This document shows positions 1 to 64,000 of a stretch of 64,000 nt of DNA, piece by piece (the first letter of the stretch is position 1; each line of letters opens with the position of its first letter). This DNA is from an uncultured Alphaproteobacteria bacterium (GTDB taxonomy: Bacteria > Pseudomonadota > Alphaproteobacteria > RS24): the NCBI GenBank assembly GCA_938091085.1, contig CALKOC010000008.1:1-64000 (forward strand). Direction: 5' to 3'. The notes beneath the pieces are model-generated. The model was given only the letters and a program-made list of their open reading frames with translations, had not been told where the DNA came from and made no database searches. A program made the position numbers and the translations under genes.

Positions 1-253
1 ACAGACGCGACTCGGAACGAACATCATCTGCAAATTCGAGCATTTGTTCTTCATTCACATTTGGTGGGCCGACAAGGTCACGGAAAGCTTCGTCTACATA
101 GACATGACAAGTCGCACATGAACAAGACCCGCCACAATCTGCTTCAATGCCCGGAACACCATTGCGGGTTGCAACTTCCATGACCGTATCGCCTGCTTGG
201 GCTTCAAATTCAGTTACACTGCCGTCTTCTCTGATGAAACTAATTTTGACCAT
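1..253 (-). CDS. 2Fe-2S ferredoxin (partial, runs off window start)
   Basis: Reverse strand reads MVKISFIREDGSVTEFEAQAGDTVMEVATRNGVPGIEADCGGSCSCATCHVYVDEAF...; CX5CX2C adrenodoxin-type cluster motif. Confidence 0.85.
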   Translation of the reverse strand, partial: MVKISFIREDGSVTEFEAQAGDTVMEVATRNGVPGIEADCGGSCSCATCHVYVDEAFRDLVGPPNVNEEQMLEFADDVRSESRL

Positions 254-274
254 GCTTAAAACTCCTCTAATTTC

Positions 275-1168
275 TTAACTTGTATATGACGAAACAACAT
301 TTTCGATTGTTTCTTTAATTCGGTTACGCCCATAATTCAGATCTCCATTTTCAGGATCATAGCTCACAGTCGCATTCCTACCAGCGTATAGAATAATATC
401 CGGAAGCATAGGATGGGCATCAGTGATTACATCCAGATCTTGTGGATTGCCTACAGCTTCGCAGAATAACTCGAAATATTCTTTCCAAGTCAAATTCTCA
501 TCGCCAATAAGGTAAGCTCTGCCTGCCTCACCATGCATAAAACCTCCCAGCACTGCTTCTGCTACGGAGAGACTGCTAATGTGGTTAACACCACCGTCAG
601 GGGCAACCAGTGGCACACCTTCAAGCTTGCCGGCAGCGAACATAGTCAACCCTTCGAGATGCGGCGTATCTATGCCAGGGAATTGCCCAATAATATACGG
701 CGCATTAAGACAAACGATTTCAAAATCAGGGCAAGAAAATGCTCTGAGAGCTTTGTCGGCTTCATAACGGGAGCGTACATAGGCGCTAGTTTCAATTTTT
801 TCAGCAGCGACGATTGGGTAAAATGTCCCGATATAAACCGCTTTTGAAATATTAGACTTGGCAGCTTGCTCAAAGAAATAAGGTACACGCACACTATTGG
901 CATGTTTAAAAAATGTCTCGTCACTCTCACCTTCAGGCAACATGCGTATATCCGCCCCAGCTGAGAAAACCAGCCAATCAAAAGCATTAAGGGTTTCAAT
1001 CGAAATGTCATCCTTAATATAATCATGAGCAATATGCGCAAACTCTGAGAGCGCAGGGTTGGAGGTCGGATTTCTAGACATAAGTGTTACTTCATGCCCT
1101 TTAGATGCCATCAAACGGGCTGTCTCAGCCCCTACAAGGCCAGTGCCGCCTACAATCAATGTTTTCAT
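275..1168 (-). CDS. NAD(P)-dependent epimerase/dehydratase family (extended SDR)
   Basis: N-terminal MKTLIVGGTGLVGAETARLMASKGHEV Rossmann motif GGTGLVG. Confidence 0.8.
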   Translation of the reverse strand: MKTLIVGGTGLVGAETARLMASKGHEVTLMSRNPTSNPALSEFAHIAHDYIKDDISIETLNAFDWLVFSAGADIRMLPEGESDETFFKHANSVRVPYFFEQAAKSNISKAVYIGTFYPIVAAEKIETSAYVRSRYEADKALRAFSCPDFEIVCLNAPYIIGQFPGIDTPHLEGLTMFAAGKLEGVPLVAPDGGVNHISSLSVAEAVLGGFMHGEAGRAYLIGDENLTWKEYFELFCEAVGNPQDLDVITDAHPMLPDIILYAGRNATVSYDPENGDLNYGRNRIKETIENVVSSYTS

Positions 1169-1229
1169 AATTCCCTCTTATAATGTTATTGCCGAAATTA
1201 AATCACACGGCCTAGATAACTGCCCGTTA

Positions 1230-1640
1230 TTAATCAGGCCTCTGCCCCCCACATAGAATATCTGTAACTTTTTCAGTGTCCATATATTCTTTGAAGAGAA
1301 GGACTTTGCCGTCCTTAAAGATAAACAAAAAATGATAAAAATTTTGATATTTAACGCCAGAAATATGCATGCCTTCGCTTTCAGCTTCAACAGCAACCCG
1401 GTCATTTTCAGCTATCATACTGATGATTTTGAATTTAATGCCATCTGGAAAGGCTTCATAAATTTGTCCGGCAAATTCTTGTAACGATGCTTTTGAATGT
1501 GTCCCTGAAATAAGAGTATTGCCAGATGTCCAGACCGCACCTTCTTCATGATAAAGGTTTACAAACCCCTCAACATTGCCATTGGACATGTGATCAAAGA
1601 AGTCAATGACTGTCTCTTTATGTTTTTCAGTGTTCATCAA
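1230..1640 (-). CDS. SnoaL-like / NTF2-fold protein
   Basis: 136 aa, VIDFFDHMSNGNVEGFVNLYHEEGAVW... typical SnoaL-like start. Confidence 0.7.
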   Translation of the reverse strand: MMNTEKHKETVIDFFDHMSNGNVEGFVNLYHEEGAVWTSGNTLISGTHSKASLQEFAGQIYEAFPDGIKFKIISMIAENDRVAVEAESEGMHISGVKYQNFYHFLFIFKDGKVLLFKEYMDTEKVTDILCGGQRPD

Positions 1641-1730
1641 CTAACAGTTCTACCAACACGCCATCGAAAAGCTTTATTCACTTTCGACGGCGTGCAAGAT
1701 AGATGGCCTCTTTAATCAATTAGGCGATAA

Positions 1731-2801
1731 TCAAGCGAAACCATACATGCGAGCGCCATTGCCCCATGTAATTTTATCGGTTTCCTCGTCAGGCATATCC
1801 TTAAACATCTCGGCAACTTTTGCTTGCGCATTCGGCCAATTACAGCACGGATGCGGGAAGTCGGTTGACCAGAGAAGATTATCAACACCAAGCTCATAAC
1901 GATTGTCTACAGCTTCAGGCTCATCAACAAAAGTCACAGCCATCTGACGCTTCCAGTAAGTGCTCGGAAGCTCCTTAACACCCGGGAATTCGTAATGCTG
2001 GTGCATCCGACGATCGAGGAATCTAAGGAACCCAGGAATCCAAAACAGTCCAGGCTCAACCCAAACAATTTTAAGCCCCGGATGACGCTCCAGAATACCT
2101 GTCAGGAAATACCACATCATTGGCTCCATCATCAGTGATGGTGGCAGGCCAGTGAAGATACCTTTTTGTGGGGTTGGGTCACGACGGAAAGTACCCCATA
2201 GGTGCTTTGTCACTGTCAAATGGTGAGCGATCACCACACCCGATTCAGCAATGGCAGCAAACAATCTATCATAACGCTCATCGTGGTAATCAGGCAGACC
2301 AAGAACTGATGGTGAATTTGGTAATTGCACTGAGCGCGCACCAAGTTGAACAACCCGGTGTAGCTCTTCAATTGCAAAATCAATATCCGTAATCGGCAAA
2401 TGATAGGTAATCAGGATACGGTTTGGATCGACAGATGCAAATTCATAAAGCGCACGGTTAAACGCCTCAAGGTTATCCTGAACAGTATCAAGGTTATTAT
2501 AAAAACGCATATCATCCAGCGGGTCATTATACATAACCTCGTGGGCAACACCGTCTCGGTCCATAGCCTCAAGTCTAGCCGGACCCTCGCGGTAACCCGG
2601 ATGACTTGCAGCCTCAAGATCAACGAAGTCTTCCATGGCAAGGCTTTCCCCCTGCTTCATGTCTTCATCATATTTTTCATAAGCTTTCACAGCTTCATCG
2701 AAAGCATCTAATTTGGTGCTCGCAACATGCTTACGAATAGCTTCTGGTGGAATGTAGACATGTGAGTCTACTGAAAATAGTTTACGATTCTCGCCACTCA
2801 T
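1731..2801 (-). CDS. amidohydrolase family protein (amidohydrolase_2 type)
   Basis: SVDSHVYIPPEAI N-terminus, ...WSTDFPHPCCNWPN near C-terminus; start placed at the ATG preceded by GGAGGG (2801) rather than the ORF-track start. Confidence 0.8.
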   Translation of the reverse strand: MSGENRKLFSVDSHVYIPPEAIRKHVASTKLDAFDEAVKAYEKYDEDMKQGESLAMEDFVDLEAASHPGYREGPARLEAMDRDGVAHEVMYNDPLDDMRFYNNLDTVQDNLEAFNRALYEFASVDPNRILITYHLPITDIDFAIEELHRVVQLGARSVQLPNSPSVLGLPDYHDERYDRLFAAIAESGVVIAHHLTVTKHLWGTFRRDPTPQKGIFTGLPPSLMMEPMMWYFLTGILERHPGLKIVWVEPGLFWIPGFLRFLDRRMHQHYEFPGVKELPSTYWKRQMAVTFVDEPEAVDNRYELGVDNLLWSTDFPHPCCNWPNAQAKVAEMFKDMPDEETDKITWGNGARMYGFA

Positions 2802-2896
2802 GGGGCCCTCCTGCAGAGTAATAATCAAGAAAAACGCAGTTTTTACAAACTCAGTTATTAAACAATAAGTCAACTTTCTCGAAATTACAATTTTAA

Positions 2897-2911
2897 TCGA
2901 ACGTCATTCGA
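2897..2911 (-). promoter_or_regulatory. putative operator box TCGAA-CGTCA-TTCGA upstream of the amidohydrolase operon
   Basis: Perfect 5-bp inverted arms, 5-nt spacer, followed by AAAA; about 96 nt upstream of the 2801 start. Confidence 0.5.
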
Positions 2912-2920
2912 AAAATAATC

Positions 2921-2955
2921 ACAAAAAAAACGGCGGGTATAAAACCCGCCGTTTC
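2921..2955 (-). terminator. Rho-independent terminator for the TonB-dependent receptor ending at 2977
   Basis: AAACGGCGGGTATAAAACCCGCCGTTT hairpin; T-tract on the minus strand. Confidence 0.85.
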
Positions 2956-2976
2956 AATCTTGATATAAGCGTCTGC

Positions 2977-5568
2977 TTAGAAGTTCATACCCATTGACAT
3001 GCCATAAGAAGCTGGCTCGCCGAATACGAAGACATCGTAAGAAAGCGCTCTGAAGCCGATACCATCAATACGGTATTCTTCATCGGTAATGTTCTTGCCC
3101 CAAAGTTTCAGGAACGCTGTATTACCGTTTGAAAGCGAATAGTTAAACTTCACATTAACATTGATCAAATCATGCTCATCATTACCTTCATCCTGTGAGG
3201 AAAGATGTTCATCTTTATGGTTCAAGTTAATATGCGCATACATATCCAATCTGTCAGTCAACTGAGTATTGTAATCAAGAGCAATTGTATAGGCCCACTC
3301 AGGAACACCAAGAGGGTCGTCTCTCAAGTCAATAACGTTGGGTGTTCCAGCAGGCACAAGAGCGCAAACTGCAGCGCGTTGGCCCGGAACTTGACAGAGG
3401 TAAGGGTTAACAACTGGATCATTTTGTACATCTGTATAGGCTGCATTACCTGAAACAGTAAAGCTATCACCAATTAGGTGGACAAAATCAAACTCAAACC
3501 CTTCCATTTCGGAACTTGTGTTTACGATAGAGCGGTTTGTTGCAACAGATGGCTCTTTTGGAACATTGAACTGCTCATTTTCTAATTCATATTGGAATGC
3601 AGCAACATTCAGACGGGTACGCCCATCATTGAATGTGCTTTTAATACCAATTTCATAGGCTGTGATTTCTTCTGGGTCAAAAACAAGGTCTTCACCATAA
3701 CCAAGTACTGGGTCAGGTGATGAGGTTGCTGTTTCGTTGAAACCACCGGCACGGAATGACTCAGTCCGAGACGCATAAAACATTGTGTCATCATTAAAGT
3801 CATACTCAACCATGAAGGTCGGGTCAGTGCTGTCAAAGGAGTTCGACGCCACATTCTGAGGAATAACATTACCAAGTAAATCTATGTTATCGCCAAACAA
3901 TGGTGAAAGAGGCTGTTGGACAACATCTTTTTCTTCATCAGAAATACGAATACCGGCTGTGACACGAAGATTATCCTGAACATGATATGTGAATTGGGAA
4001 TATGCAGCCATAGCATCTGTTTCAACAATCAAAGGCAAACCTGAACCCTGTCTAGAATCCCGGAAGCCGCCAGTACAACCTGCAATGAATGCAGTTGTTG
4101 GGTTCGGGGCAGCAGCATAAACTGCTTGATTACAAAAACCAAGAGCTGTACCGAGGTCAACAAACGCTTGGGCATCTGTCCGATTTCTGTAGCCACCATC
4201 AACATCTCTGTTTGTAGCTGTATCCTCATTAAGGTAATACAGACCAGCTGTATACTCCAGCTTACCGTCCATAACGTCACCAGTGAAAGTCACCTCAACT
4301 TGGTGCTGCTCATGATCATCTGGGCCAGTACTGACACTATTATAGAAGTCTGTCATTGGAGTGCCTAGAGCTGCAAGGAAACCAGTTCTAAACGGAATAA
4401 ATCCGGTAGGATTTGTAGGACCTGCAGCAAGAGCAGCAATATTTCCGAGATACCCACCTGTAATCGCGTTCAAACCAAGGCTGACATCTGGTACTGTATC
4501 ACCTAGATATGGACCGGTTCGGGAGAAAGTCTCAATTTGACCTACATCAGGCTGAAGTGAAACAGCACGCTTACCGTCTTGTGAACGGAAACCAACATTA
4601 AATTTAACCTGGTGATTATCAGCAAGGTCATATTCAGCCGTTAAAGAAACACCCATTGTTTCCATTTCACCTCTGCCAACATTTTGCAATGAATTGGCTG
4701 TGTCTTGGCGTCCATTCCGCGGCGTCATAACACCCGCAAAACCAAACAGAGAGGGTTCAGCAGGCTGATAAGCACCATCTGGAACTGATTGGTAATAAAG
4801 CGGTGTGTTTTCCATATTACTGTAATCAGCAGCAAAGTTAACGGTCAGTTTGTCACTCACCTCGTTAAGATATGCGAATCTGTAACCGACTTTATCACTG
4901 GCAGCGAAGTTTTCACCGAGACCTTTATTCTCGACCCAACCACCATGCTCTGAATAATAAGCTGACAATCTAATCGCTGATGCATCATTAAGAGGTATAT
5001 TTACAGAACCTTGAGCTTCCCTTTGGCTGAAGGAACCAAAACCAACCTCAACCTTACCAAAATATTCATCAGGATTTGGTTTTGCGGAAATCAGGTTAAT
5101 TGCACCGGCAACAGCGTTACGACCATAAAGTGAGCCCTGTGGACCTTTAAGAACTTCTGCTCTTGCAAGATCAGGGCTGTCGAAAGCAATACCAATGATT
5201 TTACCCATATACATGCCATCAACATACATAGCGACTTTACTGTCCAGACCATGCTGGGGGTCACCTGTACCGATACCACGCATAAAGATTCTAAATCCGT
5301 TGGAGTTAGCCGCAGCAGGATAAGTTACCAGACCTGGCGTAAACTGAGACAAATCGGCAAAGCCATCAATGTCGCGAGCTTCCAATGCCTCTGCGTCAAA
5401 AGCAGAGATAGATACAGGAACATCCTGTAGTGACTCTTCACGTTTCTGAGCAGTAACGACGATATTATCAATCGCACGGCTCTCCTGCGCCTTTACTGGA
5501 CTGGAATATGAAATTCCGGAAGTTATTAATGCCACCGCAAGAGATGACATATATAGTTTTGTTGACAT
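2977..5568 (-). CDS. TonB-dependent receptor (tandem copy 1)
   Basis: Signal peptide MSTKLYMSSLAVALITSG...; DNIVVTAQKREESLQDVPVSISAF plug start; C-terminal Phe (GMNF). Start at ATG 5568 preferred. Confidence 0.92.
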   Translation of the reverse strand: MSTKLYMSSLAVALITSGISYSSPVKAQESRAIDNIVVTAQKREESLQDVPVSISAFDAEALEARDIDGFADLSQFTPGLVTYPAAANSNGFRIFMRGIGTGDPQHGLDSKVAMYVDGMYMGKIIGIAFDSPDLARAEVLKGPQGSLYGRNAVAGAINLISAKPNPDEYFGKVEVGFGSFSQREAQGSVNIPLNDASAIRLSAYYSEHGGWVENKGLGENFAASDKVGYRFAYLNEVSDKLTVNFAADYSNMENTPLYYQSVPDGAYQPAEPSLFGFAGVMTPRNGRQDTANSLQNVGRGEMETMGVSLTAEYDLADNHQVKFNVGFRSQDGKRAVSLQPDVGQIETFSRTGPYLGDTVPDVSLGLNAITGGYLGNIAALAAGPTNPTGFIPFRTGFLAALGTPMTDFYNSVSTGPDDHEQHQVEVTFTGDVMDGKLEYTAGLYYLNEDTATNRDVDGGYRNRTDAQAFVDLGTALGFCNQAVYAAAPNPTTAFIAGCTGGFRDSRQGSGLPLIVETDAMAAYSQFTYHVQDNLRVTAGIRISDEEKDVVQQPLSPLFGDNIDLLGNVIPQNVASNSFDSTDPTFMVEYDFNDDTMFYASRTESFRAGGFNETATSSPDPVLGYGEDLVFDPEEITAYEIGIKSTFNDGRTRLNVAAFQYELENEQFNVPKEPSVATNRSIVNTSSEMEGFEFDFVHLIGDSFTVSGNAAYTDVQNDPVVNPYLCQVPGQRAAVCALVPAGTPNVIDLRDDPLGVPEWAYTIALDYNTQLTDRLDMYAHINLNHKDEHLSSQDEGNDEHDLINVNVKFNYSLSNGNTAFLKLWGKNITDEEYRIDGIGFRALSYDVFVFGEPASYGMSMGMNF

Positions 5569-5655
5569 ATTATTTCCCACCCTACTGATTAAAATTTTAA
5601 GCAACGTCACAAATTTTACAATCAATTACAAAATTTAGACACAACTGAATAATAA

Positions 5656-5670
5656 GAGAATACCATTCGA
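5656..5670 (-). promoter_or_regulatory. putative operator box GAGAA-TACCA-TTCGA upstream of TonB receptor copy 1
   Basis: Same 15-bp architecture and A-tract as the 2897 box; about 88 nt from the 5568 start. Confidence 0.45.
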
Positions 5671-5747
5671 AAAAAAACAACATAAAAATTTAGGAGAATA
5701 CAGCCGTTTCGCGATTATGGTATTTTTGCAACACTTTCAATAAGGCA

Positions 5748-5780
5748 CAAAAAACCCCGGGCAGAGAACCGCCCGGGGCA
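5748..5780 (-). terminator. Rho-independent terminator for TonB receptor copy 2
   Basis: CCCCGGGC...GCCCGGGG stem with T-tract on the minus strand. Confidence 0.85.
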
Positions 5781-5802
5781 AATTTTGCAGAAAGTTTACT
5801 TC

Positions 5803-8484
5803 TTAGAAGTTCATACCTACTGACATGCCATAAGAAGCTGGCTCTCCGAATACGAAGACATCATATGAAAGCGCTCTGAAGCCAATACCGTCAATACGAT
5901 ACTCTTCATCGGTAATATTTTTGCCCCAAATTTTCGCGAAGGCTGTTCTACCGTTTGAAAGCTCATAATTAAACTTCACATTAACATTCACAAGGTCATG
6001 CTCATCATTACCTTCATCCTGTGAAGAAATATGATCATCTTTATGGCTCAAGTTAATATGCGCATACATATCCAGCCTGTCACTTAATTGCCTAGTGTAA
6101 TCCAGGGAAAGACTGTAAGCCAAATCCGGCGCACCCAGTGGCTGCGATCTTAGATCGACAACATTAGGCGCCCCTACAGCCCGAGGATCGTCACAACTAA
6201 ATTGAACATCCACCGGCATACCATTTCTCTCCACCGAAACCAAACATAAGAATGGATTCACAGTCGGCTCATTTTGAACGTCCGTATAAGCGAGATTACC
6301 TGATAGGGTTAAACTGTCACCAATCAGATGGACGAAATCAAACTCAAAGCCTTCCATTTCGGAATTTGTGTTCACAATAGAACGAATTGTCCCAATGTTT
6401 GGATCTTTAGGAACATTGAATTGTTCATTATCAAGCTCATATTGGAACACTGCAACATTCAGCTGGGTACGCCTGTCATTAAATGTGCTTTTGACACCAA
6501 TCTCATAAGCTGTGATTTCCTCTGGATTAAACACAAAGTCTTCACCATAGGTCAAATTAGGCTCACGAACAGATGACGCCGTTTCATTAAAACCACCAGC
6601 ACGGAATGACTCAGTTCGAGACGCATAAAGCAATGTGTCTTCATTAAAATCATATTCAACCATGAAAGTCGGGTCGACACTATCAAACGACACAGATGCA
6701 ACGTTCTGAGGAATTAGATTACCGAGCAAGTCATAGTTATCTCCAAAAACAGGAGAGAATGGTTGTTGGACAGAATCTTTTGACTCCTCAGAAATGCGTA
6801 AACCAGCCGTTAAGCGAAGGTCATCACGCATATGATAGGTAAACTGTGAATATGCCGCCATGGCATCGGTTTCAACAATCAATGGCAAACCTGAGCCTTG
6901 TCTAAGATTTCCGAATGCCCGTGTGCAAGCGGCGACAAAGTCTTGAGTATTGCTATAAAGGCCAGGGACACAAACACCTAAAGCTGGTGCTACATGCGAG
7001 AAAATTTGAGCGTCTCTAGGATTTCTATAACCACCATTGAGATTCCTATTCGTTGCAGTATCTTCATTGAGGTAATACAGTCCGGCTGTGTAATTCACCA
7101 AACCGTCTAAAACGCTACCAGTGAATGTTACTTCAACTTGGTACTGTTCGTGATCATCCGGCCCCTTGCTGATACTGTTATAGAAGTCAGTCATGGGCGT
7201 CGTCATGAGATCATAAAAACCATCTCTGAAAGGTATGAAACCGTTATTCGGAACTTGCCCTGAGAGAAAAATTGGATTGTCGACACCAAAAGTAAGAATA
7301 CCACCACCACGTTGAGGGTTAAAATTATACCCACCTGTAATCGCATTCAAACCAAGGCTGACACCTGGTACTGTATCACCTAGATATGGACCAGAACCGA
7401 CTTGCACAGCTGCAAACTGACCGACGTCAGGCTGAAGTGAAACAGCTCGCTCACCGTCCTGTGAACGGTATCCGACCTTAAACTTGACATTATGATTATC
7501 ATCAAAGTCATAGTCAGCTGTTAATGAAACACCCATTGTTTCCATTTCGCCTCTGCCAACATTTTGCAATGAGTTGACTGTGTCTTGGCGACCATTCCGC
7601 GGTGTTACCACAGCTGCAAAACCAAAACGTGACTCTTGTAATGGCTGGTAAGCGCCATCCGGAACTGATTGGTAATAAAGCGGTGTGTTTTCCATATTGT
7701 TATAATCCGCAGCAAAGTTAAGGGTCAGCTTGTCACTCACCTCGTTAAGATATGCAAATCTGTAACCGACCTTATCGGTAGCTGCGAAATTTTCACCGAG
7801 GCCTGTGTTTTCGACCCAACCACCATGCTCTGAATAATAAGCTGACAATCTGACAGCTGATGAGTCATTAAGCGGTATATTGACATAACCCTTAGCTTCA
7901 CGCTGACTAAAAGAACCAAAACCAATTTCAACCTTACCGATATATTCATCAGGATTAGGTTTTGCAGAAATCAGATTGATGGCACCGGCAACGGCGTTAC
8001 GACCATAAAGTGAACCCTGAGGCCCTTTGAGAACCTCTGCTCTGGCAAGATCTGGGCTGTCAAAAGCGATACCGATGGTTTTCCCCATATACATGCCATC
8101 GACATACAAAGCGACCTTACTATCCAGACCATGCTGAGGGTCACCAGTACCAATACCGCGCATAAAGATTCTAAATCCGTTGGAGTTAGCCGCAGCAGGA
8201 TAAGTCACCAGGCCGGGCGTAAACTGTGACAAATCGGCAAAGCCGTCAATGTCTCTTACTTCTAAGGCCTCAGTATCAAATGCTGAAATAGAAATCGGCA
8301 CATCCTGTAATGACTCTTCACGTTTTTGAGCCGTTACGACGATGTTATCAATAACGCGCGGGCTTTTGCCAGCTCCTTGAGCGGCCAACCCTGTAGGCAA
8401 CAGACCAGCAATCACAGCCAGTCCTAACCCACCATGCACCAAATGGCGCCCCCGACTTAGCCGGGTGTTAAGTTTAAATAACAT
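5803..8484 (-). CDS. TonB-dependent receptor (tandem copy 2)
   Basis: Highly similar to 2977-5568 over most of the length; same plug and C-terminus, different signal peptide. Confidence 0.92.
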   Translation of the reverse strand: MLFKLNTRLSRGRHLVHGGLGLAVIAGLLPTGLAAQGAGKSPRVIDNIVVTAQKREESLQDVPISISAFDTEALEVRDIDGFADLSQFTPGLVTYPAAANSNGFRIFMRGIGTGDPQHGLDSKVALYVDGMYMGKTIGIAFDSPDLARAEVLKGPQGSLYGRNAVAGAINLISAKPNPDEYIGKVEIGFGSFSQREAKGYVNIPLNDSSAVRLSAYYSEHGGWVENTGLGENFAATDKVGYRFAYLNEVSDKLTLNFAADYNNMENTPLYYQSVPDGAYQPLQESRFGFAAVVTPRNGRQDTVNSLQNVGRGEMETMGVSLTADYDFDDNHNVKFKVGYRSQDGERAVSLQPDVGQFAAVQVGSGPYLGDTVPGVSLGLNAITGGYNFNPQRGGGILTFGVDNPIFLSGQVPNNGFIPFRDGFYDLMTTPMTDFYNSISKGPDDHEQYQVEVTFTGSVLDGLVNYTAGLYYLNEDTATNRNLNGGYRNPRDAQIFSHVAPALGVCVPGLYSNTQDFVAACTRAFGNLRQGSGLPLIVETDAMAAYSQFTYHMRDDLRLTAGLRISEESKDSVQQPFSPVFGDNYDLLGNLIPQNVASVSFDSVDPTFMVEYDFNEDTLLYASRTESFRAGGFNETASSVREPNLTYGEDFVFNPEEITAYEIGVKSTFNDRRTQLNVAVFQYELDNEQFNVPKDPNIGTIRSIVNTNSEMEGFEFDFVHLIGDSLTLSGNLAYTDVQNEPTVNPFLCLVSVERNGMPVDVQFSCDDPRAVGAPNVVDLRSQPLGAPDLAYSLSLDYTRQLSDRLDMYAHINLSHKDDHISSQDEGNDEHDLVNVNVKFNYELSNGRTAFAKIWGKNITDEEYRIDGIGFRALSYDVFVFGEPASYGMSVGMNF

Positions 8485-8619
8485 TGTTAAATTCCCCTTC
8501 TTTGACTTGTCTACAAGTTCTTTTCAGTGAGAAAGCGGAATAGGTACGCCCGCTTCTTTTATTTTTATTACGCGACGCAAAATATATTTATTATTTAGTT
8601 AGACTAAACTAATAGCATT

Positions 8620-8634
8620 AGAAATATCGTTCGA
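8620..8634 (-). promoter_or_regulatory. putative operator box AGAAA-TATCG-TTCGA upstream of TonB receptor copy 2
   Basis: Half-site TTCGAAAAAAA identical to the copy 1 upstream region; left arm degenerate. Confidence 0.4.
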
Positions 8635-8741
8635 AAAAAAACAATACCTATTTTTTACTATAATATAAGCTCGTAATTATTATGGTATTTTTGCCACAAT
8701 GATAATCAGAGCATTAATCCGTTTAATTTTTAAAACTGGGA

Positions 8742-10460
8742 CTAATTTCCAGCAGGTTCGGGCTTAAGTAAGGCCCTTCCCCACATTGTACCATAAAAAA
8801 TTCGGCCTTTTTCATCAATGGTAGGGCCAGAGAATTCTGAATTAAACTTCTGCCCGCCGATAATATAATGAAATGTTTCATTGCCAGTATCCCAATTCAG
8901 GGCTTCCAGCGTCCATTCCTTATTGCGCGCACCGATAAAATACACCTGCCTTGTACCGAGACTGACCCAAGGTACACCATTAGGGGAGCTGACCTCGGCA
9001 TTCACCCAAGCATTATAAAGTTTTCGAGTCTCTGGGTCCCATTGAAATTTTTGTACACCATAAGGTTGAATATCTGGATTACCGCCAAGCGGCCCAATGA
9101 ACAAACCATTCACACCACCATCTTTCGGCATGAATGATGGCACATTTCTCGGCTGGTTATTAACCACAAGAACACCATACCCTGCGACAATTACAGTTTG
9201 TTCAGTCTGAATTTTTTTAAGATTTAGTGGCCCCATCGTTACCGGTGCTAGACCGGCAATGCGGCGTGAAGGGGCGCCCGGTAATTTTTCCCAGTCCTCG
9301 GGAATTGCATCGCGCCACATTAGCGTGATATTCATAAGATCATCACCATCAGTCAATGCAATCAATCGATCTTCATCGCCAAATCCCATAAGGGCTGGTG
9401 TCGCACCGGACCCCCCGCCCTTGCTACTGCGATATTCCGCGACCCATGCGCCGTCTTTTTCATCCTTAGAGAAATCTGCACCAGTCCAGATAACTTTATG
9501 CATATGATTGCGAGACACGACGTAAATGCCGCCCTCGTCATCAAGCGCAATAGAGTTTCTAACCCAACCATAACCGACCCCCAATGACTCGGTGTTTTCT
9601 TCATCTGCATATGTCAGTTGAATGATACGATGCTGCGTCAAATCAGAAGAAATGGCGACCAGATATCCGTTTTCCGTCGGGTAAACAATCCAGCCATCAT
9701 AGGTCATATTCATACCCACTGTTGGACCAGCAGCGTTTTCCGGCAGTCTGAAAATAGCTTTTTCAACAATTTCAGAGCCTGCGTCACCTTCTACAGCATC
9801 ACCGTATGCACGGATTGAACCATCTTTATTGGCAATATAAATCCAGCCGTTTTTCCCAACGACACAATAAACGCCAGAAATATCCATTAACGGACTGACT
9901 GCTTTCATTGCCGTCGGCAAATTCCAGACACTATTATCCTTGTCTAGACTTGCCGTAATTTTCTCTGCCCAAGCCTCATTATATTTTTCGAATTTGTCAC
10001 TCGGCATATGCGCCAAGATTTCATAAGTCTCACTATCCAACTTATAGATACCATTAACGCCATTGGCCCAAATAACACGCCTTCCATCGGGGTATAGGCT
10101 GGATGTATAAGCACCAAAATAACCTGGCCCCAAAAATTGATAGACAATTTCCTCTGGCTTTAATCTTCGCGTCACATCCATCGGACCTTTAATCGCAGTG
10201 GCATCCTGTTGAGAAGGATCACCATGCGGTAAAGCATTTACGCCATCAGCAAGTTCGGTATTTTTCGGTGCCAGGAGCATACCCACATCTGAACCGCGAA
10301 GAGCCTCAGGCAGATCAGGTGCTAAGGACAATGCTGGCCATTGCTTTCCGGGGACTGGCGTTTTGCCAGGCGGCATTAAAATTTTAACTGTAATTGCCAA
10401 CCCAGCAATTAGTAACAAAAGGCCTGCAAAGGCCGTAAGAATGATTTTTTTAAATGACAT
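8742..10460 (-). CDS. membrane-anchored beta-propeller-like protein of unknown function
   Basis: N-terminal TM helix (ILTAFAGLLLLIAGLAITV); repeated GWIYIANKDGSI / DGWIVYPTENGYLVAIS blade-like motifs. Confidence 0.5.
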   Translation of the reverse strand: MSFKKIILTAFAGLLLLIAGLAITVKILMPPGKTPVPGKQWPALSLAPDLPEALRGSDVGMLLAPKNTELADGVNALPHGDPSQQDATAIKGPMDVTRRLKPEEIVYQFLGPGYFGAYTSSLYPDGRRVIWANGVNGIYKLDSETYEILAHMPSDKFEKYNEAWAEKITASLDKDNSVWNLPTAMKAVSPLMDISGVYCVVGKNGWIYIANKDGSIRAYGDAVEGDAGSEIVEKAIFRLPENAAGPTVGMNMTYDGWIVYPTENGYLVAISSDLTQHRIIQLTYADEENTESLGVGYGWVRNSIALDDEGGIYVVSRNHMHKVIWTGADFSKDEKDGAWVAEYRSSKGGGSGATPALMGFGDEDRLIALTDGDDLMNITLMWRDAIPEDWEKLPGAPSRRIAGLAPVTMGPLNLKKIQTEQTVIVAGYGVLVVNNQPRNVPSFMPKDGGVNGLFIGPLGGNPDIQPYGVQKFQWDPETRKLYNAWVNAEVSSPNGVPWVSLGTRQVYFIGARNKEWTLEALNWDTGNETFHYIIGGQKFNSEFSGPTIDEKGRIFYGTMWGRALLKPEPAGN

Positions 10461-10471
10461 GAGTTTTTCTC

Positions 10472-10918
10472 TTATTCTTGTGCTTGAAAATCTGCTGGCA
10501 GGTTATGGAAATAACTACACTCTTCATTACGATGGCGAATACGCCAACCTTTATCGGTGCGCACAAATTCATCGACATACCAAGCACCTACAAAAAAGAC
10601 ATGGGGTTGATTTTCCCGTTCAACTATCATTGGGTTAAATAAAATTGTACGGGTCTTGGCTTCATCACCATTAAAATTGATAAGCGGCACACCAATCATG
10701 TGCTGGCCACCATTAAATTGCTGTAAAGCCCTGTCCAGATATTCTTTAGCTTCCGGCAAAGTACATTTCAGGCCACCGGTGGCGGTGTAATCTATAATCG
10801 CATCTTCAGTGAAAAAGTTATCCAAAGCCTCCCAATCTCTATTATCAATCGCTTCACAATAGAGTGCGAGAATGTTTTGAATCTCCATTCTGTCCGATAG
10901 TTCTTGATGACTGATCAT
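10472..10918 (-). CDS. SnoaL-like domain protein
   Basis: IQNILALYCEAIDNRDWEALDNFFTEDAIIDYTATGG; typical SnoaL_4 motif. Confidence 0.75.
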   Translation of the reverse strand: MISHQELSDRMEIQNILALYCEAIDNRDWEALDNFFTEDAIIDYTATGGLKCTLPEAKEYLDRALQQFNGGQHMIGVPLINFNGDEAKTRTILFNPMIVERENQPHVFFVGAWYVDEFVRTDKGWRIRHRNEECSYFHNLPADFQAQE

Positions 10919-10961
10919 GATACCCCCCGATCATTTAATTTTAAGCACTTACTAAATTAGA

Positions 10962-12119
10962 CTAGCCTTCTCCCAGATAGTTTTGGCGATATACCGCAAA
11001 TTTTTCTTTAATCATGTCTTCTGAAAGACCAAAATCAGAAATGTCGTATTTGTGCGGCGCCCGGTCCTCTCTTTTATTAGCTTCAATCCACTGCCCCATA
11101 TCCTCAATGACATCCGGGGTAACATCTATACCTGCCGCCTCTAAAACACGCTGTCCTTGCCCAACAGGATCTTTCAACAATTCGGGATATTTTACATCCA
11201 CGAATCTGTTCTCTGGAGACTTTGAACGAACCGACATAAAAGAATCCGTCCATTGGCTTAATCTTTCAAACCAATATTCCCCAACCATTGCATGAGTAAT
11301 ATCTTCTGACCCCATGCGATAGAGTGTGGATTCCATACTACAATAAGACGGCACAGTTGAAACCGGATCGCGGTGGGTCATAACAATTTTCGCGTCTGGA
11401 AAAATCTTCATCGCCGTATCCAGCGCCATCAAATGACCCGGTGTTTTAAGCACCCACTTTTTGCCCTGACGCGATGGGTCCTGCCACATAAAAGCCTGAT
11501 AGATTTCTCTCAAGTCTTTGTATGCCTGCTCACTATCTTGTGTTCCGAGCCAAGCGGCATAACTCGGCACATAATATGATGCCTCCAGCATACTGCTTGA
11601 AAAAAGCTGACCGAGAATAATGACTTCCTCGTCTGGCTGATCGATGCTCATCGGGTGAATGGACATAATCTCAGGAATTTTCTCTACCATATAGGCCAGT
11701 ATGCCTTTAGCCGCTTCACGACGCTGGCTCGAGTCACCTTGTGTCTCTCCAGGGAAAGGGGCATAGTTTTGTGTCTCATACCATTTAACACCTGTCATGC
11801 CTTTGGCTGAAGACAACATGCGATGCATCATGGTGCTACCTGTTCGCGGCAGACCAACAACGATTGCACTTACATCTACGGGCAGTTCTTTTATCTCAGG
11901 ATTTTGCTTTACCAATTCGATATGGCGCAATCGATTAACCATGGCATTGATAACCATGCCTTGGGCGCCACCGAGACCTTCTTCATTGAGTCGCGCATCA
12001 TCGTTAATCGATTCAATGAATTTATCCATATGACCGAAAAACCATGTATCACCAAAATCATCCAGACCGGCGGTTTGTCGGGCGGCATCAAGAAGCACAC
12101 CCCTTTCGGGCATGCTCAT
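10962..12119 (-). CDS. sulfotransferase family protein
   Basis: AIVVGLPRTGSTMMHRML (5'-phosphosulfate-binding-loop-like) and KIVMTHRDPVSTVPS (3'-phosphate-binding-like) motifs. Confidence 0.85.
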   Translation of the reverse strand: MSMPERGVLLDAARQTAGLDDFGDTWFFGHMDKFIESINDDARLNEEGLGGAQGMVINAMVNRLRHIELVKQNPEIKELPVDVSAIVVGLPRTGSTMMHRMLSSAKGMTGVKWYETQNYAPFPGETQGDSSQRREAAKGILAYMVEKIPEIMSIHPMSIDQPDEEVIILGQLFSSSMLEASYYVPSYAAWLGTQDSEQAYKDLREIYQAFMWQDPSRQGKKWVLKTPGHLMALDTAMKIFPDAKIVMTHRDPVSTVPSYCSMESTLYRMGSEDITHAMVGEYWFERLSQWTDSFMSVRSKSPENRFVDVKYPELLKDPVGQGQRVLEAAGIDVTPDVIEDMGQWIEANKREDRAPHKYDISDFGLSEDMIKEKFAVYRQNYLGEG

Positions 12120-12886
12120 ATACCGTAACCTCCCGATACAGAAATCTGCTGACCAGTTACATAAGCTGCACGATTGGATGCAAGAAACACTGCAGCATGA
12201 CCAATCTCCTCAGGCTGACCCCATCTTTTAAGCGCCAGATTCTTATGAACTTCCGTGACCCATGTTTCGTCAAAATGCCCTTTCTTGGTCAGTTCGAGAA
12301 ACATGCCTGCTTCGATAACGCCAACTAGAACACTATTTGCACGAATTTGATTACGCCCTTCTTCACGCGCAATACCTTGAATGAGCGACTCGTTCGCCGC
12401 CTTCGGTGAAACAGACAAAACGTCTTCATCAGGAAACTTCCAGTCACCCGCAGAACCGAGATGCACCAGCGACCCACCCCCATTTTCGCGCATATGCAAA
12501 ATGCTTGCCTGCGCGGCAGCAAAGAAACCATTAACCTCAGTATTAATTGCCCGCTTCCATTGCTCAGTTGTAACATCAGCAATCCTTACCTGATCAACAA
12601 GTGGTCCCGCCCCCCATACAAGTGTGTGGACACGACCATGCGTTTCAGCCGCTTCGGCAAGCGCTTTCGCGGCGGCACCATCCTCGGTTACATCACAATG
12701 ATGAAGTGAAACTTTGCGCCCTAAGGCTTCAGCTTGTTCAGCAATGCCTTTTGCAACGTCTTCTTTTGAGCGCCAAATAAGAGCCAAGTCAGCCCCTGCT
12801 TTTGCGAATTCCATTGCAACATGTTGACCAATACCTCCAGTCGCACCAAAAATTAAAACCGCTCCTTGTGAAAACATTTCCTGCAT
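12116..12886 (-). CDS. SDR family oxidoreductase
   Basis: GATGGIGQHVA cofactor motif; C-terminal YVTGQQISVSGGYGI. Confidence 0.85.
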   Translation of the reverse strand: MQEMFSQGAVLIFGATGGIGQHVAMEFAKAGADLALIWRSKEDVAKGIAEQAEALGRKVSLHHCDVTEDGAAAKALAEAAETHGRVHTLVWGAGPLVDQVRIADVTTEQWKRAINTEVNGFFAAAQASILHMRENGGGSLVHLGSAGDWKFPDEDVLSVSPKAANESLIQGIAREEGRNQIRANSVLVGVIEAGMFLELTKKGHFDETWVTEVHKNLALKRWGQPEEIGHAAVFLASNRAAYVTGQQISVSGGYGI

Positions 12887-13041
12887 ATCCACTCCCCTCA
12901 CTTAATGAAAGCTCCAGTGCTTTCGCCGTTCTTTAACAAATTGATAAACTAAAAATCTTGTGCAACAGTAACTTCATAAAATTTTGTCGCAAGTTGAATT
13001 TCATAAAATTTCTATCGAAAAAAAGTTTAGTTGGAGGTATC

Positions 13042-13821
13042 ATGCTTTTAAAAGATAAAGTTGTAATCATTAATGGGGTCGGCCCGGGCATGGGACAGTC
13101 CATGGCAAAACTGGCAGCACGCGAAGGTGCTAAGGTTGGTATGGGCGCTCGCAATCAAGAGTTTTTAGACTCTGTCGCTGCAGAAATAAAAGAGAGTGGC
13201 GGCGAAGTTGTTGCTGTATCAACCGATATCTCACAAGAAGACCAATGCCAAAACCTCGCCAATAAAGTTGTCGAAGCTTTTGGCAGAATCGATGGATTAG
13301 TGAACTCCGCTTATCTTCATGGTGAATGGGCAACAACTGATGTTGCAGACACCTCAAGCTGGTCAGCCCTTTATGAAGTGAACTGCCTTGGTGCTCTGCG
13401 TATGGCGCAAGCCTGCCTCCCTTCAATGAAAGAGCAAGGCGGCGGGGCGATTGTGAATGTTTCAACAATGGCAACAGTCAATCCATTTCCCGGAGAAGCT
13501 GCCTATGCAGCAAGCAAGGGCGCGATGCTCGCAATGACACGCCACATGGCAAAAGATTTTGGACAATTCGGTATCCGCGTGAATGCCACCCGCATGGGTT
13601 GGATTGGCGGTAAGCCGGTTTATGATTATATCGATCGACAGGTAGAGGCTGGCTTTGACAGAGATGCGGTTGTCGGTGAAATCACTCAGCGTATCCCTCT
13701 CGGCATTATTCCGCCGGAAGAAGATTGCGCTTTGGCGGTTCTCTATTTTATCTCAGATTATGCACGCGTTGTTTCCGGAGGCACTCTGGATGTCAATGGC
13801 GGTCAATATATGGCGCCATAA
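13042..13821 (+). CDS. SDR family oxidoreductase
   Basis: INGVGPGMGQSMAKLA, YAASKGAM catalytic YxxxK, SGGTLDVNGGQYMAP; ATG preceded by GGAGG. Confidence 0.88.
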   Translation: MLLKDKVVIINGVGPGMGQSMAKLAAREGAKVGMGARNQEFLDSVAAEIKESGGEVVAVSTDISQEDQCQNLANKVVEAFGRIDGLVNSAYLHGEWATTDVADTSSWSALYEVNCLGALRMAQACLPSMKEQGGGAIVNVSTMATVNPFPGEAAYAASKGAMLAMTRHMAKDFGQFGIRVNATRMGWIGGKPVYDYIDRQVEAGFDRDAVVGEITQRIPLGIIPPEEDCALAVLYFISDYARVVSGGTLDVNGGQYMAP

Positions 13822-13824
13822 TCC

Positions 13825-14889
13825 ATGGCAGCTCAATCACCTGCGGATGTCTGGAAGGACTTTTGTCATCAACTGGAACAAGCCGGTTCGGATGTACTTA
13901 ATTGGGAGGCTTCACCAATGGAGCAGGCAGAGGGGTTAAGATACCTCTCCCGCCTGTTACGCATTAGCCTTGATATGAATCTTGAAAATGCTGATCCGGC
14001 GTTTCCCTATTTTTATCAAGCCTCCCACGAGACAGCTAAAATCGGCGCTGATAATCCTGATAATATTTACTTAAACGCAACCATTAGCGGACATCATAGC
14101 TACCGCGTTTACGGCAATCGTGGCAGCGCACCGGTTTTCAGCTTTGGCAGTAAAGCCAACCGCTATGCCGTTGACGGCACCATGGCATCCACCGGAGAAC
14201 TTGATGTGCGCGATATGCATGTCGAACCCGATGGAAGCTTCGAAGTGATTGTCAGTAAAGACAAACAAGAAGGCAACTGGCTCCCTCTTGCCGAAGATAG
14301 TTCAATGTTGCTTGTCAGACAGACATTCCTAGATCGCAATTCAGAGGAGCCAGCTAAGGTTCGCATTGAAACCATAGACGGGCCAGCCACACCGCCTTTG
14401 GCCGAAACACAAAATATTGCAGCTGCGTTGACGCGCAGCACAGCTTTTGTGCAGGGAACAGCAAAACTCTTTATCAACTGGGCTGAAACATTCCGGAGTA
14501 ACAATCTCAACACGCTTGATACAGTTGACCAGACAATGTTTTTCAAGGCCGGCGGCGATGCGATGATTTATTATCTCCATGGCTACTGGGATATTCCATC
14601 TGGTAAGGCGTTAAAAATCAAAACATCAATCCCAGAATGCGAGGGCTGGAATTTTCAGCTTAACAATATCTGGATGGAGTCTCTTGATTATCGATATCAC
14701 GACATTCACGTTAACAACGCTTCGGCAAAACTTGACGATGATGGCGGGGTAACGATTATTGTCGGCGAACGCGACCCCGGCTTTGGCAACTGGCTCGATA
14801 CGGCTGGCCACACAAGAGGCACAATGTTGCTCCGCTGGACAGGCGCTAATGAACATCCCGTTCCGACCTGTGAGGTAATAGATTTATGA
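13825..14889 (+). CDS. DUF1214-like protein of unknown function
   Basis: GSFEVIVSKDKQEGNWLPL...LLVRQTFLDR and GFGNWLDTAGHTRGTMLLRW, shared with ORF 42676-44124. Confidence 0.55.
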   Translation: MAAQSPADVWKDFCHQLEQAGSDVLNWEASPMEQAEGLRYLSRLLRISLDMNLENADPAFPYFYQASHETAKIGADNPDNIYLNATISGHHSYRVYGNRGSAPVFSFGSKANRYAVDGTMASTGELDVRDMHVEPDGSFEVIVSKDKQEGNWLPLAEDSSMLLVRQTFLDRNSEEPAKVRIETIDGPATPPLAETQNIAAALTRSTAFVQGTAKLFINWAETFRSNNLNTLDTVDQTMFFKAGGDAMIYYLHGYWDIPSGKALKIKTSIPECEGWNFQLNNIWMESLDYRYHDIHVNNASAKLDDDGGVTIIVGERDPGFGNWLDTAGHTRGTMLLRWTGANEHPVPTCEVIDL

Positions 14890-15356
14890 CTGAAACATTA
14901 GAAACACGACTTGAAGCTCTAGAGGCAGAAAGCGCAATTCGTAAGCTCAAATACATATATCTAAATGCATGTGACAGCAAAGATGTAGAGACGATTAAAG
15001 CTTGCTTCACCGAAGATGCCGAGTTGGATTATCCGCCTATCGGAAAATTCGGGCTTGACGGTCTTGTTGATATTTTCACGCAGATGGCCGCCACCACGCC
15101 AATAACAGATGTGCATCAGGCACATAATGGCGTGATAAATATTGACGGCGATACGGCGACTGGATTTTGGAATCTTGGTTTCGCAACTTACGATCCAAGA
15201 GATAAATCTTTCCGTCTACTATCGAGTTTCTATCACGACCGCTACCGTAAAACAGAAGCAGGTTGGAAGATAAGCTATTCACGTTCTGAGCCACGGGCAA
15301 TCGTGGATGGCAGTCTCGCAGAAGACAGCATAAAAGCGGAGTGGCTCGCTGAATAA
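14886..15356 (+). CDS. SnoaL-like domain protein
   Basis: [41 protein letters not shown] overlap with the upstream gene. Confidence 0.75.
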
Positions 15357-15394
15357 GTCCCATTAGATTTGCAGACCGACCGGAGGGTTTGGCT

Positions 15395-17311
15395 ATGAAA
15401 CTTATAAAGAAGATTTTTGTTATTCTGTCTGTTTCATTGGCAGCGGTAGCACTGGGTGTTATTATTTTCGATGCCTCAACTCGCTTTAACGACCCAATTT
15501 GGGAGACGGTTGAAGAAGGAACAATTGAAGCCAACATTCCGGAAAAGGAAAAACTATCCTTTAACCCAACGCGTCATTTATTATGGGGCGACTTGCATGT
15601 CCACACATCTTATTCCTATGACGCTTACACTATGGGCACACGCTCCCTGCCAAACGATGCCTATATATTTATGCGTGGCGGCACGATTAAGCATGCCTTC
15701 GGCTACCCTATTCGCGCCGGACGCCCCCTAGATTTTGGTGCCGTTACGGACCATGCAAAATATTTAAACGGACCGCGCAATATGGCAGGCTTAATGAGTG
15801 ACGCGCCGGATGAAGAAATTATCAATGGTTTAAAAAAAGGCAGTGCGTTGCAATACACCTACAGCTTCGTTAATCGCCTGACCAGTACAATGGGTTCGAT
15901 TGAAGCGCGGGACAAATATTTTGGCACAGTTGACGTCAATGACGTATCTATGAGCGCATGGGCAGCAACAATTGAAGCCGCTGAGATGCATAATGACCCC
16001 GGCAGATTTACAACATTCGTAGGTTATGAATGGACTTCAATGCCGAATGAAGAAAACCTTCATAGAAATGTAATTTATAAATCCACACATGTACCGGAAT
16101 ACCCAGTCTCATCAGCCGTGTCCGAAAACCCGGAGGACTTATGGCGCGCACTTGATGAGCAGCGCACGCAAGGCATGGAGATGCTGGCGATACCTCATAA
16201 CTCAAATGTAAGTGACGGTAAAATGTTCGAGTCCCTCACCTTTGAGGGCAAACCTATGAGCGCCGAATATGCCGATTTGAGAAATCGCAATGAACCATTG
16301 GTCGAAATTTTTCAGGTAAAAGGTTCATCAGAAACGCACCCCGACCTCTCGCCAAATGATGAATTCGCCGGATTTGAAATCCTCGATCAGATGCTTACTT
16401 TTGACCAGCGCTTTAGTGAGCCCAAAGGAAGCTATGCACGAGATGCGCTTCAAACCGGATTGAACATGGCGCATCAGAATGAATTTAACCCCTATATGTT
16501 TGGCGTGATTGCAAGTAGTGACAGCCATAACTCCTCATCTTCAGTTGAAGAGGATAATTTTCACGGCAAACTACCTTTGATTGATGGTACGCCTGCGCAA
16601 CGTCTCGGGGTTTCTTTTGTGGGCCTTCCTCAAGATGTAAGTGCTTATGGCGCCGCCGGACTAGTCGCTGTCTGGGCGCAAGAAAACACCAGAGATTCTA
16701 TATTTGATGCCATGGCACGACGCGAAACATTTGCCACATCAGGGCCGCGCATGTCACTTCGGCTGTTTGCAGGATGGGATATTGATCTGGACGCGCTGGA
16801 CAGCGATTGGCTAGACGGCAATTGGCTTGAAACCGCCTATGCCCAAGCAGTGCCAATGGGCAGCATCTTGGAAGGCAGTAAAGATAATACGTCCCCCAAA
16901 CTCCTCGTTCATGCAGATAAAGACCCGATTGGCGCCAATCTCGACAGATTACAGATCATCAAATTGTGGGTGGACAGCAACGGCGAAAGCCATGAAAAAA
17001 TATTTAATATTGCCGCCTCAGATAATCGCTTGTCTCAATCAAAAGACGGCAAACTTCCACCGGTTGGTAATACCGTTAATATTGATAATGCAAGCTATGA
17101 AAATTCTATCGGCGCGGAAACACTTTCTGCAATTTGGCAGGACCCGGAATATGACCCCACACAAAACCCTCTTTATTACGCACGTGTCATTGAAATCCCG
17201 ACACCACGTTACACAACTTATGATGCAAATTTCATGGGTGTCACCGCTCCTGAACCTGCTTTAATTCAAGAACGTGCTGTCAGTTCTGCCATCTGGGTAC
17301 AAACAAAATAA
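15395..17311 (+). CDS. DUF3604 domain protein (PHP-like metal-dependent hydrolase fold)
   Basis: [22 protein letters not shown] metal-site motif, [25 protein letters not shown] before ATG 15395. Confidence 0.75.
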
Positions 17312-17348
17312 AGCGCCGCACCACTTATATCTGACAGTATGTTTTGCC

Positions 17349-18905
17349 CTATTCGTATTTGATGCGTCCTTTTTCGCCGTAACGACGTTGAAGTACGATT
17401 GACTCTAGTGTCCCGAAACCTTCATGAGGTGCTTCCTCAATTTTTTCTGCCGGAATAATAACATCGGCATAGTCTTTTGGAGCCCGCCACCCAGGATGCG
17501 GGTTGATTTTGACATAACTGCCTCCAATCGGATGCATACTGCGCCACTTGTTGATTTTCTTATTCAGCTTTTTCACAACCGCCGGATAATCATCTGTGAG
17601 ATCATTTTTCTCATAGGGATCGGCATCGAGATCAAATAGCTGATTGTCAAATTCAGTCGAGGTCATCTTATGGTCTATATTTTGAACCAGCTTCCATTTG
17701 CCATCAATCACGCCAAGCTGGAACCTGTTATAGACTGGAATATTGGAGGCAAAATAAAGCGCGCCCTCCCGCTTTGAAACTTTTTCGCCTGTTATCGTTG
17801 ACCAACGATTAACCCCATCAATTTCTTTCTCTGTGCCATTCTCAACACCCGCCGCATGGGTCAGTGTTGGCAGCATATCCATCACCGAAACAATCTCGTC
17901 AACCTCACTACCGGCTGCGAGTTTTTCCGGCCAGCGCATAACTGCCGTTACACGAATACCACCTTCATACACTTCAAGCTTGCCACCGCGATAAGGGCCA
18001 TTATCCGAACCGTAATTTTCAAAACCGCCATTATCACTGAAGAAAAGCACAATCGTGTTATCTGCAACGCCCTCTTCATCCAGTGCAGTCAGAACTTTGC
18101 CAATCGCCTGATCCATCGAGTCGACCATTGCCGCATAGGTTTTACGGGTACTGCCCGGCAAGTCCAGACGTAAGGGGTATTTATCCTTAAGTTCCTCGGG
18201 CGCTTCCATTGGGGAATGCGGCGCAAGGAATGGGATATAGAGCATGAAAGGCTTTGTTTTATCTCTTAGATCAGTGATGAAACGGGCAGCCTGTTCTCCA
18301 TGAACATCCGTCGCATATTCGCCATTATGGTCGACAGGCTTTCCATTTTCTTGGAAGTCATGCCCCTTAGCAATCTGATGATCAAAATAGCTAACCTGTG
18401 TATGCATATGACCATAGAAATGATCAAAGCCACGGGCGTTAGGTGTGTGCTGTTCAATCGTATGACCGAGATGCCACTTGCCAACCATCGCCGTGTTATA
18501 ACCGGCTTCCTGAAAACTTTGTGGCATGAAGTGTTCATCAAGAGATACGCCACCATTTTCCCATGGCATGAGAACTGAATAAGCAACACCAAGCTTCAGG
18601 GGGTCACGGCCAGTCATGAGCGCGGCGCGTGTGGGCGAACAAAACGGCGTGGCATAAAAGCGGTTTAGCTTCACGCCTTCATTGGCGAGACGATCAATAT
18701 GCGGGGTTTCAATATCACTGCCGTGATAGCCAACATCTGACCAACCCAAATCATCTGCTAATATAATGATAATGTTTGGTCGTTGCTCTGCTGATGCATC
18801 ATCTCCGGCTTGAGCCATTGCGGTGGTTACGTTAGCGACTAAAAAAACAGCACAGCAATAGCTTGTGACGCTTAAACGAAAAACCTTCTTAATTATATCA
18901 TTCAT
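17349..18905 (-). CDS. arylsulfatase (formylglycine-dependent sulfatase)
   Basis: NIIIILADDLGWSDVGYHGS and CSPTRAALMTGRDP (CxPxR sulfatase signature); N-terminal signal peptide. Confidence 0.92.
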   Translation of the reverse strand: MNDIIKKVFRLSVTSYCCAVFLVANVTTAMAQAGDDASAEQRPNIIIILADDLGWSDVGYHGSDIETPHIDRLANEGVKLNRFYATPFCSPTRAALMTGRDPLKLGVAYSVLMPWENGGVSLDEHFMPQSFQEAGYNTAMVGKWHLGHTIEQHTPNARGFDHFYGHMHTQVSYFDHQIAKGHDFQENGKPVDHNGEYATDVHGEQAARFITDLRDKTKPFMLYIPFLAPHSPMEAPEELKDKYPLRLDLPGSTRKTYAAMVDSMDQAIGKVLTALDEEGVADNTIVLFFSDNGGFENYGSDNGPYRGGKLEVYEGGIRVTAVMRWPEKLAAGSEVDEIVSVMDMLPTLTHAAGVENGTEKEIDGVNRWSTITGEKVSKREGALYFASNIPVYNRFQLGVIDGKWKLVQNIDHKMTSTEFDNQLFDLDADPYEKNDLTDDYPAVVKKLNKKINKWRSMHPIGGSYVKINPHPGWRAPKDYADVIIPAEKIEEAPHEGFGTLESIVLQRRYGEKGRIKYE

Positions 18906-18952
18906 TGAAATACCCCCCCCACTCATCTCATTGGATTCTTTATAACTTAATG

Positions 18953-18967
18953 ACGAATCTCATTTGA
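18953..18967. promoter_or_regulatory. putative operator box ACGAA-TCTCA-TTTGA in the sulfatase/SDR divergent region
   Basis: Same spacing as the other boxes, degenerate right arm. Confidence 0.3.
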
Positions 18968-19055
18968 AATTTCTACGTTGAGTTATAAACAATACCAGTT
19001 AGATAATGAAATCAAGTTTTGTCTAGATAGTTACGAGAAACGAAGTGAGGGTGTC

Positions 19056-19883
19056 ATGAAAAACTTTAATAATAAGGTTGCAGTCATAACTGGCGCAGGT
19101 GGCGGCATAGGTGGTGCGCTAGCAAAGGCACTTGCCCGTCGTGGATGCCATCTGGCACTGGTTGATTATAACCCTGATATGCTTGAGAAAACACTGACGA
19201 CGCTGACTGAAACAAACGTCAAACTATCCAGCCATATTGCCGACGTCACAGACAAAAAACGAATGGCAGCTTTGCCGGATGAAATTGTCGCAGAACATGG
19301 ACGTGTAGATTTATTGATTAATAATGCTGGCATCACGCTGCAAAAAAGTTTTGATACACACAGTATCGAAGACTGGGAACGTATTGTGAATTTGAATTTT
19401 TGGGGTGTGCTTTATGGTTGTAAATTTTTCAAACCTTTACTTGAAAAGTCTACAGACGCACATGTCGTCAACATGTCGAGCATGACGGGGATGCTTGGTT
19501 TGCCAGCTCAATCCTCTTATTGCGCGACCAAGGCCGCTGTTAAGGGACTAACTGAGTCTCTATGGGCCGAATGGGGTGCCGCAGGAATTGGTGTAACTTC
19601 GGTTCACCCCGGGGCCATTAAAACAGATATGATGCAAGCGACCCTCAAGGACTCCGATGATTTGGCAGCGGCACAGAAGAACATGGATATGGTTGCCAAA
19701 ATCGGCATGGCGCCAGATGCAGCTGCAGAAAAAATTCTTCGTGCTGTTCAGAAGAAAAAGATGAAAGTCTTAGTTGGTAAAGACGCTGTCATTATGGATG
19801 CTATGAAAAGATTTACACCCGGGCTAATACATGGACTGTTTGCAAAAGTAGCAAGAAAGCAATTGGCCGCAGCGAGAAATTAA
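19056..19883 (+). CDS. SDR family oxidoreductase
   Basis: VAVITGAGGGIGGALA, LINNAGI, SSYCATKAAVKG. Confidence 0.9.
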   Translation: MKNFNNKVAVITGAGGGIGGALAKALARRGCHLALVDYNPDMLEKTLTTLTETNVKLSSHIADVTDKKRMAALPDEIVAEHGRVDLLINNAGITLQKSFDTHSIEDWERIVNLNFWGVLYGCKFFKPLLEKSTDAHVVNMSSMTGMLGLPAQSSYCATKAAVKGLTESLWAEWGAAGIGVTSVHPGAIKTDMMQATLKDSDDLAAAQKNMDMVAKIGMAPDAAAEKILRAVQKKKMKVLVGKDAVIMDAMKRFTPGLIHGLFAKVARKQLAAARN

Positions 19884-19946
19884 AAGAATTAGTTGAGCCA
19901 ACTAACGAGGCAGCAAATAAGCCGGTAAACTAGCCGGTAAACTAGA

Positions 19947-19976
19947 TTGACAAATGTCCTCTAATTCATTTGTTAT
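19947..19976 (+). promoter_or_regulatory. putative sigma70-type promoter TTGACA-N18-TGTTAT overlapping inverted repeat ACAAATG-N10-CATTTGT
   Basis: Read directly upstream of the SRPBCC/KSI gene pair. Confidence 0.45.
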
Positions 19977-20009
19977 GTGGATGCATGAAGGACAGATTTG
20001 AGGACAGAT

Positions 20010-20501
20010 ATGAGTACAGCAGAAAACCCAAATATAGACTTTAACCCAGACGCCCTTGTAACATCCATCAAGGTTGAGATAGACGCGCCCGCCTCTCTGG
20101 TATGGGACATCCTGATTGATATGCCTAAATATGGAGAGTGGAATCCGTTCTGTATTGAATGCGACTCCACATTGGAAATGGGTGCACCGGTCAATATGAA
20201 GTTAAAGAGTTATATCACGCCTGACGAGGTGTTTGATAATTGCGAATTTATCTGTGCTTTTGAACCTGAGAAAATGATTTCCTGGGAATTGCCTTATTCT
20301 GATGAATGGCCCTACCCCGCGCGACGCGACCAGATTATTGAAAGTCTTGGCCCTGAAAAATGCAGCTATTATTCTACCGATGCTTTTCTTGGCGATAACG
20401 GCATTCACGTGATGCGCTTTGCCGGACCATGGGTCAAAATAGCTTTTGATGACACTGCTCATGCTTTAAAGGCACGCGCAGAGGCCTTATACAACAAGTA
20501 G
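20010..20501 (+). CDS. SRPBCC / START-like domain protein
   Basis: VEIDAPASLVWDILIDMPKYGEWNPFCIECDS. Confidence 0.8.
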   Translation: MSTAENPNIDFNPDALVTSIKVEIDAPASLVWDILIDMPKYGEWNPFCIECDSTLEMGAPVNMKLKSYITPDEVFDNCEFICAFEPEKMISWELPYSDEWPYPARRDQIIESLGPEKCSYYSTDAFLGDNGIHVMRFAGPWVKIAFDDTAHALKARAEALYNK

Positions 20502-20535
20502 CGGCAACGCTTTATAAATATATACGGAGGGACTA

Positions 20536-20961
20536 ATGCCTGAAGATATGAACGAAGCAGTCAGTGATATTCTTGGAAGCAAAGGGGATGGCCTCGCTGA
20601 TGATATCATGATTGCTTCGGTAGAAAACTACGTCAAACATTTTAACAATGGTGATTATGAGGGGGTTGCTAATCTTTATGCCGAGACCGCAACTGTCGAA
20701 GATCCAATTGGTACGCCACTTAAAAATGGCAAATCAGAGATAAGAGAATTTTATAAAATGTCCACCCAACTCGGCGCACAACTTGCGCTTAACGGGCCGG
20801 TTCGGACTGCTGCCAATGCTGCTGCATTTGCCTTTAGCGTAACCACCGAGTCTCCAAATGGTACTATTCAAGTTGATGTGATTGATACGTTTAAATTTGA
20901 TGCGGACGGAAAAGTAATTGAAATGTGTGCCTATTGGGGGCAATCAAACGTCAAAATGTAA
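20536..20961 (+). CDS. ksi: steroid delta-5-3-ketosteroid isomerase-like protein
   Basis: VENYVKHFNNGDYEGVANLYAETATVEDPIGTPLKNGKSEIREFYKMS...AANAAAFAFSVTTE...VIDTFKFDADGKV closely parallels Comamonas KSI; Tyr14/Asp38/Asp99 equivalents present. Confidence 0.8.
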   Translation: MPEDMNEAVSDILGSKGDGLADDIMIASVENYVKHFNNGDYEGVANLYAETATVEDPIGTPLKNGKSEIREFYKMSTQLGAQLALNGPVRTAANAAAFAFSVTTESPNGTIQVDVIDTFKFDADGKVIEMCAYWGQSNVKM

Positions 20962-20980
20962 AACTGCTAGTTGGCTAGAT

Positions 20981-21898
20981 TTATAGAACCTCGCCCACCC
21001 AATCATCAATTGCGTTACAAAGATTCTCAATTTCTGAGAAAGCAAATGAATTATGTCCTGCGCCGGGCAATTCCATGAATTTAATCGATGCGGCGTTAAT
21101 ATAATCTTTCTGCGCTTCTACAGGCGGAGCTCCTAAGTCATGCTCTCCCGCAGCCATAAATAATGGCACAGTGATTTTGTTGACCTCAGGCCGGAAGCTG
21201 CCTCTAATCATAGACATATAACCACCGGCAGAAAAAAGCGATGCCTGTACTTTCATTAAAAGGGCATGCGCACCTTCATTCTCAGCGCCAAAAGTAATGG
21301 ACTCTAAACTCGGACCACCGCTTTCATAATTAATGAAGGGCGCCTTGAACATGCGTAACACATGAGTTTCCATTTCTTTTTCAAGTTTTTCAGGCTGCTC
21401 GATATATTTCATATCTTCTTCTTGCAAGCCCCAGTCCAGCCCACCTGCATTAGAACCAATCAAACAGATGCCGTCAAAAGGCATAAGTGAATTAATCAGC
21501 GTAATCATCATACCGCCCATCGAATGGCCTGTACCAATTTTCTTCACATCGGCAATCGCCGGATGAGCAAAAAATTCTTTCAACGCTTGAACCGTAAAAC
21601 TAACCGACTGACGCGGAGTGAAAAAAGGATGTGAGTCGTCTATTTTGTTTTCACCTACACCTGCATGATCCATAAGCATTACAGCGTGACCAAGACCGCA
21701 CATACGCGACGCGAAGGAATAATCAAAACCTTCTGCCTGACCGAGATTGAAATAATCCTTTGTATTGCCACCGCCCGGCTGACAGAAAAACAAGGATTTT
21801 GCCGGGCTATCGGGAAGAAACAGTGAAGCTGTAAAATCTGTCTCAAAACCACCCAAAAGGGTGACTTTGGTTTTTAGTATTATGGCATCATTTAGCAT
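20981..21898 (-). CDS. alpha/beta hydrolase
   Basis: GTGHSMGGMM nucleophile elbow, LPGAGHNSF catalytic His region. Confidence 0.8.
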   Translation of the reverse strand: MLNDAIILKTKVTLLGGFETDFTASLFLPDSPAKSLFFCQPGGGNTKDYFNLGQAEGFDYSFASRMCGLGHAVMLMDHAGVGENKIDDSHPFFTPRQSVSFTVQALKEFFAHPAIADVKKIGTGHSMGGMMITLINSLMPFDGICLIGSNAGGLDWGLQEEDMKYIEQPEKLEKEMETHVLRMFKAPFINYESGGPSLESITFGAENEGAHALLMKVQASLFSAGGYMSMIRGSFRPEVNKITVPLFMAAGEHDLGAPPVEAQKDYINAASIKFMELPGAGHNSFAFSEIENLCNAIDDWVGEVL

Positions 21899-21928
21899 TG
21901 TTCATTAAACCATCAAATGTCAGCGAGA

Positions 21929-22249
21929 CTAGATTTGCGGGCCTACAGTAAGAGATAATCCGTCATGATCTTCGCTCAGAATAATCTGGCAACATAGTCT
22001 TGAGGTAGATTTAATCTCAACAAGTTCTTCAAGAGATTCAAGCATATAACCTTCATCTTCAGTTCTTTCACCGGTAAGCGCATTCCAATCGTCATCAATG
22101 TAAACATGGCAAGTTCCGCATGAGGCCATGCCACCGCATGTGCCTTCAACTATGCCTGCATCACGGATAGTGTTCATTAATTGAGAACCAGATGTGGCCG
22201 TCAGTTCTTTTTTTGCGCCGTCGGCGTCTGTAACGTAAATATTAATCAT
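21929..22249 (-). CDS. 2Fe-2S ferredoxin (adrenodoxin-like)
   Basis: GTCGGMASCGTCHVYIDDDW...SRLCCQI cluster ligands. Confidence 0.9.
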   Translation of the reverse strand: MINIYVTDADGAKKELTATSGSQLMNTIRDAGIVEGTCGGMASCGTCHVYIDDDWNALTGERTEDEGYMLESLEELVEIKSTSRLCCQIILSEDHDGLSLTVGPQI

Positions 22250-22269
22250 TTTTGCCTATCAATAATAAA

Positions 22270-22284
22270 TCGAACGAAGTTTGT
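22270..22284. promoter_or_regulatory. putative operator box TCGAA-CGAAG-TTTGT
   Basis: Strong left half-site, degenerate right; 21 nt upstream of the ferredoxin start. Confidence 0.25.
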
Positions 22285-22313
22285 ATTGACTGGTTTGTCA
22301 TAGTAGGTATTTT

Positions 22314-22328
22314 CAGAAACATGTTCGA
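22314..22328. promoter_or_regulatory. putative operator box CAGAA-ACATG-TTCGA(AAA) in the ferredoxin/CoA-transferase divergent region
   Basis: Same 15-bp architecture and A-tract. Confidence 0.45.
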
Positions 22329-22444
22329 AAATAATTATTGGTCTCTTACCTACTCCGATTGCAATTTTCAAGCAAGACTTGTCTAAGGATCACGAAGTAG
22401 GTGAAACCATAAAATATAATTTATGATTCCGGAGGGGAAAAGCA

Positions 22445-24868
22445 ATGTCGGGAGTTCTAGAGGGTCTTAAAGTTCTTGATTTAAGTTGGGGGGTCGCAGG
22501 TCCTATGACGGGAATGTTACTGTGTGACCATGGTGCGGATGTTACACGTATTGAACGTCCTGAAGGCGACCCTTTTGAAGGCTTGCTTGGTTATAAAGTC
22601 TGGCATCGTGGTAAAAAAAATGCGGTTTTAAACCTCAAAGACGATGCTGACTTAGACATATTTTACAAGCTGGCTGCGGATGCCGATATTGTTATTGAAA
22701 GCTTTAGACCTGGCGTCACCACACGCCTTAAAATTGATTATGCAACCCTTGCCGCCACCAATCCTAAATTAATCTACTGCTCAATTACCGGTTATGGTGA
22801 CGACACAGAAGATAAAGACAAACCAGGTTATGACGGCCTCGTTGCCGCCCGTGTCGGTCTGCAATATGAACAACGCGGATGGCCTGAAGGCAGTGTGTAT
22901 CACATTAAAGGTATGCCGGATGTTTTTGAGGATTTGGAAATCGACAATGACTGGGTGCAAGGGCCTGATCGTGAAGGACCGTTACAGGTATCTTCACCTT
23001 GGCCAAGTCTTGGGGCGTTTTTCTCGGCAACGACGGGTATTTCAGCTGCTCTGTTCGCTCGTGAGCAAACAGGCAATGGTCAGCAGGTTAAAACATCACT
23101 CCTGCAGGGTGCCATGGCATGTATGAGCGGTGTCTGGCAACGTATGGACGAACCAGATGCGGAAGGCTTTAACACTTGGATTATGTGTAGCAAAAGCCCT
23201 AAAGGACATTTTAAAACCTCTGATGGTCGCTGGATTCATAACTGGGTACCAAACCCGCGCTTTATTCTTGAGTCCTCTAAAGGGGATAAGCTGGACGCCA
23301 ATCCTGATTTGACAGTTCAAAATGACCCTGACCGCTTTGGTATCGGACCAGAAGAACTTCTTGTGATGTCGCATTATCATCCAATCCTTGCCGATGCGAT
23401 GAGCAAATTCCCTTGTGATGAATGGGTGGAAGCTGCAGCAACTGCTGGTGTGACCATGCAAGAATGTCGTTCAATTGAAGACTCGTTGACTGACCCGCTT
23501 TTGATTGATGATGGCTGTGTGACAACTGTTGATGACCCTGAACTTGGGCCGATCAACCAGGTTGGCATCACCTACCGCTTAGAAAACAGCCCCGGAAAAG
23601 TTAAAGGCCCGACGCGTGCTACAGGCAGCGATACGGATGCAGTGAAAGATTACGCCGCCTCCCTAGCCTCACCTCAGGTCATAGAGAAAAATATAGTCAA
23701 TGGCGACCCACCGTTAAAAGGTATCCGTGTGCTTGACCTAGGTCTGGCAATTGCAGGCCCGTTTGGTTGTCAGTTGCTGGCGGATATGGGCGCAGAAGTC
23801 ATTAAAATTAATACGCTTTGGGATAGCTTCTGGCATCGCACACATATTGCCTATATGGCTAATCGCGGTAAACGCTCCATTGCCCTGATGCTGAAGCATC
23901 CAAAAGGGATGGAAGTTCTGAAAAAACTCATCGCCAGCTGTGATGTGGTGCAACATAATATGCGCTATGCCGCCGTAGAGAGACTTGGTCTCGATTACGA
24001 TACGCTAAAAAAAGAGTTTCCTGAGCTGATTTATTGCCATACCCGCGGTTTTGAAAAAGGCCCTCGTATGGGACTCCCGGGTAATGATCAGACCGGCGCT
24101 TGCTTGTCTGGCATTCAGTATTCAGATGGAGCGGTTCATGCTGGGGGACATCCACTATGGTCACTTACCTCGCTCGGCGATACTGGTAATGGTTTCTTGT
24201 CGGCTATCGCTATTTGCCAGGCGCTTTATGAGCGCAAAAAAACCGGCAAAGGTCAGTTTGTAGATACCTCGATTATTAATGCGGCTCTTTTGAACACCAG
24301 CTATGCAGTTGCAAAACCAGATGGCAGTGCGATTGACAGACCCCTTCTGGATCTAAATCAGACGGGCTTTAGTGTTTACTACCGCATTTATAAAACCACA
24401 GATGAATGGATTATGGTCACTGCAATCAATGATGCACACAAATCCGCTCTCGATGGAATAATTGGTGCAGGTGCCGATGCGGCGACTGCTGAAAAAGTGT
24501 TTGCAGGTAAATCATCCGATGAATGGTTGAAAATTCTTGCTGATAGCGGTGTTCCTGCTGAATTGTCAGATAGAAAATACTCTCTCGACTTTTTCGATAA
24601 TGCAGACTTCAAAAAGCGTGGCTGGACAGCTGAATATAATGATCGTTTTGTTGGCAAGCTTGAGCAGATTGGTTTGACTTATGACCTCTCTGATACGCCG
24701 GCACGTATTCCGAGCAGCCCTCTCATCGTAGGTGATAATACAGAGTCCTTACTGCACGAACTTGGTTATTCCGAGGAAGAAATTGACGTAATGGTCAATG
24801 AGACAGCTGTTCTGTGTGATCCACCTCGTAAAGGACAATCAGAACTCGAAAGTCCATGGAATATATAA
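22445..24868 (+). CDS. fused two-domain family III CoA-transferase (CaiB/BaiF)
   Basis: Two CoA-transferase domains: LKVLDLSWGVAGPMTGMLLCDHGADVTRIE and IRVLDLGLAIAGPFGCQLLADMGAEVIKI; GGAGGGG SD. Confidence 0.9.
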   Translation: MSGVLEGLKVLDLSWGVAGPMTGMLLCDHGADVTRIERPEGDPFEGLLGYKVWHRGKKNAVLNLKDDADLDIFYKLAADADIVIESFRPGVTTRLKIDYATLAATNPKLIYCSITGYGDDTEDKDKPGYDGLVAARVGLQYEQRGWPEGSVYHIKGMPDVFEDLEIDNDWVQGPDREGPLQVSSPWPSLGAFFSATTGISAALFAREQTGNGQQVKTSLLQGAMACMSGVWQRMDEPDAEGFNTWIMCSKSPKGHFKTSDGRWIHNWVPNPRFILESSKGDKLDANPDLTVQNDPDRFGIGPEELLVMSHYHPILADAMSKFPCDEWVEAAATAGVTMQECRSIEDSLTDPLLIDDGCVTTVDDPELGPINQVGITYRLENSPGKVKGPTRATGSDTDAVKDYAASLASPQVIEKNIVNGDPPLKGIRVLDLGLAIAGPFGCQLLADMGAEVIKINTLWDSFWHRTHIAYMANRGKRSIALMLKHPKGMEVLKKLIASCDVVQHNMRYAAVERLGLDYDTLKKEFPELIYCHTRGFEKGPRMGLPGNDQTGACLSGIQYSDGAVHAGGHPLWSLTSLGDTGNGFLSAIAICQALYERKKTGKGQFVDTSIINAALLNTSYAVAKPDGSAIDRPLLDLNQTGFSVYYRIYKTTDEWIMVTAINDAHKSALDGIIGAGADAATAEKVFAGKSSDEWLKILADSGVPAELSDRKYSLDFFDNADFKKRGWTAEYNDRFVGKLEQIGLTYDLSDTPARIPSSPLIVGDNTESLLHELGYSEEEIDVMVNETAVLCDPPRKGQSELESPWNI

Positions 24869-24892
24869 GTGAAAATATAACTGGAGAATATA

Positions 24893-25288
24893 ATGCGCCC
24901 TGATCCAATACTAAAAATTGATACCGCCTTCTTCTGGGAGGCTTGCGAACGTGGCGAGTTTGTTGCCCAAAAATGTGGAGCTTGCGATATTTTATGGCAC
25001 CCGCCCCGCCCGATGTGCCCCAAATGTCATAGTACTGAAAAAGAAGTCCAGCAGTTATCCGGTCTGGGAACAGTCGTTAGCTGGTGTGTTGCGGTTAGAC
25101 CGCAAGCTTTTGGCTTTGACGAGTCACCCATTGCCGCCCTTATCGAACTTGATGAAGGTCTGCGCTTCGTTTCAAATATTGAAGGGGTCGCTGAAGATGA
25201 TATGCAACCTGGCATTCGGGTTCAGGTAGCTTTTGCCGATACATCAGGTGGTAAAAAAGTCCCCGTCTTTAAACCCGTTTCAGAATAA
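24893..25288 (+). CDS. Zn-ribbon/OB-fold (DUF35) protein, ChsH2-like partner
   Basis: KCGACDILWHPPRPMCPKCHS Zn-ribbon then OB-fold GTVVSWCVAVRPQ. Confidence 0.88.
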   Translation: MRPDPILKIDTAFFWEACERGEFVAQKCGACDILWHPPRPMCPKCHSTEKEVQQLSGLGTVVSWCVAVRPQAFGFDESPIAALIELDEGLRFVSNIEGVAEDDMQPGIRVQVAFADTSGGKKVPVFKPVSE

Positions 25289-25342
25289 GTACAGGTATTC
25301 AACCTTACCTGTTTTAAAAAGTCACATTAAAGGAAGACCCGC

Positions 25343-26500
25343 ATGTCAAAAACCAACAACCAAGCAGCTATTGTAGGAATTGGTCAGACCGAATTTTCAA
25401 AGGATTCAGGTCGTTCAGAACAACAACTCGCCGCCGAAGCTGTCATTGCCGCCTGTAAAGACGCCGGCATTAACCCTTCTGAAATTGATGGATGCATTAC
25501 CTACACCATCGACAACTCTGATGAAGTTGACCTTCTTCGTTCTGTCGGGTGCAAGGAGCTAAACTATACAGTTCGTCTACCTCAAGGTGGCGCTGCAAAC
25601 GCCGCGACACTCTATCATGCTAAAAACGCAGTTGAGTCCGGCGTTTGTGATGTTGTCGTTATATGGCGCGCCATGAATGAAAGGTCGCAATATCGCTTCG
25701 GTCAGCCGACAGTTTCGATTAGTCCTGATGCCAATGGCTCGACATTTATCGAATGGTGCTTTCCTTTTGGCGCCCAAACACCTGCATCATGGGAGGCACT
25801 TTCTTGCGGCCAGTATCTTAGTAAATATGGCGTGACCTCGGAAGATTTGGGTAATATCGCCGTGCTGATGCGCAAGCATGCCGCGACAAATCCGAATGCA
25901 TGGTTCTATAAACAACCAATTACACTTGAGGAGCATCAAAACAGCCGCTGGATTGTTAAGCCGTGGCTTCGTCTACTAGATTGCTGTCAGGAGTCGGATG
26001 GGGGCGTTGCTATTATTGTAGCGCGCATGGATAAAGCCAAAGATCTGAAACAGACGCCTGCCCGCTTGCTGGCAGCACAATATTCATTTCTGTTCAACCA
26101 TGAGATTATCTCCGATTTTTATGAAGGTGATCTAACAGGCTTACCCTTCAGTGAACGGGTAACAGAGAAGCTTATTGAAGATGCTGGTATTGCCCCAAAG
26201 GATACAGATGTTGCCATGATATATGACAACTTCACTCCACAAGTTTTACGCCAATTGGAAGGCTTTGGTTATTGCGGGCCGGGTGAAGCCAAGGATTATA
26301 TTGCTGATGGTAATATGGAACTTGACGGCAAAACACCTCTCAGCCCTAACGGGGGTCTCATTGGTGAAGGGTATATTCACGGCATGAATAATATTACTGA
26401 AGCCGTGCGCCAGATTCGCGGAACCGCCGCAAATCAGGTAGAAAATGTCGAAACAGCTTTTGTCGCTTCGGGTGTAGCCGGAGCAATCTTAGGTAAATAG
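25343..26500 (+). CDS. SCP2-type thiolase-like protein (Ltp/Ltp2-like, candidate aldolase)
   Basis: AAIVGIGQTEFSKDSG, DVVVIWRAMNERSQYRFGQ, GGLIGEGYIHGMNNITEAVRQIRG; CxSG nucleophile region reads GGAAN. Confidence 0.85.
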   Translation: MSKTNNQAAIVGIGQTEFSKDSGRSEQQLAAEAVIAACKDAGINPSEIDGCITYTIDNSDEVDLLRSVGCKELNYTVRLPQGGAANAATLYHAKNAVESGVCDVVVIWRAMNERSQYRFGQPTVSISPDANGSTFIEWCFPFGAQTPASWEALSCGQYLSKYGVTSEDLGNIAVLMRKHAATNPNAWFYKQPITLEEHQNSRWIVKPWLRLLDCCQESDGGVAIIVARMDKAKDLKQTPARLLAAQYSFLFNHEIISDFYEGDLTGLPFSERVTEKLIEDAGIAPKDTDVAMIYDNFTPQVLRQLEGFGYCGPGEAKDYIADGNMELDGKTPLSPNGGLIGEGYIHGMNNITEAVRQIRGTAANQVENVETAFVASGVAGAILGK

Positions 26501-26508
26501 GAAAAAAA

Positions 26509-26814
26509 ATGGTGCAAATAAAAGCAGGTACAAAACTTTTTAGCGCAGTCTGTGATACACAAATTATGGTTCTGCGCGTACCAGCAGATGATCTTGATGT
26601 GACATGTGGCGGCTTGCCCATGCAAACTGAAGAAGCTGCTGAAAAATCTTCTATGTCAGGTGATGCGGGTGAAGGTAGTCTCGTTGGTAAACGCTATGTG
26701 GATGAAGCCGAAACCATGGAATTTCTTTGTACGCGTGGCGGCGAAGGAAACATCTCAGTGAATGGGGTCGCGCTGGAAATTAAACAAGCTAAACGTCTCC
26801 CCTCATCTGATTAA
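26509..26814 (+). CDS. small conserved-looking protein of unknown function
   Basis: 101 aa ORF in operon context; KLFSAVCDTQIMVLRVPADDLDVTCGGLPM...LVGKRYVDEAETMEFLCTRGGEG. Confidence 0.65.
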   Translation: MVQIKAGTKLFSAVCDTQIMVLRVPADDLDVTCGGLPMQTEEAAEKSSMSGDAGEGSLVGKRYVDEAETMEFLCTRGGEGNISVNGVALEIKQAKRLPSSD

Positions 26815-26836
26815 TCTTATTAAACCGGACAGTTAA

Positions 26837-28309
26837 ATGAATATTCACCTCATCCTTCAGATGGCCGCAGACAGCATGCCAGACAGGGAAGCCGTTATTT
26901 GCGGATCTCAAAGACTGACATATCAGGACCTTGGGGATGCTGTGAATTCGCTTGCTGACAAGCTTGAGGATACCAAGAAACTCGCCTATTTGGCCGAGAC
27001 AGGCACAGCGGCTCCGGTTGCTATGTTTGCAGCAGCTTTGCGGGGAATTCCTTATGTGCCGATAAATTACCGTCTGGCTGAAGACCAAATTACGTCCTTA
27101 TTAAAAAGAGTTTCACCAGCATTGTTAATTAGTGATGATGCACCTGAGGTGGAAGGTATTACCAAAATTGCCCCTGCTCAGGTTTTCGAACGGACTACAT
27201 CTTGGGATGGTTTCGCCCCTGATGAGGAAGGTAGCATTGCTATTGAACTCTTCACGAGCGGAACAACCGGCGACCCAAAATCTGCTATTTTGCGTCATGA
27301 CAATCTGATGGCTTATATTCTCGGCACGATTGAATTTATGAGCGCCGAGGAGTCCCAAAGTACTTTGGTCAGTGTCCCGCCCTATCATATTGCCGGCATC
27401 TCAGCGATACTTAGCTCTGTTTATGCGGGTCGCCGCATGGTGCAACTACCAAATTTCTCACCGGAAGCATGGCTAAAATTAGCAAAACAAGAAAATGTCT
27501 CCCAAGCTTTTCTTGTTCCGACAATGCTCCAGCGTATTATCGAATATACGGCCAGTAATAATGAAACGCTCGATTTGCCTGCCATGCAAGCCATTGCTTA
27601 TGGTGGCGGAAAGATGCCTCATTCTGTCATTGAACAAGCTATGACGTTAATGCCGCATGTGAATTTCACGAATGCTTACGGACTAACTGAAACCAGCTCG
27701 ACCATTTGTCTGCTCGACCCAGATGACCATCGCGATGCCTTCCAGTCTGAGGACCCCGCAGTGCGGGCGCGCTTATCTTCAGTGGGCAGACCTCTGCCTT
27801 CTGTTGAGATGGAAATCCGAGACGACGATAATGCACCATGCGGTGCTGGGGATGCCGGATATGTATTTGTTCGTGGCGAACAAGTCAGCGGTGAATATCA
27901 CGGCAGTGGTTCTTTATTAGATGAGAATGGCTGGTTCCCAACTCGCGATAGAGGCTATTTAGATGATGCCGGTTACCTCTTTTTAGACGGGCGGGCAGAT
28001 GATGTTATTGTTAGAGGCGGCGAAAATATTTCCCCCGGCGAGATTGAAGATGTTTTGATTGAAATGTCAGATATCAAAGATGTCGCCGCTGTAGCTGTCG
28101 CAGATGATGAATGGGGTGAAGCGGTTGGTGTGGTAATTGTACCGGCTGACATGACGACCCCACCAGAAATTGAGGCCATAAAATCTCATGTTAAAAATCA
28201 ACTCCGTTCCAGCCGCGTGCCGACAAAAGTCACATTCATGGAGGAGTTGCCCTATAATGAGACCGGCAAACTTCTACGCCGAGTTTTAAGGGATGTCTTT
28301 TCAACATAA
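26837..28309 (+). CDS. AMP-dependent acyl-CoA synthetase/ligase
   Basis: IELFTSGTTGDPKSAILRHDN, NAYGLTETSSTICLL, VRGGENISPGEIEDVL, PYNETGKLLRRVL. Confidence 0.93.
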   Translation: MNIHLILQMAADSMPDREAVICGSQRLTYQDLGDAVNSLADKLEDTKKLAYLAETGTAAPVAMFAAALRGIPYVPINYRLAEDQITSLLKRVSPALLISDDAPEVEGITKIAPAQVFERTTSWDGFAPDEEGSIAIELFTSGTTGDPKSAILRHDNLMAYILGTIEFMSAEESQSTLVSVPPYHIAGISAILSSVYAGRRMVQLPNFSPEAWLKLAKQENVSQAFLVPTMLQRIIEYTASNNETLDLPAMQAIAYGGGKMPHSVIEQAMTLMPHVNFTNAYGLTETSSTICLLDPDDHRDAFQSEDPAVRARLSSVGRPLPSVEMEIRDDDNAPCGAGDAGYVFVRGEQVSGEYHGSGSLLDENGWFPTRDRGYLDDAGYLFLDGRADDVIVRGGENISPGEIEDVLIEMSDIKDVAAVAVADDEWGEAVGVVIVPADMTTPPEIEAIKSHVKNQLRSSRVPTKVTFMEELPYNETGKLLRRVLRDVFST

Positions 28310-29681
28310 CGAAAAAGCTAACGCCGTTAATTACGCCCATACTCTGCTGGCGGGTTTAAACCTGCCTCCCCTATCTGACTCAACCTTCCTGGATATACAT
28401 CCCGCAATAAATAATGTGCGTTCGGGTGTGCAAGGCTTTCCTCAAGGTAAAAACAAAATAATTCCGGTAGCTCTTGCAAATTATGCAGATGGGGCGCTCC
28501 TCGCCCTGAAAAGCATCGCACGTAACCACACGGTAAAAAACAATCTACCCGAAAGTGGCGCAAGTCTTCTCGGGGAACGTATGGCGTTATTTAACACCCA
28601 AACAGGACAGACCGTATCAGCCGGAGGAAGTTGTCATTTACTTAAATCTAGAGACGGATATTTGGCCATCAATCTAGCGCGAGATGAAGACACTGACCTG
28701 CTTCCGGCACTTACCAATGGAAAAGTTTCGGCACCCACCGACAAAAAAATGTTGGAAAATATATTTAAGGAATTCTGCATTGAAGACCTTATTCCCCGTG
28801 GTCGAGACCTAGGTCTCGCAATCGCACCTGTTACGCTTCCCGATTACAACTCATTTGATAATTGGGTTGACGTTTCATGCTCCTCACCCTCACAGCGCCC
28901 CTCAACATCGACATCCCCCCTTGTGGTTGATCTCTCATCATTATGGGCAGGCCCATTAACGGGCAGTCTGCTGGCTTCTTTGGGCGCAGAAGTTATCAAA
29001 GTTGAGTCGCGTACACGTTTGGATGGCGCGCGCCGAAATGAAAACGACCCTGCGGGTGAAAGAGAATTTTATAATCTAATGAATGGTGGCAAAAAATCAT
29101 TCACATGCGATTTCACAACTCAGAAAGGGCGACAACAACTTCTCAAGCTTATTGAGTGTGCAGATATTGTGATTGAGTCCTCTCGACCTCGCGCACTCCG
29201 CCAGCTTGGTATTCACGCCGAGAAGCTGGTTGCGGAAAAACCCGGCAAAGTCTGGCTGTCTTTAACGGCTTATGGTCGCGGGGCAGCGACAGAAAATATA
29301 ATCGGCTTTGGCGATGATATCGGGGTCGCTGCCGGATTATCGGCGTTAATGGAAATCATACATGGGCATCCTCTATTTGTTGGTGACGCGATTGCAGACC
29401 CGCTGGGAGGGTTGCACGGCGCACTGGCTGCTTGGTCTTGCTGGATAAACGGCGGTGGCCTAATCAACCTCGCTCTTTATAAAGTTCTCGGCTTTGCTTT
29501 GTCCCAGGACCCATTGTTAAGAGACTTTAATAAAAATGACTTAATCCGTCGAACCTCCGATTGGGCAAATGAGATAAACATGTCAGGAGAGAATCCGTAT
29601 CCTATTAGGAAGGCCTCAAAACCTGCTCCCTTGCCCGGACAGCATAATGAAGAAGTTTTAAGGAAGCTGGATGCTCTTTAA
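28293..29681 (+). CDS. family III CoA-transferase with atypical domain order
   Basis: VVDLSSLWAGPLTGSLLASLGAEVIKVES; GDAIADPLGGLHGALAAW. Confidence 0.85.
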   Translation: MSFQHNEKANAVNYAHTLLAGLNLPPLSDSTFLDIHPAINNVRSGVQGFPQGKNKIIPVALANYADGALLALKSIARNHTVKNNLPESGASLLGERMALFNTQTGQTVSAGGSCHLLKSRDGYLAINLARDEDTDLLPALTNGKVSAPTDKKMLENIFKEFCIEDLIPRGRDLGLAIAPVTLPDYNSFDNWVDVSCSSPSQRPSTSTSPLVVDLSSLWAGPLTGSLLASLGAEVIKVESRTRLDGARRNENDPAGEREFYNLMNGGKKSFTCDFTTQKGRQQLLKLIECADIVIESSRPRALRQLGIHAEKLVAEKPGKVWLSLTAYGRGAATENIIGFGDDIGVAAGLSALMEIIHGHPLFVGDAIADPLGGLHGALAAWSCWINGGGLINLALYKVLGFALSQDPLLRDFNKNDLIRRTSDWANEINMSGENPYPIRKASKPAPLPGQHNEEVLRKLDAL

Positions 29682-31041
29682 AAAAGTTGATTTGGAAAAC
29701 AGTGTTCAAGATGTTCGAATTCGGGACGACCGGGTTTTGGATGTTGCTGTTGAGTTGGTTGCAGAAGAAGGAGAGAAAGTCATTCATGCCAATGGTGGCG
29801 CACTTCTACCCGGCCTTCACGACCATCACATTCACATGAACGCGACTGCAGCATCATTGCATTCACTCAAGTGTGGTCCACCTGACATATCATCCGAGGA
29901 AGAGCTTGCCGCCGCGCTCCAGATAGCCGCCGCCGAGCGTCCCCAAACATGGGTGCGGGGTATTGGCTATTACCCTTTCAAAGGCAATGAAGAGAACAAT
30001 ATTATTGACCGCGACTGGCTAGACAAAAACGGGCCGGACTGTCCGGTACGCATACAACATCGAAGTGGACGCCTATGGATTTTCAACACAAAAGGGCTAA
30101 ACGCGATCAACAGCACAGGCACATCACTTGGTGAAGATATCCTCAGTACAGGTCATATTTATGATGCAGATGCATCTGTATATGAGGCGCTGGCGCCTGA
30201 CCCGCAAAACCTTTCTGACCTGATTAACCTTCTCCTTAGTTATGGTATTACAGGTGTGACGGAAGTGACACCACGCAACTCACCTGAAGATTTTTTGAAT
30301 TATTTAAAACATACCGCGCCTTTAAAAATGGCCGTTATGGGCCGCCCAACGCTTATAGATGTGATAGATAAATCCACTGCCAGAGTTAGTGTTGGGCATG
30401 TTAAGTTGCATTATCACGATCATGACTTGCCCTCACTAGAGACGCTTACCCAAGAAATTGAAGAGGCTCATGCTCAAGGACGCGGGGTCGCTTCACATTG
30501 CGTCACACATGCTGAACTGTTGCTGACACTTTCAGCAATTGAAGCTGCAGGTCCAAGCGAAAAAGACAGAATTGAACACGCAGCCATCGTTACACAAGAT
30601 GCGCTGGATTGGATAAAGCAACTTAATATCGGCGTCGTTACACAACCCAATTTTATTGTCGCGCGCGAACAAGCTTATCGACAAGATATTGAAAGAGATA
30701 TGCATGCTAATCTTTGGCGGCTGGGCAGTTTTCGAAAAAAAGAAATTCCACTTGCTGCCGGAAGTGACGCCCCCTTTGGTAGCTTTAATCCATGGCAGGC
30801 AATCCATGCTGCCATTCGCCGTCCTGCCATATTTGATGACGAAGAGACGTTATCACCTGAAGATGCGCTAAAGCTCTATACGACAGAAGCCACAAATATG
30901 CGGATACAAAGAAATATCAAAAAGGGGGCTGTGGCTGATTTGTGTTTGATGCACCAAAGCAGAAGCGCGCTTTTTAAAGATCCCAAAAATGCAAAAGTGC
31001 ATATGACCTTAATTGACGGCAAGGTTGTTTATAAATCATGA
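29671..31041 (+). CDS. amidohydrolase family protein
   Basis: GALLPGLHDHHIHMN HxH motif; LAAGSDAPFGSFNPW. Confidence 0.85.
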   Translation: MLFKKVDLENSVQDVRIRDDRVLDVAVELVAEEGEKVIHANGGALLPGLHDHHIHMNATAASLHSLKCGPPDISSEEELAAALQIAAAERPQTWVRGIGYYPFKGNEENNIIDRDWLDKNGPDCPVRIQHRSGRLWIFNTKGLNAINSTGTSLGEDILSTGHIYDADASVYEALAPDPQNLSDLINLLLSYGITGVTEVTPRNSPEDFLNYLKHTAPLKMAVMGRPTLIDVIDKSTARVSVGHVKLHYHDHDLPSLETLTQEIEEAHAQGRGVASHCVTHAELLLTLSAIEAAGPSEKDRIEHAAIVTQDALDWIKQLNIGVVTQPNFIVAREQAYRQDIERDMHANLWRLGSFRKKEIPLAAGSDAPFGSFNPWQAIHAAIRRPAIFDDEETLSPEDALKLYTTEATNMRIQRNIKKGAVADLCLMHQSRSALFKDPKNAKVHMTLIDGKVVYKS

Positions 31042-31095
31042 GCTCGCATGCTCAGTTTGAGTCTCTGTCCCGAAGAGTCTCCATCTCTTAAGATT

Positions 31096-32094
31096 CTATG
31101 CCCGTGTTTCAATCTTATCAAAAAGTCCCCATGCACAAGCAGTTTCTGCCTTGATACGTTTCCCCGTTAAAGCCATATAGGCAGTTTTATGACGTCCAAT
31201 CCGGCGCGACACACTCACTGTCCCGCCCGCACCAGGAATAAGCCCCATCGTAATCTCAGGTAATTGTATCCAGGCTTTTGGATGTGCCGAAACCTCGTGG
31301 GCAAACGCAGCAAGTTCCAGACCTGCACCAATCGCCGGCCCATTGAGATATGCCTCAACATGTACTGGTTTATCCCGCCATACCAATCGCGCCAGTAAAC
31401 GCCCCGGAAGACGGATGCTACGAATCCAGTGGGCAGTAGCAGGGTCAGCAACAAGCCCGAATTCTGATAATGCGCCACCAATCGAGAAGCTTTTGCCCGA
31501 AGCAGATATTGACAGCGTTTCAATCGCCTCATCCAGCAGAGCAAGTTCAAAGGCCTCACATAAAGCATCACGCAACGTGATATCTATTTCGTTATGACTG
31601 TCAGGGGCGTTCAGGCTCAAAATGAGATGCTGTGCGTCCCGTGTTATCAAAAGCGGCTCTTGCGCTGCTTTTCTATCTGGCGGCGTTTCTCTATTTGCTA
31701 ACCAACTCTTGAACTCGACCCCGCCTTGTAAAAGCCCATAGGCAAAACTCTCAGCAGTTAATGCCGCCTCAAAATCCAAATTCTCTATTAATCGTAAATG
31801 TTGTGTCAGCACCAGAGAAGCAATAGGGAATTCCGTCAGGTTTTGAGCAATATAATCGGCATCTGATGGTGTATCCACCACGACATCGGCAGCATATAAT
31901 AAGCGGTCTGAGCGTTGCTTATTGTTAAATATAACGCAGACTACACATGGCAGTTCTGCAAGCCAGTGCGCCAGTTCAGCAGATATATCATTATCATCAG
32001 CTTCTAATATCAAATAAGGGTGCGAACTCTGGGGGCCAAAAAAATCACTACCTACACCGGAATCAAACAACTGCCCGATATCTTCAAGCTTCAT
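31096..32094 (-). CDS. enoyl-CoA hydratase/isomerase family protein
   Basis: AYLNGPAIGAGLELAAFAHEVSAHPKAWIQLPEITMGLIPGAGGTVSVSRRIG; start uncertain (32094 or 32148). Confidence 0.8.
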   Translation of the reverse strand: MKLEDIGQLFDSGVGSDFFGPQSSHPYLILEADDNDISAELAHWLAELPCVVCVIFNNKQRSDRLLYAADVVVDTPSDADYIAQNLTEFPIASLVLTQHLRLIENLDFEAALTAESFAYGLLQGGVEFKSWLANRETPPDRKAAQEPLLITRDAQHLILSLNAPDSHNEIDITLRDALCEAFELALLDEAIETLSISASGKSFSIGGALSEFGLVADPATAHWIRSIRLPGRLLARLVWRDKPVHVEAYLNGPAIGAGLELAAFAHEVSAHPKAWIQLPEITMGLIPGAGGTVSVSRRIGRHKTAYMALTGKRIKAETACAWGLFDKIETRA

Positions 32095-32206
32095 GATATT
32101 GGTTTTTAAAACTGAAATGACTGCCCCCTCATGTAAACATATCAACACTGTTCTGTTTTAATTTGGCATGTTTTTATTTGACAGAAAGATTTAATTCAAT
32201 GAATAT

Positions 32207-32221
32207 TCGAATTAGGTTCGA
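32207..32221. promoter_or_regulatory. putative operator box TCGAA-TTAGG-TTCGA(AAA) upstream of tetR
   Basis: Perfect 5-bp arms; 25 nt before the tetR start codon. Confidence 0.55.
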
Positions 32222-32245
32222 AAATTAAACAGGCGAAACATATAT

Positions 32246-32971
32246 ATGTCAGCTCTGGAAACAATTAAATCAAGTTCTGTTGGCCGTCCCCGGATTCTGA
32301 CCAAAGAATTGATTTTGAAAACTGCGGTTAAACTTGGGCTTGAAAACCTTACCCTCAAGGAGCTGGCAAACGAGTTGAATGTCGGCACAACCACATTTTA
32401 CCAATATTTTGAGAGTCGGTCGGAACTTATTGAGGCGGCGGCAGTTTATACTCTGTCTGATATACCGCTACCACAAGACCCTTCGCTTAGCTGGCATGAA
32501 TATGCTTTTGAGTTTTTTGAAACTATCGTGGGTATACTGTCAGAAAATATTACCTATCTGCAAAGCAGCCAGCATAATGGCTACGGTCAGAATGTCGTTT
32601 TTGAACTTACCGAAATTTTTCTACAAGCCATGGCAGATAAAGGACTGTCACCTTCACAAGGGTTGAAAGTTTTTCAAGCTGTCTCCAATGTGTCAATTGC
32701 GGCCTCTATCCAAGAATGGCGTCAACAAGGTCTTTACGGAAATTCAACAAATGTTTATGAGGCAGTTCAAAGCGCTTTTAAGGGGATTGAGCCGGGTAAA
32801 CTTCCTAATCTAGAAATCGTCCTTGAGGATTATGCCAGTCCTGCGAGAGTGCATACAAACATATTATTGCAAACATATTTTGAGGCAATTGCATCTGAGA
32901 GAGGTGAAAAGATTGCCAATACCAGAGGTTCAACTGCAACCAGCAGCAACACAAATAATGGACAAATGTGA
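32246..32971 (+). CDS. TetR family transcriptional regulator
   Basis: KELILKTAVKLGLENLTLKELANELNVGTTTFYQYFESRSELIEAAA HTH. Confidence 0.88.
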   Translation: MSALETIKSSSVGRPRILTKELILKTAVKLGLENLTLKELANELNVGTTTFYQYFESRSELIEAAAVYTLSDIPLPQDPSLSWHEYAFEFFETIVGILSENITYLQSSQHNGYGQNVVFELTEIFLQAMADKGLSPSQGLKVFQAVSNVSIAASIQEWRQQGLYGNSTNVYEAVQSAFKGIEPGKLPNLEIVLEDYASPARVHTNILLQTYFEAIASERGEKIANTRGSTATSSNTNNGQM

Positions 32972-33007
32972 TTATACGAATGCCTAAAATATGAATTTAA
33001 ACGAAGA

Positions 33008-33025
33008 CCGGTGTCGCGATACCGG
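33008..33025. promoter_or_regulatory. 18-bp near-perfect palindrome CCGGTGTCGCGATACCGG upstream of P450
   Basis: 8 of 9 pairs symmetric. Confidence 0.4.
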
Positions 33026-33085
33026 ATGTAATTTTTTCAAAGACCTTTAGAGGTTATTTATTTAAGACGAAGTGGAGAAGTGAAT

Positions 33086-34474
33086 ATGTCAGCAGCGGAA
33101 GAAATTAAAACATATAAGAATATCCCCGATGTCGATGGGATACCATTTCTGGGTAATACCCTGGAGATGGCAAAAGATCCGGCAGCGTTATTCCTGAGAG
33201 CCTATAGAGACTATGGCCCGGTCTATCGTGTGAATGTTTTTGGTCGAAAACAGATTGTGATTGCAGGCAGAGAAGCAGCGCTGTTTATGTCCACCAAAAA
33301 TGGACGTGAAAGTCTAAGGTCGCGTGAATTTTGGGAGCCAATGAGAGAGTTCTATGGTGCTTCTAAAATGCTTACCCGTGAGGATGGTGAACTTCATCAA
33401 AGACTTCGGGGCGTGATGCGGGACGGCTTCTCTAGAGAGGCTGTACGCGGCAGATATCATGAACTTTCCGCTACGATTGACGACTCTATTTCAAATAAAT
33501 GGCAAAGCGGAAAAGATGTCCCTGTCGTTGAAGCTTTCCAGTATATGATTGTGCAAGAACTCGGCGAAATCCTAACAGGGTCAGCGCCACTAGAATATGT
33601 TCGCGATATACGGGTTAACATTCTTTATCTTTTGAATGTTCTAGTTACGCAAGTCAGACCAAAGTTCTTCTTGGGGCTACCTGAATTTAAGAAAGCCAAT
33701 AAGCGCGTTGAAGAGCTTAGCCGCGATATGATTATCGAATTCAAAGAGCATGCTGAAAACGGCACATTACCTAACAACCTTCTGGGTGACATAATGCGTG
33801 CGCATATTGAGCATCCTGATCTTGTGCCTGAAACAGATTTGTCTCTGCTTCTGACCGGCCCTTACGTTGCTGGACTGGATACAGTGGCCAATACGCTTGC
33901 GGCTTGTGTTTATGGCATCTTGAGAACACCTGGAGTGTTAGAGCGTGTGCAAAAAGAAGCAGATGCCCTGATGTCCAAGAAAACCGTCAAGGAAGACGAT
34001 ATACGTGAATTGGTTGTGATTGGTGGGTGTCTTCGCGAAGCTATGCGGATGTGGCCGATTGCTGTTGCCCAGATGAGAACTGCAACTAAAGACTTCGAAT
34101 TTGAAGGTTATCTCATTCCTGAAAATGAGAAGCTTTATATTGGCACGAGCGTATCTCATTTTATGCATGAATATTTTCCGGATCCTGGTCAATTTGATCC
34201 AGATAGATATTTGGATGAAAATGCTCAGCATATGCAACCCGGTGTGTATTCACCATTCGGCAGAGGCCCACATACATGTCTCGGGCAGAATCTGGCAGAG
34301 GTTCTAATGGGCATGACTATTGCGCGTCTGTTCCACCGTCTTGATATGACATTGGAGAGTGAGGACTACATTCTCAAAACCAAATCATTCCCGACACCGG
34401 GTCCAGCAATGGACTTCAAGGTCAAAATAAAAGGCGAAAGAATGCCGGCTGATAAGCTGATACCTGAAGCCTAG
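33086..34474 (+). CDS. cytochrome P450
   Basis: I-helix GPYVAGLDTVANT, ExxR LREAMRMWP, heme loop FGRGPHTCLGQ. Confidence 0.95.
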   Translation: MSAAEEIKTYKNIPDVDGIPFLGNTLEMAKDPAALFLRAYRDYGPVYRVNVFGRKQIVIAGREAALFMSTKNGRESLRSREFWEPMREFYGASKMLTREDGELHQRLRGVMRDGFSREAVRGRYHELSATIDDSISNKWQSGKDVPVVEAFQYMIVQELGEILTGSAPLEYVRDIRVNILYLLNVLVTQVRPKFFLGLPEFKKANKRVEELSRDMIIEFKEHAENGTLPNNLLGDIMRAHIEHPDLVPETDLSLLLTGPYVAGLDTVANTLAACVYGILRTPGVLERVQKEADALMSKKTVKEDDIRELVVIGGCLREAMRMWPIAVAQMRTATKDFEFEGYLIPENEKLYIGTSVSHFMHEYFPDPGQFDPDRYLDENAQHMQPGVYSPFGRGPHTCLGQNLAEVLMGMTIARLFHRLDMTLESEDYILKTKSFPTPGPAMDFKVKIKGERMPADKLIPEA

Positions 34475-34493
34475 ACTGAATTATATTCTAAGC

Positions 34494-34523
34494 AAAAGGG
34501 CGGCAATTTTGCCGCCCTTTTTT
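34494..34523. terminator. Bidirectional Rho-independent terminator between convergent P450 and SDR
   Basis: AAAGGGCGGCAATTTTGCCGCCCTTTTTT. Confidence 0.9.
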
Positions 34524-34544
34524 ATTCTATTATTTTTATACCCG

Positions 34545-35309
34545 TTAGAACTGGTCGGGTCTGACAACAGCATCTGTTCCACCATCTACATAAAGCACAC
34601 TGCCATGCATGAAAGAGAACGCATCGCTGACCATCATCACGATGATATTTGCAATTTCATCAACATTTGCCGTTCTGCTTAGTGGCACAGGAATATTTTC
34701 CAAAGCACCCTTTAAATCGGGGTTATCACGCACACCCTGAAGCATAGGGGTTTCTGTCATGCCTGGAGCAATCGCATTAAGACGAACACCTGCAGTCCCC
34801 CATTCATGCGCCCGTCGGCGAACGGCGCGCGCAACTGCATGTTTTGAGAGCCCATAAGTTGCGGCAGAAGGCATATCACCTACAACATCAATTGCAGCCT
34901 GTTCATCATGAGCAAGCAAAGCTTTTACCAGCTCATTTTCAGGGTCAACACCCATTTGAGCAGAATTGGAACTTAGTGCCAAAGCTGCAGCACCAGCGCG
35001 TCCTTTCATAGCCGGGAAGAAACCGTCTAGGAGCTCTACAGTGCCGAAATAATTTACAATCATCACCATCTTACCATCGGCCAGATGCCCGCCCATACCA
35101 GCAGCAGTAATCAGGATATCAATTTCCGAGCCCGTTTTTTCTAATGTGTCAGCAATTGCCTTCTGGCGACCTTCTGATGTTGATAAATCAGCAATGATAT
35201 CTGCATCACGCAAATCAATACTGATAATCTCATGCCCTGAGTCAGAGAGTTTTTTAGCAACCTCCCGACCGATACCAGATGCTGATCCTGTTATGACAAT
35301 TTTAGACAT
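34545..35309 (-). CDS. SDR, 3alpha-hydroxysteroid dehydrogenase/carbonyl reductase (HsdA)-like
   Basis: IDLRDADIIADLSTSEGRQKAIADTLEKTG and C-terminal DGGTDAVVRPDQF resemble C. testosteroni 3alpha-HSD; YGLSK. Confidence 0.8.
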   Translation of the reverse strand: MSKIVITGSASGIGREVAKKLSDSGHEIISIDLRDADIIADLSTSEGRQKAIADTLEKTGSEIDILITAAGMGGHLADGKMVMIVNYFGTVELLDGFFPAMKGRAGAAALALSSNSAQMGVDPENELVKALLAHDEQAAIDVVGDMPSAATYGLSKHAVARAVRRRAHEWGTAGVRLNAIAPGMTETPMLQGVRDNPDLKGALENIPVPLSRTANVDEIANIIVMMVSDAFSFMHGSVLYVDGGTDAVVRPDQF

Positions 35310-35599
35310 TTTCATTTCCCCCCCATATTTCTGATTAACTTAAAAACTAACATAAAACAGCCTTTATGTAAGTTAGTAACTCATAGGGGATATTCAGGTA
35401 TTAGCTACAACCCTAGGTTTAGCAGGCTTCTTGAAAGATTTAGGAATTATTAAAATGAATTACACATCTTGAAATAAATAACTTGTGAATAATAATAAAT
35501 TAAGACTCATAAATGCTTTATTTGACATTATATGCATAAAATACTACGAACTGCGTAATATTTATTTTCGATTCTTGTTAAAGGACATTTATAGTCACT

Positions 35600-38158
35600 A
35601 TGTCGAACTCATTTACAAAAAAACTAACGCTTTCCGTTTCTCCTCTCGCGCTACTTATTGCTTCAGGGACACCAGAAATCAGTCACGCACAATCCGTTAA
35701 CTCAATTGATGAGATTGTTGTCACAGCTCGGAAGAAGGATGAAAGTCTTCAAGACGTTCCGGTTGCTGTATCCGCATTGGGCGAGGAAGCTCTTGATCAA
35801 CTGGGTGTCGACACCTTTGAAGATTATCTTACACAACTCCCCGGCGTGACCGCAGGTGGCTCAGGTCCAGGACAGAATACGATTTATATTCGCGGCTTGG
35901 CCTCAACCACGCCAAACCAAACAACAGCTGGTGTTGCAGGTCTCGCGCCGAACGTCTCTTTCTATCTAGATGAACAGCCTTTGGCACAGCCCGGACGTAA
36001 TCTTGACGTTTATGCCGCTGATATTCAGCGCATTGAAGTGCTTTCAGGGCCTCAAGGAACGCTTTTCGGTTCAAGTTCACAAGCAGGCGTTGTCCGCATG
36101 ATTACGAACAAGCCCGATTTTGATGGTTATTCTGCTGAAATCACCGCTCAAGGGACTTATATGTCCGAAGGTGATCCAGGCACTAAAATTGAAGGCATGG
36201 TCAACATTCCATTGAGCGACAGAACAGCAATCAGAGTCGTCGGCTATTATGATCAAAAAGGCGGTTTTATTGATAATGTCGCCGGCACGAGAAGCGCCGA
36301 ACAGGGCGCAAGATTTCGTCCATTCGGTACAATCCGTAAAAACGGCGTCGCCGTATCGGCCGATCGTACGGGTTTCCAATCCACTGTTGATTTGAGCAAT
36401 GTGAATTTTACAGTCGCCAATAATACCGCTCTGGTTGAAGATAACTTCAATGAGTCTTCCTATGCCGGTATCCGCGGGACAGTAAAGCATTTGATCAATG
36501 ATGACTGGAGCGCTTTGCTGTCTGTCACCAACCAGACCATTGAAACAGACGGCGTATTTTACGCTGACCCTGAAGTCGGTGACCTTGAAATTCAACGCTT
36601 CAACGATGAATATAGTGAAGATGAATTTACAAATGTCAGCTTGACCCTTGAAGGTCGTATTGGCGACCTAGAAGTCATCTATGCAGGTGCCTATACGGAC
36701 CGCGAAGCTGAACAAATTATTGATTACACAGACTATCTCTTTGTCGGTCAGTACCTGCCTTATTATATTTGTGATGGCACAGTTTCATATCCAGATACAG
36801 GTGATTTACCGGCCGGCAATTGTTATTCACCAAGCATGTATGTTGACTCCAAAACCGAAATGACTGTGGAGACACACGAACTGCGCTTCAACACAACTTC
36901 CGACGGCCCATTTTCAGCTACTTTTGGTGGCTTTATGAGTGAACTTGAGCTGAAAGAGTTTAATGATTTTGTTTATCCTGGTCATGTTCTAGTCGTTGAC
37001 GCTGACGGCAACGGCTTTCCGGCGCAATACCCGCTAACAAACCCTGCAGTAACCGGTCTTGTTGGCAATGCCGCACCGGGTTATTTCTCTGATCCGGGCC
37101 CCTTCCCTGCCGGTACTGTTTTCAGAAATGATATCTTACGTACAGATGAGCAGATGGGGATCTTCGGTGAGTTTAATTACGAAATTGTTCCCAATATGCT
37201 CGATATCACTCTAGGTGCACGTTATTACGACATTGAAGTGGATATGGAAGGGTCTGCGAATTCCTCCTTCGGCAACCTTGGTGCAACCGTAGATACTCAA
37301 TATGGGGGCACAAATATTTCAGCTCTCTACGGACCGAATAGACCTGCCGGTAACCCAGACACAGCGAGCGCGGACGGAACAATTTATAAAGCCACCGTTC
37401 AGTTTACGCCTGAAGACGATATCATGTATTACCTAACCTATTCGGAAGGTTTCAGAGCCGGTCTACTTAACCGCCCAGGCGGTGCTAGCGGCCCGAATAA
37501 CTACACCGTTCCCTATGCGGTAGATACTGATGAAGTTAAAAACTACGAATTTGGTTGGAAAACACTCTTGCTCGACGGGTCACTGCGTCTTAACGGGAGC
37601 ATGTTCTTTGTTGAAGTCGATGGTTTGCAAACCACAATCTTTGATACCAGTATTGTTAACCTCTTCTTCTCTGATAATGCTGCCAATGCAGAAATCAAAG
37701 GCTTAGAAGCTGATTTTGTTTATCTCACAGGCATTGACGGTTTGACCGTTGCTGGTGCTGCATCGTTTCTGGATACGGAAATCACCGAGAAAATCACACC
37801 AACTAATGATGTTGTTGTCGGTGATGAGCTTGCATTTGCACCAGGCTATCAGGGTAATCTGAGAGTACGTTACGAATGGGCAATGGGTGATGGATATATT
37901 GGTCACGTAATGCCACAAGTAACTGTCTCAGATAAGAGTTATTCTGACATTATCCAAATTAACCGCACTGAGATTGATGGCTGGGCGAGCTTTGACCTTC
38001 GGGTCGGTGTGACCGGTGAAGAGTGGTCAAGCGAGTTATTCATCGAGAATGTGACAGATGAGAGAGCCGAAATCAGTCGTGATTTTGTCTATGATACAAA
38101 TCGTGTGACCTATATGCGTCCAATGACAATTGGTCTCAAGGTCAATCGAAAATTCTAG
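35600..38158 (+). CDS. TonB-dependent receptor
   Basis: DEIVVTARKKDESLQDVPVAVSALG plug; GPQGTLFGSSSQAGVVRMITNKP; C-terminal KF. Confidence 0.93.
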   Translation: MSNSFTKKLTLSVSPLALLIASGTPEISHAQSVNSIDEIVVTARKKDESLQDVPVAVSALGEEALDQLGVDTFEDYLTQLPGVTAGGSGPGQNTIYIRGLASTTPNQTTAGVAGLAPNVSFYLDEQPLAQPGRNLDVYAADIQRIEVLSGPQGTLFGSSSQAGVVRMITNKPDFDGYSAEITAQGTYMSEGDPGTKIEGMVNIPLSDRTAIRVVGYYDQKGGFIDNVAGTRSAEQGARFRPFGTIRKNGVAVSADRTGFQSTVDLSNVNFTVANNTALVEDNFNESSYAGIRGTVKHLINDDWSALLSVTNQTIETDGVFYADPEVGDLEIQRFNDEYSEDEFTNVSLTLEGRIGDLEVIYAGAYTDREAEQIIDYTDYLFVGQYLPYYICDGTVSYPDTGDLPAGNCYSPSMYVDSKTEMTVETHELRFNTTSDGPFSATFGGFMSELELKEFNDFVYPGHVLVVDADGNGFPAQYPLTNPAVTGLVGNAAPGYFSDPGPFPAGTVFRNDILRTDEQMGIFGEFNYEIVPNMLDITLGARYYDIEVDMEGSANSSFGNLGATVDTQYGGTNISALYGPNRPAGNPDTASADGTIYKATVQFTPEDDIMYYLTYSEGFRAGLLNRPGGASGPNNYTVPYAVDTDEVKNYEFGWKTLLLDGSLRLNGSMFFVEVDGLQTTIFDTSIVNLFFSDNAANAEIKGLEADFVYLTGIDGLTVAGAASFLDTEITEKITPTNDVVVGDELAFAPGYQGNLRVRYEWAMGDGYIGHVMPQVTVSDKSYSDIIQINRTEIDGWASFDLRVGVTGEEWSSELFIENVTDERAEISRDFVYDTNRVTYMRPMTIGLKVNRKF

Positions 38159-38188
38159 TTAGCGATTGCGCGGAAAACCGGAACCGGT

Positions 38189-40195
38189 ATGGATAATTTG
38201 GGTTTGGTGATTAAGGAAGCCAGCCAAGCAGTTAAGGCACATAATTTCACGCATGCTCTTGACTTGCTGACCCAAAATCTAAATGACGACCCCGATCATA
38301 TTGATAGCCTCTATCTGGCAGCCGTATGTTCACGCTACATGCAGTCATATGACCGCGCGGAAGACTATCTTATTCATCTTCTGAAACTCGCCCCAGATAT
38401 GGGGCGGGTTTATCAGGAACTCGGTCACCTTAAGCGTGCGACTGGTGACATTGAAACTGCCATTGATCATTATCGACAAGCTTGCGAACGTAACCCAGGT
38501 TTGCTTGCCTCATGGCAGGTTCTATTCGAATTCTACAAACACCAAAACAACAGCAATGCTGCCGCGCATGTGAAGGAAAAAATAGACAGGCTCAATACCC
38601 TGCCGCCTACCCTTTTGCATGTCACCCAAATTTTGCATGAAGGGCGACTGGCTGAGGCTGAAGAACTTTGTCGGCAGTACCTTCAACAAAATCCCAAAAA
38701 TACCGCGGGTATGAGTCTGTTAGCAGATATTGCATCTCGGCTTGGCTATCTGGGGGACGCAGAATTTCTGCTTGAAAGCGCCGTCGCATTTAGTCCTGAA
38801 GACAATGAATTGCGGCTTAACTACATGTTGCTACTTCGTAAAAAACAGGATTTTGTAGCATCTATCGAACAGGCAAAAATTCTGTGTGAACGTTTCCCTG
38901 ATAACCTCTCATATCGCGCTCAAATGGCGATTGAGATGATGCAGAACGGGGATTATGAGGAAGCCATTAACATCTTTGATAGTGTCCTCGCCATTGCCCC
39001 AAAAGATCCGAACACATTGACCTCCAAAGCTCACGCGCTCAAGACCTTTGGTAATAATGAAGCCGCAATCCAAAATTATCAGGCGGCATATGAGTCAAAA
39101 CCCGATCATGGGGAGGCTTATTTTTCTCTGGCTAATTTAAAAACCTATACTTTTACTTCGCAAGAAATTGCCCTAATGGAAGCGCAAATAGACCGTCCGG
39201 AATTACCGCAAAAAGACCGCGCCTATTTTCATTTCGCAATGGCGCATGCCTATGAAAAAGAGAAACGCTATGAGGACAGTATTCATCACCTTAAGCAGGG
39301 GAATTTAATTAAGCGCCAACAAAGCAGTTATTCAAGCAAAAGAATGACGCAGGAGATGGATGCTCATATAAATATTTGCACGACAGCATTCTTTGAGACA
39401 CATAACACAGGCGGATGCGATGCGCCCGATCCGATATTTATCGTCGGTCTGCCTCGCGCTGGCTCAACATTAATTGAACAAATTTTGGCTTCTCACTCAC
39501 AAGTGGATGGCACCCTCGAACTACCCAACATACTCACTCTTGCACAAAGTCTGCGCGGACAAGATCGCCTCTCAGGTATCGGAAATTATCCTGAAGTGTT
39601 GAAAACCCTGTCACCGGAAAAGCGTCTGGAAATGGGGGAAGCCTATATCAATGATACCCGCCTGCATCGAAGCGGAGCGCCGCACTTTACCGATAAAATG
39701 CCGAATAACTTTCGTCATATCGGGCTGATACACCTTATTCTACCTAATGCAAAAATAATTGATGCACGCCGCGCACCCCTTGATTGTTGCTTTAGTGCGT
39801 TTAAACAGTTGTTTGCTCAAGGCCAAGAATTTAGCTACGGACTCGAAGAACTCGGTGCCTATTACCGAGATTATATTCGCCTCATGGAACATTGGGATAA
39901 TGTGTTACCGGGCAAAGTTTTGCGCGTACAACATGAAGATGTTATTAATGACCTAGAAGGTCAAGTTCATCGCATGCTTGAGCATCTAAACCTACCTTTT
40001 GAAGAGCAATGTATCTCTTTCCATGAGAATCGTCGGTCTGTTAGGACTGCGAGTTCAGAACAGGTCAGGAAACCTATTAATACCGACGGGGTTGGTAAAT
40101 GGAAATCTTATGCTAAAGATTTACAACCACTGGCACATGCTTTGGGTGATGATTTGATATCTCCAGACGATCTGTCCTTAATTTTATCCGAGTGA
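38189..40195 (+). CDS. TPR-repeat sulfotransferase
   Basis: N-terminal TPR repeats; IFIVGLPRAGSTLIEQILASHSQVDGTLE sulfotransferase motif. Confidence 0.9.
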   Translation: MDNLGLVIKEASQAVKAHNFTHALDLLTQNLNDDPDHIDSLYLAAVCSRYMQSYDRAEDYLIHLLKLAPDMGRVYQELGHLKRATGDIETAIDHYRQACERNPGLLASWQVLFEFYKHQNNSNAAAHVKEKIDRLNTLPPTLLHVTQILHEGRLAEAEELCRQYLQQNPKNTAGMSLLADIASRLGYLGDAEFLLESAVAFSPEDNELRLNYMLLLRKKQDFVASIEQAKILCERFPDNLSYRAQMAIEMMQNGDYEEAINIFDSVLAIAPKDPNTLTSKAHALKTFGNNEAAIQNYQAAYESKPDHGEAYFSLANLKTYTFTSQEIALMEAQIDRPELPQKDRAYFHFAMAHAYEKEKRYEDSIHHLKQGNLIKRQQSSYSSKRMTQEMDAHINICTTAFFETHNTGGCDAPDPIFIVGLPRAGSTLIEQILASHSQVDGTLELPNILTLAQSLRGQDRLSGIGNYPEVLKTLSPEKRLEMGEAYINDTRLHRSGAPHFTDKMPNNFRHIGLIHLILPNAKIIDARRAPLDCCFSAFKQLFAQGQEFSYGLEELGAYYRDYIRLMEHWDNVLPGKVLRVQHEDVINDLEGQVHRMLEHLNLPFEEQCISFHENRRSVRTASSEQVRKPINTDGVGKWKSYAKDLQPLAHALGDDLISPDDLSLILSE

Positions 40196-40200
40196 GAGTC

Positions 40201-41841
40201 ATGGAAAAAGATAATCAAGAATCACAAGGCCTAACTGAAGATAAATTATTTCCTGCAGATACAGATTATGAAATCGGTCAGGATAATATTGAGATATTTG
40301 GGTTGGATATCCATAACCCTGTATTTGCGCTGAGTGCTACCTTAGCTCTAATATTTTCTGGCTTCGTATTGATTTTTCCGGAGACCTCAACATCCACATT
40401 GCTCAGCACACGTGACACCATTCTCGACTTGTTCGACACCCTGTTCTCGCTATCCATTATCGGACTCACGACTTTTATACTCTTTTTAATTATTTCACCT
40501 TTTGGGCGCATCCGTCTCGGCGGAGAGGATGCTAAACCCGAATTTGGGTTTATCTCTTGGGTCTGCATGCTCTTTTCTGCTGGCGTAGGTATTGGCATGA
40601 CCTTTTATGGAGCTGCCGAGCCTCTTGCTTATTACACAGGAATTTATGGCTCTCCTCTTGGCGTCACGCCAGAAACACCGGAAGCTTATCGGCTTGCTTT
40701 CAGCGCAACCCTCTTTCATTGGGGGATTAGTGGGTGGTCTGTCTATGCGTTAATCGGTCTTTCCATTGGCTTTTTCACTTTCAACCGAAAACTCCCGCTT
40801 ACCATCCGGTCAATTTTCTATCCTCTTCTCGGCGAGAGAGTTTGGGGCTGGCCGGGTCATATCATTGATGTCGTCGCCGTATTATCGACTTTGTTTGGAC
40901 TTGCAACCTCTCTCGGCCTTGGCGCTCAACAGGTATCAGCAGGCCTTAATTATCTTTTCGACATACCAAAAACCCTACAAACACAAGCGCTGGTCATCAT
41001 GTCCATTACCAGTCTTGCAATTTACTCCGTTATACGCGGTCTAGATAAAGGCGTAAGGAAGTTAAGCAATATCAATATCGGTATGGCGGCATGTTTGTTG
41101 TTGTTTGTTATTCTGGCAGGTCCAACAACGCTCATCATTTCTTCATATGCAGATAATTTCGCAAATTATTTCGTTGATATGTTCAAGCTGAGTTCGCTCG
41201 ATCGCACCGAAGACAAACAATGGTATCACGACTGGACTATTTTTTATTGGGCTTGGTGGATATCTTGGTCACCATTTGTAGGCATATTCATCGCCCGCAT
41301 TTCCAAAGGCAGAACTGTAAGGGAATTCCTTCTTGTCGTCATGTCTACACCACTTCTTATCGCTATGGTCTGGTTCAGCTCTTTCGGTACAACGGCAATA
41401 TCTCAATATGACGCAAATATTGGTAGCCTCCCTACCAATACGGGAGACATATCACTAGTGCTTTTCTTGATGCTAGAGAACCTTATCTTCCCGGTTATTT
41501 CCAGCCTATTTGCGCTAGCTCTTCTGGTTTTCTTTTTTGTTACTTCATCCGATTCAGGCTCGTTGGTAATAGACAGCATTACTTCAGGTGGCAAACTCCA
41601 TGCGCCTAAACCTCAGAGGATTTTTTGGGCATCCGTGGAGGGATTACTGGCAATTGTTCTCCTTGTCGGTGGCGGTTCGTCAGCCCTCGGCGCCATTCAG
41701 GCAGGCGCAATTTCAATGGCATTACCATTTGTGATTATTCTTCTGGCAGCATCTATCAGCTTGACCAGCGGCCTCTATTCGGAGTTATCTTATATAAATC
41801 CAAAAGGCCTTAAAGAAGAGAGTGATGCTCATGCGAAATAA
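40201..41841 (+). CDS. BCCT family transporter (betaine/carnitine/choline-type)
   Basis: FSAGVGIGMTFYGAAEPLAYY; TIFYWAWWISWSPFVGIFIARISKGRTVREF. Confidence 0.93.
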   Translation: MEKDNQESQGLTEDKLFPADTDYEIGQDNIEIFGLDIHNPVFALSATLALIFSGFVLIFPETSTSTLLSTRDTILDLFDTLFSLSIIGLTTFILFLIISPFGRIRLGGEDAKPEFGFISWVCMLFSAGVGIGMTFYGAAEPLAYYTGIYGSPLGVTPETPEAYRLAFSATLFHWGISGWSVYALIGLSIGFFTFNRKLPLTIRSIFYPLLGERVWGWPGHIIDVVAVLSTLFGLATSLGLGAQQVSAGLNYLFDIPKTLQTQALVIMSITSLAIYSVIRGLDKGVRKLSNINIGMAACLLLFVILAGPTTLIISSYADNFANYFVDMFKLSSLDRTEDKQWYHDWTIFYWAWWISWSPFVGIFIARISKGRTVREFLLVVMSTPLLIAMVWFSSFGTTAISQYDANIGSLPTNTGDISLVLFLMLENLIFPVISSLFALALLVFFFVTSSDSGSLVIDSITSGGKLHAPKPQRIFWASVEGLLAIVLLVGGGSSALGAIQAGAISMALPFVIILLAASISLTSGLYSELSYINPKGLKEESDAHAK

Positions 41842-42319
41842 TAATCTTGAGGACGCATTAGTCGCCATTCGACGCATTATGCGTGTTACAGAAATAAATT
41901 CATTGTCGCTGGCAAAAAAAACCAAGCTGACACCAACTCAAATGATTGTTCTCCAAGTGATTGCTTCCACCGATGAGGCAACACCGAGTTTTATTTCAAA
42001 TAAAACCACCCTTGGTTATGCGACCATCACGACCGTGTTAAATAAGCTTGTCACGAGAGGTCTTATCACCCGCAAAAAAGGGGATCTCGACAGACGTATG
42101 CAATTTGTAAAAATTACTGATAAGGGTAAAGAAACAATTGAACTTGCTCCTGACATGCTGCAAAGCCAGTTTGAGAAAAACTTTCAGAATTTGCATGACT
42201 GGGAGCAAAGTATGATTGTTGCGTGTCTACAGCGTGTTTCTTTCTTCCTAGAAGCCGAAACAATCGATGCGGCACCAATTTTAGATTATGGTGAATTGAA
42301 CCAACCACCGCAAACCTAA
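41825..42319 (+). CDS. MarR family transcriptional regulator
   Basis: LTPTQMIVLQVIAS...TTLGYATITTVLNKLVTRGLITRKKGDLDRRMQFVKITDKG. Confidence 0.88.
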   Translation: MLMRNNNLEDALVAIRRIMRVTEINSLSLAKKTKLTPTQMIVLQVIASTDEATPSFISNKTTLGYATITTVLNKLVTRGLITRKKGDLDRRMQFVKITDKGKETIELAPDMLQSQFEKNFQNLHDWEQSMIVACLQRVSFFLEAETIDAAPILDYGELNQPPQT

Positions 42320-42675
42320 GTATATTACTGTTATAGTTCATTTTTTTGGGCGTATGACTAAACTGTTTTGAAATATATTTTCCTGCCGGGCTTTATGTGA
42401 GATGAACGGCTTTTTCAACATCAAATGATAATACTTAAATCATTAGGATAGAACTGCAGTTTCTTTGCTCCGGACACACATGCCTCTATTCCTGAAATGG
42501 CCAGAGATATTCCATAGTTATGCTCGCCCTGTTTTTATTATTGGCTACAACAAGATGATGTTTTCACTGAAAATTGGATTTTTAGGGATTTAGTCGAGCT
42601 ATTTGACCCGATGAATTACAATCTCTTCGAGCATGCCCGTTCCCTGCAGTCCTAAAGTCCAGATAATGCATTTGC

Positions 42676-44124
42676 TTAGTATTCACGGTAGCGCATTCGG
42701 ATATGTTTTTGACGTTCAGCCACTTCCAAACGGCGTTGAGATTGAGTTACCATAGTTGGGTTTTTATAAGCTAACTCTCCCCTTATATTATCGAAATTAA
42801 CTTTGCGTACATTTACCTGCGGGAATTTATCCGCTGAAGGCTCGTCCGCATACCAGAATCGGAAAACCATCTGACCGTTTAAAAGACCTGTAGTATCTAC
42901 CCAATTTGAAACTCCGGGGTCTTTATGAGCAACTACCAGATAAGTGCTGTTATTTTCAGCAGCTTCCATTTGGGAGTGGTTCCGGCTCGATACATAATTT
43001 GCTTGATCCGTTGACTGCATCCAAGCGTCACCAAGGTGAAACCCGATATAATCAGGTTTTGTTGGATTCTCAATTTCTAGAATTAAGGCTTCATCTTTTT
43101 CGAGTGCAAACATGCCACTTGCATAAAGAAGCTTAGCACCAGCCATGCCACCAGCCACGAAAGGCGGTTCAGGAGGGTTTACATCATTTACCGGAAGGCG
43201 AGCTTCACCATCAAAATCACGGTCTCCCCATGCTTCCAAGCCTATCTGCATAAGCCAGTTCCAAAACTCAATCTGATTGGCAGTCTTCTCACCCAGAGAA
43301 CGCATCTGCTCTGCTCTCTCCGCCGTCGTGACATGTGAGGGGGGTATACCTTCAAAACCTATACGAACAATATCCAAATCTAGCGGGTGTTCTTGTGACC
43401 AATTAAAGAAAGTCTCGCGTATCACTAAAAACTTCGCCACACGTTCTTTAGACTCTGCTTCATCATTATCATTTTTACAGGGCAACATTGCCTTAGTTGC
43501 CAGCCAGTTACCCTCATAATTATCAGGTTTCTCGGGTGATAAGAGTATCTCAAAGCTACCGTCAGGCTCTATCTGCAAGCTATAGTTATCAATAAACCCA
43601 AGCGTCTGATTGCGGCATGTTTTAAACTCTTTCAACGACCCCGTATCACCAACTATGTTAGTGCCTGTTTGGAAAAGAACCAGTCCAGGTGCCTGAGGAA
43701 TATCACGAAGTGTTTTCGCATTATTACCGCGATAGTAAGGAACTCTGCCGGTAACTCTGTAAGCAAAATTTCCATCTATCGGTGCTTGCAAATAAGCATT
43801 GTCGGCATTGTCACCAGTCCATTTACTCAAAAATGTAATAGCCCTTTCAAAGCGAGGCGTTTCTGGGTTGTTATTAAAATCACTACCAGTAATGCGCACT
43901 AAATGCCCAAGCAGATATTTATAACCTTCTTGAAGTCGACGTTCTTCAAGAGGCGGTGCCATGGCGATAGGACTGGTTAGATTTCTTTCAGCCTTTTTCA
44001 AATTCGCAAGTAGCGTGTCAAAACCATCCTCAAGTTCAGTCTGATAGGCAGGTTTTGTCCATTCCCGCGCGAGAAAAAAAACAAAAATTACGGCTACTAA
44101 CCCGATAAAAATATATTTCTTCAT
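42676..44124 (-). CDS. DUF1214-like protein, paralog of 13825-14889
   Basis: GSFEILLSPEKPDNYEGNWLATKAMLPC...LVIRETFFNWSQEHP; PGVSNWVDTTGLLNGQMVFRFW. Confidence 0.55.
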   Translation of the reverse strand: MKKYIFIGLVAVIFVFFLAREWTKPAYQTELEDGFDTLLANLKKAERNLTSPIAMAPPLEERRLQEGYKYLLGHLVRITGSDFNNNPETPRFERAITFLSKWTGDNADNAYLQAPIDGNFAYRVTGRVPYYRGNNAKTLRDIPQAPGLVLFQTGTNIVGDTGSLKEFKTCRNQTLGFIDNYSLQIEPDGSFEILLSPEKPDNYEGNWLATKAMLPCKNDNDEAESKERVAKFLVIRETFFNWSQEHPLDLDIVRIGFEGIPPSHVTTAERAEQMRSLGEKTANQIEFWNWLMQIGLEAWGDRDFDGEARLPVNDVNPPEPPFVAGGMAGAKLLYASGMFALEKDEALILEIENPTKPDYIGFHLGDAWMQSTDQANYVSSRNHSQMEAAENNSTYLVVAHKDPGVSNWVDTTGLLNGQMVFRFWYADEPSADKFPQVNVRKVNFDNIRGELAYKNPTMVTQSQRRLEVAERQKHIRMRYREY

Positions 44125-44435
44125 GATGAACTTCTCTCTATTGCGGCAGCAATTAACCCTGCTGAGCTTAGTGCTTAAACTTATTATTAATTAACTGATT
44201 ATTAAAAATGTAAGCAGTTACAATTAGACAGCATTATTAATAATAAAATAATAACGTTATCCTCGTTTACCAGAATTATCTAACGCCTTTATTTCAATAA
44301 TTCATCTGCAGCATAAAATTTGAAGCTGATTAAATACTTTAATGAAAAAAGTAGTTGAGCATACCTCTCTTTTCAGTGCGTTAATGTTTTAACTGCACTC
44401 TAAAATAAAGAGTTAATATGGGGACCATTTAGAAA

Positions 44436-44522
44436 TGGTGCGGTCGAGAAGACTCGAACTTCCACGGGTGTTACCCCACAGCGACCTCAACGCTGCGCGT
44501 CTACCAATTCCGCCACGACCGC
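44436..44522 (-). tRNA. tRNA-Leu (anticodon GAG), CCA encoded
   Basis: Reverse strand GCGGTCGTGGCGGAATTGGTAGACGCGCAGCGTTGAGGTCGCTG...GTTCGAGTCTTCTCGACCGCACCA; class II tRNA with matching 7-bp acceptor stem. Confidence 0.96.
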
Positions 44523-44586
44523 ACTGGTAAGAGAACCTTCGCTTTAGCAAATCCGGCTGGTTGCCTCAAGCTAAAACTTGAAAAGT

Positions 44587-45360
44587 TTATATACCCTCGC
44601 CATAGACAAATTCAGTGCCATGCATGCCGCATTCTTCTTTGTCTTGTTCAGACCAACGCCCAGAACGATAATCATCCCCTGCTTTGACTTTATCCGTGCA
44701 GGGCATACATCCAATTGATAAATAGCCATCTTTGACAAGAGGGTGCTTAGGAAGATTATGAGTTTCCAAATAAGCTTGCAGGTCTTCTAGTGTGAAATCT
44801 GCAAGTGGATTTATTCTCAACCGCGCAGCAGCTTCGTCATCAATTTCGATACGTTGCATACTGCCACGCTGGGAAGTCTGAAACCGCTTGCGACCCGTCA
44901 ATACGGCTTTAAACCCTTTTAAGGCGCGTTCTTGAGGTAAATTCTTACGAATATGGCAGCACATATCATTATTTTTCTGCCACAAATCTTCGTTACTATC
45001 TTTTTCTGCCAGATCCGTCGGGTGAGGACCGATAGATCGCACATCGGTTAAGCCAAGAAGGGTTTGGAGGCGATCTCTGTAACGTAGAGTTTCCCCAAAA
45101 AGCTTACCGGTATTTAAAAAGATGACGGGTGTGGTCGGATCAATTTGAGCCACCATATGCAACAGCACAGCTGACTCTGCGCCAAAAGAAGAGACAACAC
45201 AAATCTCATCTTTAAACTCGTGCTGTAACATTGTGGTAAGAAAATCAATAGCTGACAGCTCCGATGTACGCGACAGTACATCCATAGCCTGGTGCTTAAG
45301 ATTTTCCGCTAAGACTTCTCTGTCTGTAACAGCGTTTCCGTCTTTAATGGACAGGGACAT
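44587..45360 (-). CDS. cysH: assimilatory adenylylsulfate (APS)-type reductase, CysH family
   Basis: VSSFGAESAVLLHMVAQID; NNDMCCHIRKNLP and GCMPCTDKV...ECGMH Fe-S ligand pairs. Confidence 0.92.
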   Translation of the reverse strand: MSLSIKDGNAVTDREVLAENLKHQAMDVLSRTSELSAIDFLTTMLQHEFKDEICVVSSFGAESAVLLHMVAQIDPTTPVIFLNTGKLFGETLRYRDRLQTLLGLTDVRSIGPHPTDLAEKDSNEDLWQKNNDMCCHIRKNLPQERALKGFKAVLTGRKRFQTSQRGSMQRIEIDDEAAARLRINPLADFTLEDLQAYLETHNLPKHPLVKDGYLSIGCMPCTDKVKAGDDYRSGRWSEQDKEECGMHGTEFVYGEGI

Positions 45361-45917
45361 TCCAACCAGCCTTCTTCATCAATCAACTCATTCGTGTTTT
45401 TGGTGACTTCGCTAAAGCTCAGCCCTTCATCGCGCCATTTGTGTCGTGCGGCGCCAATAATTTCCAGCCTGTCCGCCCATACAGGCGCAAAACGTGCTGA
45501 CAAAAACTCCCTTAAGCGCCGTGCAAGCGCGGGCGACATCCCTCCAGTGGAGGCTGTCATTAGCAATTTCCCCCGCCGGATAATTGACGGCACATGAAAA
45601 TCACAAAGCGGCTTCACATCCTCAACATTAACCAAAACACCCTGCTCTCGGGCTTGTTCGGCCAATCTTTGCGCCTCGTCATCCTCAAGATTAGCAATGA
45701 AGATAATCGCATATTTGCTTATATCTTCCGCTGTCGGCAGATGAAGCTTCATCTCATCCCCAGCGGCTTCACGCATCTCCTCACCCGGTGCTGGTGCGAA
45801 AATGTCAATCTTGCTGACATCGGCATCACGGAGCATATCCAACCGCTTCACCGCCTGAAGTCCGTTTCCAATAACAGCAACTTTCAAGGACGATACATCT
45901 AAGATAATCGGAAGCAT
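45309..45917 (-). CDS. siroheme synthase N-terminal domain (precorrin-2 dehydrogenase/sirohydrochlorin ferrochelatase)
   Basis: LKVAVIGNGLQAVKRLDMLRDADV...LLMTASTGGMSPALARRLREFL. Confidence 0.85.
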   Translation of the reverse strand: MLPIILDVSSLKVAVIGNGLQAVKRLDMLRDADVSKIDIFAPAPGEEMREAAGDEMKLHLPTAEDISKYAIIFIANLEDDEAQRLAEQAREQGVLVNVEDVKPLCDFHVPSIIRRGKLLMTASTGGMSPALARRLREFLSARFAPVWADRLEIIGAARHKWRDEGLSFSEVTKNTNELIDEEGWLECPCPLKTETLLQTEKS

Positions 45918-45982
45918 GACTAACCTTTCTCATTATTTATAACGGTTTCATTCATTTTTGTCATTATTAAATGTAGAATTAA

Positions 45983-46011
45983 ATATTATACATTTCTAAT
46001 ATGTATAATAT
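45983..46011. promoter_or_regulatory. Inverted repeat ATATTATACAT-N7-ATGTATAATAT between cys genes and lipB
   Basis: Perfect 11-bp arms in the divergent intergenic region. Confidence 0.6.
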
Positions 46012-46035
46012 AAATCATACAGTTCTTTAGTTCTC

Positions 46036-46749
46036 GTGATAATATTCAATATGACTGAAATTGGCGAGCAAATCACTCATCCTGTTTTGAAAGAATACTC
46101 CAATGAAATTATTGGGTTGCCTAGCTGTCGATTATCAACGACGCCTGTGACCTACCCAGAGGCCGTATCGGAGATGGAGGCACATATAGCAGCCATGCGC
46201 ACCGGAGAGCATGATGAGCTTTTATGGTTTCTCGAGCACCCCCCTCTTTACACAGCCGGTACAGGCGCACAAGAAAGCGACTTACTCAGTCCTGAAAAAT
46301 TTCCGGTCTTTAAATCAGGGCGCGGCGGGCAATTTACATATCACGGGCCGGGACAACGTGTTGTCTATGTTATGCTCGACCTCAACCAAAGAGGACGCGA
46401 TGTCCGACGTTTTGTTCAGCAATTACAAAATTGGATTATCAATGCCCTCAATGAATGTGGCCTTCAGACCAGAACTGACAGCGCCAATATCGGCGTCTGG
46501 GTTGACAGACCGGATCTTGGAGAAAATCGTGCAGATAAAATCGCAGCCATTGGTGTCAGATTAAGAAAATGGATTAGCTTTCACGGCATTTCAATAAATG
46601 TAAGCCCGGATTTATCACATTTTAACGGCATTATACCTTGTGGGATAGCTGATCAGAATGTCACAAGCCTACAAGCATTAGGCATGGACATATCAATGAC
46701 AGAATTAGACGCGGCATTGATTAAGACGTTTCAGACCAGCTTTGAATAA
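46036..46749 (+). CDS. lipB: lipoyl(octanoyl) transferase LipB
   Basis: LEHPPLYTAGTGAQ, RGGQFTYHGPGQRVVYVMLDL, KIAAIGVRLRKWISFHGISINV. Confidence 0.96.
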   Translation: MIIFNMTEIGEQITHPVLKEYSNEIIGLPSCRLSTTPVTYPEAVSEMEAHIAAMRTGEHDELLWFLEHPPLYTAGTGAQESDLLSPEKFPVFKSGRGGQFTYHGPGQRVVYVMLDLNQRGRDVRRFVQQLQNWIINALNECGLQTRTDSANIGVWVDRPDLGENRADKIAAIGVRLRKWISFHGISINVSPDLSHFNGIIPCGIADQNVTSLQALGMDISMTELDAALIKTFQTSFE

Positions 46750-46750
46750 G

Positions 46751-48736
46751 TTATTCAAACTCAATCATAATATCGTCAACAGCTAGCTTATCTCCGGCGG
46801 CAACAAGAACCGACTTCACTGTTGCATCTTTTTCAGCGCGGAGGATATTTTCCATCTTCATGGCCTCCACAACAGCGAGAGCCTGTCCTGACTTAACCTC
46901 TTGCCCCTCTTCGACATCAATGGACATCACAACACCAGGCATCGGGCACAATAATTCTTTACTGCTTGCGCCGTCTGTTTTCTCGGGCATATAGATCATC
47001 AATTCTTGCGCCCGCAAACTTCTGACAAACACTTCTTGCGCCTTACCACGTGAGGTCAGCACATAACCTTCTGGCCTAGAGTCGACAACAAGCGAGATCG
47101 CTTGACCATTCACTTTACCTTCGAAAAATAAATCACCTGGCAACCAGAGGCTTTCAAGCTCAAACGTTTCATCGTCCAGAACAATTCCATTTTCATCAAA
47201 TCGCGCTGTAAAAACATGATCTTCAACCTGAACTGCCATAGCATCGGGCAATGTCGCTTCATAATTTGGCATGGCTCCGGAGATCTCGGATGCGCGGTCC
47301 AACACATAAGAGCGCATATAAAAAGCGATGACAGCGCGTTCTTTGTATTGCTGTAACGATAAAGGCGCACCCTCAAAACCATCCGGATATTCCTCGGCAA
47401 TAAATGCTGTTGTTAGCGCTCCATCACGGAACCGCTCATGAAGCATAATTGCGGCAAGGAAATCAATATTATGGCGGATACCATCTATTCTAAACCTGTC
47501 CAATGCATCAGCCATCGCATCAATCGACGTCATGCGGTCGTCAGCATGCGTCACGAGCTTGGCAATCATCGGGTCATAAAACAGCGAAATTTCACCACCT
47601 TCATAAACACCCGTATCATTACGAACAGTCACACCATCCCTGACACCCTCTTGGGGCGGACGATAACGAGTTAGGCGACCCGTTGAAGGGAGAAAGCCTC
47701 TATAAGGATCTTCAGCATAAATCCGGCTTTCCATGGCCCAGCCGTTCAGCTTCACATCTTTTTGCGCCAAAGAGAGTTTTTCACCTGCAGCAACTTTGAT
47801 CATCTGCTCAACAAGATCAATACCGGTAATTAATTCGGTAACTGGATGCTCAACCTGCAAGCGCGTATTCATTTCTAGGAAGTAAAAGTTTTTATCGCCA
47901 TCAACGATAAACTCCACTGTTCCGGCAGAGCAATAATCAACCGCTTTAGACAGCGCGACAGCTTCTTCCCCCATCGCCTTTCTGGTTTTCGCATCCAGAA
48001 ATGGACTAGGTGCTTCTTCAATAACTTTTTGATTTCGGCGTTGAATAGAGCATTCGCGCTCCCCAAGATAAATCACATTGCCATGCTTATCGCCCAACAC
48101 CTGAATTTCAATATGGCGGGGTTGCGTAACAAATTTTTCTATAAAGATTCTATCATCACCAAAGCTGGAGGCCGCTTCATTTTTGGAGGACTGAAAACCT
48201 TCTTTTGCTTCCTCGTCATTCCAAGCAATCCGCATGCCCTTCCCGCCACCACCGGCAGAAGCTTTAATCATCACGGGATAGCCAATTTCAGCAGCTATCT
48301 TAACCGCCTCATCAGCGTCCTCAATCAACCCCATATGACCAGGAACTGTGCTGACACCAGCTTCCATGGCAAGTTTTTTGGAGGTGATTTTATCGCCCAT
48401 CATCTCAATCGCACCCGCAGGTGGGCCGATAAACGCAACGCCTGCCTTATCGAGTGCTTCAGCAAAAAGCTTATTCTCACTCAAAAAACCATACCCGGGA
48501 TGAACAGCTTCAGCGCCGGTCTGTTTAATGGCATCGAGAATTTTATCAATAATGAGGTAGCTCTCAGACGCAGGGGCGCCGCCAATATGAACAGCTTCAT
48601 CAGCCTCACGCACATGCAAAGCATCTGCATCAGCATCTGAATAAACAGCGACTGTTTTAATACCCATGGCACGGGCTGTCCGAATTACACGGCAGGCAAT
48701 TTCACCACGATTAGCAATTAAAATCTTTTGAAACAT
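46751..48736 (-). CDS. pccA: propionyl/acetyl-CoA carboxylase biotin-containing alpha subunit
   Basis: FQKILIANRGEIACRVIRTARAMG; biotinyl motif VEAMKMENIL. Confidence 0.93.
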   Translation of the reverse strand: MFQKILIANRGEIACRVIRTARAMGIKTVAVYSDADADALHVREADEAVHIGGAPASESYLIIDKILDAIKQTGAEAVHPGYGFLSENKLFAEALDKAGVAFIGPPAGAIEMMGDKITSKKLAMEAGVSTVPGHMGLIEDADEAVKIAAEIGYPVMIKASAGGGGKGMRIAWNDEEAKEGFQSSKNEAASSFGDDRIFIEKFVTQPRHIEIQVLGDKHGNVIYLGERECSIQRRNQKVIEEAPSPFLDAKTRKAMGEEAVALSKAVDYCSAGTVEFIVDGDKNFYFLEMNTRLQVEHPVTELITGIDLVEQMIKVAAGEKLSLAQKDVKLNGWAMESRIYAEDPYRGFLPSTGRLTRYRPPQEGVRDGVTVRNDTGVYEGGEISLFYDPMIAKLVTHADDRMTSIDAMADALDRFRIDGIRHNIDFLAAIMLHERFRDGALTTAFIAEEYPDGFEGAPLSLQQYKERAVIAFYMRSYVLDRASEISGAMPNYEATLPDAMAVQVEDHVFTARFDENGIVLDDETFELESLWLPGDLFFEGKVNGQAISLVVDSRPEGYVLTSRGKAQEVFVRSLRAQELMIYMPEKTDGASSKELLCPMPGVVMSIDVEEGQEVKSGQALAVVEAMKMENILRAEKDATVKSVLVAAGDKLAVDDIMIEFE

Positions 48737-48745
48737 GTGTGTGAC

Positions 48746-50278
48746 CTATAGAGGGATGTTGTCGTGTTTTTTCCAAGGATTATCCAGCTTCTTGCCTTTC
48801 AGCAAAGCTAAAGCACGACAAATCCTCATACGGGTATTTCTGGGCTGTATCACTTCATCTATGTAGCCACGCTCGGCAGCCACGAAAGGATTCAGGAACC
48901 TGTCTTCATATTCTTCCGTGCGTTTTTCAATCTCTTCAGGATCATCTAAAGATTTACGGAAAATAATCTCAACCGCTCCTTTTGCGCCCATAACAGCAAT
49001 TTCAGCTGTCGGCCATGCGTAGTTCACATCGCCGCGCAAATGTTTTGAAGCCATCACATCGTAAGCGCCACCATAGGCCTTACGTGTGATAATTGTGATT
49101 TTTGGAACAGTAGCTTCCGCATAGGCGAACAGCAATTTCGCACCATGCTTAATCAACCCGCCATATTCCTGAGCAGTCCCCGGCAAGAAGCCAGGCACAT
49201 CAACGAGTGTGACAACCGGAATCTCAAAAGCATCACAAAACCTGACAAACCTTGCAGCTTTTCGGCTCGAGTCACTATCTAGAACCCCGGCGAGAACCAT
49301 TGGCTGGTTCGCAACAAAACCAACGGTACTGCCTTCCATGCGTCCAAAGCCAACAACAATGTTTTTGGCAAAATCTTTTTGAATTTCGAAAAAGTCACCT
49401 TCATCTGACACTTTGTAAATTAATTCCTTAATGTCGTAAGGCATGTTCGGATTGGATGGGATTAACGTATCTAAAGATAAATCAGGCTCATCAGCAGGCT
49501 GATGACTTGGGAGTACTGGCACCCCTGAGCGATTAGACTGTGGTAGAAAGTCAATAAACCGTCTTAGCTCGGTCAGCGCTTCAATATCATTGTCATAAGC
49601 CCCATCCGCAACGGAAGACTTCGTGGTGTGGACTTTCGCGCCGCCCAACTCCTCTGCTGTTACCTCTTCATTTGTTACAGTTTTAACAACATCAGGGCCT
49701 GTCACAAACATGTAGGATGAATTACGGACCATAAAGACAAAATCAGTCAGTGCAGGTGAGTAAACGTCACCACCCGCGCAAGGCCCCATAATCATCGTGA
49801 TTTGTGGGATAACACCCGAGGCCAGCGTGTTTCTTTGGAATACTTCGGCATAACCGCCAAGCGCATCAACACCTTCTTGAATCCGCGCCCCCCCTGCATC
49901 GAGAATACCAACAATCGGCAAACCGTTGCGTAAGGCCATATCTTGAACTTTATTGATTTTTTGAGCGTGAGCTTTAGAGAGTGACCCACCAAAAACGGTA
50001 AAGTCTTTGGCAAAAATATAAATCGCGCGGCCATTTACTGTACCCCAGCCAGTCACAACACCATCGCCGGGGATTTTCTGATTTTCCATGCCGAATTCAT
50101 GGCAATTATGCTCAACGAACATGTCATATTCTTCGAATGACCCTTCGTCGAGGAGAAGTTCAATGCGCTCTCTTGCCGTCAACTTGCCTCTGGCATGCTG
50201 AGCTTCAATTCTTTTCTCGCCACCACCCAAACGGGCAATTCGACGACGTTCTTCAAGTTCTTCTATGACTTCTCTCAT
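48746..50278 (-). CDS. pccB: propionyl-CoA carboxylase beta subunit
   Basis: [27 protein letters not shown]; carboxyltransferase domain. Confidence 0.93.
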
Positions 50279-50341
50279 CCCACCCCACTCAAGTCTGTCC
50301 TTAAAACTCTGCTCATTAACGATGATATTTAATAATTTGAA

Positions 50342-51055
50342 TCAGGAAAAAAATAAAGAAAAATAGTCACTTAAAGTCTCTATTTCCCTTTTCAATCCAT
50401 CCAGACGCGCCATTGCTTCGCTATCTTCACCCCAGTGTTCAAACTGGAAAAACTCATCCAAAAAAGCAGCCCGCCAAATATTTTCAGTTTTATATTCACC
50501 AGCTTCCATATGTAATGCCAGAACAGCTGACCCTAGTAAACCTGCCCCATGCGCCAGTCCCGTCAAGCGCAAGGGATTAGGCTCCACACCCTCGCCCCCT
50601 TTAGCAATCTGGGTCAAAATCTCAATACTCGACTGCGATTGCTTTATTGGCGCAACGCCAGCCCCAATTTGGAGGGACACACCAAAGGCAGCCTTCGCCC
50701 AGTCTAGATAGGGCGTCCATATCTCGTCCTGACGTTGCACCAACGCATCGGGATGCGTGGCGCGATAACACAATAGATCTGTCTCGCCATAAGAAGCAAA
50801 AGCCTGCGCTGTGGCCCCATAGGTCTCAGATACACGATCGAGAGCTGTATAAACTAGACGGCTCATCGGCATATCAGATGAAATAATATCTTCCTCTACT
50901 TGTCGCCACTCATCCGCAACTGCTTCCGCCAGTCGCGCATATGGCAGTGCCAGCAGTTTTTTTGCAGGTGTCATGAGTTTGTGCTCATCAAGACGAATAA
51001 TATGACCCTCTGCAGTCTCCTCGACGCTCACCTGTTCATAAAATCTACGCGCCAT
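50342..51055 (-). CDS. ATP12 family F1-ATPase chaperone
   Basis: ARRFYEQVSVEE...TPAKKLLALPYARLAEAVADEW...DLLCYRA. Confidence 0.9.
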   Translation of the reverse strand: MARRFYEQVSVEETAEGHIIRLDEHKLMTPAKKLLALPYARLAEAVADEWRQVEEDIISSDMPMSRLVYTALDRVSETYGATAQAFASYGETDLLCYRATHPDALVQRQDEIWTPYLDWAKAAFGVSLQIGAGVAPIKQSQSSIEILTQIAKGGEGVEPNPLRLTGLAHGAGLLGSAVLALHMEAGEYKTENIWRAAFLDEFFQFEHWGEDSEAMARLDGLKREIETLSDYFSLFFS

Positions 51056-51057
51056 AA

Positions 51058-52056
51058 CTAGCTTTCCTCACCAGGAAACGCATCTTCATAATCATCCGGC
51101 TCAAAACCAAGAAGATCCCAGCTTTCAGCCATATGCGCTTGTAAATCAGCCGCCACGGTTAACCGACCACCTGAAGGATGCGGCATGTCAATCATGCGGG
51201 CATGAAGATGAAGCTTATTTGGCAACTCTCCGCCAGTTTCAATCTCGGGGAGGCTATACTTATTATCACCAACCAAAGGATGACCAATAGCCAAAGCATG
51301 CGCGCGAATTTGATGCGTTCTGCCGGTAATTGGCATAAAGGCCACCCATGAGAAAATCTGCCCTGCCCGCGCCACAACATTAAAGCGTGTAATGGCTTTC
51401 ATCGCTTCTTTGTCATTATCCTCAGCAGGGCGCACACGCTCATTACCATCGCTGGCAGCACGCTTCACAAGTTTCAACTTAATATCGCCCTGTTCAGGAC
51501 GCGGCACTCCATGAACCAACGCCCAATATGTTTTTCTGGTTTCTCTCTCTGCAAATGCTTTCGTAAGTGCCGAGGCAGCTTTGCGGTGCTTAGCGAGCAA
51601 CAACACGCCAGAGGTATCCCGGTCAAGGCGGTGAACCAATCTGGGTCTTTCGCCCTTATCCGACAGCACATCAAGCAATGCATCAACATGCCAGTCAGTT
51701 TTTGAGCCGCCCTGCACAGCCAAACCTGACGGTTTGTTGAGCGCAATCACATCAGCATCCTCATAAATAACACTTTTAAGCATCATGTCCTGCAGGTGCG
51801 GAGGGACAGCACGTTTTTCCTGTTTCACACGCTGCTTTGACTGGTCAGGCGTTGCCAAGGGCGGCACGCGTATCATCTGCCATGCTTCCAGTCGCAGGGA
51901 TGATTTTGCACGCCCGCCATCAACACGGATTTGCCCCTTTCGAAGAAGCTTCTCTAGCTGGATATGGCTAATATGAGGAAAAAGTGAACGAAACCAGCGG
52001 TCAAGCCGCATCCCGGCCTGATCCGGCTGCACCTGTAAATGTTGCACACCGCTCAT
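51058..52056 (-). CDS. rluC: RluA-superfamily pseudouridine synthase (RluC-like) with S4 domain
   Basis: RLVHRLDRDTSGVLLLAK; N-terminal S4; TGRTHQIRAHALAIGHPLVGDNKY. Confidence 0.9.
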   Translation of the reverse strand: MSGVQHLQVQPDQAGMRLDRWFRSLFPHISHIQLEKLLRKGQIRVDGGRAKSSLRLEAWQMIRVPPLATPDQSKQRVKQEKRAVPPHLQDMMLKSVIYEDADVIALNKPSGLAVQGGSKTDWHVDALLDVLSDKGERPRLVHRLDRDTSGVLLLAKHRKAASALTKAFAERETRKTYWALVHGVPRPEQGDIKLKLVKRAASDGNERVRPAEDNDKEAMKAITRFNVVARAGQIFSWVAFMPITGRTHQIRAHALAIGHPLVGDNKYSLPEIETGGELPNKLHLHARMIDMPHPSGGRLTVAADLQAHMAESWDLLGFEPDDYEDAFPGEES

Positions 52057-52089
52057 ATTCGCCCCTTAATTTTCGCTTCGAACTGCAAG

Positions 52090-53526
52090 CTAACGTATTG
52101 TCGTTCTGATAATTCGTCCAGCCCGTCTCAGTTCCAAATTCCACTGTTCAGAAGGCTTTTCTAATAATCCGACTAATCCTGCAACATTTTTGATTTCTTT
52201 GCCGTTTATGGCGAGAATAACATCTCCCGGACGCAACCCGACTCTGGCAGCACGGCTTCGTCTATCAACGGATAAAATTACGACACCTTCTTCTTCAAGG
52301 CTTAGTTTGAAGGCTTCGCTCATTTCTTCCACAACAGCAGGATTGAGATTACTGACCTTCACAGCGTTAAAAATATGCTGTCCGGTCAATGTCATTTCAT
52401 TTCGTGGTGGTGTATCTGGCGGGGAAACTAGTTTTACACTAGCTGTTTTTCTATTCCCATGCCTGAGATATCCAATCGTCGCTCTCGCGCCGACTCCGGC
52501 TACAGCCATACGATACCGAAAATTTTCTGGCTCAAGAATTTCTCTACCATTAAAGGTCGTTACTACATCGCCGGATTTTATTCCCGCCTTGCCTAAAGGA
52601 CTATTGGGATGAAGCTTTACAATGAGCGCCCCTACTGGTTTTGCCAAACCTAGTGCCTGAGCAAGCGATTGAGAAACTTTTTGTAATTCCACACCAGCCC
52701 ATGGACGCACTATTCTTCCATCGGAAAGTGCCGCATCAACAACTTGCTGAACCATATTAGAAGGGATAGCAAAGCCAATACCAACAGAACCACCTGAACG
52801 CGTATAAATCGCCGTATTTACACCGAGTAAACGTCCATCCATGGTAACCAACGCACCGCCGGAATTCCCGGGGTTAATCGGGGCGTCCGTTTGAATAAAA
52901 GACTGAAAATCCGTCACACCGACACTTGTGCGCGCCAGTGCCGAGACAATGCCATTCGTTACTGTCTGTCCAACACCAAACGGGTTACCAATCGCCAACA
53001 CAAAATCGCCAACTTTTACCGTGTCGGAATTGCGAAAAGGCAAAGCTGGGAATTTTTCCTCTGCATTAAGAATTTTTAGGACGGCAAGATCTGTGCGCTC
53101 ATCTGCAAGCAGAAGTTCAGCAGAAAACTCTCTTCTGTCTGATAGAACAACCTTAAACGCCTCCGCCCCACTAATTACATGATTATTAGTTACGACAATT
53201 CCCTCAGCGGAAACAATCACGCCAGAGCCGAGTGAATTTTCTAAACGCTCCCTCTGACCAAAATTATCACCAAAGGATCTACCAAAAAATTCTTCAAAAA
53301 ACCTGTCATTGAATAGAGAAGGTCTCCGCGCTTTCACACGGCGCGTGGCATACACATTAACAACTGCCGGGGCAGCCTGCTCAACTACCGGGGCAAAGCT
53401 AAACTGGACATCTTTTAAGGATGAAGGAATACGCGACTCAGCATAAGCCAAGCCTGAAACAACCAACATGCTGACTAATAAAGAAGTGTATTTCAGTGAA
53501 CGACGGATACCGCCGAATACAGACAT
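52090..53526 (-). CDS. DegP/HtrA-family serine protease with PDZ domains
   Basis: TNNHVI, DRRTDLAVLKI-like, GNSGGALV; start at MSVFGGIRRSLKY to avoid overlap with rplQ. Confidence 0.92.
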   Translation of the reverse strand: MSVFGGIRRSLKYTSLLVSMLVVSGLAYAESRIPSSLKDVQFSFAPVVEQAAPAVVNVYATRRVKARRPSLFNDRFFEEFFGRSFGDNFGQRERLENSLGSGVIVSAEGIVVTNNHVISGAEAFKVVLSDRREFSAELLLADERTDLAVLKILNAEEKFPALPFRNSDTVKVGDFVLAIGNPFGVGQTVTNGIVSALARTSVGVTDFQSFIQTDAPINPGNSGGALVTMDGRLLGVNTAIYTRSGGSVGIGFAIPSNMVQQVVDAALSDGRIVRPWAGVELQKVSQSLAQALGLAKPVGALIVKLHPNSPLGKAGIKSGDVVTTFNGREILEPENFRYRMAVAGVGARATIGYLRHGNRKTASVKLVSPPDTPPRNEMTLTGQHIFNAVKVSNLNPAVVEEMSEAFKLSLEEEGVVILSVDRRSRAARVGLRPGDVILAINGKEIKNVAGLVGLLEKPSEQWNLELRRAGRIIRTTIR

Positions 53527-53548
53527 AAAAGTCGTGAAGACAGGACCG

Positions 53549-53974
53549 TTAAATGGCTTCTTCAACACCCTCATCATCCACCTGAACAGGGCCGGAATCC
53601 TGACCACGCGCCTCTGGGTCACGGTCAACAAATTCAATAACAGCCATTGGTGCGTTATCACCAAATCTGTAACCGGCTTTGAGAACACGCGTATAACCAC
53701 CGGAACGGTCTGCGTAACGTGGCGCCAGTGTCTCAAATAACTTTTTTGCCCATTCTTTCTCAGGCAGTTTAGCAATAGCCTGACGGCGCGCGTGCAAATC
53801 ACCACGCTTACCAAGTGTCACCAGCTTCTCAACATAGGGACGAAGCTCTTTAGCTTTTGGCAGGGTGGTAACAATCTGCTCATGTTTAATCAATGCGACC
53901 GCCAGATTCCCCAGCATAGATTTGCGGTGACTCTGGGTGCGGTTTAATTTTCTGCCTGCTTTAGCGTGACGCAT
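53549..53974 (-). CDS. rplQ: 50S ribosomal protein L17
   Basis: [34 protein letters not shown]. Confidence 0.98.
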
Positions 53975-54003
53975 GGTTTTCTCCGAATTCGCAGATAATA
54001 AAG

Positions 54004-55023
54004 TTAAAAGTTTTCTTCAAACCTTTTGGCAAGTTCTTCAATGTTTTCAGGTGGCCATGTAGGTACTTCCATACCCAAATGAAGGCTCATTTCTGAAAGC
54101 ACTTCCTTGATTTCATTCAAGGATTTACGACCAAAGTTTGGTGTCCGCAACATTTCTGGTTCAGACTTTTGAATCAAATCACCGATATAAACTATATTGT
54201 CGTTTTTCAGGCAATTAGCGGATCTAACTGACAATTCAAGCTCGTCAACTTTCTTCAACAACGCCGCGCTGAAACCAATTTCTTCGGCAACTGAAACAGT
54301 TTCCGGAACTTGCTCTGGCTCTTCAAAGTTGATGAATGTCTGTAGCTGGTCTTGCAGAATTCTAGCAGCCAATGCAAGAGCGTCTTCAGGTGTTACAGAA
54401 CCATCAGTTTCAATGTCCATAGTCAGCTTGTCATAATCAAGGACCTGACCTTCACGTGTGTTTTCAACATTGTAGGAAACGCGACGCACTGGGCTGTAAA
54501 GACTATCTACAGGAATGAGGCCGATAGGCGCATCATCCGGACGGTTTTGCTCGGCCTGAACATAGCCATTACCTGTATTCACCGTGAATTCAAAACGAAC
54601 ATCCGCCCCATCATCAAGCGTGCAAAGCACAAGATCAGGGTTAAGAATTTCGACATCAGCGATTTCTTCAATATCGCCAGCAGTCACAACACCTGGGCCT
54701 TTTTTGCTCAGAATCATGCGCTTCATGCCTTCGCTGTGGCAATTGACAGACATCTGCTTAATATTCAGCACAATATCCGTAATATCTTCACGCACACCCG
54801 CAATTGATGAGAATTCGTGCAAAACACCGTCGATTTGAACGGAAACAACGGCTGCACCTTGAATGGAAGACAACAAAATACGGCGCAGGGCATTGCCCAA
54901 TGTTAAACCAAAACCACGCTCAAGCGGTTCGGCAACGATGCGCACATGGCGATTGCTGTCATGACCAGGAACAATATCCAGTTTTGTAGGCTTGATAAGC
55001 TCTTGCCAGTTATTCTGTATCAT
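54004..55023 (-). CDS. rpoA: RNA polymerase alpha subunit
   Basis: [28 protein letters not shown]. Confidence 0.99.
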
Positions 55024-55057
55024 GGCGGCTCCTCTTAAAGGTTAATAGCTTCAGTAA

Positions 55058-55447
55058 TTAGACGCGACGGCGTTTCGGCGGACGACATCCATTATGTGGG
55101 ATTGGTGTTACGTCACGAATGCTGGTGATCGTAAAACCGATAGATTGTAGGGCACGGAGGGCAGATTCACGACCCGAACCAGGCCCCTTAACATTTACTT
55201 CAAGGGTTTTCATACCGTGATCCATAGCCTTTTTACCAGCTTCCTCGGCAGCAACCTGAGCAGCATAAGGTGTGGATTTACGCGACCCTTTAAAACCCAT
55301 AGCACCTGCAGAGCACCAAGCAACAGCGTTACCTTGAGCATCTGAAATAGTAATCATGGTATTATTAAAGGTAGAATTGACATGCGCCACACCGGAGGTG
55401 ATGTTTTTTCGCTCTCTGCGGCGGACTCGGGTTTTTTCAGTAGCCAT
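55058..55447 (-). CDS. rpsK: 30S ribosomal protein S11
   Basis: [46 protein letters not shown]. Confidence 0.99.
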
Positions 55448-55459
55448 AAAACAGTTCCT

Positions 55460-55828
55460 CTACTTTTTCTTACCGGCAATAGGTTTCGCAGGACCCTTAC
55501 GTGTACGTGCGTTAGTATGTGTACGCTGACCGCGAACGGGCAGATTACGACGATGGCGAAGACCGCGATATACACCTAAATCAAGCAAACGCTTGATATT
55601 CATGGCAATTTCACGCCTTAAGTCACCCTCAACGGTATAGTCACCGTCAATGGTTTCACGGATTTTAATGACTTCTGCATCGGAAAGCTCATTTACTCTC
55701 CGCTCCGGCATGATGCCGACTTTTTCACAAATTTCCTTGGCTTTTGTGTCGCCAATGCCGTGAATATAAGTCAGGGCAATCACCACACGCTTGGCAGTCG
55801 GAATATTTACACCTGCTATACGAGCCAC
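55460..55828 (-). CDS. rpsM: 30S ribosomal protein S13
   Basis: [26 protein letters not shown]. Confidence 0.99.
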
Positions 55829-55931
55829 TTAATTCTCCTCATCTCCGTAAGGGAGTGGAAACTGCAGTCAAAGAAACAGCTGAATAGCCCCAACTGTTAG
55901 ACATTTCTGCAACATGTCACCGAAAAGCGGG

Positions 55932-55959
55932 ATTATAAAAACTTCCGCCCAACAGTCAA
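55932..55959 (-). promoter_or_regulatory. putative sigma70 promoter TTGACT-N16-TATAAT upstream of rpsM
   Basis: Minus-strand TTGACTGTTGGGCGGAAGTTTTTATAAT in the adk-rpsM gap. Confidence 0.65.
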
Positions 55960-55983
55960 CTTGTTTCCCCTACCTTATCCTTT

Positions 55984-56556
55984 CTAAAGTCCTAAAATCT
56001 CTACAATTTCTTCAGTTACGGCATCCATATCTTGCATACCGTCAACATGCTTAACCAAACCTTTTTGCGCGTAGTATTCTGATACTGGCGCAGTTTGCTC
56101 TTCATACACTTCTAAGCGACGAGCCAACGCTTCCTCATTATCGTCATCACGCGGCCCACCCTCAGTTTGAGCAGACCTGATACGAATACGCTCAAGCAAC
56201 TTATTATGGTCAACTTTCAGCTCCAAAACCGTATCCAGCTTCATGCCTTTATCATTTAACATGGCGTCCAGCGCTTCGGCCTGAGCAATATTTCTTGGAA
56301 ACCCATCCAGAATGAACCCATCAGCACAATCTGGAGCTTCAATGCGGTCGGATATAATACCGACAACAACCTCATCCGGCACAAGATCACCACGTGCCAT
56401 AATATCTTTGGCTTTAAGGCCAATCTCTGTTTCAGCAGCCACAGCAGCGCGTAACATATCTCCTGTCGAAAGCTGACGAAGATTATGATTGCCCTCTAGA
56501 CGAGCGGCTTGCGTACCTTTACCAGCACCTGGAGGACCTAGAAAAATAAGTTTCAT
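55984..56556 (-). CDS. adk: adenylate kinase
   Basis: [30 protein letters not shown]. Confidence 0.98.
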
Positions 56557-57887
56557 CGGCGAGACCTCCCAACGCGAGATTGCTTAATCAGCCCTTCATA
56601 TTGGTGAGCAAAAAGATGGCTCTGCACCTGGCTAACTGTATCCATGGTCACACTGACCACAATCAACAAAGAAGTACCGCCAAGATAGAACGGCACACTG
56701 TACTGATTTATCAAAATCTCTGGTAAGAGACAGACAAGCGTCAGATAAAGCGCACCAACAACAGTCAAACGTGTAAGCACTCTATCGAGATATTCTGCGG
56801 TTCTATCACCTGGACGGATGCCCGGAATAAAGCCGCCGCTTCGCTTAAGATTATCAGCCGTGTCAGACGGATTAAAGACAATCGAGGTATAGAAGAAGCA
56901 GAAAAAGATGATACCGCCTGCATAAAGAGCCATATAAAGCGGTTGGCCACGACCCATCAAAGCCGTCACATTACCAAGCCATTCAGGTCCACCCGTACCA
57001 GAAAAATTAGCAACAGTGATTGGCAGTAACAATAATGATGAAGCAAAAATCGGCGGAATAACACCGGCCACATTAAGCTTGAGTGGCAAATGAGAGTTTT
57101 CTCCACCGGTCATTTTGTTGCCAACCTGACGTTTCGGATATTGAACAATCAACCGACGTTGAGCCCGTTCCATGAAAACGATAAAGGCGATAACTACGGC
57201 AACCATGACCAGAAGCATTAAAATAACGAGCGTAGACAAAGCACCTTGGCGACCTAGCTCAAGTGTGCTGACCAGCGCACCCGGAAGCTCTGCAACAATA
57301 CCTGCGAAAATAATCAGCGAAATGCCGTTGCCAACGCCCCGCGCGGTTATTTGCTCACCGAGCCACATCAAGAATACTGTACCGCCAACAAGTGTGATAA
57401 CAGCACTGATTTGGAAGAATAGCCCTGGATTAAGAACGATACCTTCAGCTCTTTCTAGGCCAACTGCAATCCCGTAACCCTGCATTGCAGCAAGAAACAC
57501 AGTGCCGTAGCGCGTGTATTGGTTAATCTGTTTTCGTCCCTGCTCGCCACCCTCTTTCTTGAGATGCTCAAGATGAGGCACTGCGGATGTCAGCAACTGA
57601 ATAATAATGGAAGCCGTAATATATGGCATGATATTCAGCGCAAAAATCGCCATACGACCAACTGCACCCCCTGCGAACAGGTTGAACATGCCAATAATAC
57701 CGCCTTGATTTTGCTGAAAAAGCGCATTGACCGCCTGTGGATCAACTCCGGGAAGTGGAATATAAGTTCCGAGGCGATAGATTAGCAGCGCACCAAGTGT
57801 AAACCAGATACGTTGTTTCAGTTCCGTCGCGCCCCTAAAGGATGACAGGCTGAGATTTGCTGCTAATTGCTCTGCTGCTGAAGCCAT
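56553..57887 (-). CDS. secY: preprotein translocase subunit SecY
   Basis: [25 protein letters not shown]. Confidence 0.99.
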
Positions 57888-57906
57888 TTTACGCCCTAAT
57901 TAAGCC

Positions 57907-58530
57907 TTACTCGCTCTGGTTATCTTCGGTATCTGCATCATCGGAAGCAGTCTCCTCGACGGGAGCCTCTTCTTCTGAGGCAGCTTCTTCTACATCTGCT
58001 TCAGCTTTTTTTGCTGCTTTCTTTTTGGCCTTTTTTTCAGCTTTCGCTTCATCATCACCTTCGCTAGGCGCAGGGGCGAGAACTGTAATTTTACCACCCA
58101 GTTTTTCAATCGCTTCTCTTGCAGAGGCTGAAACACCAAAAACTTCGAAATCAAGCTTAGTTTTCAATTCGCCATTACCAATAATGCGAACACCGTCAAG
58201 CTCGCGACGGATAACACCAGCACTTTTAAGACTTGTAGTATTTACAGCATCAGATGCATTCAATTTACCGGCGTCCAAAGCTTGTTGAAGGCGACCAAGA
58301 TTGACAGCATTCAGTTTTTTCGGATTTGGAACATTAAAACCGCGTTTTGGCAAACGCATGTGAAGCGGCATTTGCCCGCCTTCAAAGCCTTTAATCGAAA
58401 CACCAGAACGTGATTTTTGACCTTTTACACCACGCCCACCGGTTTTACCTTTACCGGATGACGTGCCGCGACCAACACGCACACGCGTTTTGCGCGCACC
58501 TTGATTATCTCTTAATTCATTGAGTCTCAT
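57907..58530 (-). CDS. rplO: 50S ribosomal protein L15 with extended acidic/Lys-Ala-rich C-terminus
   Basis: [43 protein letters not shown]. Confidence 0.98.
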
Positions 58531-58547
58531 AGTCAGTCTCCAGGCCC

Positions 58548-58739
58548 TTAGGCGTCTTCCACAACACGAACAAGGTGCGCAACTTTAGCAATCATGCCCC
58601 GCACAGCTGGTGTATCTTCTAATGTTTTACGGCGATGCATTTTATTCAACCCCAGACCAACAAGTGTCGCGCGCTGATCCTCAGGTCTCCCAATCGGGCT
58701 ACCGGTTTGCTCTACAGTCACTGTATTTTTCTTCGCCAT
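58548..58739 (-). CDS. rpmD: 50S ribosomal protein L30
   Basis: [44 protein letters not shown]. Confidence 0.97.
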
Positions 58740-58756
58740 CATTCACTCCTTACCGA

Positions 58757-59311
58757 TTATGCATCGGCAGCATCTACCCCGCGACGGGAAATAATATCTG
58801 AAACCTTCTTGCCGCGACGCGCAGCAATCTGGCGCGGGCTAGCTTGCTTGCTCAGGGCATCAATCGTAGCGTGAACCATATTATAGGGATTAGACGTCCC
58901 GATTGATTTCGCCACAACATCCTGCATACCCAACACTTCAAACACCGCACGCATCGGGCCACCGGCAATAATACCAGTACCGGGAGGTGCTGCACGAAGC
59001 AGAACTTTACCCGCACCATGATGACCACGAATATCGTGGTGTAATGTACGACCTTCACGAAGCGGCACACGTATCATTTTACGCTTGGCAGCTTCGGTTG
59101 CTTTACGAATAGCTTCAGGAACTTCACGTGCTTTACCAAGCCCATAACCAACCCGACCTTTTTGATCACCAACAACAACGAGTGCAGCGAAACCAAACCG
59201 GCGACCACCCTTGACCACTTTGGCAACACGGTTAATGTGCACAAGCTTATCAATAAACTCGTTGTCGCGATCGTCGTCGCGGTTATCTTTACGATTATCA
59301 CCTCTAGCCAC
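58757..59311 (-). CDS. rpsE: 30S ribosomal protein S5
   Basis: [45 protein letters not shown]. Confidence 0.99.
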
Positions 59312-59323
59312 GAGTCAGTCTCC

Positions 59324-59680
59324 TTAAAATATTAAGCCGGCTTCACGCGCGGCTTCGGCAAGAGCTTTAACTCTGCCATGAAATAGATATCCGCCACGAT
59401 CAAAAATAACCGTTTCAACGCCGGCTGTTTTGGCTCTCTCAGCAACTAATTTGCCGACAAGACCTGCAGCCTCTTTGTCTGAACCCTTCTGCCCGGAAAA
59501 ATCCTTATCCTTCGTGGAGGCAGCGGCTACCGTTACACCATTCTCATCGTCGATGATTTGGGCATAGATATGTTGAGACGACCTGAAAACCGACAATCTA
59601 GGCTTACCATTAGCCAGCTTTCTCAGACGCATTCTAACGCGTCTTTTCCGTCTCTCATCTTTTGAAATCTTCTTCACCAT
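59324..59680 (-). CDS. rplR: 50S ribosomal protein L18
   Basis: [29 protein letters not shown]. Confidence 0.98.
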
Positions 59681-59689
59681 AGCGAAATC

Positions 59690-60223
59690 CTATTTCTTCT
59701 TACCTTCTTTGCGGAAGATATACTCACCGACATATCTGACACCCTTGCCTTTATAAGGCTCCGGCGGACGATATGAGCGTATCTCAGCAGCGACCTGCCC
59801 AACTTTTTGTTTATCAATACCAGATACCGTAATTTCGGTCTGGGACGGGCATTCAACCTTGATGCCTTCAGGAACAGCAAAATCAACGTCATGACTGAAT
59901 CCAAGGCTAAGCTTAAGCTTCTGACCTTGAATTTGAGCACGATAACCGACACCTTGCAGTTCAAGTTTTTTCTCAAAACCCTCAGAAACACCAGTTACTA
60001 AATTAGCAACTGTTGAACGGCTCAAGCCCCAAAAACTTCTAGCTGCTTGAGACTTTTCCTTCGGGCTGACAAGAATGCCATCATCAGTCTGCTCAATCGC
60101 AATCAAGTCAGATAATACGGCACTCATTTCACCCTTAGGCCCTTTAACAGCCAATGCCTGACCGTTGAGGCTAACCTCAACGCCACCGGGTACAGGAACA
60201 GGTTTTTTACCAATGCGAGACAT
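59690..60223 (-). CDS. rplF: 50S ribosomal protein L6
   Basis: [32 protein letters not shown]. Confidence 0.99.
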
Positions 60224-60258
60224 TTCTTTTCCTCATAGAATTCTCAAATTAAGCCCCA

Positions 60259-60657
60259 TCAGAAGATGCGACAGAGAACCTCCCCACCAACATTGTTTTC
60301 ACGCGCTGCAGAGTCAGACATGACCCCTTTTGGCGTTGATAAAATTGAAATACCAAGACCGTTTTGAACGACGGGCATGGTCTTTACAGATGAATAAACA
60401 CGGCGACCGGGTTTTGAAACGCGTTGAATATCCTGAATGACGGGACGCCCTTCATGATATTTCAGCTCGATTTCAAGCTCAGCCATAGTGCCGGTAAATT
60501 GTTTTTCGGAATATCCGCGAATATATCCTTCATCTTTCAACACATCCAACACCCAACGGCGCAGTTTGGAAGAAGGGGAAATAACACTCGACTTGCCACG
60601 CATTTGAGCGTTGCGGATACGTGTGAGCATGTCACCAAGAGGATCGTTTAAGTTCAT
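60259..60657 (-). CDS. rpsH: 30S ribosomal protein S8
   Basis: [21 protein letters not shown]. Confidence 0.99.
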
Positions 60658-60667
60658 AATACTTCCC

Positions 60668-60973
60668 CTACCAACTTGACTTAACCATGCCCGGAATCTG
60701 ACCTTTAGAGGCCAAATCTCTCAAAGAGATCCGGGACATATTCAATTTTCTGTAATATCCGCGTGGGCGACCAGTCACACCACAACGGTTGCGCACACGC
60801 GACTTGGCCGAATTGCGCGGGAGTTCTGCAAGCTTGAGGCGCGCTTTGAAACGCTCCTCATTTGTCAGCGACTCATCCTTGGCCGTAGCCAGCAATTCCG
60901 CACGCTTGGCAGCATATTTATCCGCCAGTCGGATGCGTTTTTTATTACGTTCTACAGAGCTCTTTTTAGCCAT
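60668..60973 (-). CDS. rpsN: 30S ribosomal protein S14
   Basis: [40 protein letters not shown]. Confidence 0.99.
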
Positions 60974-60994
60974 AACTACCTCTCTCCGATCTCG

Positions 60995-61558
60995 TCAGTT
61001 CTTGTCCGAGAACGGAAAATTAAATGCACGTAGAAGTTCACGAGCTTCATCATCCGAAGTCGCTGTTGTGCAAACAATGATATCCATTCCCCAGATTGTA
61101 TCGACTTTGTCATAGTCGATTTCCGGAAACACAATATGTTCTTTCAGGCCCATGGCATAATTGCCATTGCCGTCAAAACTTTTTGGATTAAGACCTCTAA
61201 AGTCACGCACACGTGGCAATGCGATGGTAACCAGACGGTCAATAAACTCATACATATTCGCTTTACGAAGTGTAACTTTGACACCCAGTGGCATATCTTC
61301 ACGCACTTTAAATGTCGCGATAGAATTACGGGCGCGGGTAACGACAGGCTTTTGACCTGCAATCAGTTCCATATCAGCATAGGCCGATTTCACTTTTTTC
61401 GTGTCCGTGGTGGCTTCACCAATACCCATATTCAGAACAACCTTATCAAGCTTTGGAACCTGCATTGGGTTGGCATAGCTGAACTGTTCAGTCAGCTGGG
61501 CGCGAACGCTATCGTCATAATGCGTCTTAAGACGTGGAATGTAATCTGCTTCAGCCAT
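60995..61558 (-). CDS. rplE: 50S ribosomal protein L5
   Basis: [49 protein letters not shown]; start set to MAEADY, 8-nt overlap with rplX. Confidence 0.98.
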
Positions 61559-61874
61559 CGATGACATCTCCTGACTTCTTGGCAAATCGTTGTTTTTTGC
61601 CATCTTTATCAAATTGATACCCGACCCGGCTTGGCGTTCCATCTTTAGGATCTGCAATAGCGAGGTTAGAAATATGAATTTTGGATTCGCGCGCGATAAT
61701 ACCGCCCTCGGTTTGGGCAGACTGTCGTTGATGACGCTTCACAATGTTCACGCCTTGCACGAGAGCACGGTTTTCTGTTGGAAATACACCAAGAACCTCG
61801 CCCGATTTACCTTTATCGCGACCGGCCAACACAACGACCTTATCGCCTTTTTTAATTTTCAATTTTGTCGGCAT
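61551..61874 (-). CDS. rplX: 50S ribosomal protein L24
   Basis: [27 protein letters not shown]. Confidence 0.98.
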
Positions 61875-62242
61875 TACAAAACCTCCGGCGCAAGAGAAAC
61901 GATTTTCATGTGATTGGTTGCCCTTAATTCACGTGTAACCGGACCAAAAATTCTTGTTCCCACAGGCTCACCTGAGTTATTTACCAGCACGGCTGCATTA
62001 CGATCAAAGCGGATGACACTTCCATCATTGCGACGAATTTCTTTTGCTGTGCGGACAATCACCGCACGCATAACGTCACCCTTTTTAACGCGACCGCGCG
62101 GAATTGCTTCCTTTACGCTGACCACGATTGTGTCACCAATGCCGGCACTCATGCGTTTTGAGCCTCCGAGAACCTTGATGCACTGCACCCGTCGAGCACC
62201 CGAATTGTCGGCAACGTCCAGATTGGTTTGCATCTGTATCAT
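61874..62242 (-). CDS. rplN: 50S ribosomal protein L14
   Basis: [30 protein letters not shown]. Confidence 0.99.
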
Positions 62243-62267
62243 TGTATTATTCCTTACCTAGCCTCAA

Positions 62268-62498
62268 CTATTCAGTTATGACTTCCCAGCATTTCAGCTT
62301 GGAAATCGGACGACACTCTCGGATGCGAACAGTATCACCGGTCTTGAACTGGTTATCAGCATCATGAACGTGGTACTTCTTCGATTTACGAACGGTCTTT
62401 TTCATCACAGGGTCTGTCAAACGACGCTCAACCCGAACAACAACAGTTTTGTCGGTTTTATCGCTGACAACAGTTCCTTGTAGAATACGTTTTGGCAT
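62268..62498 (-). CDS. rpsQ: 30S ribosomal protein S17
   Basis: [41 protein letters not shown]. Confidence 0.98.
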
Positions 62499-62525
62499 TT
62501 CTATCTAGTCCTCAATTAAACGACC

Positions 62526-62726
62526 CTACTCGGCCTGTTTTCCCTTAATCTCGTTTTTAGCAGTCTGTACGCGGGCAATTTCCTTACGCACCTGACCGAT
62601 ACGCGCCATATTCTCAAGCTGGCCTGATGCTTTTTGGAAGCGCAGATTGAACTGTTCTTTTTTCAGTTCTACCAAGCGGTCATCAAGCTGGTCGGTAGTC
62701 AAATCTCTGATTTCTGTAATCTTCAT
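62526..62726 (-). CDS. rpmC: 50S ribosomal protein L29
   Basis: [35 protein letters not shown]. Confidence 0.98.
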
Positions 62727-62737
62727 AAACCCAACTC

Positions 62738-63157
62738 CTAGTCTTGGTCGCCAATGCGTGAAACAACACGCGTTTGAACCGGAAGTTTAGCGGCAGCAAG
62801 TTTTAACGCCTCATGGGCAACATTTGCAGGCACACCGTCAACTTCAAACATAATCCGACCGGGCTTAACTCGGCACGCCCAATATTCAGGAGAACCCTTA
62901 CCTTTACCCATACGTATTTCAGTCGGTTTCTTGGAAACCGGCACATCAGGAAAGATACGAATCCAAACACGCCCAGCACGTTTCATGTGACGCGTAATCA
63001 CACGACGAGCAGCCTCAATCTGGCGCGATGTGACACGCTCTGGTGTCGTTGCTTTCAGACCAAAAGCCCCAAAAGTAAGTGCTGTTCCACCCTTCGCATT
63101 ACCTTTAATGCGGCCTTTATGGGCTTTACGGAATTTTGTACGTTTAGGTTGCAGCAT
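62738..63157 (-). CDS. rplP: 50S ribosomal protein L16
   Basis: [52 protein letters not shown]. Confidence 0.99.
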
Positions 63158-63162
63158 AGTCC

Positions 63163-63873
63163 CTAACCTCTTGCCATTTCTCTAGATGAGTTGGCATTAT
63201 CATCACTGCCTTGCTCACCGCGCTTATCGCGTGCCATTGGGTCATGCTCAACGATTTCGCCTTTGAAAATCCAGACTTTAATACCGCAGACGCCGTATGC
63301 CGTATGTGCTGAGCCGACACCATAATCAATATCTGCGCGGAGTGTATGAAGTGGCACACGCCCCTCACGGTACCATTCAACACGCGCAATCTCAGCACCA
63401 CCAAGACGGCCACCACAATTAATACGGATACCTTCAGCACCCAATCTAATAGCAGACTGAACAGCCCGCTTCATAGCACGGCGGAAACCAACACGACGCT
63501 CTAACTGCTGGGCAATCCCGTCAGCAACTAGCTGGGCATCAATTTCGGGCTTTCTCACTTCAACGATATTCAGAAGAACTTCACTGTCTGTGATTTTTGC
63601 AATCCGAATGCGTAGCTTCTCAATATCCGCACCCTTTTTGCCAATAATGACACCGGGGCGCGCAGAATGGATTGTGACACGGCATTTTTTGTGGGGACGC
63701 TCAATAATGATTTTAGATACTGCTGCCTGCTTAAGTTCTTTCAAAAGCATTTCACGAATATTTAGATCTTCGTGAAGAAGTGAAGCATATTCACCTTTTC
63801 TAGCATACCAGCGGGAGTCCCATGTACGGTTGACACCCAGGCGCATACCAATCGGATTAATTTTCTGTCCCAT
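63163..63873 (-). CDS. rpsC: 30S ribosomal protein S3
   Basis: [24 protein letters not shown]. Confidence 0.99.
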
Positions 63874-64000
63874 TAGGCTTCTCCTCCGGCCTGAGTTTCT
63901 TCCATCTCACGAACAACGATAGTCAGTTGGCTGAAAGGCTTAACAATACGTGCGGCGCGACCTTTAGCTCTTGGGCGGAAACGCTTCATCACGAGGTTCT
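63873..64000 (-). CDS. rplV: 50S ribosomal protein L22 (C-terminal part, runs off window end)
   Basis: Reverse strand [41 protein letters not shown]-stop, 1-nt overlap with rpsC start. Confidence 0.92.

Follow-up and report, generated by a model that had tools for sequence, protein, structure and literature searches.

The window analysed here, a stretch of 64,000 nucleotides, derives from the marine PS1 clade and from the genus of strain IMCC14465. It carries a ketosteroid isomerase (KSI) gene in an open reading frame that the sequence-only reading had placed correctly in both position and strand (141 aa, ATG start, zero internal stops). A strong ribosome-binding site lies ahead of the gene, and the reverse strand of the same interval is interrupted by stops. 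Orthologues in three sister genomes (95, 85, and 85% identity) are full length, including the N-terminal extension, and dN/dS is ∼0.1, indicating purifying selection; the reading frame is therefore a real gene under constraint. The best named matches come from PS1 clade MED-G50 (95%) and Alpha proteobacterium IMCC14465 (85%). The KSI gene and the neighboring features discussed below are collected in Table 1.

Table 1. Features of the window that are considered in the text, with the codons of the aligned active-site residues
Feature	Position	Strand	Remarks
SDR1	12116..12901	-	60-67% identity to SDRs of KSI loci in several other genomes; 74% on a Hellea MAG fragment
SDR2	12958..13821	+	up to 72% identical to SDRs of sphingomonad KSI loci
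DUF1214 protein	13825..14889	+	kept near KSI in Sphingopyxis and Sphingomonas
SnoaL_4 protein	14886..15356	+	also retained in Sphingopyxis and Sphingomonas KSI loci; lacks Asp38/Asp99 and is not a KSI
SDR3, short-chain dehydrogenase	18978..19883	+	partner proposed by the sequence-only reading; synteny with KSI essentially genus-only
SRPBCC-fold protein	19998..20501	+	34 nt upstream of the KSI gene
GGAGGG, Shine-Dalgarno-like	20526..20531	+	just 5' of the KSI start codon
Ketosteroid isomerase gene	20536..20961	+	141 aa; intact ORF, PDB match, and model
Tyr32 codon	20629..20631	+	Tyr14 of Comamonas KSI, Tyr16 of P. putida KSI; oxyanion hole
Tyr48 codon	20677..20679	+	Tyr32 of P. putida KSI, Phe30 of Comamonas KSI
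Asp56 codon	20701..20703	+	Asp38/Asp40; general base
Tyr73 codon	20752..20754	+	Tyr55/Tyr57; active-site tyrosine network
Asp117 codon	20884..20886	+	Asp99/Asp103; oxyanion hole
ChsH2-like zinc-ribbon/OB-fold protein	24893..25288	+	just before the Ltp2-like aldolase
Ltp2-like lipid-transfer protein/thiolase	25343..26500	+	best match 6ok1, E 2e-121
SDR4	34545..35315	-	45% identical to the SDR directly upstream of Comamonas testosteroni KSI; 14 kb from the window KSI

In a phmmer comparison with PDB sequences, residues 24 to 139 of the window protein aligned with residues 6 to 121 of the Comamonas (Pseudomonas) testosteroni KSI (TI or tKSI; PDB 8cho and 1qjg) at 42% identity. The best chain was 1ocv, the F116W mutant of the Comamonas enzyme (E 9e-25), and 8cho followed with an E value of 2e-23; by sequence comparison, this match is far beyond chance. 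Since the alignment is gap-free with a constant offset of 18, Tyr14, Asp38, and Asp99 of the Comamonas enzyme correspond to Tyr32, Asp56, and Asp117, and Tyr55, Phe82, Phe101, and Met112 are matched as well. The motifs from which the sequence-only reading had picked out these three residues, VENY(32)VKHFN, ATVED(56)PIG, and VID(117)TFKF, are all present in the translation together with AANAAAFAF, and its assignment holds in the alignments with the Comamonas and P. putida enzymes and in the conservation across 84 sequences. The “catalytic triad” of that reading stands as three intact residues but is really a general base, Asp56, plus an oxyanion-hole pair, Tyr32 and Asp117, and not a classical triad.

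The P. putida biotype B KSI (pKSI; PDB 1opy and 1oh0), aligned in its wild-type form with Tyr16, is 34% identical and is matched at Tyr16, Asp40, Asp103, Tyr57, Tyr32, and Trp120. This comparison shows two one-residue insertions in pKSI and a difference, Phe rather than Met, at TI position 101. At positions 30 and 116, both Phe in the Comamonas enzyme, the window protein has Tyr (Tyr48) and Trp (Trp134) and so is P. putida-like rather than Comamonas-like there. Tyr14, Asp38, Asp99, Tyr55, Phe82, and Met112 (Comamonas numbering) are invariant in 84/84 sequences (the window KSI, 80 relatives from genome contigs, and three from plasmids), an invariance that partly reflects how the relatives were selected, as ATVE and the Asp99 motif were among the patterns searched with, whereas neither Asp38 nor Tyr14 was.

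The AlphaFold2 model, computed from an alignment of 48 relatives, has a pLDDT of 91.8, with low confidence only in the first ∼20 residues, which form the N-terminal extension that the PS1 protein has relative to Comamonas KSI. The model superposes on solved KSIs with their cone-shaped alpha+beta fold. All 50 of the 50 best Foldseek matches in the PDB are KSIs, and the best Comamonas structures match with an rmsd of 0.8 to 0.9 Å and a target-normalized TM score of ∼0.95. Neither the sequence alignment nor the superposition of the predicted structure placed other residues at positions 14, 38, and 99. In a tree of 87 rows and 119 columns, in which many forks are weak or unresolved, the window KSI falls inside a group with both characterized KSIs, TI and pKSI (support 92/93), and its nearest neighbor is a Hellea MAG sequence. 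A second, distant KSI-like protein (∼31 to 33% identical) is encoded beside an SDR at G000:C36:2450-2779 (L002, L013), and a similar one at G004:C78:1357-1710 (L006, L014). The distant protein keeps the Tyr14, Asp38, and Asp99 equivalents, has Phe at the Tyr55 position, and sits on a very long branch.

The window also encodes two other SnoaL-type proteins, at 10472-10918 and 14886-15356, both with a Tyr aligned at position 14 and neither with Asp38 or Asp99, in agreement with the earlier view that the product of the KSI gene is much closer to KSI than these neighbors are. The protein at 10472-10918, a SnoaL_4 member with homologues near KSI in ∼17 of 83 loci, weakly resembles the bile acid 7alpha-dehydratase BaiE (E ∼1e-4) and is possibly a steroid dehydratase.

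SDR3, the SRPBCC gene, and the KSI gene follow one another on one strand, separated by 114 and 34 nt, and are syntenic in three sister genomes, as is ∼35 kb around the KSI gene within the genus; SDR3 and the SRPBCC gene could be cotranscribed with KSI. The sequence-only reading had seen an oxidize-then-isomerize pair here. The upstream position of the SDR and SRPBCC genes, their common strand, and the synteny in the genus speak for such a pair, but among 83 KSI loci compared, few outside the genus have SDR3 close by, and we therefore rejected it as an obligate partner. SRPBCC homologues do occur near KSI in Sphingomonas sp. 67-36 (72%) and Novosphingobium meiothermophilum (62%).

SDR4 and SDR1/SDR2 are better dehydrogenase candidates within the window than SDR3. 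The Comamonas SDR to which SDR4 is related is 86% identical to a 3α-hydroxysteroid dehydrogenase sequence (3alpha-HSD/carbonyl reductase type). The Sphingopyxis KSI locus has SDR2, DUF1214, and SnoaL_4 neighbors in common with the window, at 64 to 72% identity, and Sphingomonas sp. 67-36 also shares the SRPBCC protein and SDR1 (67%). The steroid Delta-isomerases of Sphingomonadales (Novosphingobium sp. ES2-1, N. aromaticivorans pNL2, and Sphingopyxis) are themselves 50 to 57% identical to the window KSI.

Downstream of the KSI gene by 4.4 kb, the Ltp2-like protein scores above the NCBIfam “lipid-transfer protein” cutoff and is probably a steroid side-chain aldolase subunit, with the ChsH2-like protein as its probable partner. 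The protein in 6ok1 is Ltp2, which associates with a ChsH2 OB-fold domain to give the aldolase responsible for cleaving off the side chain of steroids. Between these genes and KSI, at 22445-24868, lies the gene for an 807-aa protein with two tandem CoA-transferase family III domains; of the KSI loci examined, those of PS1 alone have it. A cytochrome P450 at 33080-34474, 55% identical to a P450 near KSI in a Nevskiaceae MAG (L047), is a candidate steroid hydroxylase. Sulfated substrates, for instance sulfates of steroids or sterols, are hinted at by four further genes of the window, at 10962-12119, 17349-18926, 38189-40195, and 44587-45360; they encode a sulfatase, two sulfotransferases, one of which is joined to TPR repeats, and a protein with a PAPS-reductase domain. 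The 572-aa protein encoded at 8742-10460 gave zero Pfam matches at 1e-5; it is kept within the genus and was not found in other KSI loci.

The KSI family member of the window is associated with steroid catabolism through its relatives and through its own genus. Its relatives adjoin hsaC, hsaA, hsaD, kshA, or fadD3-like genes, with FadD3-like genes close to the isomerase in 30 of 83 loci and HsaA-like genes in 17 of 83. The PS1 genus encodes KshA, a Δ4(5α)-dehydrogenase, HsaA-D, HsaF, HsaG, and KstD-like and FadD3-like proteins. In Sphingopyxis the KSI gene adjoins hsaC, hsaA, and hsaD, whereas PS1 has these genes in a separate cluster ∼43 kb away. In the near-complete sister genome G001, KSI lies at C1:60289, HsaC, HsaD, HsaA, and FadD3-like genes at ∼103 to 108 kb, an HsaB-like gene at 110 kb, the Δ4(5α)-dehydrogenase homologue at 115 kb, and KshA at 127 kb, so that KSI is ∼43 to 66 kb from hsaC and kshA and not in one operon with them.

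HsaC-like proteins were found in 6/6 genomes of the genus and 0/14 controls, with scores of ∼250 to 260 bits that sit below the NCBIfam cutoff of 450. KstD-like proteins, also in 6/6, are likewise below cutoff, as are the HsaA, HsaB, and HsaD matches in G001. The aldolase and acylating aldehyde dehydrogenase (HsaF/HsaG) exceed their cutoffs in genomes G000 and G001 but not in every genome of the genus. The genome of the window itself carries HsaC-like (contig C25), KstD-like (C2), and HsaF/HsaG (C59) genes. KshA is present in 5/5 other genomes of the genus, and no orthologue was found in the 90.6%-complete draft to which the window belongs; contig C25 of this draft stops inside the Δ4-dehydrogenase homologue, which in G001 is ∼10 kb from kshA. 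No KSI ortholog was found in genome G003, although kshA and hsaC are present, and either the pathway may run without KSI or the G003 assembly is incomplete.

For a call of steroid degradation, Bergstrand et al. 2016 (PMC4810484) set the bar at six of eight key enzymes, with KshA and HsaC included. For the enzyme set given there, G001 has candidates for KstD (KstD-like), KshA, HsaA, HsaC, HsaD, HsaF, and HsaG, several of them below equivalog cutoffs.

Taken together, gene 20536-20961 very probably encodes a Δ5-3-ketosteroid isomerase (EC 5.3.3.1) that would feed steroid ring degradation, and the call of a bona fide KSI is supported at the levels of sequence and predicted structure, by conservation across its relatives, and by the genomic surroundings. 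Identity to characterized enzymes is 34 to 42%, and KSI-fold proteins can switch reaction while retaining some of these residues, which counts against the call. One alternative is a KSI by descent and mechanism whose physiological substrate is something other than a Δ5-3-ketosteroid with an intact A ring, such as a ring-cleaved steroid intermediate or another cyclic terpenoid enone. Relatives in Novosphingobium and Croceicoccus do lie amid acyl-CoA dehydrogenase, MaoC, thiolase, or FadD3 genes of the kind usual for C/D-ring breakdown, and the window also carries CoA-transferases, a P450, and amidohydrolases. However, every residue characteristic of steroid-acting KSIs is retained, Comamonas TI, which acts on Δ5-3-ketosteroids, belongs to the same tree group, and a side-chain aldolase homologue lies within the same window, making this alternative improbable.

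We considered it less probable still, to the point of being very remote, that the protein belongs with the MonB/Lsd19-type epoxide hydrolases and cyclases, which have the KSI fold, and that its substrate is not a steroid. MonBI and MonBII chains also match it (E ∼1e-16), but KSI chains score far higher (90 versus 64 bits), only KSIs appear among the best structure matches, and the full KSI residue set is present; on these sequence scores and Foldseek matches the hydrolase reading was rejected. The Asp/Glu acid pair that replaces the oxyanion hole is absent, with Leu83 near TI position 65, where such hydrolases have their second catalytic acid, and the surroundings are steroid catabolic, with no polyether or polyketide genes seen nearby. 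A generic SnoaL/NTF2-like protein with a superficial resemblance to KSI is hardly credible at all. The best Pfam family is indeed SnoaL_2 (E 6e-13), and in NCBIfam nothing scored above cutoff for KSI, with no steroid-specific equivalog for it or for the window SDRs; SnoaL_2 is nonetheless a broad family, and sequence, structure, and phylogeny all single out KSI. This reading was rejected on the PDB sequence matches and the unanimous Foldseek result.

KSI moves a double bond in steroids and is a well-studied textbook enzyme. By analogy with the characterized KSIs, Asp56 of the window isomerase would move a proton of a 3-oxo-Δ5 steroid from C4 to C6, while Tyr32 and Asp117, backed by Tyr73 and Tyr48, would hydrogen bond to the C3 oxygen and stabilize the dienolate. 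The 3-oxo-Δ4 product would then enter the 9,10-seco pathway through Δ1-dehydrogenation and 9α-hydroxylation, followed by HsaA-D. The Δ5-3-ketone itself would be made by an SDR that oxidizes a 3β-hydroxy-Δ5 steroid, such as a derivative of algal or animal sterols; what the enzyme acts on in nature and which dehydrogenase is its partner, as we infer them, are the least certain elements of this scheme.

Among 28 genomes of the order, the KSI gene occurs in this genus only, and the key genes tested (KSI, KshA, and HsaC) were not found in the other genera. On balance, we favor the view that one genus of PS1, ocean bacterioplankton with genomes of ∼2 Mb or less, is a dedicated steroid/sterol degrader within an order whose other genera lack these genes, with separate regions for the ring-cleavage genes and for KSI, which would share its region with the side-chain aldolase, sulfatase, sulfotransferases, and TonB receptors. 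A search of the accessible literature on PS1 or IMCC14465 with steroids found no report of steroid degradation. The PS1 gene set may already be covered by the unclassified alphaproteobacteria that Bergstrand et al. (PMC4810484) list among the steroid degraders.

As KSI is a textbook enzyme, another member of this known family changes little by itself, and the novelty is modest, lying in a genus-restricted steroid-degradation gene set in oceanic genomes of roughly 2 Mb. The gene is valuable as a marker, which together with KshA and HsaC points to steroid use by an oceanic lineage. The enzyme is ordinary and its host is the interesting part, since steroid use by PS1 bears on who recycles sterols in seawater.
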